Position numbers and translations under genes: made by a program. The notes beneath the pieces are model-generated. The model saw only the letters and a list, made by a program, of their open reading frames with translations. It ran no database searches and had not been told where the DNA came from. Shown piece by piece: positions 1-60,159 of a DNA stretch of 60,159 bases. The stretch comes from Thermomonas sp. (lineage in GTDB: Bacteria > Pseudomonadota > Gammaproteobacteria > Xanthomonadales > Xanthomonadaceae): the NCBI RefSeq assembly GCF_019104945.1, contig NZ_JAHRWW010000030.1:1-60159 (forward strand), in the 5' to 3' direction. Position 1 is the stretch's first letter. Each line of letters starts with the position of its first letter.

Positions 1-1
1 G

Positions 2-199
2 TTCAAGTCGATGGATGATTTTACGCCCGACGCACTCGTGCAACAGGTGGAACCGCTGCGCCGCTTGCTTGAGGCACGTACTAAGCTGGCCGATCTGCGC
101 AACAAGATTGCAGGGAACGAGAAGCTAGAAGACCTACTGAATGATGTCCTCAATAACACCGAGCAGCTTAAGCAGCTTGGCGCAGAGCAGGAGGCTTGA
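2..199 (+). CDS. tssB: T6SS sheath small subunit TssB (VipA), C-terminal part
   Basis: This is the last 65 codons of an open frame that enters the window from the left. The residues FKSMDDFTPDALV followed by a charged helical tail (LRRLLEARTKLADLRNKI) are typical of the end of TssB/VipA. With TssC, TssB forms the contractile sheath that drives the Hcp tube out of the cell. The ATG at 11 is internal and not a real start. The stop at 197-199 lies just before the tssC ATG, and the tssC ribosome site is inside the tssB end, so the two are probably translationally coupled. Identification rests on the C-terminal residues and on position before tssC. Confidence 0.85.
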   Translation, partial: FKSMDDFTPDALVQQVEPLRRLLEARTKLADLRNKIAGNEKLEDLLNDVLNNTEQLKQLGAEQEA

Positions 200-201
200 G
201 C

Positions 202-1689
202 ATGTCAGCAGAAGCATTAGCCGTTGCTGCTCCGGTAGCTGAAAACGAAGGGTTTGACCTGCTTGATTCGATTGTTGAAAAAAGCAAGGTCGCCGGGTCG
301 AAATCCGAGCATGCGCGTGCAAAGGATATTATTTCGGCGCTTGCACAAGAGGTTCTTCAGGGCAGTGTCGTTGTCTCAGAAAACCTTGGTCTAACGCTGG
401 ATACGCGCATTGCTGAAATCGATCGGATGCTCTCGGAGCAGCTGAGCGCCATCATGCATGCGAAAGAGTTTCAGCAGCTAGAGGGCAGTTGGCGCGGGTT
501 GCAGTACCTGTGTCAGCAAACGTCCACCGGCGTAAATATGAAGATCAAGCTCTTCAATGCGCCGAAAAAAGACTTGGTGAAAGACTTCAAGTCTGCGATC
601 GACTTTGACCAAAGTGCATTGTTCAAGAAGGTGTATGAAGAGGAATTCGGCACATTTGGTGGCGCGCCCTTCGGTGCTCTGATTGGCGATTTTCAAGTGG
701 GCCGCCAGCCTGAAGATATGTACTTCATTGAGCAGATGTCGCATGTGGCGGCAGCAGCGCATGCGCCGTTTATTGCGGCGGCAAATGAAAGCATGTTCGG
801 ATTGGAGAGCTTTACCGACTTAGGTAAGCCGCGTGATCTCGCCAAGGTGTTTGACACCGTTGAGTACGCAAAATGGAAGTCGTTCCGCGATAGCGAAGAC
901 AGTCGTTATGTTGGGCTCACCATGCCACGCTTCTTGGGCCGTCTTCCTTACAACCCGATCGAAGGCATTACCGCAGAAACGTTCAATTTCGTTGAGGACG
1001 TAGAGGCGGCTGACCACAGCAAATTCCTGTGGTGCAACAGTGCTTACGCAATGGGCGCGCGGTTAACCCAGGCCTTCGAAAATTTTGGCTGGTGTGCGGC
1101 TATTCGGGGCGTTGAAGGTGGCGGTTTGGTGGAAGATCTGCCGACGCATACCTTCCGCACCGACGATGGTGAGGTGGCGCTGAAGTGCCCAACTGAGATT
1201 GCCATTACCGACCGCCGTGAAAAAGAGTTGAGCGATCTTGGCTTTATTCCGTTGGTGCACTGCAAGAACACCGACTATGCGGCCTTCTTTGGTGCGCAGT
1301 CTGCGCAGAAAGCGAAGAAGTACAACACCGATTCGGCCAATGCCAATGCGTTGTTATCGGCACAGCTGCAATACATGTTTGCAGTGTCGCGTATTGCGCA
1401 CTACCTCAAAGCCATGATGCGGGAAAAGATCGGCAGCTTTGCATCGGCGGGCAATGTTGAAGAATTTTTGAATCGTTGGATTGCGCAATACGTTCTGTTG
1501 GATGACAACGCCACACAGGAGGCAAAAGCGCAATTTCCGCTGCGTGAGGCCTCTGTTCAAGTAGCCGAGGTTCCCGGTAAGCCAGGTGTATACCGCGCTG
1601 TAGCCTTTATTCGTCCACATTTTCAGTTGGATGAGCTCTCTGTATCGCTGCGCTTAGTTGCAGAGCTTCCAGCGGGAACGAAGAAGTAA
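202..1689 (+). CDS. tssC: T6SS sheath large subunit TssC (VipB)
   Basis: A 495-residue protein of the usual TssC length. It carries the family's conserved blocks: the LEGSWRGLQYLC segment near residue 95, the FGALIGDFQVGRQPEDM segment, LPYNPIEGI, and the FENFGWCAAIRGVEGGG segment. TssC and TssB polymerise into the cytoplasmic contractile sheath. The ATG at 202 is chosen because AGGAGG at 189-194 lies 7 bases upstream; a TTG at 196 is in frame but has no site of its own. After the TAA stop the same frame stays open for 28 more codons of Val/Glu-rich sequence (see findings). Confidence 0.96.
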   Translation: MSAEALAVAAPVAENEGFDLLDSIVEKSKVAGSKSEHARAKDIISALAQEVLQGSVVVSENLGLTLDTRIAEIDRMLSEQLSAIMHAKEFQQLEGSWRGLQYLCQQTSTGVNMKIKLFNAPKKDLVKDFKSAIDFDQSALFKKVYEEEFGTFGGAPFGALIGDFQVGRQPEDMYFIEQMSHVAAAAHAPFIAAANESMFGLESFTDLGKPRDLAKVFDTVEYAKWKSFRDSEDSRYVGLTMPRFLGRLPYNPIEGITAETFNFVEDVEAADHSKFLWCNSAYAMGARLTQAFENFGWCAAIRGVEGGGLVEDLPTHTFRTDDGEVALKCPTEIAITDRREKELSDLGFIPLVHCKNTDYAAFFGAQSAQKAKKYNTDSANANALLSAQLQYMFAVSRIAHYLKAMMREKIGSFASAGNVEEFLNRWIAQYVLLDDNATQEAKAQFPLREASVQVAEVPGKPGVYRAVAFIRPHFQLDELSVSLRLVAELPAGTKK

Positions 1690-1866
1690 TCAGGGGATGT
1701 TGTAGCTGTCGAAGTAGTTGTTGAAGTTGAAGTACCTGTAGTTGCAATTGTGTTGTTCGTGGATCTTCCCCGGTAGCCCAAAGTGCTTCCGGATGGAGGG
1801 TCTTGCCCATCGCTGGGAACCCCCAGCACTCAATCTCACGGAAGAACGGAACTTAGGAGACCAGAT
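1690..1866 (+). other. tssC-hcp spacer with C-poor low-complexity tract
   Basis: This 177-base gap is the largest inside the T6SS cluster. Bases 1696-1757 are unusually poor in C and rich in repeated GTT, GAA and GTA triplets. They stay in frame with tssC past its stop codon, up to a TAG after a CCCCGG. An AGGAGA ribosome site at 1855-1860 serves hcp. No clear promoter could be read. The gap may hold the hcp leader or a processing or regulatory element. Confidence 0.4.
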
Positions 1867-2364
1867 ATGCAGCACGCTTTTCTTACTATCGACACCATCA
1901 AGGGCGAATCGCACGACGATAAGCACCCAGAGTGGATTGAAATCCAAACTTTTTCGCAAGACCTTCTGCAGCCGCGCTCGGCAACGGCTTCCACCTCTGG
2001 TGGTGCAACCGCTGCACGCGTAAACCTGTCGCCGATCGAAATCACCAAGAATATTGATATTGCTTCCACCGCACTGAATCAGGCGGCTGCAAATGGCACC
2101 ACCTTCCCGAAAGCCCGCATTGAATTCATGCGCGCTGATAAAGATGGTAATGCCATTAACTACTACCTTGTTGAGCTGATGAATGTGCTCGTTCATCGCG
2201 TCACCACCACGGTAGACAAGGAAGGCATGCCGATGGAAACGGTGCAGTTGAGCTTTGGTGCCATCAAGTGGACCTATCAGCAGCAGAAGCCGGAAGGCGG
2301 TGCTGGTGGTATGACGGTTGCGCAGTGGAGCGCCACCAAGAATATCCCGAACTACGTGGTCTAA
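1867..2364 (+). CDS. hcp: T6SS tube protein Hcp
   Basis: A 165-residue Hcp-family protein. Hcp hexamers stack into the inner tube that is expelled with VgrG. The start MQHAFLTIDTIKGES, the SPIEITKNIDIAS strand, the PKARIEFMRADKDGNAINYYLVELMNVLV core and the ending FGAIKWTYQQQKPEGGAGG-(12 residues)-NIPNYVV fit Hcp of the TssB/TssC-linked type. The ATG at 1867 follows a good ribosome site (AGGAGA); an upstream in-frame ATG at 1783 would add an unrelated 28-residue leader and is rejected. A hairpin follows the gene at once, which fits Hcp being made in excess over the downstream structural proteins. Confidence 0.96.
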   Translation: MQHAFLTIDTIKGESHDDKHPEWIEIQTFSQDLLQPRSATASTSGGATAARVNLSPIEITKNIDIASTALNQAAANGTTFPKARIEFMRADKDGNAINYYLVELMNVLVHRVTTTVDKEGMPMETVQLSFGAIKWTYQQQKPEGGAGGMTVAQWSATKNIPNYVV

Positions 2365-2377
2365 GTGCAGTACGGCT

Positions 2378-2414
2378 GCGGCGGCACGGTACCGGTCATG
2401 CCGCCGCGGTTTTT
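2378..2414 (+). terminator. Rho-independent terminator/attenuator after hcp
   Basis: A 9-bp GC stem (GCGGCGGCA at 2378-2386 with TGCCGCCGC at 2399-2407) is followed by GGTTTTTA. It sits between hcp and tssE inside the cluster, so it probably works as a partial terminator that lowers downstream expression relative to hcp. Confidence 0.75.
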
Positions 2415-2468
2415 ATCCTGCGCGCCAGTGCTGCGATGTGGGCGGATCAACGTTAATGACTAATCGAA

Positions 2469-2969
2469 GTGGCCGCGATGATAAAAGGGTTCGAGCCTAG
2501 CTTGTTTGAAAAGCTATTTGACGATGCGCCTAAAAGCGCGACGCTAGGCCCTGTGTATAAAACGCTGTCGCTCGAGCATTACAAAGAATCCATCGCGCGT
2601 GACTTAGAGGGGTTATTAAATTCACGTGCAGCATTTCAAGAAGAAGACGTGCAGCAGTTTCCGAACTGCAAGCAGTCGCTTATGACCTACGGGCTAGCAG
2701 ATTTTTCAGCGATGAGTCTTGCTAATGCGCAAGACCGCGCAGCCATTTGTCGGTCGCTTGAGCACGCTGTTTCGCGCCATGAGCGCCGCCTCAAGGAGGT
2801 CAGTGTGCAGTTGGATGCGGGAAATCAATTTGCAGGCGGGCTGCACTTCACCATTCGTGCTTTGCTTAATCTTGAGCCTGCGCAGGAGCCTGTCAGCTTT
2901 GATGCAATGCTGCAGCCTACGACGCTGCAGTATCAAGTAAGCCGCGCGCGGCGGATGTTGACCAGCTAA
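2469..2969 (+). CDS. tssE: T6SS baseplate protein TssE (gp25-like)
   Basis: A 166-residue protein related to phage T4 gp25, a baseplate wedge part. The segment SIARDLEGLLNSR is the gp25-family hallmark, followed by NCKQSLMTYGLADFS and IRALL near the C-terminus. Two in-frame starts are possible, GTG 2469 and ATG 2478; neither has a strong ribosome site, and the ATG would shorten the protein by three residues. The stop overlaps the tssF start (TAATG), so the two are co-translated. It follows the terminator-like hairpin after hcp. Confidence 0.93.
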   Translation: MAAMIKGFEPSLFEKLFDDAPKSATLGPVYKTLSLEHYKESIARDLEGLLNSRAAFQEEDVQQFPNCKQSLMTYGLADFSAMSLANAQDRAAICRSLEHAVSRHERRLKEVSVQLDAGNQFAGGLHFTIRALLNLEPAQEPVSFDAMLQPTTLQYQVSRARRMLTS

Positions 2970-4804
2970 TGCAAGACTTGCTTCCTTACTATGAGCGCGA
3001 GCTGGCCTATTTGCGCCGTTATGGGCAAGAGTTTGCTGAGCGCTATCCAAAAATCGCAGGGCGCTTGCAGCTGTCTTCCGAGGGGAGCCAAGACCCACAC
3101 GTTGAGCGCCTAATTGAAGCGTTTTCGCTGCTGAGTGCACGTGTTTCCAAGCGTATCGAAGACGACTTCCCCGAGTTCACAGATACGTTACTTGATGTGC
3201 TCTACCCGCACTATTTGCGCCCGTTTCCGTCGTGTTCCATCGCATGTTTTGATATGGAAGGTGTTGCGGCAAGGCTCAGCGCGCCGGTGACTGTGCCGCG
3301 CGGAAGTCTTCTGCAAACGCGCCCTGTGCGCGGCGTTCCTTGTGAGTTTCGTACGGCCTATGATGTCGATTTGGCACCGATTCGTGTGCAATCGGCTGGC
3401 TATCAAGCAATTGCACAAACGCCGATGGCGGTATCTCTTCCGGCAGGCAGTGGTGGGCAGATTTCCATTGGGTTTGAACTTCTCTCCGACCAAGCCCATT
3501 TTTCCCAGTTGGAGCAAAAACCGTTACGGGTGTTTTTAGATGGTGAGCCATCCATTCGTGCCACGCTTCGCGATGCAATGTTGTTGGGGGTGAAGGCCGC
3601 TTACGTCGAGGTAGATGGAAGTGGCCGCTGGCGCAAGCTCAATGCCCTACCCATTGCACCGGTGGGCTTTAGTGATGCAGAGGCATTGATCGATTTCCCC
3701 GAGCGTTCGCATTCGGCGTATCGCCTGCTGACAGAGCTATTCGCATTTCCAGAAAAGTTTGGTTTTGTGGATTTTGATCTAAAGGAGCTTACGGCAGGTG
3801 CGCTCCGCTGCTTCACGGTGCATCTTATTTTGCGCTCAACGGGTGCGGAGCGCGGCAGCCTGCAGGTACTTGAAGAAATGGGGCCGCAGCATTTGCGGCT
3901 TGGTTGCACTCCAGTGGTCAACTTATTCAAGCTCAATGCTGACCCGATTCGCTTAACCCAGCGAACGGTGAATTATCCGGTGGTGGCAGACTCAAGGCGT
4001 GCGTATGCCTATGAAGTGCATTCCATAGATTCTGTGCATCGAATCCGCAAGACGCCTAATGGCGATGAGATTCATGCGTTTCAGCCGTTCCACTCATTGC
4101 ATCACGGGGAAGATCCGGAGCGGTCTGGGCATTATTGGGTTGCGCGCCGCGATGACGACGTGGCACGGCAAAGCCCAGGGTTTGAAATGGAAATCAGCTT
4201 CGTTGACCTTGCATTTAACCCAGTCCAACCACAAACCGATGTGGTGAGCCTGGAAGTGACGTGCAGTAACCGTGATCTTCCGCATCAGTTACCGTTTGGT
4301 GCGCAATCGGGTGACCTCAGTATGGAGGGCGGCAGTCCTGCACGGCTTATCTCACTGTTACGTAAACCCACGCGGTCACAGCGTTTTCGGCGTGGCCGAG
4401 GCTCGCAGTGGCGGTTGATATCACACCTTTCATTGAATCAGCTCTCACTCACCGCAAGTGGGCTTCCTGCGCTGAAGGAAATGCTGCGTTTGTATGATCT
4501 ATCGGGGAGCAGTGTTTCTGCGCGTCAAATCGACGGCATCGTGGCACTAGAGCAATGCCCAAGCACCGTCTGGATGCAGGGCGCGCACTTCTCATCTTTG
4601 GTGCGAGGAATTGAAATTCGCATCACGATCGATGTGGCTCATTTTGTCGGTACGGGTGTTGCGGTGTTTGCGCAAGTGCTGGACCATTTTTTTGCACTGT
4701 ATGTGCATGCCAATAGCTTTACGCAGCTGGTGCTTCTATCCAGTGATAACGGTGAGGAGATTGTCCGATGCCAAGCGCGCAGCGGCGAATCGATCCTAGC
4801 GTAG
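2969..4804 (+). CDS. tssF: T6SS baseplate protein TssF (VasA/ImpG)
   Basis: A 611-residue TssF. The N-terminus MQDLLPYYERELAYLRRYGQEFAERYPKIAGRL and the following DPHVERLIEAFSLLSARV and EFTDTLLDVLYPHYLRPFPS blocks are diagnostic. TssF joins TssG, TssE and TssK in the baseplate wedge on which the sheath assembles. Length is normal for the family. The start overlaps tssE by one base and the end overlaps tssG by 37 bases. Confidence 0.97.
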   Translation: MQDLLPYYERELAYLRRYGQEFAERYPKIAGRLQLSSEGSQDPHVERLIEAFSLLSARVSKRIEDDFPEFTDTLLDVLYPHYLRPFPSCSIACFDMEGVAARLSAPVTVPRGSLLQTRPVRGVPCEFRTAYDVDLAPIRVQSAGYQAIAQTPMAVSLPAGSGGQISIGFELLSDQAHFSQLEQKPLRVFLDGEPSIRATLRDAMLLGVKAAYVEVDGSGRWRKLNALPIAPVGFSDAEALIDFPERSHSAYRLLTELFAFPEKFGFVDFDLKELTAGALRCFTVHLILRSTGAERGSLQVLEEMGPQHLRLGCTPVVNLFKLNADPIRLTQRTVNYPVVADSRRAYAYEVHSIDSVHRIRKTPNGDEIHAFQPFHSLHHGEDPERSGHYWVARRDDDVARQSPGFEMEISFVDLAFNPVQPQTDVVSLEVTCSNRDLPHQLPFGAQSGDLSMEGGSPARLISLLRKPTRSQRFRRGRGSQWRLISHLSLNQLSLTASGLPALKEMLRLYDLSGSSVSARQIDGIVALEQCPSTVWMQGAHFSSLVRGIEIRITIDVAHFVGTGVAVFAQVLDHFFALYVHANSFTQLVLLSSDNGEEIVRCQARSGESILA

Positions 4805-5859
4805 CGCAGCAGCTGCTGACGCAGCCGCATCGTTTTCAGTTTTTCCAGGCCATGCGCATTCTGGAGCAGATCTTTCATCGTCAAGAATCATCGGTAGGGC
4901 AGGCGATTCCACAGCGCGTGCGGTTTCGTAACACGCTATCGCTTGGTTTTCCAGCCAGCGAGCTTGCTCCGGAAACCGAGGTCTATGCCGAAGGTGGGCA
5001 GCGTCTGCGCGAAGAACATGCAATCGATGCCGCACTGCAGGCGCGTGCAGTGCAGGCGGTTCATCTGACGCCTCAGTTTATGGGGTTCTTAGGGGTGTCT
5101 GGTGCGCTCCCTTTGCACTATACGGAAACACTGCAGCAACGTGAGCAGTACCAGCGTGATCGCACGGCGCGTGCATTTTTAGACATTTTTTCTACGCGCA
5201 TGGTGTCGCTGCACTATGCCGCATGGAAGAAACATCGCTTAGCGCTGCAGTACGAGTTAGACCGACGGGAGCGGTTTTTGCCGCTGCTGCTAGCGCTTTC
5301 TGGCCTTGGGATGGAAGAGCTGCGTGATCGCTTGCAAGATGGGCATGGCGATGTATTTGATCAGGCGGTTGCCTATTACGCAGGTGCTGTTCGGCAGCGG
5401 CCTGTGTCGGCGGTTCTCATGCAGCGCATCCTGTCCGATTACTTTCAGGCCAAGATGCAGATCGAGCAGTTTGTGGGCGCGTGGTATCGCGTTCCAAAAA
5501 CGCAAACAACACGGCTTGGTCAGGCCAATGCGGTACTAGGCGCAAGTGCGTTATCCGGTGAGCGCGTATGGCAACGCGATTTACGCCTGCGCATTCGTAT
5601 TGGTCCGTTGAAACGAAGCCAGTTCGCACAATTTCTGCCGGGCGCAAGCGCCGCGTTGGCACTGGCCAAGTGGCTAACCCTGCTTACTGGGGTAACTTTA
5701 GAGTACGAGGTTCGGCTTTTGCTGCGTGCCGAAGACGTGCAGGGATGTTCGCTCAGTGAGGCGCAGGGTGTTCGGCTGGGGTGGGATAGCTACCTGTGCA
5801 CAACGCCGCAGGAAACGCCGCGTGAAGATACGGTTTATGGCATTCACACATTGCATTGA
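4768..5859 (+). CDS. tssG: T6SS baseplate protein TssG (VasB/ImpH)
   Basis: A 363-residue TssG. It has the typical opening VAQQLLTQPHRFQFFQAMRILE, the VRFRNTLSLGFPASE strand and the FMGFLGVSGALPLHYTE block. TssG forms a heterotrimer with TssF in the baseplate. The start lies inside tssF, in another frame, which suggests tight translational coupling. It ends 30 bases before the chosen tssH start. Confidence 0.96.
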   Translation: MPSAQRRIDPSVAQQLLTQPHRFQFFQAMRILEQIFHRQESSVGQAIPQRVRFRNTLSLGFPASELAPETEVYAEGGQRLREEHAIDAALQARAVQAVHLTPQFMGFLGVSGALPLHYTETLQQREQYQRDRTARAFLDIFSTRMVSLHYAAWKKHRLALQYELDRRERFLPLLLALSGLGMEELRDRLQDGHGDVFDQAVAYYAGAVRQRPVSAVLMQRILSDYFQAKMQIEQFVGAWYRVPKTQTTRLGQANAVLGASALSGERVWQRDLRLRIRIGPLKRSQFAQFLPGASAALALAKWLTLLTGVTLEYEVRLLLRAEDVQGCSLSEAQGVRLGWDSYLCTTPQETPREDTVYGIHTLH

Positions 5860-5889
5860 TTGCATACGCAAGGAGCAGTTGTTTTTTGT

Positions 5890-8613
5890 ATGAGCATCAA
5901 CTTGAAAACATTGATCAGCAAGTTAGACGATACCTGCCGTAAAGCGGCCGAGCGCGCGGCGAATCTGTGCATGACGCGTGGCAATTATGAGGTGGATCTC
6001 GAACACCTGTTTCTTGCACTTTTAGAGCAGCCGCAGTCTGATTTTGTGCTTATCGCGCGCCGTAGTGGTATTGATCCAGAAGCCCTTGCGCATGACCTGA
6101 GTCATGAGATCAATCAATTCAAAACAGGCAATACCCGCACACCGGTATTTTCCGTACACCTGCCAAAATTATTTGAGCATGCGTGGTTGATTGCTTCACT
6201 AGATTCTGAAACTACGCGCATTCGCAGCGGTCACTTGCTGCTCGCACTTTTAACTGAGCAGGACTTAGCGCAGCTGGCGTATCGGGGTTCTAAACTGTTT
6301 GCGCGCTTCAAGCGTGAAGCACTCAAGCACGATTTTGTGAAATTGACCGAAGGCTCGCAGGAGGCTGCCCAGTCTCTACGGTTTGCCGATGCGGGCGCTG
6401 CGCAAGAAGCGCAAGAAGACGGCGGGGTGCTATCTCCCGGTCTTTCTAAAACACCTGCCTTAGATCAGTTTACGAGCAACTTAACCCAGCGTGCGCGCGA
6501 AGGGAACATTGACCCTGTGATAGGGCGTGATACCGAGATCCGCCAGCTGATCGACATCCTACTGCGGCGCCGGCAGAACAACCCCATTCTTACGGGGGAA
6601 GCCGGTGTAGGTAAAACGGCGGTAGTTGAAGGCTTGGCGCAAATGATCGCCGCGCAAGACGTACCCGAAGTGCTGCAAGGCGTTGAGCTGCACGTACTGG
6701 ATATGGGACTGCTGCAGGCCGGTGCTAGCGTGAAGGGTGAGTTTGAAAACCGCCTGAAGAACGTCATTGATGAGGTGAAAAAAAGCCCGCACCCCATCAT
6801 TTTATTTATTGACGAAGCCCACACCATGATCGGCGCGGGGGGGAGTGCTGGGCAAAACGATGCGGCGAACTTACTCAAACCTGCACTTGCCCGAGGGGAG
6901 CTGCGCACGATTGCCGCAACCACATGGGGCGAGTACAAAAAATATTTTGAAAAAGATGCGGCCTTGGCGCGGCGCTTCCAAGTGGTAAAAGTGGAAGAAC
7001 CCACCGAAGAGCTTGCCGCCGCCATGCTGCGCGGCATGGTGGGGCTGATGGAATCGCACTTTGGTATTCGCGTGCTTGATGAAGCGATTACCGAAGCGGT
7101 GCGTCTGTCGCATCGTTATATCAGCGGCCGCCAGCTACCGGATAAGGCCGTGAGTGTGTTGGATACGGCGTGTGCAAAAGTGGCGCTTGGCCAGAGTGCA
7201 ACGCCTGCGATTATTGATGACACTCGTAAGTATCAGTTGCGTCTTCAGGCAGAAATTGAAGCCCTTCAGCGTGAGAGCGCAACGGGGAGCCAATCGCATT
7301 TGGAACGTTTGGCCGAACTGCATACCAAACAGCTCGAAGCGCAGGCCATACTGGCCAGCAACGAGAAGCGCTTGGTGCAAGAACGCTCATTGGCGGAAAG
7401 GATTTCAGCGCTACGTCAACAGCTAGAAATGCAGGAGCCGGAGCTTGAAGTCGTTGAGTCTTCGGCAGCCATTTCAAGCAAGCGTAGTAAAGCAGGGAAG
7501 CAGAAACACCCTGAACTATCGCCAGAGCAGCAAACGTTTGACGCGCTGCAAGCAGAACTGCGCACGCTGCAAGGCGAAACGCCTATGGTGCCGCTGCAGG
7601 TCGATGGCATGGTTGTGGCAGAGATCGTTTCGGCGTGGACAGGCGTTCCCCTTGGGCGCATGGTGAAGGACGAATTGCGCACTGTGCGCACCTTGACAGA
7701 AACCATTAAAGAGCGCGTCATTGGCCAAGATCACGCATTAGAAGCCATTGCACAGCGCGTGCGTACCGCCACCGCCAAGTTAGAAGACCCGAATAAACCG
7801 CGCGGCGTGTTCTTGTTTGCCGGCCCATCGGGCGTTGGCAAAACCGAAACCGCGCTTGCGCTTGCGGATATTTTGTACGGTGGTGAGCGCAAGCTCATTA
7901 CCATCAATATGAGTGAGTACCAAGAAGCGCATAGTGTGTCGGGGTTGAAAGGTTCTCCACCCGGCTATGTTGGCTATGGCGAGGGTGGCGTACTGACTGA
8001 AGCCGTGCGCCGTAACCCGTATAGCGTGGTGTTGCTGGATGAGGTCGAAAAAGCCCACCCCGATGTGCTGGAAATGTTTTTCCAAGTCTTTGATAAGGGC
8101 GTGATGGACGACGCAGAAGGGCGTGAGATCGACTTTCGCAATACGCTGATCATCCTTACTTCAAATGTCGGTTCTGCACAGATCATGCAGGCGGCACTAA
8201 ACAAGCCAGAAGCAGAGATTCCGAATGCTGACGTTCTTGCGGAGATGCTGCGTCCTGTGCTGGTACGGCACTTCAAGCCGGCTTTTTTAGGTCGGCTGAA
8301 GGTAGTGCCTTATTACCCCATTAGCGACACCGTGTTGGCGCAAATCATTGATCTCAAACTCAGTCGTATTCGTGCGCGCATTCAGGCCAACCACAAGGCG
8401 CGTTTTGAGTGGACAGAAAGCGTAGTGGATGCCGTACTGGCGCGCTGTACCGAGGTGGATTCGGGTGCCCGCAATGTCGACCATATTTTGAACGGAACGC
8501 TACTGCCAGAGGTGGCCGATAGCGTGCTTGCCGCAATGGCCGAAGGCAATGCCATTAGCGCCGTCAAAGTTAACGCCAATAAAAAAGGCGAATTCAAATA
8601 CAACGTGCTTTAA
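5890..8613 (+). CDS. tssH: T6SS sheath-recycling AAA+ ATPase TssH (ClpV)
   Basis: A 907-residue Clp/Hsp100 ATPase that disassembles contracted TssB/TssC sheaths. The N-domain MSINLKTLISKLDDTCRKAAE distinguishes ClpV from ClpB. The first AAA+ module has Walker A GEAGVGKT near residue 236 and the Walker B region ILFIDEAHT; a coiled-coil middle domain follows; the second module has Walker A GPSGVGKT near residue 645, Walker B VVLLDEVEKAHP and the GYVGYGEGG pore loop. The ATG at 5890 matches the usual ClpV N-terminus. The frame is open to a TTG at 5860, but that leader looks non-coding; AAGGAG at 5869-5874 is rather far upstream. Confidence 0.97.
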   Translation: MSINLKTLISKLDDTCRKAAERAANLCMTRGNYEVDLEHLFLALLEQPQSDFVLIARRSGIDPEALAHDLSHEINQFKTGNTRTPVFSVHLPKLFEHAWLIASLDSETTRIRSGHLLLALLTEQDLAQLAYRGSKLFARFKREALKHDFVKLTEGSQEAAQSLRFADAGAAQEAQEDGGVLSPGLSKTPALDQFTSNLTQRAREGNIDPVIGRDTEIRQLIDILLRRRQNNPILTGEAGVGKTAVVEGLAQMIAAQDVPEVLQGVELHVLDMGLLQAGASVKGEFENRLKNVIDEVKKSPHPIILFIDEAHTMIGAGGSAGQNDAANLLKPALARGELRTIAATTWGEYKKYFEKDAALARRFQVVKVEEPTEELAAAMLRGMVGLMESHFGIRVLDEAITEAVRLSHRYISGRQLPDKAVSVLDTACAKVALGQSATPAIIDDTRKYQLRLQAEIEALQRESATGSQSHLERLAELHTKQLEAQAILASNEKRLVQERSLAERISALRQQLEMQEPELEVVESSAAISSKRSKAGKQKHPELSPEQQTFDALQAELRTLQGETPMVPLQVDGMVVAEIVSAWTGVPLGRMVKDELRTVRTLTETIKERVIGQDHALEAIAQRVRTATAKLEDPNKPRGVFLFAGPSGVGKTETALALADILYGGERKLITINMSEYQEAHSVSGLKGSPPGYVGYGEGGVLTEAVRRNPYSVVLLDEVEKAHPDVLEMFFQVFDKGVMDDAEGREIDFRNTLIILTSNVGSAQIMQAALNKPEAEIPNADVLAEMLRPVLVRHFKPAFLGRLKVVPYYPISDTVLAQIIDLKLSRIRARIQANHKARFEWTESVVDAVLARCTEVDSGARNVDHILNGTLLPEVADSVLAAMAEGNAISAVKVNANKKGEFKYNVL

Positions 8614-8636
8614 CAACAACAAAAGGAGCGAGAGCG

Positions 8637-8987
8637 ATGGAATATTTTGGAGTAGAGCGCGCCCAGGTATTGGCGCATTGCAGCAGCGTCACACAAGGCC
8701 TTGAGCGTGAGCTGGATCATGTGCGCGGCTGGAACCGCCTGCAGCCAGAACATGTGCTTGATCTTTTAGAGTCTGCTATTCCTTCCGTGCGCCGCGAAGC
8801 GCGCGAGCTGGCGGTGCAGCTTGCCCGTGCACCGTGGCGGATTCATATGGAAACCGCAGCACTGGACCGCCCAAAACTAGCCAGCAATCTTCGCGAAGTG
8901 CAGATCGGTTCTGCAGGGCGCGACTATCGTCTGTGCATCAGCGAAGGTGCGCGCCTGCGTTTAGAAAACATTGTGCAAGTGGGTTAA
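8637..8987 (+). CDS. Unrecognised 116-residue protein between clpV and vgrG
   Basis: A small soluble protein without signal peptide or membrane segment. The first 65 residues look all-helical and contain HVRGWNRLQPEHVLDLLESAIPSVRREARELAVQLARAPWRIHME; the last 40 look like beta strands. It has a clear AAGGAG ribosome site about 10 bases before the ATG, lies 23 bases after clpV, and is co-directional with the T6SS genes. Its place before vgrG suggests a role in loading or delivering the spike or effector, but no family is recognised and no function is claimed. Confidence 0.75.
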   Translation: MEYFGVERAQVLAHCSSVTQGLERELDHVRGWNRLQPEHVLDLLESAIPSVRREARELAVQLARAPWRIHMETAALDRPKLASNLREVQIGSAGRDYRLCISEGARLRLENIVQVG

Positions 8988-9035
8988 TTCACAACGCGAA
9001 CAACGGCGGTATGTCACTGCGCTGCAGAGGTGATC

Positions 9036-11951
9036 ATGGAAGGAATCAATAGCCTGCTGGCGCAGCTAGCAGGGCCGGTGCACGCGCAGCGCAGCCTGCG
9101 GCTGCATACGAGCTTAGGCGCTGAAGTACTTGTTGCAGAAACTCTGAGCGGTATTGAGCAGGTCGATGGGCTGGGCTTCCAGTGGGAGATCGGCGCGTTG
9201 TCTGTCGATGCCGGGCTCGACCTTGCTCCGCTAGTTGGCCAAGCGGCACTGCTACAACTGCAGCAGGCCGACGGCAGTTTGCGTCCTTTTCATGGGCGCA
9301 TCACGTCGGCAGAGTGTGTGGGCAGCAATGGCGGCCTTGCCCGCTATCAGCTGCGCCTACAGCCGTGGCTAGCGTTTTTATCGCAGCGGGTAGATAGCTA
9401 TGTCTTTCTTGATAAAACTGTTGTCGAGATCATTGAAGATATTTTTGCCGACTACGGCGCGCTTACACCCGCGTGGCGTTGGGCGGTTAAAGACGCCAGC
9501 CGTTTTGCCACGCGCAGCCTAACGACACAGTACCAAGAAACGGATCTCGCCTTTGTTCAGCGATTGCTGGCAGAGGAGGGGGTTTATACGTGGTTTGAGC
9601 ACGAAGGTGAGGCCGAGGGCGCCAATTTTGGCCAGCACACACTGGTGCTGACCGACCACCATGCCGACATTAAAACGCTAGGCCGCGTGCGTTTTCATCG
9701 AGGCGATGCCACAGAACGCAGCGATACCGTGCAGCATTGGGAAGACGCGCACACATGGCGCGTGAGCCAACTGCAACGCAGCACATGGGACTATCGAAGC
9801 ACGCGCCGCATGCAGGCCTCTGCGCAGGCGGGTGAAGGAGATGGTTTTGGCATTTGCGATACCGATACCTGCGGCCCCTATGGCTGGCAAACGGATGCGC
9901 GTGGCCAAGGGCGTGCGCAGCAGCATTTAGAAGCGCAGCGCGTCGAAGCGCATCTATTTGAAGGGCGCGGGCAGTGGCGCGCGCTCGCACCGGGGGCGCA
10001 GTTCACACTGGATCAACACCCACAGGTAGAGCGTGATACGCCGTTTATGTGCCTCTCGGTGCGTCACCAAGCGCGCAACAATTTGGAGGCTGATGTATTC
10101 GATGCGGTGGAGCAACTACTTGGCCCAGCCAGTGTTGCCCCGGCCACTCTTTCCGCACAGCTGGTCGGCTTGTCGAACACTGCCGCATTGGCAAGCCCAG
10201 CCACTACATTTTACGACAACCAATTTACCTGCCTGCCGTTAGCACGCGCCTACCGCCCACAGACCACGGATGCAGCGGGGCGCTATCTGCATCCGAAACC
10301 GCGCATTCAAGGTGCACTTAGCGCGATTGTGGTGAGCGACGGCGGCCCCATCCTTACCGATCGCGATCATCGCATCAAAGTGCAGTTTCCGTGGCAGCGC
10401 GGCGGTGATGCCAGTCATGCGCTAGCGCACCCCGGCGGTGACGATAACGCCCCGGCCAATCAAGACGCTTGGACGTGGGTGCGCGTACTCACGCCGTGGG
10501 CAGGTGACAACTGGGGCGGTGTGGTTTTGCCGCGCAAGGGGCAAGAAGTATTAGTGGCCTTTCTTGAAGGCGATATTGATCGCCCGGTGCTGGTGGGCGC
10601 GCAATACAACGGGCGCGGGCAGCAGGATGCGCAGCACAACCAAGTGGCTGGCGGGCGCGCCACGGCCACCGGCAACGCCGCCGCGTGGTTTGAAGGCAAT
10701 CAACACGCTGCGGTGTATACCGGCATCAAAACCCAAGCATTGGCGCAAAGCCAAGATGGCAGCGGGGGGTATCAACAGTTACGTTTTGACGACACTCCCG
10801 AGCAAGGCCGCACCCAGCTTTCCACCACCCAAGAGAGCACAACGCTGACGCTGGGGCATCTTAAAGGCGGGCAAGACAACGTGCGCGAAGGCGAACGCGG
10901 CTATGGAGTGGAACTGGCCAGCCACGCCTATGGCGGCCTGCGCGCGGGGCAGGGGCTGCTACTCACCACCGAGCCCGGTAGCCCGCAACTGGCCATTCCC
11001 AGTGGCATGAGCCAACTGGAGCAGGCCAATAGCCTGCTGCAAACGCTGGCCGAAAGCGCCAAAACCCAGCGTGCCCAACTACCCGAAGACCCGGACGCAT
11101 TGCCCGCCGATAAAGAACAGCAGCGCCTGCGCAATACCCTTGCCAGCACATGGCGCAGCGGTAAAACCGCCATCCCCGGCGGCGATGGGCAAACCCTTGG
11201 CTGGAGCGCCCCACATCTAGTGGGCAGCGGGCAGGCCGGTGTGCTGAGTCAAACACCTGCAGATCAAACTTGGATCTCAGGGACCGACACCGTGCTTACC
11301 GCCACCTCCATCAATTGGATGACGCAAGGCAGTCTCAGCATCAGTGCCGCCGACGGGCTGGTGCTTTATACCGTGGGCGGAAAAGCACCCAAAGACAGCC
11401 CCAACCAAGAACGCGGCATCGCCCTGCACGCCGCACAAAACAAAGTCAGTGCCCGCGCCCATAAAAACATCGCTCGTCTTGCGGCCAAAACCCAAGTGCG
11501 CGTGGCCAGCACCGAAGCCGATATTGAAATCAACGCCCCCAGCAAACACTTCCTCGCCACCGCAACTGGAGCCTACATCAAGATTGAAGGCGACAACATC
11601 GAACTGGGCGCACCGGGAACGATTGAGTTCAAGGCGGCGAGGAAAGAGTGGATGGGGGCGGCTTCGATGAGCGTGGAGAAACCGTTCCTACCGACGGGTG
11701 AATGGACGAATTGGATCGAAATCAGCCACCGTGATTTCGATGATGAGCCTTTTGCCGGGCAGGCCTACAAAATTTTCTTCGAAGATGGGACTGTGATTTC
11801 CGGGAAGTTGGATGACAACGGACAGGCCAGCCATGAAGGTGTGCCGAAAAATGCTAAGCGCGTTGAATACGAATTCCCGGAGCCTCTGGAAGATAAACCT
11901 TGGGAACCGTGGAAGAGCGTCATTGCAGCTGCGCGCAGAAAACTGGGTTAA
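9036..11951 (+). CDS. vgrG: T6SS spike protein VgrG with DUF2345 and C-terminal tail
   Basis: A 971-residue VgrG, the trimeric tip of the secreted tube. In order it shows the gp27-like N-terminal half (FLDKTVVEIIEDIFADYG; QYQETDLAFVQRLLAEEGVYTWFEHE), the gp5-type OB fold at about residues 449-530 (VQFPWQRGG, VLTPWAGDNWGGVVLPRKGQEVLVAFLEGD), a DUF2345 region at about 720-870, and an extension from about 895. The extension (AYKIFFEDGTVISGKLDDNGQASHEG) resembles the transthyretin-like tails that bind cognate effectors. ATG 9036 with AGAGG 5 bases upstream is preferred over GTG 9030. The predicted effector gene begins 9 bases later. Confidence 0.95.
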   Translation: MEGINSLLAQLAGPVHAQRSLRLHTSLGAEVLVAETLSGIEQVDGLGFQWEIGALSVDAGLDLAPLVGQAALLQLQQADGSLRPFHGRITSAECVGSNGGLARYQLRLQPWLAFLSQRVDSYVFLDKTVVEIIEDIFADYGALTPAWRWAVKDASRFATRSLTTQYQETDLAFVQRLLAEEGVYTWFEHEGEAEGANFGQHTLVLTDHHADIKTLGRVRFHRGDATERSDTVQHWEDAHTWRVSQLQRSTWDYRSTRRMQASAQAGEGDGFGICDTDTCGPYGWQTDARGQGRAQQHLEAQRVEAHLFEGRGQWRALAPGAQFTLDQHPQVERDTPFMCLSVRHQARNNLEADVFDAVEQLLGPASVAPATLSAQLVGLSNTAALASPATTFYDNQFTCLPLARAYRPQTTDAAGRYLHPKPRIQGALSAIVVSDGGPILTDRDHRIKVQFPWQRGGDASHALAHPGGDDNAPANQDAWTWVRVLTPWAGDNWGGVVLPRKGQEVLVAFLEGDIDRPVLVGAQYNGRGQQDAQHNQVAGGRATATGNAAAWFEGNQHAAVYTGIKTQALAQSQDGSGGYQQLRFDDTPEQGRTQLSTTQESTTLTLGHLKGGQDNVREGERGYGVELASHAYGGLRAGQGLLLTTEPGSPQLAIPSGMSQLEQANSLLQTLAESAKTQRAQLPEDPDALPADKEQQRLRNTLASTWRSGKTAIPGGDGQTLGWSAPHLVGSGQAGVLSQTPADQTWISGTDTVLTATSINWMTQGSLSISAADGLVLYTVGGKAPKDSPNQERGIALHAAQNKVSARAHKNIARLAAKTQVRVASTEADIEINAPSKHFLATATGAYIKIEGDNIELGAPGTIEFKAARKEWMGAASMSVEKPFLPTGEWTNWIEISHRDFDDEPFAGQAYKIFFEDGTVISGKLDDNGQASHEGVPKNAKRVEYEFPEPLEDKPWEPWKSVIAAARRKLG

Positions 11952-11960
11952 GGATAGGCC

Positions 11961-13418
11961 ATGGATTGGGACGAACTTGAAAATGCACTGGCTTGGTTTA
12001 AATCAGCGCCAGGGGAATGGGTATCTAGTGGCAAGCAGAAGCTCAGTGCGGCCGCACAGTGGATTTGGGAGGTGCTGCAAGGCGACTTCGCAGAAGAACA
12101 ATCTACCGCGCAGGTCATTACGGGTACGGTGATATCCTTGATTCCGGGCGTCGATCAGCTCTGTGACGTGCGCGATCTGATTGCCAGTTGCCGAAAGGTC
12201 TATGAAGACACTACGAATAAGTGGGCTTGGGTGCTGCTGTGTGTGACCCTAATCGGCTGTATCCCGGAATTTGGCTCGTTGTTCAAAGGTTGCTTCAAGG
12301 TGCTGTCGGCCTATGGCCGTAAGGCGTTCGTGCACGCAGGTACGGGCGCTTTTGACTCGAATTTATGGAAGGTTAGTGCGCCCTTCGTCGAGTCTGGTAT
12401 CCGTAAATTAAACGAATTTATGGCGCGTCCGGAAGTGCGCAAAGCGATCAAGGCGGCAAAGTGGTTCAATCCTTACAAAGAGCTGGCAAAACTGGTGCGT
12501 AAGCTCAGTGGCAGCCTGACGGCCAGCAAGCTAGTGGGGCAATTTGACAGGCTCATCGCCGTGTTCCGCGATTTTGCCGGCATGATCAAAAAATGGGGCA
12601 CCTCCGCCATGGGCGAGGATGTTGTGCACCTGTTAGGCAAGGTCATGCACGTTCGCAATTTGGCTCACGCGAAGCTAGCTGAAGTTCTGGCGCCGGTGCA
12701 GAACTGGCTGAACCGTTTGGCCAAGCGGTTGGAGCTGGAAGCGGAGATGAAATATCCCGCGCACACAGACACACTCAACCCGCATCATTTCAGGCGCTTG
12801 AGCAACGATGCCGAAGAAGTTGGCAAGTTTGAGAAGAAGCGGCCCGCTTGGGTGGATAAGGGGAAAGGGAAGTTCAATGCCAGGCGCGCTGCGCCAAAGC
12901 AAAAAGCAGGCTTCCCAGATATCGGCGACTCCGCACCAAAACCCTTAAATGCCGCCTATGCCAGCTTTCACGGCACGATTAATGATGTGACGTACCCTCC
13001 AGGTACGGTGCTCTATCGCATTGTGGACCCCGCATCAGCCGATAATAGCCATTGCTGGATGACCAAGGCCGAGTTCGATAAGCTGCGTAGCAAGGCCGAC
13101 TGGCGACGCAACTTCGCGGTCAAGGCCCATTGGAACGCCAATGGCGAATATGTCACCTACACCGTGCCGCCGGGAAAGCCATTGAAGGCATGGGAGGGGC
13201 AAGTAGCTTCGCAAAATTATCTGGATGCCAATAAAAAGCCTCTTTATTCACTGCAGGGCGGTGCGCGGCAGATCGTGCTCGATCCAAATCACCTCGACCC
13301 CAAACACATAAGCAAACGCCATTCTACAGGTTGGGGCTACAGCAACTTTGGCGAGGGTGTCGATCTGGTCGGCGTCCCCGTACTCACTAACCATTGGTAT
13401 ACCCCGGACAAGAAATAA
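11961..13418 (+). CDS. Probable T6SS effector (polymorphic toxin)
   Basis: A 485-residue protein encoded directly after vgrG. Residues 45-118 carry a hydrophobic block (VITGTVISLIPGVDQLCDVRDLIA; WAWVLLCVTLIGCIPEFGSLFKG) that recurs in N-terminal parts of T6SS and other polymorphic toxins. A helical linker follows, with a basic stretch at 290-315. The C-terminal domain from about 340 looks like a separate enzyme: YPPGTVLYRIVDP at 345-357, YTVPPGKPLKAWEGQVASQ at 400-418 and LQGGARQIVLDP at 431-442. The last two resemble the 'PL..W.G.VA.Q ... GG..Q' pattern of NAD-degrading TNT-like and ADP-ribosyltransferase-fold toxins. That activity is inference; effector status rests on position, build and the adjacent immunity-like gene. 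Confidence 0.75.
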   Translation: MDWDELENALAWFKSAPGEWVSSGKQKLSAAAQWIWEVLQGDFAEEQSTAQVITGTVISLIPGVDQLCDVRDLIASCRKVYEDTTNKWAWVLLCVTLIGCIPEFGSLFKGCFKVLSAYGRKAFVHAGTGAFDSNLWKVSAPFVESGIRKLNEFMARPEVRKAIKAAKWFNPYKELAKLVRKLSGSLTASKLVGQFDRLIAVFRDFAGMIKKWGTSAMGEDVVHLLGKVMHVRNLAHAKLAEVLAPVQNWLNRLAKRLELEAEMKYPAHTDTLNPHHFRRLSNDAEEVGKFEKKRPAWVDKGKGKFNARRAAPKQKAGFPDIGDSAPKPLNAAYASFHGTINDVTYPPGTVLYRIVDPASADNSHCWMTKAEFDKLRSKADWRRNFAVKAHWNANGEYVTYTVPPGKPLKAWEGQVASQNYLDANKKPLYSLQGGARQIVLDPNHLDPKHISKRHSTGWGYSNFGEGVDLVGVPVLTNHWYTPDKK

Positions 13419-13421
13419 GCC

Positions 13422-14408
13422 ATGTCGACACCTTTGATACCTCAAGAAATCTATCTACTAGAACGCTACAGTAGCAAAGAGTATTTTTTGCCGGTACGCG
13501 ATGGCTGGGAGGCCGTTGTGCGCCATGTGGAGCGTTGCTTGCAATTGTTCATGGAACAGCTACCACCGGATTACCGTAGCCGCAGGTTGCAGTTTCAGCC
13601 AGATATCGTCTGGGGGGAGCGCGTATTGCCGAACTTTCGTAGTACCCTCGATGACCTATTCAGCGCCTACATCCGAGTGACGCATGGCGACTTACAGATG
13701 CTGGGTGCGGCTTCTCAGGTCAGAAGCGACAACCGTGGTGCGGCCGAATTTTCGTCGGCATGGATGGATGAACCATCAGTGGCGCGTGTGATCCCGGACG
13801 CAGACCGGAAATACGATGAACTCTTGAGGGCTGCAATGGCGCATACCGGGAACATTGAGTTCACGATTCGAGCACAATGGGCGGCCACGGAACTCACGAC
13901 GCGCTATCACGAAAGTCGCGGCCCGCTCAATCCGCCGGAACGCTGGCCACGTTATCGGCTCAATCCTGCCGTTCAGGTCAAGACGGGTGATCCTGTGCCG
14001 CAGACCGGCATTTACCTGCCGGATGTAGATCAGGGGTGCGCCACGCTGCTAATTAAGGACGACGAGGCCCTAGAAGCTGAGGTGCTGATCCGCATACATG
14101 AGAGTTTTGATGAGGATGGAGTCAAGTATGACGAGTACGCCCTCACCGAGCGGCGCCCCACCCACTGGACACTCGTCGAACGCGTACCCGGCGAGTTCGT
14201 GGATGACCCACTTGCTGACTTGCTTCAAGGGGATTCTGCGTCAGCTCGCATTGAGCGCGTACCCGCTGGTCAGCCTTGCCCACGCACGGGCTGGTGGTAC
14301 ACCCCAGCCAAATTGGACTCACGCCGTCGGTTTGTGGAAGGCGAGGTGTTTCCGGCAATCGAGAGCAGTGATTATGGTGCGACGTTTTGGTTGTGGTCGC
14401 AGGAGTAG
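13422..14408 (+). CDS. Probable immunity protein for the adjacent effector (Imm71/72-like)
   Basis: A 328-residue protein starting three bases after the toxin stop. It has no signal peptide, so it should act in the cytoplasm, which fits a cytoplasmic toxin. The C-terminal part holds two related motifs: VKTGDPVPQTGIYLPDVD and VPAGQPCPRTGWWYTPAK, the latter followed by SRRRFVEGEVFPAIESSDYGATFWLW. The PCPRTGWWxTPA pattern is what I recall for Imm71/Imm72-type immunity proteins of T6SS toxins. The first motif looks like a degenerate copy of the second. Assignment rests on this motif plus gene order. Confidence 0.7.
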   Translation: MSTPLIPQEIYLLERYSSKEYFLPVRDGWEAVVRHVERCLQLFMEQLPPDYRSRRLQFQPDIVWGERVLPNFRSTLDDLFSAYIRVTHGDLQMLGAASQVRSDNRGAAEFSSAWMDEPSVARVIPDADRKYDELLRAAMAHTGNIEFTIRAQWAATELTTRYHESRGPLNPPERWPRYRLNPAVQVKTGDPVPQTGIYLPDVDQGCATLLIKDDEALEAEVLIRIHESFDEDGVKYDEYALTERRPTHWTLVERVPGEFVDDPLADLLQGDSASARIERVPAGQPCPRTGWWYTPAKLDSRRRFVEGEVFPAIESSDYGATFWLWSQE

Positions 14409-14522
14409 GTTTAATTCAAGAATAGTCAGTCGCGCGGTGGCGGGAAGACAGACAGTTTCTGTCTCCGCGGGCTGCAGGAAACACTGCTTGATGGCCGCCT
14501 CAGGTGTGTGTTTATAAAAAAC

Positions 14523-14548
14523 AAAACCCCGCTTGAGGGCGGGGTTTT
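14523..14548 (-). terminator. Bidirectional terminator between T6SS module and tRNA-Leu
   Basis: A 10-bp stem (AAAACCCCGC at 14523-14532 with GCGGGGTTTT at 14539-14548) and a 6-base loop. On the minus strand it is followed by a long T-rich run, so it is a strong terminator for tRNA-Leu transcription. On the plus strand it can end the T6SS effector-immunity transcript. The 114 bases between the immunity stop and this hairpin show nothing else I can support. Confidence 0.85.
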
Positions 14549-14569
14549 AGAGTTTGCCACCTAAATGCA

Positions 14570-14654
<85 letters not shown>

Positions 14655-14748
14655 CGGTGGTGAGCCGCGCATTTTCCGGATATTTGGCGTATTTGTCAAC
14701 ACTTTTTTACACGATGTACACTGAGCCATTCTTTCAACGGTGTTGGCT

Positions 14749-15156
14749 ATGTCTGAAATCCAAGTGCCTGTGTCTTTTGGTGAGCTGCTCGACAAGATCG
14801 CCATCCTTCAGATCAAGTCTGAGCGCATGAGCGACCCGGCAAAGCTCGTTAATGTGCGTAACGAGCTCTCTGCGCTTGATGCAACATGGGCCGCGCATCC
14901 AGCCTCGCAGCAGGATATCGCTGCGCTACGTGCGGAGCTGAAGGCGGTTAACGAGCGCCTATGGGTGATCGAAGACGACATCCGTCTAAAGGAAAAAGCG
15001 CAGGCGTTTGACGACGGCTTTATTCAGCTGGCGCGCTCGGTGTATTTTCAAAACGATATCCGCGCGCGAGTGAAGAAAGACATCAACCTCGCGCTGGGTT
15101 CGGCGTATGTGGAAGAAAAGTCATATCAGGACTACGGCACCGGAACAGGGGCCTGA
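14749..15156 (+). CDS. DUF6165 family protein
   Basis: A 135-residue cytoplasmic protein of unknown function. It starts MSEIQVPVSFGELLDKIAILQIKSERM, close to the conserved opening of DUF6165 proteins, and continues with long helices containing LRAELKAVNERLWVIEDDIRLKEKAQ. Genes of this family often sit among lipopolysaccharide glycosyltransferases, and here the next gene is one, in convergent orientation, ending at the next base. The ATG at 14749 is preferred over the upstream TTG at 14740 because it gives the conserved N-terminus. Confidence 0.75.
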   Translation: MSEIQVPVSFGELLDKIAILQIKSERMSDPAKLVNVRNELSALDATWAAHPASQQDIAALRAELKAVNERLWVIEDDIRLKEKAQAFDDGFIQLARSVYFQNDIRARVKKDINLALGSAYVEEKSYQDYGTGTGA

Positions 15157-16209
15157 TCAGCTGTTATCGGAACGGTAGCGTTCGAAGGCGGCGATGGCGT
15201 CGTCCACGGTGATGAGGTCCATCACGCCTTCGGCTTCGATCTTCGTACCCCATTTCATCGCGCTACCGGGCTTACCTCGGTATTTATGCGCCGCGTCGTC
15301 GTAGCGATCCACGCAGTAGCGGCGGTCGGAATACGGGCCGCTGCGATGCGGATTGGTCGCAGCATGTAGGCCCAATACCTTGGTGCCCATGGCGTTGGCG
15401 ATGTGCATGGGGCCAGAGTCGGGTGTTACTAGTAGATCGGCGCGGGCAAGTAGGGCGGGGAGCTGCTTGAGTGTGTCTTTGCCGATGAGGTCGAGGGGCT
15501 GCGCGCGTGTACTCATGGCAGCCAGTATCGCGTCGCCGGTATGGCGCTCCAATTCACTACGCCCGCCGCACAGCACAATGCGCCAGCCCTGTGCAGTGGC
15601 GTGGTCGGCGAGGGCTGCATAGCGTTCGGCGCGCCAGTTGCGCAGGGCGTGGCTGGAGCAAGGGGAAATCATCAGCGTTTTGCGGCCATCGTCTGCCCAT
15701 TGTGCGTGCGCCCAAGCGTGGGCGTCATCAGGAACGGGGAGATTCCAGATAACGCTCTCACGGGTCAGGCCAAGCGGCTCGCAGAAGCTGCCAATCGCGT
15801 CGAGCACGTGGATACCGGGGCGGTCAGGGATGCGTTCGTTAATGAAAAGGCCGTGGCCCTCTTTGCTGCGCGAGCGGTCGTAGCCAACGCGGCGCCGCGC
15901 TGGGATAAAAGCAGATAGCAGATTGGCGCGTGCCGATACCTGCAACTGTAAAAGCGCATCGAAGCGCTGACCCAACTCCCGGCGTAGTGCGCGCATGCCG
16001 GCAAGCCCAGTCTTTTTGTCGTATTCCACAAAGCGCACGCCGGGTAAGCCAGCCAGCAGGCGGTGCTCACCTTTACCAATCACCCAGGTAAGTTCAACGC
16101 CGGGGAAGCCCTGCTGCAAGGTATGGATCAGCGGCAATACATGAGTGACGTCGCCAAGTGCGGATAGGCGAAGCAGGCAAATGGAACGGGGGGGCTGGGA
16201 ATTTTTCAC
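15157..16209 (-). CDS. Glycosyltransferase family 9 (LPS heptosyltransferase-like)
   Basis: A 350-residue GT9 enzyme, the family of lipopolysaccharide heptosyltransferases that build the inner core at the cytoplasmic face of the inner membrane. The N-terminal [23 protein letters not shown] is the family signature; the C-terminal half has [23 protein letters not shown] and the donor-site segment [27 protein letters not shown] 16209 is chosen because it puts the conserved strand at the usual distance from the start; the longer frame to 16314 would run through the kdkA start. The exact sugar cannot be told. The gene is head-to-head with kdkA with almost no spacer. Confidence 0.85.
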
Positions 16210-16230
16210 GTGATTGCTACACTCAAAGGG

Positions 16231-16974
16231 ATGACCGCTTTCGACGCCAACGAACACCTGACGCCGTTTCGAGATGAACGCGGTTACGGGGCGATTTTGT
16301 TCGACCGCACCCACTTACGGCAACCCGAGCCAGAATGGTTCGATCCCGCACATTGGGGAGATGCCGCTCAACGTGTGGGAAATGGCGGGCGCGGAGGGGC
16401 GTGGTTCGTTGAGTTTAATGAAGGTGATGCGTTTTTGCGTCATTACCTGCGTGGCGGCCTGATGGCAAGGTTTACCTACGACCGTCATCTATGGCAAGGC
16501 ATCGATCGGGTGCGTAGCTTTGCCGAGTTCCGCTTGTTACGGCAATTGCGCGCAAAAAAACTACCGGTGCCGCTGCCGTTTGCAGCGTGGTATCGGCGCG
16601 AAGGGGTGCACTACCGCGCGGCGATCTTAATGCAACGTTTGCAGGGCGTGCGTGCATTGGCTGATCTGGCCACTGAGGGGAATGCGCCGTGGGAGCTGGC
16701 GGGGCAGCTGGTGGCCAAGTTTCATCGCGCTGGGCTGGATCATGCGGATCTCAATGCACATAACTTGTTGTTTGATGAAGAAAATCGAGGTTGGATGATC
16801 GACTTTGATCGTTCGCGCTTGCGGATACCCGCGACGGGCTGGCGTGAGGCAAACCTGCAACGTCTGCTGCGTTCATTGCAGAAGCTGCGTGGACCGCGAA
16901 GTCAGGAGCAGGTGAATGCAGAATTTGCGCAGTTACGCGCAGGCTACGACGCTGCGTGGAAGCTCGGCTACTAG
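16231..16974 (+). CDS. kdkA: 3-deoxy-D-manno-octulosonic acid (Kdo) kinase KdkA
   Basis: A 247-residue kinase that phosphorylates the 4-OH of Kdo on lipid A precursor, adding a negative charge to the inner core. It has the KdkA opening [16 protein letters not shown], the [22 protein letters not shown] segment, and a protein-kinase-like catalytic loop [28 protein letters not shown]. The ATG at 16231 matches the usual N-terminus; a GTG at 16210 is in frame but would abut the start of the divergent glycosyltransferase gene. The neighbour's likely role in the same core supports the call. Confidence 0.92.
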
Positions 16975-17003
16975 CGCAAAGTAGGAAGAACGTCTGAAAA
17001 GGC

Positions 17004-17111
17004 GGTGGCCCCGCCGGCTGACCTCGGCGCCCGCATCAGTCGATACCGTTGCTGCCTTCCGGCCCTGGCGGAGTTTTCGACCTAGCGTCGCGAGGGGCCG
17101 ACGGGGCCACC
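17004..17111 (-). ncRNA. ffs: 4.5S RNA of the signal recognition particle
   Basis: On the minus strand the segment starts and ends with complementary ends (GGTGGCCCCGTCGGC and GCCGGCGGGGCCACC), giving a long hairpin. Its apical part contains CCAGGGCCGGAAGGCAGC, which matches the conserved SRP domain IV with the GGAA tetraloop and the asymmetric internal loop that binds Ffh. The length of about 108 nt is normal for the short bacterial SRP RNA. It is convergent with kdkA and divergent from the AraC-type regulator. Confidence 0.95.
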
Positions 17112-17159
17112 ATAGATTTGAGCCGCCTAGTGTACATGGTTTCGCAAAATTTCACCTCG

Positions 17160-17188
17160 TTGACATTTGCAGATGGATTCGATCTAGG
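17160..17188 (+). promoter_or_regulatory. Possible sigma-70 promoter for the AraC-type gene
   Basis: A perfect -35 hexamer TTGACA (17160-17165) is followed after 17 bases by TCTAGG, a weak -10 match, 21 bases before the regulator ATG. The strength of the -10 is doubtful; the perfect -35 and correct spacing are the only support. Confidence 0.35.
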
Positions 17189-17209
17189 GCTTGGGGTAAT
17201 TTCTTTTCT

Positions 17210-18226
17210 ATGTCGCGCCGAAAGTTAGATGCCCGCCAATTCGCACCGGAGATCCTGCCGTATCTGCTGGTTAATTTATGCCAACGTGCCGCAGCACTGG
17301 GGGTTCCGCCGGTGCGCCTGTGTGCTGGGCTTGGGGTGGATTTGGCGGAGTTGAAGCGCGGCGTGCTGGTGTCCAATCGGCAGGCGTGGCGTATGATTCG
17401 CCGCGCACTGCAGCTAAGTGGCCGCGCAGATTTGGGGTTTGAGGTGGGCGTGGGTCAAGACCTCGCCAGCTTTGGTTTGCTTGGTCAAGTGATGGCGGTG
17501 GCCAGCACGTTAGACGAGGCGATTACGCTAGGGGTGCGGTTTCATCCAGCCGGTGGCGCGCTTTTGGATATTGAAGCGAGATCGGACAGCGCAGGAATCA
17601 CAGTAGAGCTGCGGCCGCGTCTGCGTGACCCGCAAGTGGTGATGTTTTTGCTGGAAGAATTTTTAGCCAGTGTGTTGGAATTATTTCGGCGCGAATTGAT
17701 GCAGCCGCTACGGCTGCAGGCGTTGGAGTTATCGTATCCGCCGCCTGCGCATAGCGAGCGCTATGCCCAGATTCTAGGCTGTATGCCGCAGTTTAATGCG
17801 GGGCGAAACGCGTTTTTTATCCATGCAACCGCGTTAAAGCAACCGCTTCCGAAATCGAACCCAGCCCTGTTTGAGACACTGAAAGACCAGCTTGAACAGC
17901 ACGCTCGACAGGGGGTACTAGATACAGTGGCGGCGGTGAAGCGCCTGCTGGGGCGCGGCGCGGCGGCGCCGCAATCGGTGGCGCAGCTTGCACAGGCTTT
18001 GGATTTAAGTGCGCGCACACTGCGCAGACGCTTGGAAGAAGCCGATACATCGTTCCGCGCGCTGCATAACCAGGTGCGCGCAGAGCAAGCACAGGCGTTG
18101 TTAGAGCAGGGCGTGACGGTAGCCGAAGCAGGGCGTAGGCTGGGGTTTTCCGACATCCGCACGTTTCGCCGCGCGTTCAAACGCTGGCAGGGGCAAAGCC
18201 CAAGCGAAGTGCGCAAGCCCGGCTAA
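17210..18226 (+). CDS. AraC family transcriptional regulator
   Basis: A 338-residue regulator. Residues 15-200 resemble the arabinose-binding-type sensor domain of OruR/ArgR-like AraC proteins (LVSNRQAWRMIRRALQLSGRADLGFEVGVGQDLASFGLLGQ; HPAGGALLDI). The last 90 residues are a double helix-turn-helix: SVAQLAQALDLSARTLRRRLEEADTSFRALHNQVR and TVAEAGRRLGFSDIRTFRRAFKRWQGQSPSEVR. It is followed in the same direction, 76 bases later, by a six-gene operon that it probably controls; its ligand is unknown. Confidence 0.9.
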   Translation: MSRRKLDARQFAPEILPYLLVNLCQRAAALGVPPVRLCAGLGVDLAELKRGVLVSNRQAWRMIRRALQLSGRADLGFEVGVGQDLASFGLLGQVMAVASTLDEAITLGVRFHPAGGALLDIEARSDSAGITVELRPRLRDPQVVMFLLEEFLASVLELFRRELMQPLRLQALELSYPPPAHSERYAQILGCMPQFNAGRNAFFIHATALKQPLPKSNPALFETLKDQLEQHARQGVLDTVAAVKRLLGRGAAAPQSVAQLAQALDLSARTLRRRLEEADTSFRALHNQVRAEQAQALLEQGVTVAEAGRRLGFSDIRTFRRAFKRWQGQSPSEVRKPG

Positions 18227-18302
18227 ATTGGCCGCAAATAGCCCCTGTTTTTTCGCTGTTCTGCATGGTGCAGTGAGCACGCCGAAGGGGAAAGGGGGTT
18301 GT

Positions 18303-18680
18303 GTGGAAATTTTGAAGTCTGTCGCTGCAGTGCTGTTCTTAGCTGCGGCTGTTTCTGGTTGTGGCCCGCAAGATGCCGCTATGCCTTCTACAGCGCAGCA
18401 GGCGAGCGCGGTTGAGGTGGGGTTAGACCCCGCGCTAGAGCCGGTCTATCAGCGCAGCTGCTCTGTATGCCATAGCAATGCCGCAACGACGGGTGCGCCA
18501 CTGGCGCGTGATCGGGGCGCATGGGCGCCGCGGATTGCCCAAGGGCGCGAGGTGCTACTGGATCACACGATCAACGGGTTTAACGGAATGCCACCGATGG
18601 GGGCCTGCGCCGACTGTACGGAAGAGCAATACGTTGCGCTGATCGAATACATGGCGAACGCCAAAATAAAGGACGAATGA
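18303..18680 (+). CDS. Lipoprotein cytochrome c (c5-like)
   Basis: A 125-residue class I cytochrome c. The N-terminus VEILKSVAAVLFLAAAVSGCG is a lipoprotein signal with a VSGC lipobox, so it is anchored on the periplasmic side. The heme site is CSVCH, and the C-terminal MPPMGACADCTEEQYVALIEYM, with the Met ligand and an extra cysteine pair, is typical of cytochrome c5. GTG 18303 is chosen because it starts right at the signal peptide and follows a purine-rich AAAGGGGG; the longer frame from 18228 would bury it. The stop overlaps the start of the lactone oxidase gene, for which it is the likely electron acceptor. Confidence 0.88.
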   Translation: MEILKSVAAVLFLAAAVSGCGPQDAAMPSTAQQASAVEVGLDPALEPVYQRSCSVCHSNAATTGAPLARDRGAWAPRIAQGREVLLDHTINGFNGMPPMGACADCTEEQYVALIEYMANAKIKDE

Positions 18681-20053
18681 GCATGCACGCGAGTCGGCGA
18701 CAGTTATTGCAGAGCGTTGGCGCGTTAGGGCTACTCAGCCTACTAGGCAGGGGCGAAGCGAAAGGCTTCCGTGCGATGCCGTGGAAGAATTGGTCAGGCG
18801 CGCAGTCGTGCCTGCCTGCAGCGCGGGTTGCCCCTGCAAGTGAGGAGCAGCTTGCACAGTTTTTGCGGGCCGCAACAGGAGCCGTGCGCCCAGTAGGCAG
18901 CGGGCACTCGTTTAGCGCACTGGTTCCAACCGATGGCAGCGTGCTATCGCTCGGTAATTTGCGCGGCATGATCACGCATGATGCAAAGACATTGCAATCA
19001 GAGTGGTGGGCAGGGACGCCGATGTCGCAAATGGGCGCACCGCTAAAGCAGGCGGGGCTTGCGCTTCCCAATATGGCGGATATCGACTACCAAACGCTTG
19101 CAGGAGCGATTGCCACCTCCACGCATGGCACGGGGCCGCGTTTTGGCTCGTATTCGGATCAAGTAGTAGGGCTGCGCCTGCTCACCGCCAATGGCGATAG
19201 CATCGACTGCAGCGCCCAGCAGCATCCGGAAATTTTTGATGCGGCACGCTGCTCGCTGGGTGCATTAGGTGTGATTACACGGGTGCGTTTGCAAAATCGC
19301 CGCGCCTTCAAACTGCATCGCCGCGAGTGGGTGCAGCGGTTTGAAGAGCTGCTCGAGGACATGCCGCGCCTGCTGCGTGAGCACCAGCATTTCGAAATGA
19401 ATGTGTTGCTGCACGCCGATACCGCCGTTGCCATGACGATGGACGAGACCAAGGATGCACGTGTCATTCCCAAAGAGCCGGGTGGCGATGTGGATAAAGT
19501 CGCGCTATTGCAGCGCGTGCATTTGGAATGGAAAAACTCGCCGCGCATCTATGCGGGGATGATCAATTTCTTGGTCAAACACGCGGTGTCTTTTCCGGAG
19601 GTGATCGACGATTCCTACAAAGTCTTCGCCAATGTACGCGATGTACGTTTTAACGAGATGGAGTACGAAGTTCCTGCTGAGGCCGGGCCTGCCTGTTTGC
19701 GGGAAATTATGGCAAAGGTGCGCAAGAACAAAGTGGATAGCTTTTTCCCGATTGAATATCGCTACGTCAAACGCGATAGCTCCATGCTCTCGATGTTTCA
19801 AGGGCGTGATACCTGCGCAATTTCGTTTCATCAGTTCTATCGAATGGATTATCACAATGTCTTTGCGCAGATCGAGCCCATTTTTTGGAAATACGATGGT
19901 CGCCCGCATTGGGGAAAATTGCATACATTGAACGCACGTTTGCTTGCGCCGCTGTATCCGCACTGGAAAGACTTTCTCGCGGTGCGTGAATCGCTCGATC
20001 CACAAGGAAAATTTTTGAACGCGCATCTGCGCTCTGTCTTGGGGGTTGCCTGA
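18677..20053 (+). CDS. Tat-exported FAD-dependent sugar-lactone oxidase (ALO family)
   Basis: A 458-residue flavoprotein of the VAO/PCMH superfamily, close to D-arabinono-1,4-lactone and L-gulonolactone oxidases. The start contains a twin-arginine signal (SRRQLLQSVGALGLLSLLG), so the folded enzyme is exported. The FAD-binding part has RPVGSGHSFSALVPTDG, where the His after SG is the usual site of covalent FAD attachment, and ALPNMADIDYQTLAGAIATSTHGTG. The C-terminal HWGKLHTL is the ALO-family motif. It overlaps the cytochrome c gene (ATGA) and the glycosidase gene (TGATG). The substrate is not determined by sequence. Confidence 0.88.
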   Translation: MSMHASRRQLLQSVGALGLLSLLGRGEAKGFRAMPWKNWSGAQSCLPAARVAPASEEQLAQFLRAATGAVRPVGSGHSFSALVPTDGSVLSLGNLRGMITHDAKTLQSEWWAGTPMSQMGAPLKQAGLALPNMADIDYQTLAGAIATSTHGTGPRFGSYSDQVVGLRLLTANGDSIDCSAQQHPEIFDAARCSLGALGVITRVRLQNRRAFKLHRREWVQRFEELLEDMPRLLREHQHFEMNVLLHADTAVAMTMDETKDARVIPKEPGGDVDKVALLQRVHLEWKNSPRIYAGMINFLVKHAVSFPEVIDDSYKVFANVRDVRFNEMEYEVPAEAGPACLREIMAKVRKNKVDSFFPIEYRYVKRDSSMLSMFQGRDTCAISFHQFYRMDYHNVFAQIEPIFWKYDGRPHWGKLHTLNARLLAPLYPHWKDFLAVRESLDPQGKFLNAHLRSVLGVA

Positions 20054-21405
20054 TGGCTGGTGCGCAAGGGCCGCAATTCCCACATGATTTTATTTGGGGA
20101 GTGTCGGCCTCGGCGTTTCAGATCGAAGGCGCAACTGCGGAAGACGGGCGCGGCGTTTCCGTATGGGATACGTTTTGCCATAAGCAGGGAAGCATTGCGC
20201 GAGGTGAACATGCCGACGTTGCCTGTGATCATTATCATCGCTATCAAGAAGACGTTGATCTCATCGCGAATCTCGGTGTTGATAGCTATCGCTTCTCGAT
20301 TGCATGGTCGCGCGTGCAGCCGGATGGGCAAGGCAAGCCCAATCAGGCGGGGCTCGATTTTTATTCGCGTCTAGTCGATGCGCTCTTGGCGCGCGGCATT
20401 CAACCAACCCCCACGCTATACCACTGGGATTTGCCGCAGGCATTGCAAGATCGCGGTGGCTGGCATCATCGTGACACCTGCGCGCGCTTTGCCGATTATG
20501 CGGCGATCATGGCCAAGCACTTAGGCGACCGTGTGCCGCGCTGGATCACCCATAACGAGACTTTTGAACATTCGGTGCTTGGTCACGCGCTAGGTGTGCA
20601 TGCGCCAGGCGAAACAAATGGTCTAGGGATTTTTGACGTGGTGCATCATTTGTTGTTATCGCACGGCATGGCGGTGCAGGCGTTACGCACTCATATTCCT
20701 AAAACGGCGCAAGTGGGCATTGCACAAAGCATGCAGCGTGCACGGCCTGCTTCGTGGCGACTGCGCGACCGTCTAGCCGCGTGGATGCTCGATACCGTGC
20801 ATGACCGCATGCACACCGACCCACTATTGCTTGGGCGCTACCCGCGCGGGCTGGCGCTGTTGCGGCAAGACCGTAGCGCCTTGCGCGAGGGTGACCTTGC
20901 GATGATCGCTCAGCCGATTGATTTTCTAGGCGTCAATTTCTACAACCCACAATACGTGCGCGCCACGTCGTTACACAGTGATGTGCCCATTGAAGAGGCT
21001 GACCCACCGCCACATTTTGAACGAACTGCGATGGGCTGGCCGGTGGACCCATCGGGGCTGCGCGAGGTGCTCCTTGGGCTGAAGCAGCGCTACGGCGACA
21101 CACTTCCACCCATTGTCATTACTGAGAATGGCTCCGCGTTCCCCGATGAACTAGATGCACAGGGGCAGATTGAAGACCCGCGGCGCATTGCCTATATGCA
21201 GCAACATTTAGAAGTGCTGAAGCAAACGATGGCCGAAGGTGTGGATGTGCGGGGGTACTTTGTCTGGTCTATTTTGGATAATTTCGAATGGGCGGAAGGG
21301 TATCGAACGCGTTTTGGGTTGGTGCATGTGGATTTTGAAACTCAAAAGCGCACGCCCAAGGCCTCGTACCGCTGGTATCACAATTGGATTGCGGCGCAGC
21401 GATGA
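20053..21405 (+). CDS. Glycoside hydrolase family 1 (beta-glucosidase-like)
   Basis: A 450-residue GH1 enzyme with the N-terminal signature FPHDFIWGVSASAFQIEGA, YRFSIAWSRVQPDG, the acid/base region WITHNETFEHS and the nucleophile region IVITENGSAF. The catalytic glutamates are at about residues 169 and 358. The acid/base motif is NET rather than the family-typical NEP. No signal peptide is seen, so it acts in the cytoplasm on a glycoside presumably brought in by the next gene, an MFS transporter, with which it overlaps (ATGA). Confidence 0.93.
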   Translation: MAGAQGPQFPHDFIWGVSASAFQIEGATAEDGRGVSVWDTFCHKQGSIARGEHADVACDHYHRYQEDVDLIANLGVDSYRFSIAWSRVQPDGQGKPNQAGLDFYSRLVDALLARGIQPTPTLYHWDLPQALQDRGGWHHRDTCARFADYAAIMAKHLGDRVPRWITHNETFEHSVLGHALGVHAPGETNGLGIFDVVHHLLLSHGMAVQALRTHIPKTAQVGIAQSMQRARPASWRLRDRLAAWMLDTVHDRMHTDPLLLGRYPRGLALLRQDRSALREGDLAMIAQPIDFLGVNFYNPQYVRATSLHSDVPIEEADPPPHFERTAMGWPVDPSGLREVLLGLKQRYGDTLPPIVITENGSAFPDELDAQGQIEDPRRIAYMQQHLEVLKQTMAEGVDVRGYFVWSILDNFEWAEGYRTRFGLVHVDFETQKRTPKASYRWYHNWIAAQR

Positions 21406-22673
21406 GTACGCAAGGAACGCGCGTGCAAGACGCTTTATCCGAACCGCAGCAGCGCGTGGGAAGACGCTTTGTTGCTAGCTATTCGCTCGCGTTTTTAGGG
21501 TTGTGGATGGCGTTCTTTGCGCCTATTCAAGTATTACTAGCGCAGCAGATGGAGCAGATTGCACCGCTGCACAAAGAGGCCGCACTTGGTTGGGTAACGG
21601 GTGCAGGGGCGCTGGTGGCGCTGCTTGCAAACCCGCTATGTGGCGCGTGGTCGGACCGCACCACGCTGCACTGGGGGCGGCGCAAGCCGTGGAGCCTCTT
21701 CGGAATGGCGTTAGGCGCATTGGCGCTGGTGCTTTTAGGTAAGCAAACTACGCTGGTGGGCGTCATCCTGTGGTGGTGCGTGGCGCAGTTTGCGCTTAAT
21801 GCATTGCTGGCAGCGTTAATGGCCGAACTGCCAGATCAAGTGCCTGTTGCGCAGCGCGCTTCGTGCAGTGCGTGGACAGGTATCACGCAGCCCCTTGGCG
21901 TTGTGGTGGGAACACTACTGGTAACAGCTTGCGTAGTGGGAATCAGCCCGGGCTACGCTGCTGTGGCATTAGCGCTACTCGTTTGCGTGCTGCCCTTTTT
22001 GCTGCTGGTAGGAAATACCCACTTGCAGCCATCGCAGTTAGCGCCGTGGCGATGGCGCGCATTCTTGCAAGGTTTTTGGGTTCCTCCGCAGCAACACCCG
22101 GATTTTTTACGCGCATGGTGTATGCGCTTTTTAGTGCAATTAGGGTCGGCACTCGGCACGCTGTATCTACTGTACTTTTTGCGTGACGCGATTGGCTACG
22201 AACGCTTGTTCCCGGGCAAAACGTCGGAAGATGGGTTGATCATTTTGGTTGTGGTGTACACGGCAGGTGTGGTGGTAGGCGCGCTTTTAAGTGGCTATTG
22301 GTCGGATCGATCGGGGCGGCGCAAACGCAATATCGTTCTGGGTAGCGCAATGATGGCGCTGGCCGCGCTACTGCTGGGGCTGTGGCCAGATTGGACGGTG
22401 GCGATGCTGGCCGCAACCTTGCTTGGGCTTGGCTATGGTATCTACGTGGCCGTGGAGCAGGCGCTGATGTCACAGTTATTACCCGCAGCCAGCGCGCGCG
22501 GAAAAGATTTGGGTGTTCTTAATATCGCAAACTCGGCGCCGCAGGTGCTTGGCCCAGCCGTGGCGGCGGTGCTGGTGACGCGGCTGGGTGGCTACCCGGC
22601 ACTGTATGTTGTCACTGCGCTTGTGACTTTGTTTGGCGGCTTACTGGCGTTGCGCGTGCGCAGCGTTTCGTAG
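21402..22673 (+). CDS. MFS transporter, probably for a sugar or glycoside
   Basis: A 423-residue membrane protein with about 12 hydrophobic segments. The loop between helices 2 and 3 has the MFS motif GAWSDRTTLHWGRRKPW and the second half repeats it as GYWSDRSGRRKRN. The RxxWGRRKPW form is common in the glycoside/pentoside/hexuronide and sucrose-transporter branch. The start ATG 21402 overlaps the glycosidase stop. Position between a glycosidase and a PLP-fold enzyme supports uptake of the pathway's substrate. Confidence 0.88.
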   Translation: MSTQGTRVQDALSEPQQRVGRRFVASYSLAFLGLWMAFFAPIQVLLAQQMEQIAPLHKEAALGWVTGAGALVALLANPLCGAWSDRTTLHWGRRKPWSLFGMALGALALVLLGKQTTLVGVILWWCVAQFALNALLAALMAELPDQVPVAQRASCSAWTGITQPLGVVVGTLLVTACVVGISPGYAAVALALLVCVLPFLLLVGNTHLQPSQLAPWRWRAFLQGFWVPPQQHPDFLRAWCMRFLVQLGSALGTLYLLYFLRDAIGYERLFPGKTSEDGLIILVVVYTAGVVVGALLSGYWSDRSGRRKRNIVLGSAMMALAALLLGLWPDWTVAMLAATLLGLGYGIYVAVEQALMSQLLPAASARGKDLGVLNIANSAPQVLGPAVAAVLVTRLGGYPALYVVTALVTLFGGLLALRVRSVS

Positions 22674-22686
22674 AGGTGTATTGAAG

Positions 22687-23958
22687 ATGAAACGTCGAAA
22701 TTTTGTATTAGGTGCCGCAGGCTTAGGAGTCGCTGCGCTGTGGTGGGCAAAACCGAGTGACCACGGCGCGCCATATTTACCCTATTTTCGTGCACTGAAC
22801 GAAGAGCTTAAGCGTAACGGGCCGATGGAGCCTGTGTTGGTGATTGATCTTGATCGCCTCGATCAAAACCTTGATCAGGTCATGCACACGCTTAATTCAG
22901 CCAATAAGCACTATCGCATTGTCGAAAAATCGCTGCCTTCGCCAAAACTGATTGACTACATTGCAAAGCGCTCTGGTTCGCATCGATTGATGTCATTCCA
23001 CCAGCCGTTTCTCAACCATGATGCAGAAATTTTTCCGCATTTTGAAATTTTGATGGGCAAGCCTCTGCCTGTGCAGGCAGCGACGCGTTTCTACCAAGAC
23101 TTAAAGGGTGAGTTCAACCCTACGAAGCAATTGCAATGGTTATTCGATACACCGCAGCGGTTGTTGGAGTATGTCGAGCTTGCCAAAGGACTTGGAACGA
23201 CTCTATTGGCGAGTCTTGAGATCGATGTGGGCCTGCATCGCGGCGGTGCGCGCAACAATGCGGAACTCAAGGCCATGCTTGATGTAATCGCTGCGCACCC
23301 GCAATACCTAACGTTATCAGGGTTTATGGGCTACGACGCGCATGTGGGCATGGGTGTCCCGCCTATTTTAGGCAGCCCGCAAGAACTACTCGCGAAAGCG
23401 ATGGTGCGCTACCAAGGCTTTGTCGATTTTGCCCGCAGTGAATATGCGGCACTGTGGCGTGATGGCCTCACACTCAATGCAGGCGGTAGCCCAAGCTATG
23501 CGCTGCACGCGGGTGAGGCTTTGAGTAACGATATTAGCGTGGGCACGGCGCTGCTCAAGCCCACCCATTACGATATTGAAACCCTAAAAGCGCACGTGCC
23601 CGCTGCGTTTATCGCCACACCTGTATTGAAGAAAGTAGGCCCCATTATGCTGCCTGCCATTGATCAACGCTCACGAATTTTTTCATGGTGGGACCCCAAT
23701 CAGCGCGAAACCTATTTCACCTACGGTGGCTGGTGGCGCGCCGACTACGAATCCCCCAAGGGTTTGCAGTTCAACGCGCTGTTTGGCCACAGCGCCAACC
23801 AAGAAATTGTGAACGGCTCCCCTGCAACGGGGTTAAGCGTCGGCGATCAGGTGTTCTACCGCCCGCAAATCAGCGAATCGGTACTGCTGGAGTTTGGCGA
23901 TCTCGTCATTTTGCGCGGCGGCAAAATTGTGGACCGCTGGCCGGTGTTTGTGGCATAG
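22687..23958 (+). CDS. Tat-exported PLP-dependent enzyme, alanine racemase N-domain/DSD1-like
   Basis: A 423-residue protein. The start MKRRNFVLGAAGLGVAALWWA is a Tat-like signal. It is followed by PVLVIDLDRLDQNLDQVMHTL, matching the alanine-racemase-type barrel of D-threonine aldolase and D-serine dehydratase-like (DSD1) enzymes, and later LEIDVGLHRGGARNNAELKAML, LSGFMGYDAHVG and LTLNAGGSPSYALH. The C-terminal half has the DSD1-type VGDQVFYRPQISESVLLEFGDLVIL. ATG 22687 is preferred over 22633, which lies inside the MFS gene. An exported PLP enzyme beside a sugar oxidase is unusual; its substrate is unknown. Confidence 0.8.
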   Translation: MKRRNFVLGAAGLGVAALWWAKPSDHGAPYLPYFRALNEELKRNGPMEPVLVIDLDRLDQNLDQVMHTLNSANKHYRIVEKSLPSPKLIDYIAKRSGSHRLMSFHQPFLNHDAEIFPHFEILMGKPLPVQAATRFYQDLKGEFNPTKQLQWLFDTPQRLLEYVELAKGLGTTLLASLEIDVGLHRGGARNNAELKAMLDVIAAHPQYLTLSGFMGYDAHVGMGVPPILGSPQELLAKAMVRYQGFVDFARSEYAALWRDGLTLNAGGSPSYALHAGEALSNDISVGTALLKPTHYDIETLKAHVPAAFIATPVLKKVGPIMLPAIDQRSRIFSWWDPNQRETYFTYGGWWRADYESPKGLQFNALFGHSANQEIVNGSPATGLSVGDQVFYRPQISESVLLEFGDLVILRGGKIVDRWPVFVA

Positions 23959-24036
23959 CCACTCTGTTTTCACTAGGGTGACATTGAAACCACGTAGGCA
24001 TATGATTTCCACTTGGCGGATGAGAGGAGGCTTTCC

Positions 24037-24570
24037 ATGCGCGCGTTGCTGATTGTATCGGTGTCTCTTTTACTTGCATCGGCAGTGGGTGGCGTCTCGG
24101 CACTTTGCCGAAAGAACACCAACTTTCCCTTGATTGATAAAGGGATGACGCTGGATGAAGTGACCAAGCTGATCGGCAAGCCAGTTAGTGCAGAAAGTGG
24201 ACCGGAAGACTCTAAGGTTCTGTTTTACTGCCTCGCATCGTCGTTCCTAGATACAGACGGTAGCGACACGCGTGAATACTGGGTCCAGATGATGGGTGGC
24301 AAGGTCATTGGCTATGGCGAGCGCAATGACGCCGCTTCTATGCAGCGCGCCCAACGCCAGTACGCCGCAGCATGGGCCAGTGCGAATATGATCGTAAATA
24401 GTACAAATCAAGCTGCCGATAGGATGACCTACACGAGCGCACCTGTTGTAAAGACACAAGTTAATGTTCAGCAGAGTACGTTAGTCCAGCCTGTGGCGCC
24501 TGCGCCGGAAACTACCCAGCCAGCGAATGGTCAATCAATACCCGATTGGCGCAAATGGAAGCCGTTCTAG
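24037..24570 (+). CDS. Exported protein with a BamE/SmpA-like motif
   Basis: A 177-residue protein with an N-terminal signal peptide (MRALLIVSVSLLLASAVGGVSA). After it comes IDKGMTLDEVTKLIGKPVSAESG, which follows the 'i.kGMt.eeV..llG.P' pattern of the BamE/SmpA fold. There is no convincing lipobox around the Cys. The C-terminal third is Pro/Gln/Thr-rich and disordered. The ATG at 24037 has a strong GAGGAGG site 6 bases upstream. It is the last host-like gene before the accessory region. Confidence 0.65.
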   Translation: MRALLIVSVSLLLASAVGGVSALCRKNTNFPLIDKGMTLDEVTKLIGKPVSAESGPEDSKVLFYCLASSFLDTDGSDTREYWVQMMGGKVIGYGERNDAASMQRAQRQYAAAWASANMIVNSTNQAADRMTYTSAPVVKTQVNVQQSTLVQPVAPAPETTQPANGQSIPDWRKWKPF

Positions 24571-24701
24571 CCTTCAGGTGCATTGATTTTTACGTTTGGC
24601 AGGTGAGTTCATCCCCGATTTGCTGGACGGCCTCGTGGCCGGGCATATCCACACCTCCCGAGGTTAGCGACTCGTGCTGTGGTGGATTTTCCCGTGATGG
24701 G

Positions 24702-25352
24702 CTAGAGCAGAGGCGGCTGTTCGCCCAGTTCCTGAGGCTCGTCGCTGAAAGTGGTGGCCCCCGGTGCTCCAATCGCTTCAATGGGCTCGCCGTAGAGCGT
24801 GAAGTTCGGAATCCGCAGCGGCGGCACGAACCGGAGTTGCTCGTCGGTGTCCTTTTTCAACGCCTCTCTAAGCTCCATGAGGAGGCGACCGAGTACATTT
24901 TCGCCCATCAATGTTTCGCCGTCCTGCATGAGGATTGCGCCCCAGTACTCGTCCTTTCTCGACTGCTCAACGATGGGCTTTTCCTTGGTGGCGAGGAGCA
25001 GACGACCAAACTCCTTGTAGTGCTGTGCGAGCTTCACTCTCAAGCACCAGCGCATCACCTTGTGACGAACGTTATCCCAATCGCTTCGGGTGGCCCTTCT
25101 GTGGGGCTTCCCCTTCATCTTCGCGGTCATCGGGCTGTGTTGCGCAATGATCTCCCGTTGCACGTCGGGCAGGTCGGGGAATCGACATGCTTGGTAGAGC
25201 GCCTCACTTGTTGGAACCCTGAACCCGTTGATACGCAGGGGGAAGCCTGCGGCCATGTTGGACAAACCGCCGAAACTCTCCTTTGTCTTGTGAACCACCA
25301 CAGATTCAGAGCGGAGATACTCGCGAAGGTTTTTGTTTGTCTCAGAAATCAT
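24702..25352 (-). CDS. NADAR-domain protein (YbiA-like), third gene of a dinD operon
   Basis: A 216-residue protein. Residues from about 20 carry the NADAR fold: ESFGGLSNMAAGFPLRINGFRVPTSEALYQACRF, RSDWDNVRHKVMRWCLRVKLAQH, a LLATKEKPIVEQSRKDEYWGA segment and MGENVLGRLLMELREAL. NADAR enzymes are N-glycosidases acting on modified riboside intermediates, and some remove ADP-ribose from guanine in DNA as antitoxins. The start used, ATG 25352, overlaps the stop of the upstream gene by 11 bases; the frame is open to 25436. The last 45 residues are a Pro-rich tail. Downstream, 24571-24701 holds no gene. Confidence 0.85.
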   Translation of the reverse strand: MISETNKNLREYLRSESVVVHKTKESFGGLSNMAAGFPLRINGFRVPTSEALYQACRFPDLPDVQREIIAQHSPMTAKMKGKPHRRATRSDWDNVRHKVMRWCLRVKLAQHYKEFGRLLLATKEKPIVEQSRKDEYWGAILMQDGETLMGENVLGRLLMELREALKKDTDEQLRFVPPLRIPNFTLYGEPIEAIGAPGATTFSDEPQELGEQPPLL

Positions 25353-26385
25353 CTGGCTTACCGAACACATTTTCAGCGGATGCGTATGTCTTTCTTGGAA
25401 GGAGGGGGTACCAGCTAAACGGGCCAGTTTTTGCATCGGGATCGCCCCACCAAAGCGCCAGCGGGCAATTGTTTGGACAGTTCCTGTAAGTCGCTATTAG
25501 CGATCCGAATCCTACTCCGAACATGCTGAAGCCGAGTGGGCGAAGCACGCTTTTTGGGTTTGCGATTTTGCCTCTGATCTTGACTCCCGCGATCAAGAAC
25601 TCTTGTTCCAGCACCTGCCTCCCTTCCTCAGAAGAGAAGAACATTGTCTTTCCGCCGGGTTGTCTCAATTGGTGGGGATAGCGCTGCTCGCTGGCGACGT
25701 AGGCTTGGACTTCCGGTATGGCCGGAATACTCGAAGGCCACAGTACATCGGAGGTGTATTTCCAATACGCTTGATTCTGAACTTCAAGAATCCGCCAAAA
25801 GTTGACGGTTATGTCTTTCTTTGAGTCTGCAATAGCTTTCTTCAGGCGCTTGCTACTCAGGTAGTACTGCCCTCCAGTGTGGAAGGCGATCAAGATAATT
25901 TGCACTACCGCTTTCTTCGGGGCGTCGTTGGCGATCCACTTTTCAAGGTCGCTTGCGATTCGGTTGCCGGAGAAAAGAACATCATCAAGATAGATGAAAT
26001 CGCCATTCGCCGATCCGCATTTTGCGATATCCAGATTGAATTGCGCCTTGAGACGCTCGCCAAGCAAGGCAGTCATATGCTTCTGACTTTGGCCGTCTTG
26101 TTGGATGCGAAGAAAATTAGACGCGGCCCAATAGGCGGCGGGATTACTTCCAACCAAGTTCGTGTGAGGTAAAAGCTCATCGAAGAACGTGACCACGTCC
26201 GAACTCTCGACGAAAGAGTGTCGGATCACATGATCGAATTCGCGCAAGAACGGAAGTTGTTGGTCTGGCGAGAATTGACTGGCCCAGCGGTCAACATGAG
26301 CAGGAGTAGGCGGCGGAATCTCGCCTTCCCTGTAGGTGCGGATGCTATGGGCAATCGAGGCTAGTAGATCGTTTCTCTCAGTCAT
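25342..26385 (-). CDS. Phosphoribosyltransferase-like conflict protein
   Basis: A 347-residue cytoplasmic protein. At residues 129-145 it has FIYLDDVLFSGNRI, which fits the phosphoribosyltransferase PRPP-loop pattern (four hydrophobics, D-D, two residues, T/S-G). The rest resembles the PRTase-like proteins described from prokaryotic conflict systems (PRTase-CE); I recall the pattern but have not searched. The ATG at 26385 is chosen for the G-run about 9 bases upstream; a GTG at 26415 overlaps the dinD stop. The gene is flanked by dinD upstream and NADAR downstream with overlapping ends, so the three are one operon. Base composition is visibly richer in A/T than the flanking host genes. Confidence 0.65.
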   Translation of the reverse strand: MTERNDLLASIAHSIRTYREGEIPPPTPAHVDRWASQFSPDQQLPFLREFDHVIRHSFVESSDVVTFFDELLPHTNLVGSNPAAYWAASNFLRIQQDGQSQKHMTALLGERLKAQFNLDIAKCGSANGDFIYLDDVLFSGNRIASDLEKWIANDAPKKAVVQIILIAFHTGGQYYLSSKRLKKAIADSKKDITVNFWRILEVQNQAYWKYTSDVLWPSSIPAIPEVQAYVASEQRYPHQLRQPGGKTMFFSSEEGRQVLEQEFLIAGVKIRGKIANPKSVLRPLGFSMFGVGFGSLIATYRNCPNNCPLALWWGDPDAKTGPFSWYPLLPRKTYASAENVFGKPDDF

Positions 26386-26411
26386 CTTGCTGTCCCCCCC
26401 GGCAGCTTCGT

Positions 26412-27242
26412 TCACTTGGATTTCTTTGTCGCCTTTGGCTTGTCCAGCTTTTTCATTTCACGGTCAACTTTCTTGAGGCGCTTCTGGACGCCCTGGACGT
26501 CCTCCTCAATAGCGAGGTGCTCAGGCGCGGTGCCGCTGTTCTGAATCATCATGCGGCGCACTTCGCTACCTACGTCTTGTGCGGTGCGCTGTAGGCTGTT
26601 CAGCCCGCTGACGTTCTTGCTCTTGATTCGTGCTGCTGTCTGCGTCACGCGGAACAGGTTGCCGGCAAGCTCCTCCAACCCCATGAAGTCATACAAGGTC
26701 TTGCCTTGTGGCATCCCCTTGAGGGCTTGGAGATCGCGCAGGCTCATGTTGTACATGCCGCGAAAGCCGGCGTCCTTGAAGATGCCGAACTCGGTGGTTT
26801 GCAGTCCGCCATCCCGCGCAGCACCGGTCATGGTCTTTTCGGCGATCTTGAGGTCCTCGCGAGTTTCGAGGCGAGCGAGATCCGCAGATTCGACACGCTG
26901 TTGGATGAGGGTGTCTGCGATGGCGGCAAGCGCGGCCTTCGCTTCCGCGACCTCCTGTTTCTTCGAGTCGGCCGTCATGGACACCAGCAGGCACGCAAAG
27001 CGTGTGAGCCGATACGTCTTGACGATTTTCCCGCCTTCGATCACTTCTTCGCGGGTGAATGCTTCGGTCGGATCGAGCCCGAGGCGAGTGCAGGACCCCA
27101 TCGCTTTGGTGATAACGCCTTGGAACGATTGCCAAGAGTCGTATCCAAGCCAGCCCATGAGCTGATGGGCGTACCAGAAGCGGGAATCGCCGCCGTCGTG
27201 AGCGCTATCCTCGAATGCCTGAAGCGAGAAGTTTGTCGTCAT
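26412..27242 (-). CDS. dinD: DinD-like DNA-damage-inducible protein
   Basis: A 276-residue protein matching E. coli DinD along its length: FWYAHQLMGWLGYDSWQSFQGVITKA at the start, TTEFGIFKDAGFRGMYNMSLRDLQALKG and LYDFMGLEELAGNLFRVTQTAARIK in the middle, and DVGSEVRRMMIQNSGTAPEHL near the end. DinD of E. coli is SOS-induced and disturbs RecA filaments. ATG 27242 gives the family N-terminus; the frame upstream to 27359 is non-coding leader. A TATGAT -10 (minus strand, 27270-27275) lies just upstream with only a weak -35. I found no clear LexA box. It is the first gene of the dinD/PRTase-like/NADAR operon. Confidence 0.85.
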   Translation of the reverse strand: MTTNFSLQAFEDSAHDGGDSRFWYAHQLMGWLGYDSWQSFQGVITKAMGSCTRLGLDPTEAFTREEVIEGGKIVKTYRLTRFACLLVSMTADSKKQEVAEAKAALAAIADTLIQQRVESADLARLETREDLKIAEKTMTGAARDGGLQTTEFGIFKDAGFRGMYNMSLRDLQALKGMPQGKTLYDFMGLEELAGNLFRVTQTAARIKSKNVSGLNSLQRTAQDVGSEVRRMMIQNSGTAPEHLAIEEDVQGVQKRLKKVDREMKKLDKPKATKKSK

Positions 27243-27310
27243 CGGTTTGCTGCCATATATGCTGAATGCATCATAGGACAGCGCCCAAGAACTTGCAGCG
27301 GCTGGGCAAC

Positions 27311-27334
27311 AAAAAGGCCACCCTTCGGGAGGCC
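27311..27334 (-). terminator. Terminator upstream of dinD, minus-strand orientation
   Basis: On the minus strand GGCCTCCC, a GAA loop, GGGTGGCC form an 8-bp stem with one mismatch, followed by TTTTT. It lies upstream of dinD, so it does not end that operon. It is well placed to be the terminator of the tRNA-Ser transcript before the 5.6-kb element inserted, and now blocks read-through into dinD. No other gene lies in 27335-27428. Confidence 0.65.
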
Positions 27335-27428
27335 CTTTCACCCATCTAGCCCAGCGCATCAGGCGTAGCAGATGTTTTAGGAGGGTAGTTCCGGAACCAC
27401 TTGGCCGGAGCCTCTAGCTATTGGATAA

Positions 27429-27443
27429 CTGGCGGAGAGAGGG
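27429..27443 (+). repeat. attL: left copy of the tRNA-Ser 3'-end repeat
   Basis: CTGGCGGAGAGAGGG, identical to 33023-33037. It matches CCA, acceptor stem and start of the T-arm of the tRNA-Ser gene on the minus strand. The base after it differs between copies (T here, G at the tRNA), which sets the edge of the shared core. Confidence 0.85.
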
Positions 27444-27574
27444 TCTGCCTAAGTAGCGTTTTTCCTAGTCCGTGCCGATTTTTCATTAAATGCTTAAAGC
27501 CGCTACGTGCCTACGTTGTAGAGATAATTAGTCCGCAAGCGTCCATTGCGTGCCGTCCGTGACTTTGGTAAAAA

Positions 27575-27595
27575 GTATGGGACAAAGTATGGGAC
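27575..27595 (+). repeat. Arm-type repeat, left (int-proximal)
   Basis: Two GTATGGGAC units separated by AAA. The same 21 bases recur at 32949-32969 in the same orientation. In the circular form the two copies would lie on either side of the attachment core, 54 and 131 bases away. This is the layout of integrase arm sites. The copy is in the leader of the integrase gene, so bound integrase could also repress its own synthesis. Confidence 0.65.
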
Positions 27596-27611
27596 AGAGG
27601 TTAGGCGGACG

Positions 27612-28844
27612 ATGGCAAAGAAGCTGGAAAAGCTGGTGGCCAAGCACCTGTTGAAGCTGCCGCCAGCCATGCACAACGACGGCGCGGGGCTGTATCTGCT
27701 GGTGCGGGAGACCGGCTCGCGCGTTTGGATTTTTCGCTACCGCGACCGCGTGACCGGCAAGCTACGCGATAAGGGGCTGGGATCGCTCAATGACATCACG
27801 TTGGCCCAAGCCCGCGTGGAAGCCAACAAGCTGCGCACTGCACTGCAAACGGGCGTTGACCCCATTCAATCGCACCGTGAGGCCGTCCAAGCGGCCCGCG
27901 TGAAGCGCGCCAAAGAAAAGACCTTCGGCGACTGTTGCGCGGCCTATATCAAGGCGCACAGGCCGGGCTGGCGTAATGCCAAACACGCGCAACAATGGCG
28001 CAACACGTTGGACGCCTACGCCGCCGACCTGCTGCCGCTGCCCGTCAATGAAATTGACACCGACCTAGTGCTGAGTGTGCTGGAACCGATCTGGGCAACG
28101 AAAACAGAGACCGCGACGCGCGTCCGTCAACGTATTGAAAGCGTGCTGGACATGGCCAAGGCGCGCGGGCTGCGACGTGGCGAAAACCCGGCCCGTTGGC
28201 GTGGACACTTGCAAAACCTGCTGCCGGAGGTGGCGAAGGTGAAAACAGTCATACCACGCGCGGCATTGTCGTATGAGGATATGCCCGCGTTCTGGCAAGA
28301 CCTGAGCAAGCGCAATACGCTGGCCAGTTTGTCCCTGCGGCTGCAAATCCTGACCGCGACGCGGCCCAGTGAAGCCGTCGGCGCGCGCTGGGAGGAAATC
28401 GACTTGAAGGCGAAGCTATGGACGATTCCGGGTGAGCGCATGAAGGCGGGCAAAGAACATCGAGTGCCGCTATCCGATGCGCTTGTCACCATGCTCGAGG
28501 CGATGCCGCACCGTGATGGTGCGCTCTTTCCGGGTGGTGGTCGCAATCCGACGTTGACCACCGACGCCGCGCAAAACCTTGTGAAGGCAATGCGGCCGGG
28601 GCTGACCGCGCACGGGTTCCGTTCCACGTTTCGCGACTGGACGGGCGACCAAACCGCCTACCCGCGTGACGTAGCGGAAATGGCGCTGGCCCATGCGATC
28701 AAAGACAAAACCGAAGCCGCCTACCGTCGGCGTGACATGCTCGAACGCCGCGCGCGCCTAATGCAGGATTGGGCGACGTACTGCACCCAAGGCCCGGCGC
28801 AATCTGGCACCGTGACACCGATCCGCAAGCAGGCGACCGCCTGA
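27612..28844 (+). CDS. int: Tyrosine recombinase integrase (P4-type, DUF4102 N-domain)
   Basis: A 410-residue integrase. The N-terminal arm-binding part (KLVAKHLLKLPPAMHNDGAGLYLLVRETGSRVWIFRYRDRVTGKLRDKGLGSLNDITLAQARVEA) is the DUF4102 form found in tRNA-targeting islands. The catalytic part shows the first Arg in TATRPSEAVGARWEEID, HGFRSTFRDW and the ending ALAHAIKDKTEAAYRRRDMLERRARLMQDWATY with the nucleophile Tyr. The start ATG 27612 is preferred over the frame opening at 27546, which would translate the arm repeat as KYGTKYGT. It reads away from attL, as is usual for these elements. Confidence 0.93.
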   Translation: MAKKLEKLVAKHLLKLPPAMHNDGAGLYLLVRETGSRVWIFRYRDRVTGKLRDKGLGSLNDITLAQARVEANKLRTALQTGVDPIQSHREAVQAARVKRAKEKTFGDCCAAYIKAHRPGWRNAKHAQQWRNTLDAYAADLLPLPVNEIDTDLVLSVLEPIWATKTETATRVRQRIESVLDMAKARGLRRGENPARWRGHLQNLLPEVAKVKTVIPRAALSYEDMPAFWQDLSKRNTLASLSLRLQILTATRPSEAVGARWEEIDLKAKLWTIPGERMKAGKEHRVPLSDALVTMLEAMPHRDGALFPGGGRNPTLTTDAAQNLVKAMRPGLTAHGFRSTFRDWTGDQTAYPRDVAEMALAHAIKDKTEAAYRRRDMLERRARLMQDWATYCTQGPAQSGTVTPIRKQATA

Positions 28845-28936
28845 CCGAACACCCGCACCTAGCCCGACGGGGCGAAAACGCCGTTCACCCTGCGGCGCTG
28901 GTGCGGGAACTTTTCAGGGGCGCGAGGGTGAGCGAT

Positions 28937-29413
28937 ATGGCGATTACGCCGCTACTCAATCTTTACGATGCACAGGGCGGTGTGGAAGGCGCTGGTCGCG
29001 CACTGTGCGCCGAGATTGCCGACCGACTTAGATACGGTGCGCTGGACAAGGAAGGCTTAGAGCTTGTTGTAAGTATGTTTGAGCGTGTTGCTGCTGGTGA
29101 AGATGCCAACGTGGTTCTACTTGTCACGCGCACGCACCGGCCCAAGAAGAGCGGGCGCGACCTCTGGATATGGCAACGGGTTTGCGAACTACTGGAAGAA
29201 AAAATGCGGCCCAGTGATGCGTATCGGGTTGTTGCCAGCGAGTTGGAGACATATGGCGAGCCCGTTGAAGCCAAAACTGTGAAGAACATCTTCCTGCGAT
29301 ACCAAGCTGGCGAGAGATGGCTAAACACCGAATATGGCGAGCCCATTGATGCCAAAGCCGTGAAGAAAAGTTTCCTGCGGTACTGGGATGACGCCAAGCC
29401 GAGGGGCGAATAG
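28937..29413 (+). CDS. Small element protein with internal duplication
   Basis: A 158-residue protein I do not recognise. The first 90 residues are helical (VEGAGRALCAEIADRLRYGALDKEGLELVVSMFERVAAGED). The C-terminus has two near-identical units, ETYGEPVEAKTVKNIFLRYQ and TEYGEPIDAKAVKKSFLRYW, encoded by an 81-base tandem duplication. ATG 28937 has GAGGG about 8 bases upstream; GTG 28928 is an alternative. No membrane segment is present. Position after int and before the AlpA-like gene suggests a regulatory or recombination role, which is not shown. Confidence 0.65.
   Translation: MAITPLLNLYDAQGGVEGAGRALCAEIADRLRYGALDKEGLELVVSMFERVAAGEDANVVLLVTRTHRPKKSGRDLWIWQRVCELLEEKMRPSDAYRVVASELETYGEPVEAKTVKNIFLRYQAGERWLNTEYGEPIDAKAVKKSFLRYWDDAKPRGE
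29251..29384 (+). repeat. 81-bp-period duplication inside the small element gene
   Basis: Two copies of about 53 bases, starting ATATGGCGAGCCC at 29251 and again at 29332, are spaced 81 bases (27 codons) apart and keep the reading frame. Differences are mostly silent or conservative (Val/Ile, Glu/Asp). Confidence 0.8.
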
Positions 29414-29493
29414 GCCCGAAAAGGTAGGGAGACTTACTCGGGCATATTCGAGGGTATGCAATCCATCCGTCCATAAGGATAGGAGTGGATTAA

Positions 29494-29694
29494 ATGCAAC
29501 CCGAAGCAATCCCGACTTATCGGCCGCTAGTCACGGCTTGCGCGGAACACGGCATTAGCCGATCCGTTGCGTTCGAGCTGGCCAAGTCTGGCCTGTTGGC
29601 GACGTTCACCATAGGCGCGAGGCGCTATGTCTATCTGGACAGTCTGCGCACCTTGCCGGAACGGCTGGCGGTTGAAGCCGCAAAGGCGGCCTGA
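29494..29694 (+). CDS. AlpA-like small DNA-binding protein (excisionase type)
   Basis: A 66-residue protein with a helix-turn-helix ACAEHGISRSVAFELAKSGLLATFTIGARRYVYLDSL, of the MerR/AlpA-like excisionase type found beside P4-type integrases. It would bind the element's attachment region or promoters and favour excision or activate transcription. It has a clear AGGAG site about 8 bases before the ATG and is followed one base later by the next gene. Confidence 0.75.
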   Translation: MQPEAIPTYRPLVTACAEHGISRSVAFELAKSGLLATFTIGARRYVYLDSLRTLPERLAVEAAKAA

Positions 29695-29695
29695 C

Positions 29696-30010
29696 ATGAC
29701 CGCACAAAAACAAAACCCGCACGGGCTAGGTGCGGGCTTGTGCAAGCTGTCGAGCGAGGCACAGGCCAAGCATAGCAAATCAACGGCCACAAAAGCGCAG
29801 CAAGCCCGCGTGTTGGCGTTGTTGCGTGAAACGCCATGCTCAACGGCTGAATTACGCAAGCACGGCATCTTTTGCCCTGCGCCGCGTGTTCTGGAGTTGC
29901 GCGCACAAGGGCATGTAATTCTGACCGCACGCGAAACCTACACCGACGAAAACGGCTATCACCACCGCAACGCTGGCCGCTATGTGCTGCTACGGGAGGC
30001 GGAAGCATGA
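29696..30010 (+). CDS. Winged-helix-like element protein
   Basis: A 104-residue basic protein. Residues 30-75 (ATKAQQARVLALLRETPCSTAELRKHGIFCPAPRVLELRAQGHVI) read as a winged helix, and the end HHRNAGRYVLLREAEA as its terminal strand. Similar small proteins often precede phage primase genes. ATG 29696 is just after the stop of the AlpA-like gene, and the stop overlaps the primase ATG. It is probably a regulator or replication accessory of the element. Confidence 0.65.
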   Translation: MTAQKQNPHGLGAGLCKLSSEAQAKHSKSTATKAQQARVLALLRETPCSTAELRKHGIFCPAPRVLELRAQGHVILTARETYTDENGYHHRNAGRYVLLREAEA

Positions 30011-32130
30011 ACGTCAACCTGCAAAATTACGCCGCGATTTATCAGGCGGCAGGGTTTATTCCGCTGCCGATTCTGCCAAACAGCAAGCACCCGGCCTGCA
30101 AGGGCTGGCAGGCTGGCACCGCACCGGAGGCGTTCGCATCGCATCGCGGCAATATCGGGTTGACCTTTGGTGCTGGCCTTTTCGTGCTGGATGTTGACGT
30201 AAAGAACGAAGCCAATGGGTTGGCCACACTTGAAGGGTTAGAGGCCAAGTATGGTGAACTACCGGCGACACTGACCGCTGAGACTCCAAGCGGAGGGCGT
30301 CATATCGTTTTCAGGAAGCCCGAAGGCGTGATGCTACGCAATCGCGTAGGCGTTATGCCGGGGTTGGACGTGCGCGCGGTTGGCGGCTTCATCGTGGCCG
30401 AACCGTCAATGCTGGACGGCAAGAACTGGCACTGGAACGACTGGCAACCCGATACGGGCGAATTGCCGGAGATTGCCGACGCGCCACAATGGTTGCTTGC
30501 TGCTATTTCCAAGCCCGCACCAGAGGCCGCAGAACGCGCTGCAAGCGCCAATGCTGGCATTACCGACGCTTACACCACGCGCGCGCTGGAACGCGCCACA
30601 AGCGCCGTTCTAAGTGCTGCTGAGGGTGCGCGTAATGACGTACTCAACGCCGCCGCCTACGGGCTTGCACGGCTGGCCGCTGCTGGGCGGTTAGATTGGG
30701 GTCAGTGTGATCATGTATTGACCCGTGCCGCGCGTGCTGCTGGGCTTGATGATGGCGAGATTGCAGCCACACTCGCCAGCGCCTACGCGGCTGGAGTGGC
30801 TTCACCGAATCATGAAGGTGAGCCGGACACGGGCGAGGAAGCGGAACCGTTGCTGCTGCCGGTATCGGTTGGCGACGTGCTAACCAATCCAAGCCAGCCG
30901 CCGCGTTTCGTGTGGGGCCGGTATCTGCCGCGTGGTGTGGTGGCGCTGCTGGGCGCGCATGGTGGCACTGGCAAGAGCACCATTGCGCTAATGCTGGCGG
31001 TTGCCGTGGCCAGCGGGCAGGAATTGTTCGGCATTGAAACCGAACGCTGCCGCGTGCTGTTTGCGAGCTTCGAGGATGGCGGGGCAATCGTTCGCCACCG
31101 GCTCGAGACAATCTGCAAGGAATGGTTCATTGAACCGGCAGAGCTTGAAGGGCATTTGGTCATCGTGGACGGCACCGAATCGCCGGAGTTGTTCACCACC
31201 ACCGCGCGCGATGTGGGGAGCGTAACGCCAACCTATACCCAGTTGGAGGCGATGGCCGAAGGGGCTGGGCTGGTGATCGTGGACAACGCCAGCGACACAT
31301 TCGGAGGTGATGAAATCAACCGGCGGCAGGTGCGCGCGTTCATGCGTTCACTGGGGCGCATTGCCAAAGCGAATGATGCTGCTGTGCTGCTGTTGGCGCA
31401 TGTGGACAAAAACACCAGCCGGGCAGGTAAGGCGACCAATGGCGAGGGCTATAGCGGCTCAACGGCATGGCATAACAGCGCGCGTTCGCGGTTGTTCATG
31501 GTGCGCGATGAATCGGGCGAGCTGAAGCTATCGCACCAGAAAACGAACTTCGGGAAGGTTCACCCGCCGCTGCTGCTGGATTGGCCAGAGGATGGCTTGC
31601 CGCAGTTGTCCCATGCGCAACCTGGCCCTGCTGCTGCCGATTCTGGTCTGCTGGCTGAGTTGGACACGCGCGCGCTGTTGGCACTGATTGCCGAGTTTTC
31701 CGAACGCGGCGAACACGTCACCACCGCCACCACCAGCCGCACCCATGCGGCCAAGCTGCTGGCCAGTGAGCCAACCTTCCCAAGGAGCCGAAAGCCTGCC
31801 GAGGTGTTTACCTTGCTACGCGAGGCGGAAAGGCGGGGCCACCTTGCCCGCGTGAATGTCACGATGGAAAACCGCAAGCAAAAAGAAGTTTGGGAAGTCA
31901 CCGCCGAAGGTCGGGCGTTTGCTTGGCTTGCGCCGACTGCGCCGACTGCGCCGACTTCACAAGTGGATGCACTAGGCGCACTGGACGCAGAGAAGTGCGC
32001 CGACTGCGCCGACTTCGAAGCGGGGGTTATAGGGGGAAAAGAGAGCGCACAAGTCAGCGCAGAGGTGAGCGCACCTACAAGCAAGAAACCCGGCAAGACG
32101 AAGGCCAAACATTCCAAATCGCCAGCCTGA
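30007..32130 (+). CDS. PrimPol-RecA-like replication protein of the element
   Basis: A 707-residue protein. Residues 1-165 are a bifunctional primase-polymerase domain: FIPLPILPNSKHPACKGWQAG, the metal site LFVLDVDVKN and TPSGGRHIVFRK. A helical linker follows. Residues about 300-520 form a RepA/RecA-like ATPase (AAA_25): GAHGGTGKSTIALMLAVAVASGQ (Walker A), VLFASFEDGG, LVIVDNASDTFGGDEINRR (Walker B) and VLLLAHVDKN. The tail is low-complexity with Ala-Pro-Thr repeats. Such proteins start replication of satellites and small plasmids. The start ATG 30007 overlaps the upstream stop. The 3' end holds iteron-like repeats. Confidence 0.9.
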   Translation: MNVNLQNYAAIYQAAGFIPLPILPNSKHPACKGWQAGTAPEAFASHRGNIGLTFGAGLFVLDVDVKNEANGLATLEGLEAKYGELPATLTAETPSGGRHIVFRKPEGVMLRNRVGVMPGLDVRAVGGFIVAEPSMLDGKNWHWNDWQPDTGELPEIADAPQWLLAAISKPAPEAAERAASANAGITDAYTTRALERATSAVLSAAEGARNDVLNAAAYGLARLAAAGRLDWGQCDHVLTRAARAAGLDDGEIAATLASAYAAGVASPNHEGEPDTGEEAEPLLLPVSVGDVLTNPSQPPRFVWGRYLPRGVVALLGAHGGTGKSTIALMLAVAVASGQELFGIETERCRVLFASFEDGGAIVRHRLETICKEWFIEPAELEGHLVIVDGTESPELFTTTARDVGSVTPTYTQLEAMAEGAGLVIVDNASDTFGGDEINRRQVRAFMRSLGRIAKANDAAVLLLAHVDKNTSRAGKATNGEGYSGSTAWHNSARSRLFMVRDESGELKLSHQKTNFGKVHPPLLLDWPEDGLPQLSHAQPGPAAADSGLLAELDTRALLALIAEFSERGEHVTTATTSRTHAAKLLASEPTFPRSRKPAEVFTLLREAERRGHLARVNVTMENRKQKEVWEVTAEGRAFAWLAPTAPTAPTSQVDALGALDAEKCADCADFEAGVIGGKESAQVSAEVSAPTSKKPGKTKAKHSKSPA
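31929..32013 (+). repeat. Iteron-like TGCGCCGAC repeats in the primase 3' end
   Basis: The 9-mer TGCGCCGAC occurs three times in tandem (31929-31955) and twice more in tandem (31996-32013). The first set encodes Ala-Pro-Thr, the second Cys-Ala-Asp, because it is read in a different frame. Conservation of the DNA word across frames points to a DNA-level role, such as initiator binding at an origin. About 35 bases on, AGCGCA recurs three times at 12-base spacing. Confidence 0.5.
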
Positions 32131-32186
32131 AACTGCAACACCAATCCCGACGTGAGTCGGCATATCCCAAAGAAGGAAACAACACA

Positions 32187-32486
32187 ATGGAACACAAAAC
32201 CAATGGCACCGATCCAGATCCAGATACCGACGCAACGCCTTGGCTTATGTCGGCAGATGATTGGGCCAATCAGCCGCCGCCTACGTGCGCACAGGAGGCC
32301 GCAGAGCTTGCGCGCGATGCTTCCAGCTACTTGGATAGCGGGAACTATGAAAGCGCCGCATGGCGGCTTGCAGATGCCTTAACGTTGATTGCCAAAAAGT
32401 GTGTACCTGCTGCCGCTGGTATTGGCACCTACACCGGCAGGGGCGCAAGGTTGGACGTTGATCCAGCCCAAGGGTTCAAGCGATAA
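32187..32486 (+). CDS. Hypothetical small element protein (99 residues)
   Basis: An acidic protein (MEHKTNGTDPDPDTDATPWLMSADDWANQPPP) followed by a helical hairpin AAELARDASSYLDSGNYESAAWRLADALTLIAKK. I recognise no family. It has an AGAAGGA site 9 bases before the ATG and lies 57 bases after the primase-like gene. Nothing in the sequence tells its role. Confidence 0.55.
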   Translation: MEHKTNGTDPDPDTDATPWLMSADDWANQPPPTCAQEAAELARDASSYLDSGNYESAAWRLADALTLIAKKCVPAAAGIGTYTGRGARLDVDPAQGFKR

Positions 32487-32601
32487 GGCTAACCGCTGCC
32501 GCTGGTGCCGGGGGGCGTCTAAATAATTCCAATCGATCAGCGCCGGAAACCGCGCCGGGTTCCCATTTAGAGATTTTTCCCTATAAAAAGAAAGGGGTAA
32601 T

Positions 32602-32886
32602 ATGACGAAATCAAGAGAACAACACGGTGGCAAGCGTGCGGGCGCTGGACGCAAGCCGGTTCCGCCGGTATCAGTTGAGGGTGCGCCGGATATGCTGGCC
32701 TTGTTGCAGGACATTGCACTAGGGAAGGTGGACGCGAGTCCTAATCAGGTAAAGGCGGCTATTGCGGCGATTCGGTACACGCATGAACCCGTGAGCCCAG
32801 CGAAGAAGAAACAGCCTGCGGAAGATTCCGACGATCCGTTTGGCTTGTCGCTGAGGTGGCCGTTCGGCGAGGCTGAGGCGGAATAG
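32602..32886 (+). CDS. Small basic phage-type protein (terminase-small-subunit-like N-terminus)
   Basis: A 94-residue protein beginning MTKSREQHGGKRAGAGRKPVPP, a basic flexible DNA-binding motif common at the N-terminus of phage terminase small subunits. A short helical region DMLALLQDIALGKVDASPNQVKAAIAAIRYTHEP follows. It is shorter than a usual terminase subunit. A small packaging-related protein would fit a satellite that redirects helper-phage packaging, but this is speculation. An AT-rich TTTTTCCCTATAAAAAG just upstream may be its promoter; AAAGGGG is the ribosome site. Confidence 0.6.
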   Translation: MTKSREQHGGKRAGAGRKPVPPVSVEGAPDMLALLQDIALGKVDASPNQVKAAIAAIRYTHEPVSPAKKKQPAEDSDDPFGLSLRWPFGEAEAE

Positions 32887-32948
32887 CGCTGGCGAATCTG
32901 AGGTGTGGGCCGTGGTGGACTAACTCTCGAGGGTGACCCGCGCCCAAG

Positions 32949-32969
32949 GTATGGGACAAAGTATGGGAC
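32949..32969 (+). repeat. Arm-type repeat, right (tRNA-proximal)
   Basis: Identical over 21 bases, and in the same orientation, to 27575-27595: two GTATGGGAC units joined by AAA. It ends 54 bases before the attR core. Together the two copies flank the core once the element is circular, which suggests integrase arm-binding sites. No gene lies between 32887 and the tRNA. Confidence 0.65.
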
Positions 32970-32985
32970 GGGGTCATACGGGAAA

Positions 32986-33010
32986 CAAAAACCCCGCAAA
33001 AACGCGGGGT
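32986..33010 (-). terminator. Element-borne terminator for tRNA-Ser
   Basis: Read on the minus strand, ACCCCGC and GCGGGGT form a 7-bp stem around a T-rich loop, followed by TTTTTG. It lies 14 bases past the CCA end of tRNA-Ser, inside the element. The element thus supplies a new terminator for the tRNA it interrupts and shields its own genes from antisense transcription. Confidence 0.8.
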
Positions 33011-33022
33011 TAGTGGTGGTGT

Positions 33023-33037
33023 CTGGCGGAGAGAGGG
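33023..33037 (+). repeat. attR: tRNA-Ser 3'-end copy of the core repeat
   Basis: Same 15 bases as attL at 27429-27443. It lies within the 3' end of the intact tRNA-Ser gene, including CCA, so insertion leaves a complete tRNA. Confidence 0.85.
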
Positions 33038-33116
33038 GGATTCGAACCCCCGAAGCGCGGTTTAGACGCTTACACACTTTCCAGGCGTGCTCCTTCAACC
33101 ACTCGGACACCTCTCC
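33024..33116 (-). tRNA. tRNA-Ser (anticodon GGA)
   Basis: On the minus strand the gene runs from GGAGAGGTGTCCGAGTGG to CCCCCTCTCTCCGCCA. The acceptor stem GGAGAGG pairs with CTCTCC. The anticodon loop CTGGAAA sits on the stem CACGC/GTGTG and gives GGA. A long variable arm (CGTCTAAACCGCGCTTCG) marks a class II tRNA. It is the target of the 5.6-kb element. Confidence 0.97.
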
Positions 33117-33222
33117 GGAACCGCGCATTCTAGCCGGGTCTGTGGCGCTGCACAACAAAAATTTGTCGTGAAGTTACGGGAGGGTAAAGCAGAAAAGCGG
33201 GTGGTCATGCCACAATGGCGGC

Positions 33223-34956
33223 ATGTCTTATCTCGTGCTTGCCCGTAAGTGGCGCCCCAAGCGTTTTGCCGAACTCGTTGGCCAAGAGCACGTTGTGCGT
33301 GCGCTCACCAATGCCTTGGAAACCGGGCGCGTGCACCACGCCTTCTTGTTCACCGGTACCCGAGGGGTGGGTAAAACCACCATTGCGCGCATTTTTGCCA
33401 AGAGCCTGAACTGCGAGCGTGGCACCGGCGCTGACCCTTGCGGCGAGTGCGAAACCTGCCAAGCCATTGACGCCGGGCGCTATATCGATCTCTTAGAAAT
33501 CGACGCCGCCTCCAATACGGGTGTGGACAACGTCCGTGAGTTGATCGAAAACGCCCAATACATGCCGTCACGCGGGCGTTATAAGGTCTATCTAATCGAC
33601 GAAGTGCACATGCTCTCGAAAGCAGCGTTCAACGCGCTGCTGAAGACGCTAGAAGAACCGCCGGAGCACGTCAAATTCCTGTTTGCCACTACCGACCCGG
33701 AAAAGCTACTGGTAACAGTGCTCAGCCGCTGCCTGCAGTTCAATTTGAAGCGTTTGGATGAAGCGCAGATTCGCGGGCAAATCAGCAAAATTTTGAATGC
33801 TGAAGGGATCGAGGCCGATGACGATGCAATCGCGCAGCTGGCTAAGGCAGCCGACGGCAGCCTGCGCGACGGTCTTTCATTGCTCGATCAGGCCATCGCC
33901 TATGCGGGCGGCAAGCTCGATGGCGCGGTTGTGGCTTCGATGCTGGGTACGGTGGACCGCACTCGCATTCAAGCCCTGCTTGCGGCACTGGCCGATGTTG
34001 ACGGCGCGCGCCTGCTGAACGAGGCGGCACAGTTGGCCGAATTTTCGCCCGATTGGGCCAGCATTTTGGACGCGTTCGCGTTGGCGCTGCACCGCATCCA
34101 AGTCAAGCAGCTGGTGCCCGATATGGACGTGGGGAGCGATGCGATTGACGTTGAAGCGCTCGCTGCGGCATTGCGTCCGGAACTTGTGCAGCTTTGGTAT
34201 CAAATGGCGCTCAATGGCCGCCGTGATTTGGCCTATGCACCGAGCCCGCGTAGCGGGTTTGAAATGACACTGCTGCGGATGCTGGCCTTCCGCCCGGAAG
34301 CAGCGGCGCAGCGAACAATGCCAACGCAAGCAGCCGCGCAAGCCAGTGCACCGCAAGCTCCTCCGCAAGCAGTACAGCAGGTGCGCAATGAGGCCGCGGC
34401 GCGCGCACGCGCGGTGTTTGAAGAAAGTAACGCGGCCGCGCCTTCGCGCCCAGCCCCAACGCCCCCAACATCCGTTGCGGCCCCGCCACCAACGCCTGTT
34501 ACAGCGGTTCCAACATCCGCGCCCATCTTGGCACCAACACCGGTGGCGAGTGGGTTGCTGGTCACAGACTCTGAGCACTGGCTGGAACTGGTGGCAGCCA
34601 GTGGGTTGAAAGGGCCAGCAAAATTATTGGCCGACAATTCAGGCTTTATTGCGCATAGTGAGGGCGTACTGCGTCTGTCACTGACACCCGAGCAAGAACA
34701 TCTAAAGTCACCGAGTTTGGTGCTTCAGCTGTGCGATGCCATCGGCCAGCAGCTTGCTGGCCAGGTGCAGATTCGGTTCGAAATTGGCCAGTCGCGCGGC
34801 GAAACCGCCAGTGGGCGGCAGGCGCGTGAACGTGTTGCGAAGCAGTCTGGTGCGGAGTCTGGATTTATCGCCGAACCTGCCGTGCAGCGGCTGATGCAAC
34901 AGCACAGCGCGCAGCTTGTGCCCGATTCAATACGCCCCCTAGACAACGAACGCTAG
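33223..34956 (+). CDS. dnaX: DNA polymerase III subunits gamma and tau
   Basis: A 577-residue clamp-loader ATPase: [22 protein letters not shown], Walker [15 protein letters not shown], the zinc site with CGECETC, Walker [11 protein letters not shown], and the SRC motif [13 protein letters not shown] long Ala/Pro/Thr-rich linker (about 365-445) is followed by a tau-type C-terminal domain ([24 protein letters not shown]). I see no obvious A6-type slippery site like that of E. coli for the short gamma form. It heads dnaX-ybaB-recR, the classic order. Confidence 0.97.
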
Positions 34957-34997
34957 GCGGCTTCCCTTTTTCAAATTGCAATAACGGACATAGAAAT

Positions 34998-35318
34998 ATG
35001 CGTGGAAATATCGCCCAACTGATGCAGCAAGCGCAGAAGATGCAAGAGAACGTGCAGCGCGCACAAGAAGAAGTCGCTGCGCTGGAAGCCACTGGCAATG
35101 CCGGCGGTGGAATGGTGAGCGTCACCCTTGGTGGCCGCATGGATTGCCGCAAGGTGCGCATTGACCCGGCCGCGCTTGCCGATCCGGAGATGGCGGAAGA
35201 TTTGATCGCTGCTGCGTTCAATGATGCGGTCAATAAAATCAACGCGGCTTCGCAGGAAAAAATGGCCGGTGCCACCGCAGGGATGCAGCTTCCACCCGGA
35301 TTCAAGATGCCGTTTTAA
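34998..35318 (+). CDS. ybaB: Nucleoid-associated protein YbaB/EbfC
   Basis: A 106-residue protein with the YbaB core: [73 protein letters not shown]. It forms dimers that bind DNA. It lies 41 bases after dnaX, and its stop overlaps the recR start (TAATG), the usual arrangement. Confidence 0.96.
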
Positions 35319-35911
35319 TGGCATCACTGCTTGAACAATTGATCGACGCGCTGCGCGTATTGCCTGGAGTTGGGCAAAAGTCGGCGCAGCGAATGGCCTA
35401 TCACTTGCTGGAACGGCAGCGTGATGGCGGCTTGCGGCTATCCGATGCGCTGGCGCAGGCGATGGAGCATATTCGCCACTGTAGCCGCTGTCGTGACTTT
35501 AGCGAAACCGAGGTATGCCCCACTTGTTCAAGCAGTGCGCGGGATACCCAACTGCTATGCGCGGTAGAAACTCCGGCAGATCGGTTGGCAATTGAGCAGG
35601 CCACCGGCTATCGCGGGCTGTATTTTGTGCTGCAAGGGCGGCTAAGCCCTTTAGATGGCATTGGCCCACGTGAGCTCGGTCTTGACCTGCTCGCGCAGCG
35701 CCTAGAAGAGGGCGAGGTGCGCGAGTTGATTATCGCCACCAACCCCACAGTAGAAGGCGAAGCCACCGCGCATTATCTTGCACAGCTGGCGCGCGCACGC
35801 GGTATTTCTCCCAGCCGACTGGCGCACGGCGTGCCGCTGGGTGGCGAGCTGGAATATGTGGATCGCGGTACTCTGCAGCATGCCTTCGGTAGCCGAATCG
35901 AAATCCTTTAA
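35318..35911 (+). CDS. recR: Recombination mediator RecR
   Basis: A 197-residue RecR. It shows the helix-hairpin-helix [20 protein letters not shown], the zinc finger [16 protein letters not shown], the Toprim domain ([58 protein letters not shown]) and the C-terminal [25 protein letters not shown]. With RecO and RecF it loads RecA at gaps. It overlaps ybaB by one base. Confidence 0.97.
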
Positions 35912-35929
35912 CGCATCAAGGAGCGCGCT

Positions 35930-36283
35930 ATGAGCGAGACCATTTTCCACAAGATCATCAATCGGGAAATTCCCGCCGATGTGGTGTATGAAGACGAGCA
36001 CCTCATCGCGTTTCGTGACATCGCGCCACAGGCGCCCGTGCACGTACTGTTCGTTCCGAAGCAAACCTTCCCCACACTCAATGATGTGCCAGAGGAAGAG
36101 GCTATTGTAGTAGGGCGGCTAGCGACAGCGGCGGCGCGCTATGCCAAGGCGCAAGGGTTTGCCGAAAGCGGCTACCGGATTGTGATGAATTGCAATGAAG
36201 ACGGCGGGCAGACGGTGTTCCAAATTCACCTGCACCTACTGGCTGGTGCCCCGCTGGGGCGCTTCGGTACGGAACTTGGCTGA
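35930..36283 (+). CDS. HIT-family nucleotide hydrolase (HinT-like)
   Basis: A 117-residue HIT protein. It opens ETIFHKIINREIPADVVYEDEHLIAFRDIAPQAPVHVLFVPK and ends with GGQTVFQIHLHLLAGAPLG. The triad is QxHxH rather than HxHxH: the first His is replaced by Gln, while the central His that acts as nucleophile in HinT is kept. HinT cleaves purine-nucleotide phosphoramidates. It has its own ribosome site (AAGGAG) and follows recR by 18 bases. Confidence 0.92.
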   Translation: MSETIFHKIINREIPADVVYEDEHLIAFRDIAPQAPVHVLFVPKQTFPTLNDVPEEEAIVVGRLATAAARYAKAQGFAESGYRIVMNCNEDGGQTVFQIHLHLLAGAPLGRFGTELG

Positions 36284-36343
36284 AATTGGCCGGAATTTAC
36301 GTTAGCACTTAAGAATGCGTAATCTACGCAGACTGAGGCGGCC

Positions 36344-39232
36344 GTGGCGAGCGAAACTAATCCATCTGCTGACGCAACATGGCCCACGTTGGGGCGATAT
36401 TTAATCTCGAAAGGCGTGCTGCTTCCAGTGGGCGCGCTGCTGGCGCTGGTGTTGATATCGCGCTTGTTACCCACCTGGGAGCTGGTTCCGATGGCATCGT
36501 CGGAGCTACTCACAGGCTACCTGATGCTGGAAATGGTCACGGTGGTGGTGTCGCTATTGGTGGTGGTGACGGCCTTTTATTCGTTTGAAGAAGAACGTAG
36601 CCCACTAGCCAACACCTTGGTGCTGACCTTCATCCTTGCGTGTAATAGCGATTTTCTGCACACGCTGGCGTACAACGATGTGCCCACGGCTGCTTTCTTT
36701 TGGGTCTGTAGCCGCACCATTGTATTGCTGGGGTTTGCCTTGCTGCTGCGTGAAAAACGCCTGCCAGGTGGGCGCTTGTTCTGGCTGCTGCTGGGGCTTG
36801 CGGGGAGCGTGCTGCTGGCTTTGTTCGGTGGCCGCTATTTCGCAGTGTGGTGGCCGTTTTTTGTGCCGGGTGAGGGGGCAACGGCACTCAAAGCTGTGGC
36901 AGATTACCTGCTCAGCGTAGGCTATCTGGCGGTGGCGCTGCTGCTTGCGCGCAAAGCACTGGCGGCGCAGAAATATGAACTGTTGAATTTAGCCAGAGCC
37001 AGCTTCGTAATGGCTGTTGCCGGGCTTGCGGTGACGCGCTTTAACGGCACGGGTGAATGGACGGTTGTACTTGGGCATCTGCTCAAAGTGCTCGCCTTTT
37101 TACTGGTGTTTCGTGCCACTGTTTTGGTGGCACTGCGGCAGCCGTATTGGCGCTTACGCGCTTCGCAACAGCAAATCGCGCAGGCCGAACAGGAATACCG
37201 TTCTCTGGTAGAAAACTTGCCAGTCGGTGTGCTGCGTATGGATGCGGAACTGCGGCTGCACCATGTAGGAAGCATGGTCGAACGCAGTCTTGGGAAGCCA
37301 AAACAGTCCATGCTGGGGCAAGTAATCACCGATGTCCTACCTCCTGAAGTGACACAAGTGGTTTTGCCTGCCCTGCAGCGTGTATTGCTTGGCGAAGCGG
37401 TGGATTTGGATTATCACTTTATTTCCAAGCAGCAGGGGCCGTTATACCGGCACTTCATCGCGGTGCCGGAGCGCACGCTGGATGGGCAGGTGCAGGGGGC
37501 GCTTGCCATCTTGCTAGATACCACCGAGCGCGAGTTGATCCATAGCGCATTGCAAGATGCGCTGCACGAAACAGGGGAGATGAAGGCTGCACTGGATGCG
37601 CACGCGATTGTGGCGCTTACCGACCGCCGTGGCGTGATTACCCAAGTGAACGATAAGTTCTGCCAGATTTCCAAATACGCACGTGAGGAGCTGTTGGGGC
37701 AAACCCACGCGGTGATCAATTCCGGGCACCATCCCAAAGCGTTTTGGAAAGAGATGTGGGCCACAATTGGCCGTGGTCACGTGTGGAATGGGGAGATCTG
37801 CAACCGCGCTAAAGACGGCTCGTTGTACTGGGTGCAAACCACCATCGTGCCGAGGCTGGATGCGGCCGGACAACCGCTGCAATACATCGCCATTCGTGCT
37901 GATATCACAAAGCGCAAATTAGCCGAACAAGAAGCGCAGCGGTTGGCCAATTACGATGTGTTGACCGGGCTTCCCAACCGCCGGCTGCTGCAAGACCGCC
38001 TGCAGCAAACGGTTACGCGTGGTGAGCGCGAAGGGTTTTACAGCGCGCTGCTGATTTTGGACTTAGACCACTTCAAAGACATCAACGATACCTTGGGGCA
38101 TGACCAAGGCGACGCGTTGCTGCAGCAGGTGGCCGTGCGGCTTGGGCATGCTGTACGGCAAAGCGATACTGTGGCGCGGCTTGGGGGCGATGAATTTGTC
38201 GTGTTGCTGTGTGATTTAGGAAATACATTAGGAAGTGCGGGTGGGCACGCGGCAGACCTGGCAGAAAAAATTCGGGAATCACTGGCGGCGCCCTATGTGC
38301 TGGGAGGCGAGCAAGTGATCAGTACGCCGAGTATTGGCGTGGTGATGCTGCGTGTGGACGATCCAGTGCCGCCAGATGAGCTAGTGAAGCGTGCGGATAT
38401 GGCGCTGTATAAGGCCAAGGCGGAGGGGCGCAATGCGGTGTGCTTCTTTGATCCGGCGCTACAGACGGGCGTTAATGAGCGCGCTGCGCTGCTGCGTGAT
38501 CTGCGCCAAGCTGTGGAGCTGCAGCAGTTCCAAGTGTATTACCAGCCCATCATGGATCAGTCGCGAAAGGTGAATGGGGTGGAGGCGCTGCTGCGCTGGC
38601 CACATCCTGAGCGCGGAATGGTGTCACCTGCTGAATTTATTCCAGTCGCAGAACAAGCAAATTTGATTGTGCCTATAGGTCAATGGGTGCTGGAAACAGC
38701 ATGTGCACAAATTAAGGCTTGGGAGCACGATCCAGTGCGCTCGCAGTGGACGGTGGCGGTGAATGTCAGTGCGAGGCAGGTGCTGGATGAGAGGTTCGTA
38801 GAGCAAGTTGAGGTTGTTCTGGCACTCAGCCAGGTGAACCCACGTAACCTGCGTTTGGAGTTAACCGAAAGCCTGCTGCAGGTGGATTTGAAGGGCACGA
38901 TTGAGAAAATGCGGACGCTGCAGCGCTTGGGTATTCGTTTCTCGTTAGACGATTTCGGTACCGGCTATTCTTCATTGAGCTATCTCAAGCGCTTGCCATT
39001 GGATCAGTTCAAAATCGACCAGTCCTTTGTGCGTAATGTGTTGGAGAACACAGAAGACGCTGCGATTGTGCGGATGATTCTTGCGCTTGGTGAAACACTG
39101 AACATGCCGGTAGTGGCGGAAGGTGTGGAAACCGAAGCGCAGTTCCAGTTCCTGCGTTCGCACGGTTGTCAGAAATTCCAAGGCTATTTGTTTAGTAAGC
39201 CTGTGCCCGTTTCAGAGTTGCCCGCAGGCTAA
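36344..39232 (+). CDS. Membrane c-di-GMP protein: MASE3-like/PAS/GGDEF/EAL
   Basis: A 962-residue protein. Residues 20-265 hold about eight hydrophobic segments; the DFLHTLAY motif near residue 105 resembles the MASE3 sensor. Two PAS-type regions follow (SLVENLPVGVLRMDAELRLHHVG; AIVALTDRRGVITQVNDKFCQISKY). The GGDEF domain has an intact RLGGDEFVVLL site and the EAL domain an intact VEALLRWPHPERG and DDFGTGYSSLSYLKRLPLDQFKIDQSFV, so it may both make and degrade c-di-GMP. The start is GTG 36344 with only a modest ribosome site. It stands alone, convergent with the transglutaminase gene, overlapping it by four bases at the 3' ends. Confidence 0.92.
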   Translation: MASETNPSADATWPTLGRYLISKGVLLPVGALLALVLISRLLPTWELVPMASSELLTGYLMLEMVTVVVSLLVVVTAFYSFEEERSPLANTLVLTFILACNSDFLHTLAYNDVPTAAFFWVCSRTIVLLGFALLLREKRLPGGRLFWLLLGLAGSVLLALFGGRYFAVWWPFFVPGEGATALKAVADYLLSVGYLAVALLLARKALAAQKYELLNLARASFVMAVAGLAVTRFNGTGEWTVVLGHLLKVLAFLLVFRATVLVALRQPYWRLRASQQQIAQAEQEYRSLVENLPVGVLRMDAELRLHHVGSMVERSLGKPKQSMLGQVITDVLPPEVTQVVLPALQRVLLGEAVDLDYHFISKQQGPLYRHFIAVPERTLDGQVQGALAILLDTTERELIHSALQDALHETGEMKAALDAHAIVALTDRRGVITQVNDKFCQISKYAREELLGQTHAVINSGHHPKAFWKEMWATIGRGHVWNGEICNRAKDGSLYWVQTTIVPRLDAAGQPLQYIAIRADITKRKLAEQEAQRLANYDVLTGLPNRRLLQDRLQQTVTRGEREGFYSALLILDLDHFKDINDTLGHDQGDALLQQVAVRLGHAVRQSDTVARLGGDEFVVLLCDLGNTLGSAGGHAADLAEKIRESLAAPYVLGGEQVISTPSIGVVMLRVDDPVPPDELVKRADMALYKAKAEGRNAVCFFDPALQTGVNERAALLRDLRQAVELQQFQVYYQPIMDQSRKVNGVEALLRWPHPERGMVSPAEFIPVAEQANLIVPIGQWVLETACAQIKAWEHDPVRSQWTVAVNVSARQVLDERFVEQVEVVLALSQVNPRNLRLELTESLLQVDLKGTIEKMRTLQRLGIRFSLDDFGTGYSSLSYLKRLPLDQFKIDQSFVRNVLENTEDAAIVRMILALGETLNMPVVAEGVETEAQFQFLRSHGCQKFQGYLFSKPVPVSELPAG

Positions 39233-41178
39233 GGCCGGTGCTGGTTTAAGTCATGCACAAGGGCATGGTCTTGGTGCTGCGCATAGCGTGCAGCAGAGAG
39301 GCGTTGCGCCAATGTGCTAAGCGGCTGGCCAGCACGAGGAACATCGGCAGCAACGCGCTTGGCCCAGACCAGCGCCGGTTCGTGTAGATAACGGCCACGC
39401 CCCAGTTTGCGATAGCGCGCTTCTAGCCGGTGCCAAGCGCGCAGTAGTGGGTCGCGTTCGCGTTCGCCGCGAGCGATTAGCCACGCCATCCAGCCCAAGG
39501 TCAGTATGGCGGTGAGTGCGAATAGCAGGGCTAAGGCGGTGCCGCCGTATTGATCAAGGCCGAGTGGTTTGAGCAGGCTCAGCTGGCGCTGTGCGTTGAA
39601 GCCTAAGAAGAAATCATTCCAGCTCCGGCGTAACCAATCACCGGCGTTGAACATGGGAATCAGGCCGTCAAAATTGCCGATGCGCCCCGGCTGGCGGTCG
39701 GCAATCGTGTCGTACACGCGTTCTGGAGCAACGGCTGCGGTGGGGTCAAAGCGTACCCAGCCCTGCTGCGGTAGCCAAAGTTCGGCCCATGCATGGGCGT
39801 CGGATTTGCGTACCAACCAGTAATTGCCAATGGGGTTTTTGTATGCGCCTGCATAACCGGTGACCACGCGCGCGGGAATGCCTGCAGCGCGCATCAGTAC
39901 AACGAAGGCGGAGCTAAAGTGTTCGCAATAGCCTTGCTTGCGGTCGAATAAAAAATCGTCCACTTCATCGCGCTTGGCTAGCGGCACATCGAGGGTGTAG
40001 GCGAAATCGCGGTGGATCATTTCCAGTGCGCGCATGGCAATTGCAGTATCGCTACGGCCGTTGCTGTCTTGCCCCGCTTCTCGCCGCCATTGCTTGCCCA
40101 TCGCCACGCTGCGCGGGTTGTAGCCTATGGGAAGAGCCAAGGCGCGTTGGCGCAGCGCAAGCGGAAGCGCTGCTTCAGTGCGCAGCGGTGGCGCCGAGTG
40201 CAAGTGCCAGCGCGATACGCTGTACTGCGGCTGTTCGGCGGTTAATGTGTAGTCGCGGCTGAGCTGCGCACCTTCTGGTGCGGCGGTGGGCAAGTCCAGC
40301 GCAATCAGTTGGCGATCTTCGCTAGGTTCCAAATCTAGCTGGTAGTCCCAGCCCGCACTGGAGGGCTGAAACGGTGCGGCAGGAAGGCGTTGCAGGCCGT
40401 GTGCCTGCCGCCAAGTGCGGCCATCAAAATCCCATAACGTTGGCCCGCGCCAATACATTTGCTCGGGGCTGGGCGTAGCGCCAAAAAATTGCACGCGCGC
40501 GGCGGGTGAGTCATCACGCAGCAGTTCGTTCATGCTGCCTGGCGACATCGTATCGGAAAGCCCAACTGTGGCCACGCTACGGTGCGGCAGCCCCCATAGT
40601 GGTGAGGCCAAACGCGGGAACAGCCAAAACGCCACCAACGCCAGTGGTAGCCCAAGCGCAAATAGGCCCAATACGCGACGTGTCGTGGCCCACGTGGGGT
40701 GGGTCGTGGGCGTGGGTACTTCGCCCTCGTCTGCGGCTAGTTGCTGCAAAGCGAGCAGGGTCAGCAAAATTGCGAGTAGGCCAAGAATGAGGCTGATTGG
40801 GCCTTGGTCGAGCAGGAATGTGGCGAATGGCGCAAATAGTGCGAACCCCAACAGGCTACGGCCATCGCGCAGGCTGAAGGTTTCCGCAGGCTTAAGCGCG
40901 ATCATGGCGGCCAAAACCGCGCAGGCGGTATCGCGGCCAATACCGGGTAGCACGGTGACGGCCGCAATGGGTGCGAGGATGGCCAATAGCAGGCGTAGCG
41001 CGGAAGGCGGCGGGGTTTTCCACGAAAGTGCCAATACGCCCACGGCTAACACACCAAAACCGAGGCCTAGCGTCAGCGGTTGCTGCAGCAGTAGCGGCAA
41101 TAGGCAGATGGCCGCCGCCAGCCGCACCTGTAGCCGCGTGCTGGCAAACATGGCGGGCGAAGTGGGTTTAGTCGCCAT
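39229..41178 (-). CDS. tgpA: Membrane transglutaminase-like protein TgpA
   Basis: A 649-residue protein. The first half has about six membrane segments (LAAAICLLPLLLQQPLTLGLGFGVLAVGVLALSW and others). A periplasmic transglutaminase core follows with Cys in KQGYCEHFSSAFVVLMRAAGIPARVVTGYAG, His in DAHAWAELWL and Asp in WVRFDPTAAV. A last membrane helix (LALLFALTAILTLGWMAWLIA) and DUF4129-like tail end it. ATG 41178 overlaps the stop of the DUF58 gene by 11 bases. MoxR-DUF58-TgpA is a conserved trio of unknown detailed role. Confidence 0.9.
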   Translation of the reverse strand: MATKPTSPAMFASTRLQVRLAAAICLLPLLLQQPLTLGLGFGVLAVGVLALSWKTPPPSALRLLLAILAPIAAVTVLPGIGRDTACAVLAAMIALKPAETFSLRDGRSLLGFALFAPFATFLLDQGPISLILGLLAILLTLLALQQLAADEGEVPTPTTHPTWATTRRVLGLFALGLPLALVAFWLFPRLASPLWGLPHRSVATVGLSDTMSPGSMNELLRDDSPAARVQFFGATPSPEQMYWRGPTLWDFDGRTWRQAHGLQRLPAAPFQPSSAGWDYQLDLEPSEDRQLIALDLPTAAPEGAQLSRDYTLTAEQPQYSVSRWHLHSAPPLRTEAALPLALRQRALALPIGYNPRSVAMGKQWRREAGQDSNGRSDTAIAMRALEMIHRDFAYTLDVPLAKRDEVDDFLFDRKQGYCEHFSSAFVVLMRAAGIPARVVTGYAGAYKNPIGNYWLVRKSDAHAWAELWLPQQGWVRFDPTAAVAPERVYDTIADRQPGRIGNFDGLIPMFNAGDWLRRSWNDFFLGFNAQRQLSLLKPLGLDQYGGTALALLFALTAILTLGWMAWLIARGERERDPLLRAWHRLEARYRKLGRGRYLHEPALVWAKRVAADVPRAGQPLSTLAQRLSAARYAQHQDHALVHDLNQHRP

Positions 41179-42142
41179 GCTGTTCATTCCGCGGAAGTAG
41201 GGCCAGCGCACGCAGGCATTGGTGGCGATGCACATCGCCGGCGTCGGTAGCGGTGCGTGGCTGTGTGGGGAGCTGCAGCGCATAGCGCCGCCCTTGGCGC
41301 TCGGCATCGTCCACCCAGCGCGCTAATCGGCTGATGCGCTGCTCGTAGGGCAGGCCCGCTGTGTGCTGCCAGTCCAGTAATAGTTCGCCACGCTGCTGTT
41401 GTTCGTAATCGCGCACCAGCAAGCTGTTGTGTCGCGCGGAGGCCTTCCACGCCACCGTGCGCGGTGAATCACCGTGACGGTAATCGCGAAGGTGGTGCAG
41501 GCTGTCGCCTGCGCGATGCAGTTGGGGCTGGCCCTCGCCGCCAGCCGGAACGGGAAGCGGCGGTGCTTGCACTTCGGGTGCGGGATACACCAGAAGCGTT
41601 TGCTGCGGCCAGATGTAAGCCCACGCATGCGCCAGCCCAAGCGGTTGTACGGTGGAAAGCTGTAAGCGCGGCAGTGGCAGCACGCCGCGGTGCAGGGTAG
41701 GGATGTGCAGCTCGCAGGTGCTTCCGCTAGGCTGAATGCTGGTGTGTGTGTGGCGCTGTTGATAGGCCAGCTGCAGCCCGTTGCGAATGCGGGTGTCAGC
41801 GGCTTCTAAAGCAATTTTGAGGCGCAAATCGGTGCCTGCCGGAACGGGCTCGGCGGCGATGGCGAGAATGCGCAGCCCGGAGAGTTGTAAATGCGCGGCA
41901 ATTAAGCTGGCCAGCGCTGCGCCGGAGAGCAATAGCGCGAGCAGTATGGCCGGGTTGTTATTGAAATTAAGCGCGCCCAGCAGCATCGCGGCAAGGAGAA
42001 AAGCAAAGAACATTCCGGTGCGCGTAGGCAGCACGTAAATGCGATGACGATCAAGCAATACAGGCAGCACCTCGGGTGCGCGTGGGCGCACCCAAGATTG
42101 CAGGCGCTGGCGAAACTGCGCGAACACGTCAATCCACGGCAA
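41168..42142 (-). CDS. DUF58 family protein
   Basis: A 324-residue protein with two early membrane helices (TGMFFAFLLAAMLLGALNF and PAILLALLLSGAALASLIAAHL) and a soluble domain containing GDSLHHLRDYRHGDSPRTVAWKASARHNSLLVRDYEQQQRGELLLDW, the DUF58 signature. Members work with MoxR ATPases, probably as the client that senses or couples to the chaperone. The start overlaps the moxR stop by 14 bases and the end overlaps tgpA. Confidence 0.9.
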   Translation of the reverse strand: MPWIDVFAQFRQRLQSWVRPRAPEVLPVLLDRHRIYVLPTRTGMFFAFLLAAMLLGALNFNNNPAILLALLLSGAALASLIAAHLQLSGLRILAIAAEPVPAGTDLRLKIALEAADTRIRNGLQLAYQQRHTHTSIQPSGSTCELHIPTLHRGVLPLPRLQLSTVQPLGLAHAWAYIWPQQTLLVYPAPEVQAPPLPVPAGGEGQPQLHRAGDSLHHLRDYRHGDSPRTVAWKASARHNSLLVRDYEQQQRGELLLDWQHTAGLPYEQRISRLARWVDDAERQGRRYALQLPTQPRTATDAGDVHRHQCLRALALLPRNEQHGD

Positions 42143-43061
42143 CGGCGTGCAGGATCTCTTTCGTCAGGCGGCTACTAACGCCGTCGGCTTCGGCCACAAG
42201 CCGGTGTTCGGCCACGGCGGGGAAGAGTGTCTGCACGTCTTCAGGAATTACGTGATTGCGGCCCAGCAGCAGCGCATGCGCGCGTGCGGCGCGCAGAAGA
42301 GCAAGCCCCGCGCGTGGTGATAGACCAACGCGCACACCCGGCTGCTTGCGGCTACGCGCGATCAGTGCCTGCACGTAATCCAGTAGCGCGTCGCTGGTGC
42401 GTGTTTGCTGCACCTGCTGGCGCAGCGCCAAAATGCGCGGCGCATCGAGCAGCGGCTGCGCTTGTGCAATTAGGTTGCGGCGGTCGGCCCCAGCCAGTAA
42501 CGCGCGTTCGGCAACGTCATCGGGGTACCCCAAAGCAAGCCGTAGCAAAAAACGGTCCAGCTGCGAGTCTGGCAACGGATACGTGCCGGAAAGATCCACC
42601 GGGTTTTGCGTCGCAATTACCAAGAATGGATTGGGAAGGGCGCGGGTTTGGCCATCGATGCTGACTTGATGCTCGGCCATCGCTTCCAGCAGTGCGCTTT
42701 GTGTGCGCGGTGGCGCGCGGTTGATTTCATCGGCCAGCAAAATATGGGTGAATACCGGGCCGGGATGAAATTCAAAACGCTGCTGTTGGGCGTCGTAAAT
42801 GGAAACGCCCAAAATATCGGAGGGCAGTAGGTCTGAAGTGAATTGCACGCGCGAGAACCCAAGCCCAAGTGTTGCGGCCATCGCGTGTGCAAGCGTGGTT
42901 TTGCCAAGCCCAGGCAGGTCTTCAATCAATAAATGCCCATCGGCAAGCAGGGCCACAAAGGCAAGCCGCACCTGCAGTGTTTTCCCCAAGATGAGGCTGT
43001 TGACCTGCTTTTGAGCGTCGTTAAGCGCGCTAAGAAGTGTCGAAGGTTCGAGAGTTGTCAT
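42129..43061 (-). CDS. MoxR-type AAA+ ATPase
   Basis: A 310-residue MoxR ATPase. It has LILGKTLQVRLAFVALLADGHLLIEDLPGLGKTTLAHAMA (Walker A), the SDILGVSIY loop, Walker B HILLADEINRAPPRTQSALLEAM and VIATQNPVDLSGTYPLPDSQLDRFL (sensor 1), followed by a helical lid. MoxR proteins act as chaperones in protein-complex maturation. ATG 43061 gives the expected N-terminus; the frame runs further to 43112 across the maf end. Confidence 0.93.
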   Translation of the reverse strand: MTTLEPSTLLSALNDAQKQVNSLILGKTLQVRLAFVALLADGHLLIEDLPGLGKTTLAHAMAATLGLGFSRVQFTSDLLPSDILGVSIYDAQQQRFEFHPGPVFTHILLADEINRAPPRTQSALLEAMAEHQVSIDGQTRALPNPFLVIATQNPVDLSGTYPLPDSQLDRFLLRLALGYPDDVAERALLAGADRRNLIAQAQPLLDAPRILALRQQVQQTRTSDALLDYVQALIARSRKQPGVRVGLSPRAGLALLRAARAHALLLGRNHVIPEDVQTLFPAVAEHRLVAEADGVSSRLTKEILHAVAVD

Positions 43062-43065
43062 AGTG

Positions 43066-43644
43066 TTAGGGAAGTTGGAATCCGGCCTGCCGCAGCAGGT
43101 GTGCCGTTGCAATGAGAGGAAGCCCGATCAACGCGGTAGGGTCTTGATTATGGATGGCTTCAAATAGCGTGATACCAAGGCCTTCCGATTTGAAACTGCC
43201 CGCGCAGTCTAGCGGCTGTTCGGCATCGACATAGCGCTCAATTTCAGCGGTTGAAAGTGAGCGAAATTGCACTTGCGTGGTGTCGATCGCGTTAAAGCAT
43301 TGGCCGTCTGCATGAGTAAGGCAAAGTGCGGTATGAAATTGCACTGTGCGGCCTGACATCGACTGTAGTTGCGCAAGCGCGTTTCTGCGCGTTTCTGGTT
43401 TGCCTAGTGCGCGGCCTGATAGTTCGGCAACTTGATCGGAGCCTAATACCCAAGCGTCAGTTTGTTCGCGATGCGCAACTGCCTGTGCTTTGGCTTGTGC
43501 AAGACGAGTAGCGAGCGCAATCGGTGTTTCATCCGTAAGCGCAGCTTCGTCCACCTCTGGGCGCGCCGTTGTAAACGGCAGATGCAGGCGCTGCAGAAGT
43601 TCGCTGCGATAGCGCGAGGTAGAGGCAAGAATAAGCTGAGGCAT
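43066..43644 (-). CDS. maf: Maf-family nucleotide pyrophosphatase
   Basis: A 192-residue Maf protein. It starts PQLILASTSRYRSELLQRLHLPF, the family signature SxSxxR, and continues PEVDEAALTDE, VLGSDQVAEL and LPLIATAHLL. These enzymes hydrolyse non-canonical or modified nucleoside triphosphates. The short gap (4 bases) to moxR and one shared strand suggest a single transcript. Confidence 0.93.
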   Translation of the reverse strand: MPQLILASTSRYRSELLQRLHLPFTTARPEVDEAALTDETPIALATRLAQAKAQAVAHREQTDAWVLGSDQVAELSGRALGKPETRRNALAQLQSMSGRTVQFHTALCLTHADGQCFNAIDTTQVQFRSLSTAEIERYVDAEQPLDCAGSFKSEGLGITLFEAIHNQDPTALIGLPLIATAHLLRQAGFQLP

Positions 43645-44010
43645 TTAGACCGCCCCGCTGCGTGCGTGCTGCAGTTGTTGCAGCTGCTGCTCAAGACGGC
43701 CACCCGCTTCAACCAGCCCGTGACGCACGTTTTCAAGCTGCGGAAGGCTGGCCGATAGTGCGTTGTCTTGCAGCCACAGACGCTGTCGCAGCAAGTCTTG
43801 CATCGCCGCTTGCACAGGGTTGGTGTGGTCACCCGCGATTGCCTCAATTTCGCCGCGTGCAGCGCGCAGACGGGCTTCCAGCGCATCGGCGGCATCGAGT
43901 ATTTGGCGAATGGCCTGCTGGCGCAGCGTAGCGCTTCGGCGTAGGCGCAGCACCTGCCAAAGGCCGCCGCCTAAAAGAATCAAAACGATCAAGATGAGTG
44001 CACTATTCAT
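43645..44010 (-). CDS. Small membrane-anchored coiled-coil protein
   Basis: A 121-residue protein I do not recognise. One N-terminal membrane helix (SALILIVLILLGGGLWQVL) is followed by basic residues and a long helical, coiled-coil-prone region rich in Leu, Gln and Arg (LEARLRAARGEIEAIAGDH; LVEAGGRLEQQLQQLQHARS). ATG 44010 starts just before the helix; a longer frame from 44049 is possible. It ends one base before maf, so co-transcription is likely. Confidence 0.7.
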   Translation of the reverse strand: MNSALILIVLILLGGGLWQVLRLRRSATLRQQAIRQILDAADALEARLRAARGEIEAIAGDHTNPVQAAMQDLLRQRLWLQDNALSASLPQLENVRHGLVEAGGRLEQQLQQLQHARSGAV

Positions 44011-44051
44011 CGGCTCAGTCTGTAGGAGACCGCGATTAGGTGCAAACAACT

Positions 44052-44366
44052 TTAAGCAAACGTATCCAGCAGTGAGCCGATGGTGGCATTGCCGTTTTTG
44101 ATCACAAGTGCATTGGCCTTAAACGCATACGACGCGGAAAGCGATTCCACGATGTTGCGTTCCAGCGATACGCCTTCGGTAGTTGAACGCGTGACTTGTG
44201 CTTGAACGCCGCCTTGTCCGGGGGCTTCGCTAAGCGCCACGCCTTGCGAGTGGAACCCTTGCGTGCCAAGGTTGGCGATATTGTGCGCAGCGCTATCAAG
44301 CCGCATTTGTGCGGCGTGCATTCCAGAGGGTGCGATGGACGACAGCGTGCTCATGGTGATGATCAT
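44052..44366 (-). CDS. Orphan flagellar-rod-like small protein
   Basis: A protein of 104 residues (100 if it starts at the second Met, 44354). SSIAPSGMHAAQMRLDSAAHNIANLGTQGFHSQGVALSEAP is the N-terminal signature of flagellar rod/hook proteins (FlgB, FlgC, FlgE type), and the end LVESLSASYAFKANALVIKN-like region matches their C-terminal helix. The middle domain is missing, so it is a minimal rod-like protein. No flagellar genes are nearby. Both candidate starts lack a clear ribosome site. Confidence 0.7.
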   Translation of the reverse strand: MIITMSTLSSIAPSGMHAAQMRLDSAAHNIANLGTQGFHSQGVALSEAPGQGGVQAQVTRSTTEGVSLERNIVESLSASYAFKANALVIKNGNATIGSLLDTFA

Positions 44367-44473
44367 ATCGGCAAGTGACGTGTTAACTTGAGATTCTCGT
44401 CACAGATACGCCTTTTAGTTGGGGCTGTGGCGATTTGACGGCAAAGCGCGATTTGCGTAACATTCTCCGACTT

Positions 44474-44992
44474 ATGTCCGAACAGCCAACAAGCCGAGTT
44501 CCAGACGTTGTGGATGCTTGGCGCATGGTTGCCGCGCGGCGCGAGTTCGAAGGTCGAATTCCGCTGGCTGCGATGACCCGGTTAAGCGACGGCCTGTTAG
44601 ATTGCGAAGGTGAGGCCCGTTACGAGCTGGTCTTTGGCACCGATGCGCTCAAACTGCCGTTTGCGGAGCTTCGAATCGAGGCAGAATTGCCGCTGGAATG
44701 CCAGCGCAGCCTGCGTCGCTTCTTGCTGCCGGTACGGCTGGTGCAGCGCTTGGGGTTGATCCGCGATGAGGCGGATGAAGCCGCGCTTCCTCCGGACTAT
44801 GAGCCTTTACTGGTGGCGGCAGACGGCATGCTGCGTCCGTCGGATCTGGTAGAGGATGAGTTAATTCTGGCGCTGCCGGTTGTTCCGATGTCGCCAGATG
44901 CCGACGTGGTGGAGCGCGATTTCGTGCCTACCGCCGAGGAAACTGCCCGCGCTAACCCGTTTGCGGCGCTGGCGGGCTGGAAGAAAGAATAA
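44474..44992 (+). CDS. yceD: YceD/DUF177 family protein
   Basis: A 172-residue YceD protein. Members lie next to rpmF across bacteria and are linked to 23S rRNA metabolism. Seen here: [47 protein letters not shown] with the conserved Cys, and the acidic end [17 protein letters not shown] followed by NPFAAL. ATG 44474 gives the expected length; the frame opens at a TTG 44435. Confidence 0.9.
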
Positions 44993-45045
44993 GTGCGACA
45001 ATAGTCGCGTCGAGCGCTACATACGTTTTCTTTGGAGTTGTTCCC

Positions 45046-45240
45046 ATGGCCGTTCAGAAGTCCCGTGTTTCCCCCTCCCGCCGTGGCATGCGCCGCATGC
45101 ACGACGCCCTGTCTGCCAAGCAGCTGGCTACCGATCCGACCAGCGGTGAGACCCACCTGCGTCACCACGTGACCGCCGACGGTTTCTACCGTGGCAAGCA
45201 GGTCATCGTGCCGAAGACCAAGATCGTTGACGAAGAGTGA
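45046..45240 (+). CDS. rpmF: 50S ribosomal protein L32
   Basis: A 64-residue L32 with the family start [21 protein letters not shown] and end GKQVI; it lacks the zinc-binding cysteines, as in many gammaproteobacteria. It has TTGGAG 9 bases before the ATG. It is flanked by yceD and by fabH rather than plsX. Confidence 0.97.
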
Positions 45241-45337
45241 GCCTAGGCCGTAAGGCCTGCGGTATCCTCTGTTGATCACGCCCGGCCGTGCTTTTAGCGC
45301 GGCCGTTGGCGTTTCTACGCGTAAAAAGCCGCTAGCA

Positions 45338-45360
45338 GCGTGCTAGTGCACGCGTTTTTT
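45338..45360 (+). terminator. Terminator between rpmF and fabH
   Basis: GCGTGC, loop TAGT, GCACGC, then G and six T. It separates the yceD-rpmF transcript from fabH. The 97 bases between the rpmF stop and the hairpin hold several small GC-rich palindromes and no gene. Confidence 0.75.
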
Positions 45361-45430
45361 CCGCTGGGTTTGGGTAGATCTAGCCAGATCGGCTAACCTA
45401 GCCGGATTGTCCGTAGGAGTTGCTGTTCGT

Positions 45431-46423
45431 ATGAGCCAGACCGAAAGCCGTATCTATTCGCGTATCGCGGGGACCGGTAGCTACCTGCCGGAACAGGTAC
45501 TCAGTAATGATGACTTGGTGCGCCGTGGGGTGGATACCAGCGACGAGTGGATTACCAGTCGTACCGGCATTCGGCAGCGCCATGTAGCGGCGGAAGGTGA
45601 ATACACCAGTGATCTTGGCTATCAGGCGGCGCTGCGTGCGCTGGAAGCGGCCGGTGTTGAGGCTTCCGAGATCGACCTGATCGTAATGGGCACCACCACG
45701 CCCGATCTCATTTTTCCTTCCACGGCCACCATCGTTCAGCACAAACTAGGAATCGCGGGCTGTATGGCGTTCGACGTCAATGCCGCCTGTTCGGGCTTTA
45801 TCTATGCGCTCACCGTGGCCGACAAGTTCGTGCGTAGTGGCGCCGCCAAGACTGCCCTAGTAATTGGTGCGGAAACCCTGACCCGCATGCTGGATTGGAA
45901 CGACCGTAATACCTGCGTGTTGTTTGGTGATGGCGCGGGCGCAGTCGTGCTCAAAGCCGATACCGAAACCGGCATCCTCAGCACCCATGCGCATGCCGAT
46001 GGCAGTAAGCGCGAGCTGCTGTGGTGCGACTCTGGCGTTTCGGCGGGGTTCAAGCCTGAAAAAGCCAACGTCGGTGCCGTGGTGCAGATGGTGGGCAATG
46101 AGGTCTTTAAGTACGCGGTAAAAGCGTTGGATGCGGTTGTCGATGAGGCGCTGGAAGCTAATGGGCTTACCAAGGAAGCACTGGACTGGCTGGTGCCGCA
46201 TCAGGCCAATCTGCGCATTATCGAAGCCACTGCGAAACGGCTGAATATGCCGATGGAGCAGGTGATTTTGACCGTGGGCAAGCACGGCAATACATCATCG
46301 GGTTCGGTGCCGCTGGCGCTGGATGAAGCAGTGCGTTCTGGGCGCGTGCAGCGCGGCCAGCTGATTCTGCTTGAAGCCTTCGGCGGCGGTTTTGCTTGGG
46401 GTTCCGCACTGGTGCGTTATTAA
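45431..46423 (+). CDS. fabH: 3-oxoacyl-ACP synthase III
   Basis: A 330-residue KASIII, which starts fatty-acid synthesis by joining acetyl-CoA and malonyl-ACP. Catalytic Cys is at about 120 ([11 protein letters not shown]), His in PHQANLRI and Asn in [18 protein letters not shown] 45431 gives the normal N-terminus and follows GTAGGAG. It is the first gene of the fab run; the neighbour plsX usually found upstream is missing. Confidence 0.96.
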
Positions 46424-46542
46424 CCAGTAACCATACGGTAAAGTACAGACGTATTAGAGCTTTTGCTCGTATCATGCCCGCCCCGTCAGCGTTTCTGGCG
46501 GGTTACTCTATTGGGCTTGAAGACGTATTGAGTGTGGGCGAA

Positions 46543-47487
46543 GTGTCGATTTCAAATCTAGCAATCGTGTTTCCCGGCCAAGGGTCGCAGTCGGTGGGAA
46601 TGCTGGCCGAACTGGCGCAGCTGCATCCAACGATCAAGGCGGCCTTTGACGAGGCTTCGGAAGGCGCTGGCGCGGATCTTTGGGCGCTGTCGCAGGCGGG
46701 GCCCGAAGAAATGTTGAATCGCACCGAATATACCCAGCCCGCACTGCTGGCGGCGGGTGTAGCGGCATGGCGGTTGTGGCAGGCCCAAGGTGGCGCGCAG
46801 CCCGCACTTCTGGCGGGCCATAGCCTAGGCGAATACACCGCATTGGTGGCCGCTGGGGCGCTGTCGCTGAAAGATGGTGCACATTTGGTGCGCATCCGCG
46901 GCCAGTTGATGCAAGACGCGGCGCCTGCGGGCACCGGCGCGATGGCGGCTGTACTGGGCGCAGAAGATGCGCTGGTGGAAGCCGTGTGTGCGGAGGCCTC
47001 CGGCGCGCAGGTGGTGGTACCGGCCAATTACAACTCGCCGGGCCAAATTGTGATTGGCGGCGATGCGGCGGCGGTCGATAAAGCGCTGGCGTTGCTGCAG
47101 GAAAAAGGCGTGCGCAAGGCAGTCAAACTTGCGGTGAGCGTGCCCTCGCACACCCCCCTGATGCGCGAAGCGGCGAACCGCCTCGCGGGCACCATGGCCG
47201 GGCTGGAGTGGCGTTTGCCCCAGCTGCCGGTGGTGCAGAACGTGGATGCGCAGGTGCACCACACTGTTGAAGCCATCCAAGACGCCTTGGTGCGCCAGCT
47301 CTATCTGCCGGTGCAGTGGACGCGTTGCGTGCATGCCTTAGTGGCCGGTGGCGCGAGCCGCATCGGTGAATGCGGCCCGGGCAAGGTGCTGACGGGGTTA
47401 GTGAAGCGTATTGATAAATCACTCGACGCGCGCGCGTTGGGCACGCCAGCCGAGTTGGCTGGCGCTATTGAGGAATGGAACGCATGA
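46543..47487 (+). CDS. fabD: Malonyl-CoA:ACP transacylase
   Basis: A 314-residue FabD that loads malonate onto acyl carrier protein. It has LAIVFPGQGSQSVGML, the catalytic Ser at about 94 in GHSLGEYTAL, NYNSPGQIVIGG and PSHTPLM with the active His. GTG 46543 is chosen to give the usual N-terminus; the frame extends back to 46396 inside fabH. The stop overlaps the fabG start (ATGA). Confidence 0.95.
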   Translation: MSISNLAIVFPGQGSQSVGMLAELAQLHPTIKAAFDEASEGAGADLWALSQAGPEEMLNRTEYTQPALLAAGVAAWRLWQAQGGAQPALLAGHSLGEYTALVAAGALSLKDGAHLVRIRGQLMQDAAPAGTGAMAAVLGAEDALVEAVCAEASGAQVVVPANYNSPGQIVIGGDAAAVDKALALLQEKGVRKAVKLAVSVPSHTPLMREAANRLAGTMAGLEWRLPQLPVVQNVDAQVHHTVEAIQDALVRQLYLPVQWTRCVHALVAGGASRIGECGPGKVLTGLVKRIDKSLDARALGTPAELAGAIEEWNA

Positions 47488-48230
47488 GCGAGCAAGTATT
47501 GAAGGGTGAAATCGCGTTGGTGACTGGCGCTTCGCGTGGCATTGGCGCGGCGATTGCCGACCAGTTGGCGGCGCTGGGGGCTACCGTAATCGGTACTGCT
47601 ACCTCGGACGCTGGTGCGCAGGCCATTGGTGCGCGTCTTGCGGCACAGGGCGGCCATGGCCGCCGTCTGAATGTGAATGAAGCCGGTGCCATTGAAGCGC
47701 TGATCGACGCGATCGGCACCGAATTTGGCGGTGTTTCCATTCTCGTCAACAATGCCGGCATCACCCGCGACAATCTGCTGATGCGGATGAAAGATGAAGA
47801 TTGGCAGGCTATTTTGGATACCAATCTGACCTCGGTGTACCGCGCCAGCAAGGCGGTAATGCGCGGCATGATGAAAGCGCGTAAGGGCCGAATCATCAAT
47901 ATCGCTTCGGTGATTGGCGTGACCGGTAACGCGGGCCAAGCCAACTACGCGGCGGCCAAGGCCGGGATTATTGCGTTCAGCAAGTCGCTGGCCAAGGAAA
48001 TTGGCTCGCGCGGGATCACCGTGAATGTGGTGGCCCCTGGCTTCATCGAAACCGATATGACCGCCGACCTGCCGGAAGCCGCCAAAGAGGCGATGCTGGG
48101 CCAGATCGCGCTGGGCCGCTTGGGTGGCCCTGCCGATATTGCGAACGCGGTGGCCTTTTTGGCCGGGCCGTCGGCCAGCTACATTACCGGCGAGACTCTG
48201 CACGTCAACGGTGGCATGTATATGCCGTAA
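47484..48230 (+). CDS. fabG: 3-oxoacyl-ACP reductase
   Basis: A 248-residue short-chain dehydrogenase. NADP site GASRGIGAAIA, NNAGITRD, and the Ser-Tyr-Lys triad in NIASVIGVTGNAGQANYAAAKAG. It ends VNGGMYMP as is usual for FabG. ATG 47484 overlaps the fabD stop. Confidence 0.97.
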   Translation: MSEQVLKGEIALVTGASRGIGAAIADQLAALGATVIGTATSDAGAQAIGARLAAQGGHGRRLNVNEAGAIEALIDAIGTEFGGVSILVNNAGITRDNLLMRMKDEDWQAILDTNLTSVYRASKAVMRGMMKARKGRIINIASVIGVTGNAGQANYAAAKAGIIAFSKSLAKEIGSRGITVNVVAPGFIETDMTADLPEAAKEAMLGQIALGRLGGPADIANAVAFLAGPSASYITGETLHVNGGMYMP

Positions 48231-48335
48231 CCGGCGGCAATTTTTCGCGCGTCATGCAGAATTAGCTGCATGGCCGCTTTTTTCCCTTAAACTACGCTAT
48301 TACGGCCTAACCAGCCCCATGAGGAGCAAAGAAAC

Positions 48336-48575
48336 ATGAGCAATATCGAAGAGCGCGTCAAGAAGATTGTTGTTGAACAGCTGGGCGTCAAGGAAGAAGA
48401 CGTCACCACCAGTGCGTCGTTTGTGGACGACCTGGGTGCTGACTCGCTCGACACCGTGGAACTGGTGATGGCGCTGGAAGAAGAGTTCGAGTGCGAAATT
48501 CCGGACGAAGACGCCGAGAAGATCAGCACCGTGCAGGCGGCGATCGACTACATCAAGGCCCACGTTAAGGCCTAA
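48336..48575 (+). CDS. acpP: Acyl carrier protein
   Basis: A 79-residue acidic protein with the phosphopantetheine site [18 protein letters not shown] (Ser at about 37). It starts [18 protein letters not shown], almost canonical. It follows fabG by 105 bases, which probably hold its own promoter, in keeping with its high expression. GAGGAG lies before the ATG. Confidence 0.98.
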
Positions 48576-48661
48576 TGCGTCTGCGTGCGGCGCATGGCGT
48601 AAGCCAAGCGTTGCCAACGACACTGCGCGGCGCTTGAAGCATTCAGCACGCGCAGACAGCG

Positions 48662-48687
48662 AGGGCCGCAGTTTGCGGCCCTTGTCA
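48662..48687 (+). terminator. Hairpin after acpP, possible partial terminator
   Basis: AGGGCCGCA pairs with TGCGGCCCT around a short GTT loop, followed by TGTCAT. The T-tract is poor, so termination may be partial, giving more acpP than fabF message. The rest of 48576-48728 shows only the fabF ribosome site (GGAGGA at 48717-48722). Confidence 0.5.
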
Positions 48688-48728
48688 TAAGACAAGCGAT
48701 AAAGCGTTAAGCGTTGGAGGATAGGGAA

Positions 48729-49967
48729 ATGAGTAAGCGTCGCGTCGTTGTGACTGGGATGGGCATTATCTCGCCGCTCGGTCTAGACTTGGCCAGCAAT
48801 TGGGACGGCATCTGTAACGGCCGCTCCGGTATTACTCCAGTTGAAGGCTTTGATGCCTCTACCTATCCCACCCGCATTGCGGGCGAAATTCGCGGCTTTG
48901 ACGTCACCCAGTGGGTGAACCCCAAAGACGCAAAGAAAATGGATCACTTCATCCATTACGGCATGGCGGCTTGTCTCATGGCCAAAGACGATGCCGGGCT
49001 TGAAGTGACTGAAGCCAATGCCGAGCGCATTGGTTCGCTGGTGGGTGCAGGTATCGGCGGCATTTGGGGCATTGAAGAAACCGCCGTGAAGCTGCACGAG
49101 GGCGGGGTGCGTAAGATCAGCCCGTTCTATATTCCCTCTACCATCATCAATATGATGCCTGGCCAATTATCGTTGGCGATTGGCATCAAAGGGCCGACGT
49201 TCTCTGCGGTATCGGCCTGTGCCACGTCAAACCACAGCATCGGTATGGCGATGCGCATGATCCAGTACGGCGATGCCGACGTGATGTTTGCCGGTGGCGC
49301 TGAGCGTGGCAGTTCGCCTACGGCCATGGGCGGCTTCTGCGCGATGAAGGCGATGAGCACGCGCAATGATGACCCCACCCGTGCTTCGCGGCCGTGGGAT
49401 AAAGAACGTGACGGCTTTGTGCTGGGCGACGGTGCCGGTATTTTGGTGCTGGAAGAATACGAACACGCCAAGGCGCGCGGCGCACGCATCTACTGCGAAC
49501 TGGTGGGCTTTGGTGCCACCTCAGACGCCTACCACATGACTGCGCCAAGCGAGAACGGCGAAGGCCCGGCGCGCTGCATGGCGATGGCGTTTAAGGATGC
49601 AGGTATTAACGCAAGTGACGTGGGCTATCTCAATGCGCACGGCACCAGCACACCGCTGGGTGATCTGGCGGAAACGCTGGCGATCAAGCGCGCGCTGGGC
49701 GATCACGCCTACAAAACTATGGTTAGCTCCACCAAGTCGATGACCGGGCACCTGCTGGGTGCAGCTGGCGGCGTGGAAGCGATTTATTCCATCAAAGCGC
49801 TGGAAACCGGCATCATTCCACCTACGATCAATCTGGAAAATCCAAGCGAAGGCTGCGATTTGGACTATGTGCCGAACGTTGCGCGTGATGCCAAGGTGGA
49901 TGTCGTGGTGTCGAACGGTTTCGGCTTCGGTGGCACCAATGGCACGTTGGTGTTCAAGCGGATTTAA
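48729..49967 (+). CDS. fabF: 3-oxoacyl-ACP synthase II
   Basis: A 412-residue KASII. Catalytic Cys at about 164 (VSACATSNHSIG), His in NAHGTSTPLGD and His in TGHLLGAAGG. It extends acyl chains and sets saturated/unsaturated balance. ATG 48729 starts MSKRRVVVTGMGIISPLG; the frame runs back to 48714 without support. It is followed by pabB after 6 bases. Confidence 0.97.
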   Translation: MSKRRVVVTGMGIISPLGLDLASNWDGICNGRSGITPVEGFDASTYPTRIAGEIRGFDVTQWVNPKDAKKMDHFIHYGMAACLMAKDDAGLEVTEANAERIGSLVGAGIGGIWGIEETAVKLHEGGVRKISPFYIPSTIINMMPGQLSLAIGIKGPTFSAVSACATSNHSIGMAMRMIQYGDADVMFAGGAERGSSPTAMGGFCAMKAMSTRNDDPTRASRPWDKERDGFVLGDGAGILVLEEYEHAKARGARIYCELVGFGATSDAYHMTAPSENGEGPARCMAMAFKDAGINASDVGYLNAHGTSTPLGDLAETLAIKRALGDHAYKTMVSSTKSMTGHLLGAAGGVEAIYSIKALETGIIPPTINLENPSEGCDLDYVPNVARDAKVDVVVSNGFGFGGTNGTLVFKRI

Positions 49968-49973
49968 TGTGCC

Positions 49974-51329
49974 TTGATCCACACGCGTGCGCTTGCGGCT
50001 GGCATCGATCTTCTAAACCTGCACCGGCTCGACCCGGCGCGTTATCCGGTGCTGCTGGAGTCAAGCAGTAGCGGTGCGCTGGGGCGCTGGGACATGCTGC
50101 TGGCGCATTCGGGAGAGGGCTTTGCACTGCACCGCGATGGCGTGGTGCGGAGTCTGCAAGGAGAGGTCTTGGCTGGCACGTTTTTTGACGTGCTCGATGC
50201 GCAGTGGCGCAGCTTGCAACAAGCAAAGATGCACGATGCAGCGCTGCCATTTCGCGGCGGCTGGGCGCTGTATTTTGGGTACGAAGCCGCGCAACAGATC
50301 GAGCCGGTTTTACATTTGCCACAAGCCGAAGGCAGTCTGCCCGTGGCCGTTGCGCTGCGTTGCCCTGCTGCGCTGCTGCAGGAACGCATTAGTGGCGATT
50401 GTGTGGCGGTAAGTGAGGCCGGTGTTGCGCCGCAGTGGTTGGCGCAGATCGAGGCTGACTGTGCAAGTACAAAGACAATGGCCCCGCCTCCACTTTGGCA
50501 GGCACCTGTGCATATTGAAGAAGATGCGCCACAGCGCTATCTCGCAAGTGTTGAGCGTGCGTTGGCGTATCTGCTGGAGGGCGATGTCTTTCAAGCGAAT
50601 TTGTCGCGCGGCTGGGAGGCACGCTTTGCTGAACCGCTTTCTCCCGCGACGTTATTTCAGCGCTTGCGTGAAAATAACCCAGCCCCTTTTGCAGGCATCT
50701 TTCACAGCCTATGGGGAAGCGTCGTAAGCGCATCGCCCGAACGCTTGCTGTCCGTGCACGACGGAGTTGCGCAAACCCGCCCAATAGCAGGCACGCGTCC
50801 GCGTTTTACGGGTGATGATGACGCGGCACGTATTCGTGAGTTGGTTGGCAACCCCAAAGAACGCGCCGAGCATGTAATGCTGATCGACTTGGAACGCAAC
50901 GATCTTGGCCGCGTGTGTCGGCCTGGCAGCGTGCGGGTGGATGAGCTGATGACGGTAGAAAGCTATGCCCATGTTCACCATATCGTGAGCAATGTGCGTG
51001 GCGAACTGCGCGCGGATGTTACGCCGGGGCAGGCGATCGCCGCGCTGTTCCCGGGGGGCACCATTACCGGCTGCCCGAAGGTGCGCTGCATGCAAATCAT
51101 CGCCGAACTTGAAGGCGTGGGGCGTGGTGCCTATACCGGGTCTATGGGGTGGCTAAACCGCGACGGAGATATGGACCTGAACATCTTGATCCGTAGTGCG
51201 GAAATAGAAGCGCAAACATTGCGTTTCCGCACGGGCGCGGGCATCGTGATCGATTCCGACCCGCAGCGCGAGTTGGAAGAAACCCGCGCCAAAGCGCGCG
51301 GTATGCTGCGCGCGCTGGGGGCAGAGTGA
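49974..51329 (+). CDS. pabB: Aminodeoxychorismate synthase component I
   Basis: A 451-residue chorismate-utilising enzyme that makes 4-amino-4-deoxychorismate for folate. Seen: LPFRGGWALYFGYEAAQQIEP, DVFQANLSRGWEARF, PERLLSV, TRPIAGTRPR, ERAEHVMLIDLERNDLGRV, and FPGGTITGCPKVRCMQIIAELE. The TG near this motif and the Lys in PIAG-type region fit PabB rather than TrpE, helped by pabC next door. The start is a TTG at 49974, the only candidate near the fabF stop; it may be somewhat further in. Confidence 0.92.
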   Translation: MIHTRALAAGIDLLNLHRLDPARYPVLLESSSSGALGRWDMLLAHSGEGFALHRDGVVRSLQGEVLAGTFFDVLDAQWRSLQQAKMHDAALPFRGGWALYFGYEAAQQIEPVLHLPQAEGSLPVAVALRCPAALLQERISGDCVAVSEAGVAPQWLAQIEADCASTKTMAPPPLWQAPVHIEEDAPQRYLASVERALAYLLEGDVFQANLSRGWEARFAEPLSPATLFQRLRENNPAPFAGIFHSLWGSVVSASPERLLSVHDGVAQTRPIAGTRPRFTGDDDAARIRELVGNPKERAEHVMLIDLERNDLGRVCRPGSVRVDELMTVESYAHVHHIVSNVRGELRADVTPGQAIAALFPGGTITGCPKVRCMQIIAELEGVGRGAYTGSMGWLNRDGDMDLNILIRSAEIEAQTLRFRTGAGIVIDSDPQRELEETRAKARGMLRALGAE

Positions 51330-52153
51330 GTCCTTCGGCACACGCCTTGTTTGCAGGGGAGGGGCGCATAGAACGCCTATCTCCTGCTAACCGTGGCTTT
51401 GCCTATGGCGATGGCCTATTCGAAACCATGCGTGTGTATCAAGGAACACTGCCGCTGTGGCCGCAGCACTTGGCGCGTTTGCGCGTTGGCGCGCAGCGGC
51501 TCGGGGTCACGCTGCCTGATGCTGCGTTCATGCAGGCACAGATTGCGGCCATGCTGGAAGGCGTGGGCGCGGCGGTGCTCAAACTGCTGGTGACGCGCGG
51601 TGATGGTGGTCGCGGTTATGCGCCAGCCGCCGATGCCACACCGGTATGGGCGCTGTCGCTGCATCCGCTGCCTGTGGTGCAAACCGATTTGCGGCTGCAT
51701 CACTGTGAAATAACACTCGCGCATCAGCCTACGCTGGCCGGTATCAAGCACTGCAATCGGCTGGAACACGTATTGGCGCGGGCTGAAGTGGTACGCGCCG
51801 GAATGGACGAAGGGGTGCTCTGCGATAGCGATGGGCGCCTCATCAGCGCCACCGCAGCGAATGTGCTGGTGCGTCGCGCTGGGCGCTGGTTCACCCCGCC
51901 GGTTGAACGCTGCGGCGTGGCCGGTGTACTGCGCGGCTGGCTACTGGCGCAAGGGTTGCTGGAAGTAGCGGATTTATCGTTTGAAGACGTCAAAAATGCC
52001 GACGCGCTCGCCCTGTGCAACGCGGTGCGCGGTATTCTGAGCGTCTCTTCTTTCGAAGCGTGCCGTTGGCACGCGCACCGAGAAACCGCCGAGCTTTCTA
52101 TGCCGCTGATGCACGCCTATCCCATGTTTGTTCCCTCCGAGGTCTCGCCATGA
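51326..52153 (+). CDS. pabC: Aminodeoxychorismate lyase
   Basis: A 275-residue fold-type IV PLP enzyme that releases 4-aminobenzoate. Seen: RGFAYGDGLFETMRVYQGTLPLWPQHLARL, the PLP Lys in GIKHCNRLEHVLARAE, and GRLISATAANVLVRRAGRWFTPPVERCGVAGVLR. It starts at GTG 51326 within the pabB stop (GTGA), and its stop overlaps mltG. Confidence 0.93.
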   Translation: MSPSAHALFAGEGRIERLSPANRGFAYGDGLFETMRVYQGTLPLWPQHLARLRVGAQRLGVTLPDAAFMQAQIAAMLEGVGAAVLKLLVTRGDGGRGYAPAADATPVWALSLHPLPVVQTDLRLHHCEITLAHQPTLAGIKHCNRLEHVLARAEVVRAGMDEGVLCDSDGRLISATAANVLVRRAGRWFTPPVERCGVAGVLRGWLLAQGLLEVADLSFEDVKNADALALCNAVRGILSVSSFEACRWHAHRETAELSMPLMHAYPMFVPSEVSP

Positions 52154-53196
52154 AGCGCGTCCTGCTAATTTTGTTGGCACTGTGCGTGCTAGTCGGAGGC
52201 TGGTATTGGCAGCGCTATCAGCAGTTTGCCGATACACCGCTAACGGGGATTTCGGCCGATGCCAGCTTGGTTGTGGCGCGCGGCGATAATCTTGGCAAAG
52301 TGCTGCAAACATTAAAGGCCCAGAACATCCAAACCGGCGACCGTCTGCTGTGGCAGTTATTGGCAAAGCAAACGGGCGCGGCAGGGAAATTACAGGTGGG
52401 TGAATACGCACTTGCGGTGGATACCTCACCACGCACGCTGCTGATCGCCATGCGCGATGGCAAAGTGGTGCGGCGTAAGTTCACCATTGTGGAAGGCTGG
52501 AACATCCGTGATCTGCGCGCTGCGCTGCGTAAAGTGCCGCTGCTTAAGCACACCACCGAGCAACTGTCTGATGCCGAACTGATGGCGGCTTTGGGCCACG
52601 CTGGGCAACACCCCGAAGGGCGCTTCCTGCCGGAAACTTACGCATGGGTGCGTGGTGATTCCGACCTTGACCTACTCAAGCGTGCCTACGCGGCGATGGA
52701 AAAAGCACTGGCTGCGGCTTGGGCCAAGCGTGCGGAAGACCTGCCGCTGCAAAATGAAGACGCTCTGCTCACACTGGCATCAATCGTAGAAAAAGAAACC
52801 GGCGTAGCCGATGAGCGCCCGCAAATTGCCGGGGTGTTTGAGCGGCGTTTGAATATAGGCATGCGTCTGCAAACCGATCCCACCGTGGTGTATGGCCTAG
52901 GCTCGCGCTATACCGGCAATATCCGCAAAGTGGACCTCACCACGGATACGCCCTACAACACCTATACGCGTGCAGGCCTTCCACCCACACCTATCGCCAT
53001 GCCCGGTAATGCCGCGCTGCTGGCGGCGGCGCAGCCCGCCAAGGGCGATGCGCTGTATTTTGTTGCGGTTGGAGATGGCAGTGGCCGCCATGTATTTTCC
53101 AAGTCTTTGGACGAGCACAATGGCGCAGTGCGTGCGTATTTGCAGCGCTATCGCGCGCAGCGCAGTGCCCAGCGCGAAGGGGTAGCAAACCAGTGA
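52150..53196 (+). CDS. mltG: Endolytic murein transglycosylase
   Basis: A 348-residue MltG (YceG). One N-terminal membrane helix (KRVLLILLALCVLVGGWYWQ) anchors it to the inner membrane. The catalytic Glu lies in TLASIVEKETGVADERPQIAGVFERRLNIGMRLQTDPTVVYG, followed by the TPYNTYTRAGLPPTPIAMPG block. It cuts nascent glycan strands. ATG 52150 overlaps the pabC stop; the longer frame from 52015 lies in pabC. Confidence 0.95.
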   Translation: MKRVLLILLALCVLVGGWYWQRYQQFADTPLTGISADASLVVARGDNLGKVLQTLKAQNIQTGDRLLWQLLAKQTGAAGKLQVGEYALAVDTSPRTLLIAMRDGKVVRRKFTIVEGWNIRDLRAALRKVPLLKHTTEQLSDAELMAALGHAGQHPEGRFLPETYAWVRGDSDLDLLKRAYAAMEKALAAAWAKRAEDLPLQNEDALLTLASIVEKETGVADERPQIAGVFERRLNIGMRLQTDPTVVYGLGSRYTGNIRKVDLTTDTPYNTYTRAGLPPTPIAMPGNAALLAAAQPAKGDALYFVAVGDGSGRHVFSKSLDEHNGAVRAYLQRYRAQRSAQREGVANQ

Positions 53197-53852
53197 GTGC
53201 AGGGCTACAGCGGCAGCCGCGGTTGATCACCTTAGAAGGCGGCGAAGGCGCAGGCAAAAGCACGGTGCTACACGCGCTGCGTGACGCTTTGCTTCAAGAG
53301 GGCTGCGAAGTGGTGTGTACCCGCGAGCCGGGCGGCACGCCGTTTGCCGAACGCATTCGCGGCCTGCTATTGGAGGCGGGCGATGAACCCGTGCACGAAC
53401 GCTGCGAGCTGCTCTTGATGTTTGCCGCACGCGCGCAGCATGTGCAGCAGAAAATTTTGCCTGCCTTGGCACGTGGTGCATGGGTAATTAGCGATCGCTT
53501 TACCGATTCAAGCTATGCCTATCAAGGCGCAGCGCGCAGCATGGATATGGGGTTTATTGCCGAGCTGGAACGGCGCGCGGTGGGCATTGAGCCGGGCCTA
53601 ACTCTACTGCTCGATATTGATGTGACCCATGCACGCCAACGCACACGCGGACGCGATTTGCTTAACGGGCAATCCCCTGACCGAATCGAGCGTGAGCGCG
53701 ACGATTTTTTTGAACGCGTGCGTGCAGGGTTCTTGGTGCGTGCGCAGCAGCACCCGGAGCGGATTCGCCTAGTTGACGCAGGTGCAGATCAAGCAACCGT
53801 TGCTGCAGCTGCACTGGCTGCCCTGACGCACTACCGCAAAGGCATGAAATGA
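53193..53852 (+). CDS. tmk: Thymidylate kinase
   Basis: A 219-residue dTMP kinase. P-loop ITLEGGEGAGKSTVLHAL, the DRF-type motif VISDRFTDSSYAYQGAAR, and the TREPGGTPFAERIRGLLL loop. It starts at GTG 53193 within the mltG stop and overlaps holB by four bases. Confidence 0.96.
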   Translation: MSAGLQRQPRLITLEGGEGAGKSTVLHALRDALLQEGCEVVCTREPGGTPFAERIRGLLLEAGDEPVHERCELLLMFAARAQHVQQKILPALARGAWVISDRFTDSSYAYQGAARSMDMGFIAELERRAVGIEPGLTLLLDIDVTHARQRTRGRDLLNGQSPDRIERERDDFFERVRAGFLVRAQQHPERIRLVDAGADQATVAAAALAALTHYRKGMK

Positions 53853-54856
53853 GCCTGCTTCCGCCACTCAGCCCTTGGCAGCAGCGCGCCTACGAGCAGG
53901 CATGCGGCACCATGCGCGCTGGATATTTTGGCCATGCCACCTTGATTGTGGGGCCGGAGCATATTGGCAAACGCCTGTTTGCCGAGCATCTGGCGAGGCG
54001 TGTGCTGTGCCTGTCGCCGCTGGCCGATGGTGAAGCATGCGGAACCTGTAAAAGCTGCCATCTATTTGCTTCGCGCGCGCAGATGGAGCCGCTGGAAGTG
54101 CGTCCGGATGGCGCGCCTTCGCATCCGTGGGGGCATAGTGCGCACCCAGATCTTCTGTTTGTTGGTTATGAGAACAACACAAAAACCGGCAAGCCGCGCA
54201 GTGAGTTGGTGATCGAGCAAATTCGCGGTATTTCCGACAAGCTGGGGCTCACCTCGCAATTGGGTGGTGCGCAGGTGGTGATTGTGGACCCCACCGATGC
54301 GATCAATTGGAACGCCTTCAACGCGTTGCTCAAAACATTAGAAGAGCCGCAGCCCGGCCGCTACCTGTGGCTGCTGGCTTCCAATCTGGCGCGATTGCCC
54401 GCCACGATCCGCAGCCGCTGTCAGCGTTTGGAACTGCGCCTGCCGCCGCGTGATGAGGCATTGCAGTGGCTGCAGACACGCGGGCACCAGGTCAGTTTGG
54501 CAGAAGAAGCACTGGACGCCGCACGCGGCCACCCTGGTTTGGCCGATGCGTGGATCACCGGCGATGGCCTTGCATTGCGCCGCGATGTGCAGAAAGACGC
54601 ACAAGCCCTGCAGCGCGGGCAGGCGGAGGCTTTGGAAGTGGCGCAGCGCTGGGCCGCAGACGGGCGTGCCCCCGAACGGCTACGACATTTGGCAGAATTA
54701 GTACTGCAGCAGGCTTCGGGCTTGACCGACGCCGGTGCAGCCCGCACCCTAGCGGAACGTTTCGACGCCGCCAATCGTGCACGTGGCTTACTCAGTACGA
54801 CGGTACGTGCGGATTTAGCGATAATGGAAGCGCTGCTGGGGTGGCGTGCGAAATAA
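53849..54856 (+). CDS. holB: DNA polymerase III delta' subunit
   Basis: A 335-residue clamp-loader subunit. P-loop-like VGPEHIGKRLFAEHLARRVLC, zinc site CGTCKSCHLF, the VEQI-type [72 protein letters not shown] segment with the SRC motif. It follows tmk, the conserved order. The end overlaps the upstream frame of the pilZ gene but not its chosen start. Confidence 0.95.
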   Translation: MSLLPPLSPWQQRAYEQACGTMRAGYFGHATLIVGPEHIGKRLFAEHLARRVLCLSPLADGEACGTCKSCHLFASRAQMEPLEVRPDGAPSHPWGHSAHPDLLFVGYENNTKTGKPRSELVIEQIRGISDKLGLTSQLGGAQVVIVDPTDAINWNAFNALLKTLEEPQPGRYLWLLASNLARLPATIRSRCQRLELRLPPRDEALQWLQTRGHQVSLAEEALDAARGHPGLADAWITGDGLALRRDVQKDAQALQRGQAEALEVAQRWAADGRAPERLRHLAELVLQQASGLTDAGAARTLAERFDAANRARGLLSTTVRADLAIMEALLGWRAK

Positions 54857-54893
54857 AACAGCGAGCAACATAGAGCGGATAAAGGAACAGGGA

Positions 54894-55253
54894 ATGAGTG
54901 CAGGAGCAGGTGCGGCGCGGCAAGGTATTTTGTCGCTGTCGATCAAAGATAAAGCGGCGCTGTATAACGCCTATATGCCTTTCATTCGTCAGGGTGGAAT
55001 TTTCGTGCCGACCACGCGCCGTTACTTCATCGGCGACGAAGTGTTCCTGCTCTTGGTGCTGCCTGACTCTTCTGAACGGTTGCCGGTAGCGGGTAAAGTG
55101 GTGTGGATCACCCCCACAGGTGCGCAGGGCAATCGTACGGCGGGCATTGGCGTGCAGTTTGCTGAAACCGCCGAAGGTGAGGCGGTGCGCAGTAAGATCG
55201 AAACGACCCTGGCCGGCACGCTCAATGCCGACCAGCCGACACAGACGATGTAA
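54894..55253 (+). CDS. pilZ: PilZ-domain protein of type IV pilus assembly
   Basis: A 119-residue protein matching PilZ: GILSLSIKDKAALYNAYMPFIRQGGIFVPTTRRYFIGDEVFLLLVLPDS and AGKVVWITPTGAQGNRTAGIGVQF. It lacks the RxxxR c-di-GMP motif, as does Pseudomonas PilZ proper. The holB-pilZ order is the usual one. ATG 54894 follows AAAGGAACAGGGA; an upstream ATG at 54846 inside holB is rejected. Confidence 0.93.
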   Translation: MSAGAGAARQGILSLSIKDKAALYNAYMPFIRQGGIFVPTTRRYFIGDEVFLLLVLPDSSERLPVAGKVVWITPTGAQGNRTAGIGVQFAETAEGEAVRSKIETTLAGTLNADQPTQTM

Positions 55254-55257
55254 GGCT

Positions 55258-55277
55258 CCGCCGGGTTATTCCGGCGG
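55258..55277. terminator. Hairpin between convergent pilZ and fadJ
   Basis: CCGCCGG and CCGGCGG form a 7-bp stem around GTTATT. It spans the gap between convergent genes and includes the last codons of the minus-strand gene. There is no T-tract, so it may be a weak or Rho-aided terminator. Confidence 0.4.
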
Positions 55278-57356
55278 CGTCTGCAAAATAACCGCGTCCC
55301 AACCCGGGCGCGGCGCAAAGCGTTCGCCGTGGCGGGCTTGAAGTAGCTTCAAACGAGCAAGCAAGGCATCAACGCCGGTGGCGCGAATGTGTTGAATCGG
55401 GCCGCCGCGGAATGGCGCAAAGCCGGTGCCGAAAATGACCCCCGCGTCGAGCAGGTCGGCATCGCTCACCACGCCTGCATGCAGACAGGCAACGGCTTCA
55501 TTGAGTAGCGGCAGAATTAGCCGATCTTGCAGATCCTCGGGCGCGTTGTAACCCGCAGGCAGCTCGGGTTTCACCGCCTTGCCGTTTTCCCAGCGGTAAA
55601 TGCCTTGGCCGTCTTTTTTACCGCGCTTGCCCGCTTCCACCGTGGCCAGCGCCGCCGGAACTTCAAGGCCAAGGAACGGTGCCAGCTCTTTGCCAACGCT
55701 GGCGGCAACGTCTAGGCCAACCGTGTCCAATAGTTCAATCGGCCCCATCGGCATGCCAAACGCCACCGCTGCTTTGTCGATGGCCGGGCCGGGGATGCCT
55801 TCTGCATACGCCTTGGCGGCTTCGAGCATGTAAGGAAAGAGCACGCGGTTGACCAAGAAACCGGGCGTACCTGCCACCGGCACGGGGAACTTACCCAGTG
55901 CTTTGCAAAACGCGGCCAAACGGCGTTCGGTTTCAGGCGCCATCGCGTCGTGATGAATGATCTCCACCAAAGGCATCTGCGCCACCGGGTTGAAGTAGTG
56001 CAGGCCTGCAAATTGAGCGGGGCGGGCGATATGGCCGCGCAGCTCGTCAAGTGGGATTGACGAGGTATTGGTTGTCAGCAGCGCGTCTGCCTTGAGCTTG
56101 GGCTCTACCGTGTTGTAGAGATCGCGCTTGGCGTCGGGGTTTTCGATGATCGCTTCAATCACAAGGTCGGCATTGGCAACGCCGTCGCCGTTGAGATCAG
56201 ACTTCAGTCGGTTCGCCACTTCGGGGCGCTTGCTGGGGTCTTTGACCTTCTTTTCGAATAGAACCTGCGCGCGCTGCAACGCGCCGTCAATAAAGCGCTG
56301 CTCGCGGTCTTGCAGGGTGACATCGAAGCCTTTGTAGGCGGCAAATGCGGCAATATCGCCGCCCATCACGCCTGCACCCACGACGTGCACACGCTGGATG
56401 CCTGCATCACCCTTGCCTAGCGCCTTCATGCGCTCGGTGAGGAAGAAAATGCGGATCAGGTTGCGCGCGGTACTGCTGCCCGCCAGTTTGACCACGGCGC
56501 GACGCTCGGCAGCAAGGCGGGCGGAAATGCCTTGCCCGCCGCTACGCTGCCAGGTGGAGATCAGCGCATAGGGCGCAGGGTAGTGGTCTTTCTTGGCCTT
56601 GCGTGCCACCTGTTTGATCATCTGCGGGGCCAGTAGTTTGCGCGCAAGCCACGTATTGCTGCCCCAGCCGAGCGCGCGCTGCTTGAGTGGGCGCGTGGTG
56701 CCGCGCAGCGCCAGTGCGGCGGCGCTGTCAATCAGTACCGGCAGGTCCACCACTTTATCGACAAGGCCAATGCCGCGCGCGGCCTTAGCACTGAGCGCCC
56801 GCCCGGTGAGCATCATGTCCATCGCCGCCGGCGCGCCGACAAGACGCGGCAAGCGCGCGCTGCCGCCCCAGCCTGGGAAAATGCCAAGCTGCGTTTCTGG
56901 CAGGCCAATTCGGGTAGAGGCGTCGCTGCTGGCCACGCGATAACGGCAGGCCAGTGAAATTTCGGTGCCGCCGCCCATGCAAAACCCGTGGATCGCGGCT
57001 ACCGTGGGGCAGGGCAGTTCGGCCAGTTTTTGGAAGGTGGCCTGACCGCGGCGAATGGCATCGTTTACCGTGCCTTTGCGGTCGTAGTCTTGAAACTCTT
57101 TCAAGTCAGCACCGGCAATGAAACCACTGGTTTTGCCGGAGGCGATCACCAGCGCTTTGGGTGGATCGATGACGATGCGCTCAAGCGCAACCCCTAGCTC
57201 GATCAGTGCGGCCTGTGAGAAGGCGTTGACGGCGGCGTTTTCGCGGTCGAAATAGAGCACGAGTGCGCCATCGTCGCGGAGTTCGGTGCGCCAGTGGTGA
57301 AGCTGTAGTCCAGCGAAGCGATTGGGGGAAAGATCGGCCATGAGAAGGTCGTCCAT
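55266..57356 (-). CDS. fadJ: Multifunctional enoyl-CoA hydratase/3-hydroxyacyl-CoA dehydrogenase
   Basis: A 696-residue two-part beta-oxidation enzyme. The N-terminal crotonase half has FIAGADLKEF, GFCMGGGTEISLACRYRVA and GLPETQLGIFPGWGG with the two catalytic Glu. The C-terminal half has the NAD site VHVVGAGVMGGDIAAFAAYKG, TNTSSIPLDELRG, AGLHYFNPVAQMPLVEIIHH and GFLVNRVLFPYMLEAAK. Length and form fit FadJ/FadB alpha subunits. No thiolase gene is next to it. ATG 57356 or 57341 may be the start; neither has a clear ribosome site. Confidence 0.92.
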   Translation of the reverse strand: MDDLLMADLSPNRFAGLQLHHWRTELRDDGALVLYFDRENAAVNAFSQAALIELGVALERIVIDPPKALVIASGKTSGFIAGADLKEFQDYDRKGTVNDAIRRGQATFQKLAELPCPTVAAIHGFCMGGGTEISLACRYRVASSDASTRIGLPETQLGIFPGWGGSARLPRLVGAPAAMDMMLTGRALSAKAARGIGLVDKVVDLPVLIDSAAALALRGTTRPLKQRALGWGSNTWLARKLLAPQMIKQVARKAKKDHYPAPYALISTWQRSGGQGISARLAAERRAVVKLAGSSTARNLIRIFFLTERMKALGKGDAGIQRVHVVGAGVMGGDIAAFAAYKGFDVTLQDREQRFIDGALQRAQVLFEKKVKDPSKRPEVANRLKSDLNGDGVANADLVIEAIIENPDAKRDLYNTVEPKLKADALLTTNTSSIPLDELRGHIARPAQFAGLHYFNPVAQMPLVEIIHHDAMAPETERRLAAFCKALGKFPVPVAGTPGFLVNRVLFPYMLEAAKAYAEGIPGPAIDKAAVAFGMPMGPIELLDTVGLDVAASVGKELAPFLGLEVPAALATVEAGKRGKKDGQGIYRWENGKAVKPELPAGYNAPEDLQDRLILPLLNEAVACLHAGVVSDADLLDAGVIFGTGFAPFRGGPIQHIRATGVDALLARLKLLQARHGERFAPRPGWDAVILQTPPE

Positions 57357-57434
57357 ACCATGAGGGATGGTCTATCGTAGCCCGGTAGAACTTGAATAAT
57401 TGTCTAATTGCCATCATTTCTGAACCGGGAGCGA

Positions 57435-57463
57435 GGAACTTCCCTATTCAAACTTGGTCATAA
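57435..57463 (+). promoter_or_regulatory. Sigma-E-type promoter of rpoE
   Basis: GGAACTT (57435-57441), 16 bases, then TCATAA (57458-57463). This matches the sigma-E consensus GGAACTT-N16-TCTGA closely and lies 37 bases before the rpoE ATG, which suggests autoregulation of the rpoE-rseA-degP locus. Confidence 0.75.
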
Positions 57464-57499
57464 CGCCCGGAAGCACTGGGCTAACAGGAGCGCGGTGCA

Positions 57500-58120
57500 A
57501 TGACGGAGGATCGGGTGTCGCAAGCGCTGGATCAAGATCTCGTGGCAAGGGTGCAGCGTGGCGAAGCCGCCGCGTTTGACCTGCTTGTGCGCAAATACCA
57601 GCACCGCGTGGCGGCCGTGATTTCGCGCTATATCCGCGACTGGTCAGAGGTGCAGGACGTGGCTCAGGACACGTTTATTCGCGCTTACCGCGCTATTGGC
57701 AATTTTCGCGGAGATGCGCAATTTTCAACGTGGCTGCACACCATTGCCGTCAATACCGCGAAAAACCACTTAGCCACGCTGGGGCGGCGCCCGCCGAACG
57801 AAGACGTGGATATCGGCGATGCAGAGCTGTTCGATTCCGGCGTTCAACTGCGTGATAACGACACCCCCGAACGAGAATTGATGCGTCAGCAGTTGGAACA
57901 AACCGTGCTGGATGCGGTCGAAGCATTGCCGGTGGATCTGCGCGATGCGATTACCTTCCGCGAAGTGGACGGTTTGAGCTATGAGGAAATCGCCGAACGG
58001 ATGCACTGCCCCATCGGCACCGTGCGCTCGCGCATTTTTCGTGCACGCGAAGCCATCGATGCGCGTATGCGCCCCTTGATGGATCACGACTCTCTTTCCA
58101 AACATTCGCAAGCCTCATGA
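57500..58120 (+). CDS. rpoE: RNA polymerase sigma factor RpoE (sigma-24)
   Basis: A 206-residue ECF sigma factor that directs the envelope-stress response. Region 2: FDLLVRKYQHRVAAVISRYIRDWSEVQDVAQDTFIRAYRAIGNFRGDAQFSTWLHTIAVNTAKNHL. Region 4: LRDAITFREVDGLSYEEIAERMHCPIGTVRSRIFRAREAI. The stop overlaps the rseA start by four bases (ATGA). Confidence 0.97.
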   Translation: MTEDRVSQALDQDLVARVQRGEAAAFDLLVRKYQHRVAAVISRYIRDWSEVQDVAQDTFIRAYRAIGNFRGDAQFSTWLHTIAVNTAKNHLATLGRRPPNEDVDIGDAELFDSGVQLRDNDTPERELMRQQLEQTVLDAVEALPVDLRDAITFREVDGLSYEEIAERMHCPIGTVRSRIFRAREAIDARMRPLMDHDSLSKHSQAS

Positions 58121-58998
58121 ACAACGATACCGACCGTTACTCTCATGACCTCACCCACCTCAGCAGCCGCGAGCAGCTGTCGGCGCTGATGGACGGTGCA
58201 TTGCCAGAAGATCAAACCCGTTTCCTGCTGCGCCGTTTGCAGCACGATGTGGAACTCACCGAAAGCTGGGACTGCTGGCGCATGGCGGGTGAAGTGATGC
58301 GCGGCGTAACACCCACGCAGCGCCTGCCGTCTGACTTTGCCAGCAAGGTGTCGGCTGCACTCCATGGCAGCGCTCCGGCTGTGCAGGTGAGCCCGCGTCA
58401 GCCTAAGCGCTTACCCGTATGGGTGCATTGGAGTGGCGGTGCAGCAGTGGCTGCGGCGTTGGCGCTGGTGGCGGTGATGGTGCGCCCAGCGGCCGATGTC
58501 GCGCCGCCTCCTGCGCAGGTTGCGCAAGCGGCCCCGGCTGCGCCGGTACACCCAGAAAAAGCCCCTGTTCCGCAGGCACCTGCACCGGCCGCACTGGCGG
58601 ATTCGTCTGAAGTGCTTGCGGCCGCAGCCGCTGTGGCTGAACGCCCGGCTCGGCGGGCCGCGTCGCGCACGTCGCCGCGTGAGGTCGCAACACCAGTGCC
58701 TGCAGTGCTGCAGGAAGCGCCCCAGCAATTTGCAAAGGCTGAAATTGCTGCACCAGTGGCAAGTGCAGCACACACCGCTTCTGCAAACGACGACATCGTG
58801 ACCAAGCCTTGGCCGCGTTCGGCGCTGCCGCAGTTTGGCAATAGCGGCAGCATGGCGGTGGGTTTTGGTAATGGTCAGCCGCATACGACGCGCAGTAACC
58901 CGTTTATCCCGCCTATTTTTGCAGCACCGCCCAAATTATTGAGCGAGCCTGCACAAACCGAACCGTCTGAGCCGCAGCCGCAGCCGCAGCAGCCCTAA
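58117..58998 (+). CDS. rseA: Anti-sigma-E factor RseA
   Basis: A 293-residue membrane protein. The N-terminal cytoplasmic domain (REQLSALMDGALPEDQTRFLLRRLQHDVELTESWDCWRMAGEVMRG) is the sigma-binding RseA_N domain. One membrane helix (WSGGAAVAAALALVAVMV) is followed by a long Ala/Pro/Gln-rich periplasmic part ending in QPQPQQP. In stress it is cut by site-1 and site-2 proteases to free RpoE. No rseB follows. Confidence 0.92.
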   Translation: MNNDTDRYSHDLTHLSSREQLSALMDGALPEDQTRFLLRRLQHDVELTESWDCWRMAGEVMRGVTPTQRLPSDFASKVSAALHGSAPAVQVSPRQPKRLPVWVHWSGGAAVAAALALVAVMVRPAADVAPPPAQVAQAAPAAPVHPEKAPVPQAPAPAALADSSEVLAAAAAVAERPARRAASRTSPREVATPVPAVLQEAPQQFAKAEIAAPVASAAHTASANDDIVTKPWPRSALPQFGNSGSMAVGFGNGQPHTTRSNPFIPPIFAAPPKLLSEPAQTEPSEPQPQPQQP

Positions 58999-59074
58999 TG
59001 CCGCAGTGCTTGGCTGGCCATTGGCCTCTCGTTCGATTTCTTTTTTTTTGATCCATTGATAAGGATGCTCTGTC

Positions 59075-60159
59075 ATGCCTGTGACCAAGACCTTTACCTT
59101 ACGCCCCCTATTGCTCACCACCGCGCTTGCTGTTGCGGGTGTGGTGGCCTGCAGCGGGCAAAATGCCGCGAATGCGCAAACCCCGTTAGCTACCCAGCAG
59201 GCGGCGCCTGCGCCCGAACTCGTGGCGGGGTTGCCGGACTTCACGCGTCTGGTGGAGCAGGTGGGGCCTGCGGTTGTGAGCGTGCAAGCGGAAATTGGCA
59301 GCAAGCCGCAAAAGACCGGCCGCTTGCAGCAGATCGACCCCAATCAAGAAGGGGATGACGAAATTCCAGAATTCTTCCGCCGCTTCTTTGGGCCGGGGAT
59401 CTCGCCCATGCCGGGGATGCCCGGACAGCCGAACATGCGTCCGCGCGGCACACCGCTGGGAACCGGGTTCATTATTTCAGCAGATGGCTACATTCTGACT
59501 AACCACCATGTGATCGATGGGGCCGACACCGTGCGCGTCAAACTCTCCGACCGCCGCGAGCTGACTGCCAAAGTGGTGGGCAGCGATCCACAGTCCGACG
59601 TTGCTTTACTCAAAGTCACGGCGAAAGATCTGCCGGTGATGCGTATCGGCGACTCTAGTTTGATCAAACCGGGGCAGTGGGTGGTGGCCATCGGTTCGCC
59701 GTTTGGGCTGGATCATTCGGTGACCGCTGGCATCGTTAGCGCGGTGGGGCGCTCAAACCCCGGTTCGGACCAACGCTATGTGCCGTTTATTCAGACCGAC
59801 GTGGCAATTAACCGCGGTAATTCCGGTGGTCCCTTGCTCAATACGCGCGGGCAGGTGGTGGGTATCAACTCGCAAATTTTCAGTAATTCCGGCGGCTATC
59901 AAGGCATTAGCTTCGCCATTCCAATTGATGTGGCGATGAATGCCGTGCAGCAGCTCAAGGCCACCGGCAAGGTGACGCGCGGGCAACTGGGCGTGCAGAT
60001 CCAAGGTTTAAGCCGTGACGCGGCCAAGGCACTGGGGCTGGATGATGCCAACGGCGCGCTGGTGTCGGGCGTGGAGCCGGGAAGCGCCGCCGAGCGCGCG
60101 GGCATTATGCGGCAGGACGTCATCCGTAAGGTCAACGGCCAGCCGGTATTTGAATCCAG
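59075..60159 (+). CDS. degP: Periplasmic serine protease DegP/MucD, 3' end outside window
   Basis: 361 codons of a HtrA protease. The N-terminus (PLLLTTALAVAGVVACSG) is a signal peptide with a possible VVAC lipobox. Triad: His 145 in TNHHVI, Asp 175 in SDVALLKV, Ser 250 in GNSGGPLL. A PDZ domain starts near 310 (GQLGVQIQGLSRDAAKALGL; GALVSGVEPGSAAERAGI). The window ends inside PDZ1. As the third gene of the rpoE locus it would clear misfolded envelope proteins. Confidence 0.96.
   Translation, partial: MPVTKTFTLRPLLLTTALAVAGVVACSGQNAANAQTPLATQQAAPAPELVAGLPDFTRLVEQVGPAVVSVQAEIGSKPQKTGRLQQIDPNQEGDDEIPEFFRRFFGPGISPMPGMPGQPNMRPRGTPLGTGFIISADGYILTNHHVIDGADTVRVKLSDRRELTAKVVGSDPQSDVALLKVTAKDLPVMRIGDSSLIKPGQWVVAIGSPFGLDHSVTAGIVSAVGRSNPGSDQRYVPFIQTDVAINRGNSGGPLLNTRGQVVGINSQIFSNSGGYQGISFAIPIDVAMNAVQQLKATGKVTRGQLGVQIQGLSRDAAKALGLDDANGALVSGVEPGSAAERAGIMRQDVIRKVNGQPVFES

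Follow-up and report, generated by a model that had tools for sequence, protein, structure and literature searches.

Known systems related to the locus

DS-32 is a recently described two-gene phage defence from the DefensePredictor work, in which DS systems were challenged with 24 phages in E. coli MG1655 (PMC13092281). Among surveyed Pseudomonas strains, DS-32 was correlated with phage susceptibility and not with resistance (PMC12447246). A mechanism for DS-32 was not found in literature searches. NADAR proteins split base–ribosyl bonds and serve as the antitoxin half of the DarT1-NADAR and YarT-YbiA pairs, and those assayed reverse a DNA lesion and do not make one (PMC11125620). In E. coli the NADAR gene ybiA lies in one LexA-controlled operon together with dinG and ybiB, the latter a predicted phosphoribosyltransferase (PRTase) (PMC11125620).

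Locus layout and gene calls

The window, which is the whole stretch of 60,159 nucleotides that was analysed, holds one more copy of DS-32, placed beside a dinD-like gene and an integrative element. The following features were assigned.

24702..25352, minus strand: NADAR, gene 2 of DS-32, 216 aa (NF053876; start from homologue alignment)
24702..24746, minus strand: C-terminal tail of NADAR, residues 203-216 and stop, ending ...GEQPPLL (tail list, shuffle test, alignment, pLDDT)
25342..26385, minus strand: PRTase-like protein (PRTase-CE), gene 1 of DS-32, 347 aa (NF053875, PF24390, predicted fold)
26412..27242, minus strand: dinD-like gene, 276 aa, adjoining DS-32 (PADLOC PDC-S13)
27429..33037, no strand: integrative element, not part of DS-32 (exact 15-bp direct repeat of the tRNA-Ser 3' end)
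27546-28844: integrase-like ORF in the element (named from sequence reading)
29872-32130: primase-like ORF in the element (named from sequence reading)

In the ORF reading of the window, the dinD-like, PRTase-like and NADAR genes were three intact minus-strand frames in the same orientation, with the stop codon of dinD 26 nt from the ATG of the PRTase-like gene and an 11-nt overlap of PRTase and NADAR; the overlapping or nearly touching ends reported in an earlier note on this DNA were thus confirmed, and co-translation of the three is plausible. The PRTase-like gene has an alternative GTG start at 26415, which would overlap the dinD-like ORF (the ATG version spans 25342-26385), and the longest NADAR ORF is 24702-25436, the ATG at 25352 being favoured by alignment with homologues. 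A search for sigma-70-like promoters gave 0 sites in 24450-27560 (shuffles mean 1.3).

The 15-bp repeats of the tRNA-Ser 3' end lie at 27429-27443 and 33023-33037, and the three genes stand just outside the element that they bound, in agreement with the earlier placement at a tRNA-Ser site next to a mobile element. The integrase-like and primase-like products are 93% and 86% identical, respectively, in a sibling genome. Carriage of the three genes as cargo of a tandem element was rejected, a third tRNA-Ser att copy being absent within 4 mismatches in 23000-27500. A base composition unlike that of the neighbours had also been claimed; it was borne out only partly, with 52-58% G+C in the three genes, 53-55% in the left neighbour (22.0-24.5 kb) and 57-63% in the element on the right.

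Assignment of the PRTase-like and NADAR genes to DS-32

The PRTase-like protein was matched to NF053875 DS32_1_antiphage at 399.6 bits (cut-off 250; residues 7-331, profile 1-322 of 322) and to Pfam PF24390 PRTase-CE at 182 bits. NADAR scored 285.1 bits against NF053876 DS32_2_antiphage (cut-off 240; profile 1-181 of 181) and 96.6 bits against Pfam NADAR PF08719, in line with the original naming of the third gene. Because both proteins pass the NCBI cut-offs, the two genes are almost certainly the DS-32 anti-phage system. The locus had been proposed as an undescribed conflict or DNA-repair system; the conflict role was borne out, and the novelty was lost to DS-32.

The phosphoribosyltransferase loop claimed for the middle gene was found as DD-x(2)-FSG at residues 134-140, within FIYLDDVLFSGNRI. 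Structure prediction, which had been proposed as a check, gave a model with pLDDT 86.3 and pTM 0.87, whose top structural matches were PRTase-fold chains, as expected of a type I PRTase fold; the nearest folds were the pyrimidine-operon regulator PyrR and uracil PRTase. Foldseek matches to this model were weak (best E 3.7e-3), with non-PRTase rows such as ORC from rank 19. The 50 matches listed by VIA-align were all of PRTase fold, two being PRPP synthetase or PRPP synthetase-associated protein, and the lack of other folds among these 50 carries no evidential weight. A catalytic role of the PRTase is presumed from the predicted fold and the acidic loop. That the middle gene encodes an ordinary metabolic PRTase, an outcome that would have told against the earlier proposal, was rejected, PRTase-CE being its sole Pfam match at E up to 0.1 and DS32_1 its sole NCBIfam match.

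Relation of the dinD-like gene to DS-32

The upstream product is DinD-like by PADLOC PDC-S13 (254.6 bits), as had been read; it falls under the cut-off of the NCBI DinD equivalog NF008573 (175.5 vs 242 bits), and a Pfam match was not obtained. The gene has been under purifying selection (dN/dS about 0.08, 71 codons).

The earlier note had joined the three genes into one system, and a search of other genomes for conservation of the trio, proposed there, was carried out. The PRTase–NADAR pair was conserved (48 of 49 loci, below). Among the 45 other DS-32 loci whose visible upstream sequence reaches 1.2 kb or more, an intact dinD was found in none and a truncated one beside PRTase in a single locus, from a Rhodanobacter MAG (L002), which is the sole partial exception; the lack of co-occurrence that the earlier note had named as refuting its proposal is thus nearly complete for dinD. 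In four of the 49 loci (L027, L029, L058, L059) the sequence ahead of the PRTase match is shorter than 450 bases, and a dinD there would be invisible or partial. Conversely, the 92 dinD loci contained no DS-32 gene; their visible flank is 1.5 kb or longer downstream in 74 and on one side in all 92 (in the scan by dinD alignment the best 80 of 243 loci were kept). The same two profiles, run on the 49 PRTase loci as a positive control, gave hits in 49 and 48. A three-gene system, with DinD as a sensor of damage or RecA filaments in control of the PRTase/NADAR pair, was rejected on these counts and is considered very unlikely, in spite of the tight gene spacing and the LexA-controlled ybiA operon. 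The window and the Rhodanobacter MAG are 88% identical in DNA over 1055 bp, from the C-terminal end of dinD into PRTase; this also speaks for such a system and shows that the two genes have not only just come together.

The three genes form a local arrangement at a tRNA-Ser hotspot, and the upstream dinD very probably came to lie beside DS-32 within this lineage and is not needed by it. The idea of dinD as a regular partner of type I restriction-modification (R-M) genes, prompted by a PADLOC Specificity_I match (96.8 bits), was rejected, as an hsdM-like gene occurs in only 1 of 92 dinD loci.

DS-32 in other genomes

A NADAR gene follows PRTase at 48 of the 49 loci found elsewhere. The 49 exclude hits under the cut-off (G300, 25.9 bits; G1026, 22; G969, 23, with stops), short records that duplicate a longer locus, and the copy in the window itself; a scan of genome contigs with a single PRTase query gave one locus. 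In type I R-M loci the DS-32 copies stand between hsdM and hsdR, and all 10 of these loci carry an in-frame NADAR-HsdS fusion (8 tree rows, L032/L059 and L033/L034 being near copies; L059 begins within the PRTase gene and its hsdM is out of view). In two near-identical E. coli strains the PRTase gene is interrupted by IS5 and the NADAR gene is retained. In a prophage contig (L057) the PRTase frame is open and NADAR is frameshifted, which, sequencing error aside, speaks against a strict need for NADAR.

The NADAR tail

DS-32 NADARs carry a C-terminal extension and tail that are absent from 8 of 8 readable other NADARs (11 control loci less the window itself, one unreadable in frame and one under the cut-off). 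A sliding-clamp-type motif of the Q-L-x-L-F type is present in the tail of 17 of 23 representatives (shuffles 0.57) under a pattern drawn up only after the tails had been inspected; the 23 are drawn from 47 tails at <80% identity, with L009 (extension pattern unmatched) and L057 (truncated frame) left out. Among 1276 background ORF ends, taken from ORFs that were called mechanically and are in part spurious, the pattern matched 11, one of them the detached NADAR tail of L057. The window tail, QPPLL, is a weak form of the motif, in which Q1 and L4 are kept and F5 is replaced by another hydrophobic residue; residues 203-216 had pLDDT <50 and are probably disordered. Neither the clamp-type tail nor the NADAR-HsdS fusion was found described for DS-32 in literature searches.

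Proposed mechanism and alternatives

On phage infection, the PRTase-fold protein would use PRPP or a related sugar donor to ribosylate a nucleobase, either within DNA or as part of a nucleotide, and NADAR would cleave the base–ribosyl bond and take the ribosyl group off. These roles of writer and eraser, which we infer from fold and family, are put forward tentatively. The clamp-type tail and the HsdS fusion suggest that NADAR may be delivered to DNA or held there, and the relevance of NADAR chemistry on DNA, raised in the earlier note, is judged likely. As a whole, a DS-32 pair with an incidental dinD, for which the writer and eraser roles are a tentative mechanism, is the best explanation of the locus and probably the right one; the Pseudomonas correlation with susceptibility, the weak Foldseek matches, the frameshifted NADAR of L057, the dinD–PRTase junction shared with Rhodanobacter and the purifying selection on dinD count against it.

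The nearest competitor is a classical toxin-antitoxin pair after the manner of DarT-NADAR and YarT-YbiA, with PRTase as the toxin, killing or stalling the cell, and NADAR as its antitoxin. The antitoxin role of NADARs in those systems, the constant PRTase–NADAR order and the NADAR gene kept beside an IS5-interrupted PRTase all fit it. However, none of the three window proteins matched an ADP-ribosyltransferase family (Pfam, E up to 0.1), L057 keeps the presumed toxin without an intact NADAR, and fusion to HsdS in all 10 R-M loci is odd for a plain antitoxin, so that we hold this reading unlikely. Somewhat less likely again is a defence acting on the nucleotide pool, in which PRTase uses up PRPP or makes a dead-end nucleotide upon infection, phage replication is starved, and NADAR recycles or limits the product as a small-molecule ribosyl N-glycosidase; PyrR and uracil PRTase as nearest folds agree with it, as does the NADAR score above the riboflavin-intermediate N-glycosidase model (84.8 bits vs cut-off 73.7), whereas the tail and the fusion indicate DNA over free nucleotides. 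An offensive NADAR, a glycosylase attacking modified bases of phage DNA with PRTase as sensor or helper, would suit the splitting of base–ribosyl bonds and a fusion that could direct it to unprotected DNA, but assayed NADARs reverse a lesion and a casual, unsystematic look noticed no base-excision partner beside the pair; this reading is held to be very unlikely.

Within the preferred writer–eraser reading, a more specific form would be replication-coupled base ribosylation: PRTase would mark bases and NADAR would erase the marks while riding on the host sliding clamp or, when fused, on the type I specificity subunit, and host DNA would be cleaned while copied and phage DNA would not. This form is doubtful. 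Against clamp tethering stand the 6 of 23 tails that lack the pattern, the choice of the pattern after the tails had been viewed and the missing final F of the window tail. If true, this form would amount to a self/non-self code written in ribosyl rather than methyl groups, with R-M operons among its carriers.

The conserved tail and the HsdS fusions in type I R-M operons offer two mechanistic handles on DS-32, and by placing NADAR at DNA they would make its mechanism testable. Should both readings hold, reversible DNA ribosylation would be tied to replication and to R-M, and the view of bacterial nucleic-acid ADP-ribosylation would be broadened.

Comparison with known systems

The window pair passes both DS-32 cut-offs and shares gene order, strand and near-touching genes with the copies in E. 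coli lambdoid prophages. The PRTase and NADAR proteins are 31% and 43% identical to the E. coli ones, respectively; the window differs in the dinD-like gene upstream and in the end of the NADAR tail (QPPLL vs QSLSLF). With DarT1-NADAR and YarT-YbiA the window shares a NADAR of YbiA-type core (alignment to E. coli YbiA 2b3w, 9e-24), whereas the partner there is an ADP-ribosyltransferase and here a PRTase-fold protein that scores as PRTase-CE, which sets it apart from DarT-NADAR. The E. coli ybiA/ybiB/dinG operon likewise brings together a NADAR, a putative PRTase and a damage-inducible gene, a parallel by description only. Likeness to the retron III-A PRTase (PADLOC PRTase_III-A) is weak and confined to the C-terminal part of the window protein (residues 293-343 and 282-333; 24.3 and 21.7 bits). 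Other DS-32 copies, like other embedded defence genes, lie within type I R-M operons, whereas in the ORF list read by eye no hsd gene was seen alongside the window copy.

Gene layout and family assignment

ORF analysis of the window gave three minus-strand genes at 24702-27242, with a gap of 26 nt between dinD and the PRTase-like gene and an overlap of 11 nt between the PRTase-like and NADAR genes. These genes and the neighbouring element are as follows.

26412-27242, minus, dinD-like gene, 276 aa
25342-26385, minus, PRTase-like gene, 347 aa
24702-25352, minus, NADAR gene, 216 aa from the start shared with homologues (longest open frame starts at 25436)
27429-33037, integrative element

No promoter-like site was found at the trio by a consensus scan, which says little for genomes of this kind. 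A 290-aa open frame antisense to NADAR (24546-25418, plus strand) is probably a by-product of codon usage. Elsewhere in the window, a run of plus-strand genes (196-14408) with ClpV- and VgrG-like ORFs, named from sequence reading, resembles a type VI secretion cluster.

The earlier note had proposed an undescribed conflict or DNA-repair system. The window proteins matched PRTase-CE (182 bits) and NADAR (96.6 bits) in Pfam, and DS32_1_antiphage (PRTase-like protein; 399.6 bits, cut-off 250) and DS32_2_antiphage (NADAR; 285.1 bits, cut-off 240) in NCBIfam. At the level of protein sequence the NCBIfam matches are decisive in assigning the pair to DS-32; the system had thus been described, and 'conflict' was right in kind, the pair belonging to a known anti-phage defence system. 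DS names denote systems that DefensePredictor found and that were reported to be validated against 24 phages in E. coli MG1655 (PMC13092281). Because 'DS-32' is absent from the main text of that paper, gene content was taken from what NCBI calls its models and from E. coli entries that carry these annotations. Clinical isolates of P. aeruginosa were reported to be enriched in DS-32 (11.32% of 53; PMC12735699), and in Pseudomonas strains DS-32 was reported to correlate with phage susceptibility, not resistance (PMC12447246).

The pair was matched in 63 of 5426 complete E. coli genomes, over at least 80% of the query in 43 of these 63, and both copies opened in context (loci L017 and L018) belong to lambdoid prophages, with no dinD. 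A DUF3037 gene and a HipA-family kinase gene (L018, 2527-4100), a few kb from the IS-interrupted DS-32 in the same lambdoid prophage, form a pair that looks like DS-6 as described in PMC13092281.

Association with dinD

The 49 other PRTase loci were drawn from genome contigs (1), plasmids (3), further genomes (9), viral contigs (34) and E. coli (2). NADAR follows PRTase in 48; the exception is L002, from a Rhodanobacter MAG, where the contig breaks off within PRTase. The sequence upstream of PRTase was visible for 1.2 kb or more at 45 loci, and a dinD-like gene was present there in one, again L002. This dinD is truncated to its last 71 codons (97% identical residues to the window dinD), the PRTase frame is open up to the contig end, and 88% DNA identity to the window extends over 1055 bp across the dinD-PRTase junction. 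Between window and L002, dN/dS was about 0.11 over the fragment of PRTase and about 0.08 over that of dinD; both were therefore under purifying selection.

Neither DS-32 gene was found by two-profile search at 92 dinD loci (6 plasmid, 86 viral), 74 of them with at least 1.5 kb visible downstream; the dinD-alignment scan covered the best 80 of 243 loci. As positive control, the PRTase profile recovered 49/49 PRTase loci and the NADAR profile 48/49. In genome surveys that overlap, known positives being recounted in each, PRTase exceeded the cut-off in 3/398 (phylum), 4/369 (class), 4/299 (order) and 2/198 (family) genomes, and in 2/48 and 1/11 in two smaller surveys. No dinD was found at the PRTase locus in any of the nine genomes besides the window's own; type I R-M operons occur there in five, flanking helicase and DUF1156 methylase genes in two, and neither context in two. 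With one truncated dinD upstream of PRTase and no DS-32 gene at the 92 dinD loci, the trio is, on this sequence comparison, a local juxtaposition rather than a conserved system, although it is old enough that one relative shares part of it.

The tRNA-Ser site

The dnaX-like/tRNA-Ser neighbourhood was viewed in 8 of 20 other searched genomes of the genus, with gene names taken from sequence reading. The window trio sits between the element and a PLP-enzyme-like gene; a further att copy was not found on its far side. Almost nothing separates the tRNA from the PLP-enzyme-like gene, also next in the window, at L181, and at L180 that gene is preceded by an insert that differs from the window's, 6.8 kb long and bounded by two copies of the tRNA end. 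Integrase-like and primase-like genes as in the window element are present at L186 (93% and 86% identical). In the other five genomes, no gene of the window's left side or of its element was found in the 15-17 kb taken. Besides the integrase-like and primase-like genes, L186 (3904-14269) holds an extra segment before tRNA-Ser, and the site therefore seems to collect several elements.

At the closest relative by PRTase (L027, 58% identity), an HTH gene and a primase-like gene follow the DS-32 pair (2463-5180; names from reading), resembling in type the element next to the trio in the window. A BRO-N antirepressor-like gene, also named from reading, lies upstream of PRTase in a near relative (L028, 3591-4382).

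Host operons and fusion to HsdS

At ten of the 49 loci the genes form a type I R-M operon, arranged as hsdM, PRTase, NADAR-HsdS, hsdR (the contig of one locus, L059, begins inside PRTase); in some, extra genes separate hsdM from PRTase or HsdS from hsdR. NADAR and HsdS form a single reading frame in 10/10. Pfam scans of five fusions detected NADAR in 5/5 and Methylase_S in 4/5 (not L019); the DS32_2 cut-off was passed by 5/5 tested, and a sliding-clamp-type motif is retained in the linker of 6/6 representatives. On the PRTase tree, two or more gains or losses are needed for the fused rows when set against the labelled ones, but 114/500 label shuffles do as well; the window copy clusters with five unfused relatives (support 96/96). 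No mention of NADAR together with a specificity subunit was found in the literature searched.

Further genes of defence type, GmrSD_N (L033, 5163-6959) and SIR2-like plus HerA-like genes (L061, 4008-7540), lie between hsdM and PRTase in such operons. A second kind of host operon, with DS-32 nested between a helicase and a DUF1156 methylase, was seen at L010 (2671-11367) and L011; the domain scan, covering L010, gave HTH and NOV_C domains for the helicase.

C-terminal extension of NADAR

DS-32 NADARs extend beyond the C-terminal end of other NADARs. The window extension is confidently predicted to about residue 190, with pLDDT below 50 for the tail (203-216). A clamp-type motif (such as QSLSLF, QPSLF, QMELF or QPALF), its pattern framed after the tails had been viewed, occurs in 17/23 non-redundant DS-32 tails (shuffled tails: mean 0.57, maximum 5). 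Among unfused proteins it lies within three residues of the end in 10/17, compared with 11/1276 background ORF ends, five of these being dinD proteins and one a detached NADAR tail (L057). The motif is missing in L007, L010, L031, L035, L036 and L039, with LF lacking Q retained in L010, L031 and L036; the window tail carries a weak form, QPPLL. The motif was found in 0/8 readable NADARs outside DS-32, which stop soon after the last core helix. The published clamp-binding consensus is QL(S/D)LF at the C-terminus (PMC9690074), and for IS1634 transposases the positions reported as kept are 1, with Gln, and 4 and 5, each with a hydrophobic or aromatic residue (PMC4549789).

The dinD C-termini of L077, L139, L151, L156 and L162 read QLSLFDD[MF], a near-perfect sliding-clamp motif; of 75 distinct dinD ends, 7 fit the pattern, 5 of them in this form, and the window dinD has no such motif. 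No link between NADAR and the sliding clamp was found in the literature searched, judged by titles among the matches listed.

Possible joint chemistry and relation to known systems

Base-ribosyl bonds are made by PRTases and broken by NADARs, and so a writer with an eraser is the simplest joint chemistry. The PRTase-like protein would form the bond and NADAR would break it, with the clamp-type tail and the HsdS fusion putting the eraser at DNA; we advance this outline tentatively, as a possible reading. A strict toxin-antitoxin pair is rather doubtful, being weakened by one locus (L057) in which an open PRTase accompanies a frameshifted NADAR. Sabotage of the nucleotide pool is a less likely alternative.

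In PMC11125620, the NADARs assayed were reported to remove ADP-ribose from guanosine in DNA by hydrolysis and to protect against toxins in matching pairs only; none of the four E. coli NADAR types listed there is PRTase-linked like DS-32. The wider comparison gives two leads, the clamp-type tail of NADAR and the NADAR-HsdS fusion, with no description found in the literature searched, and the window pair adds a new member to a defence system already known.
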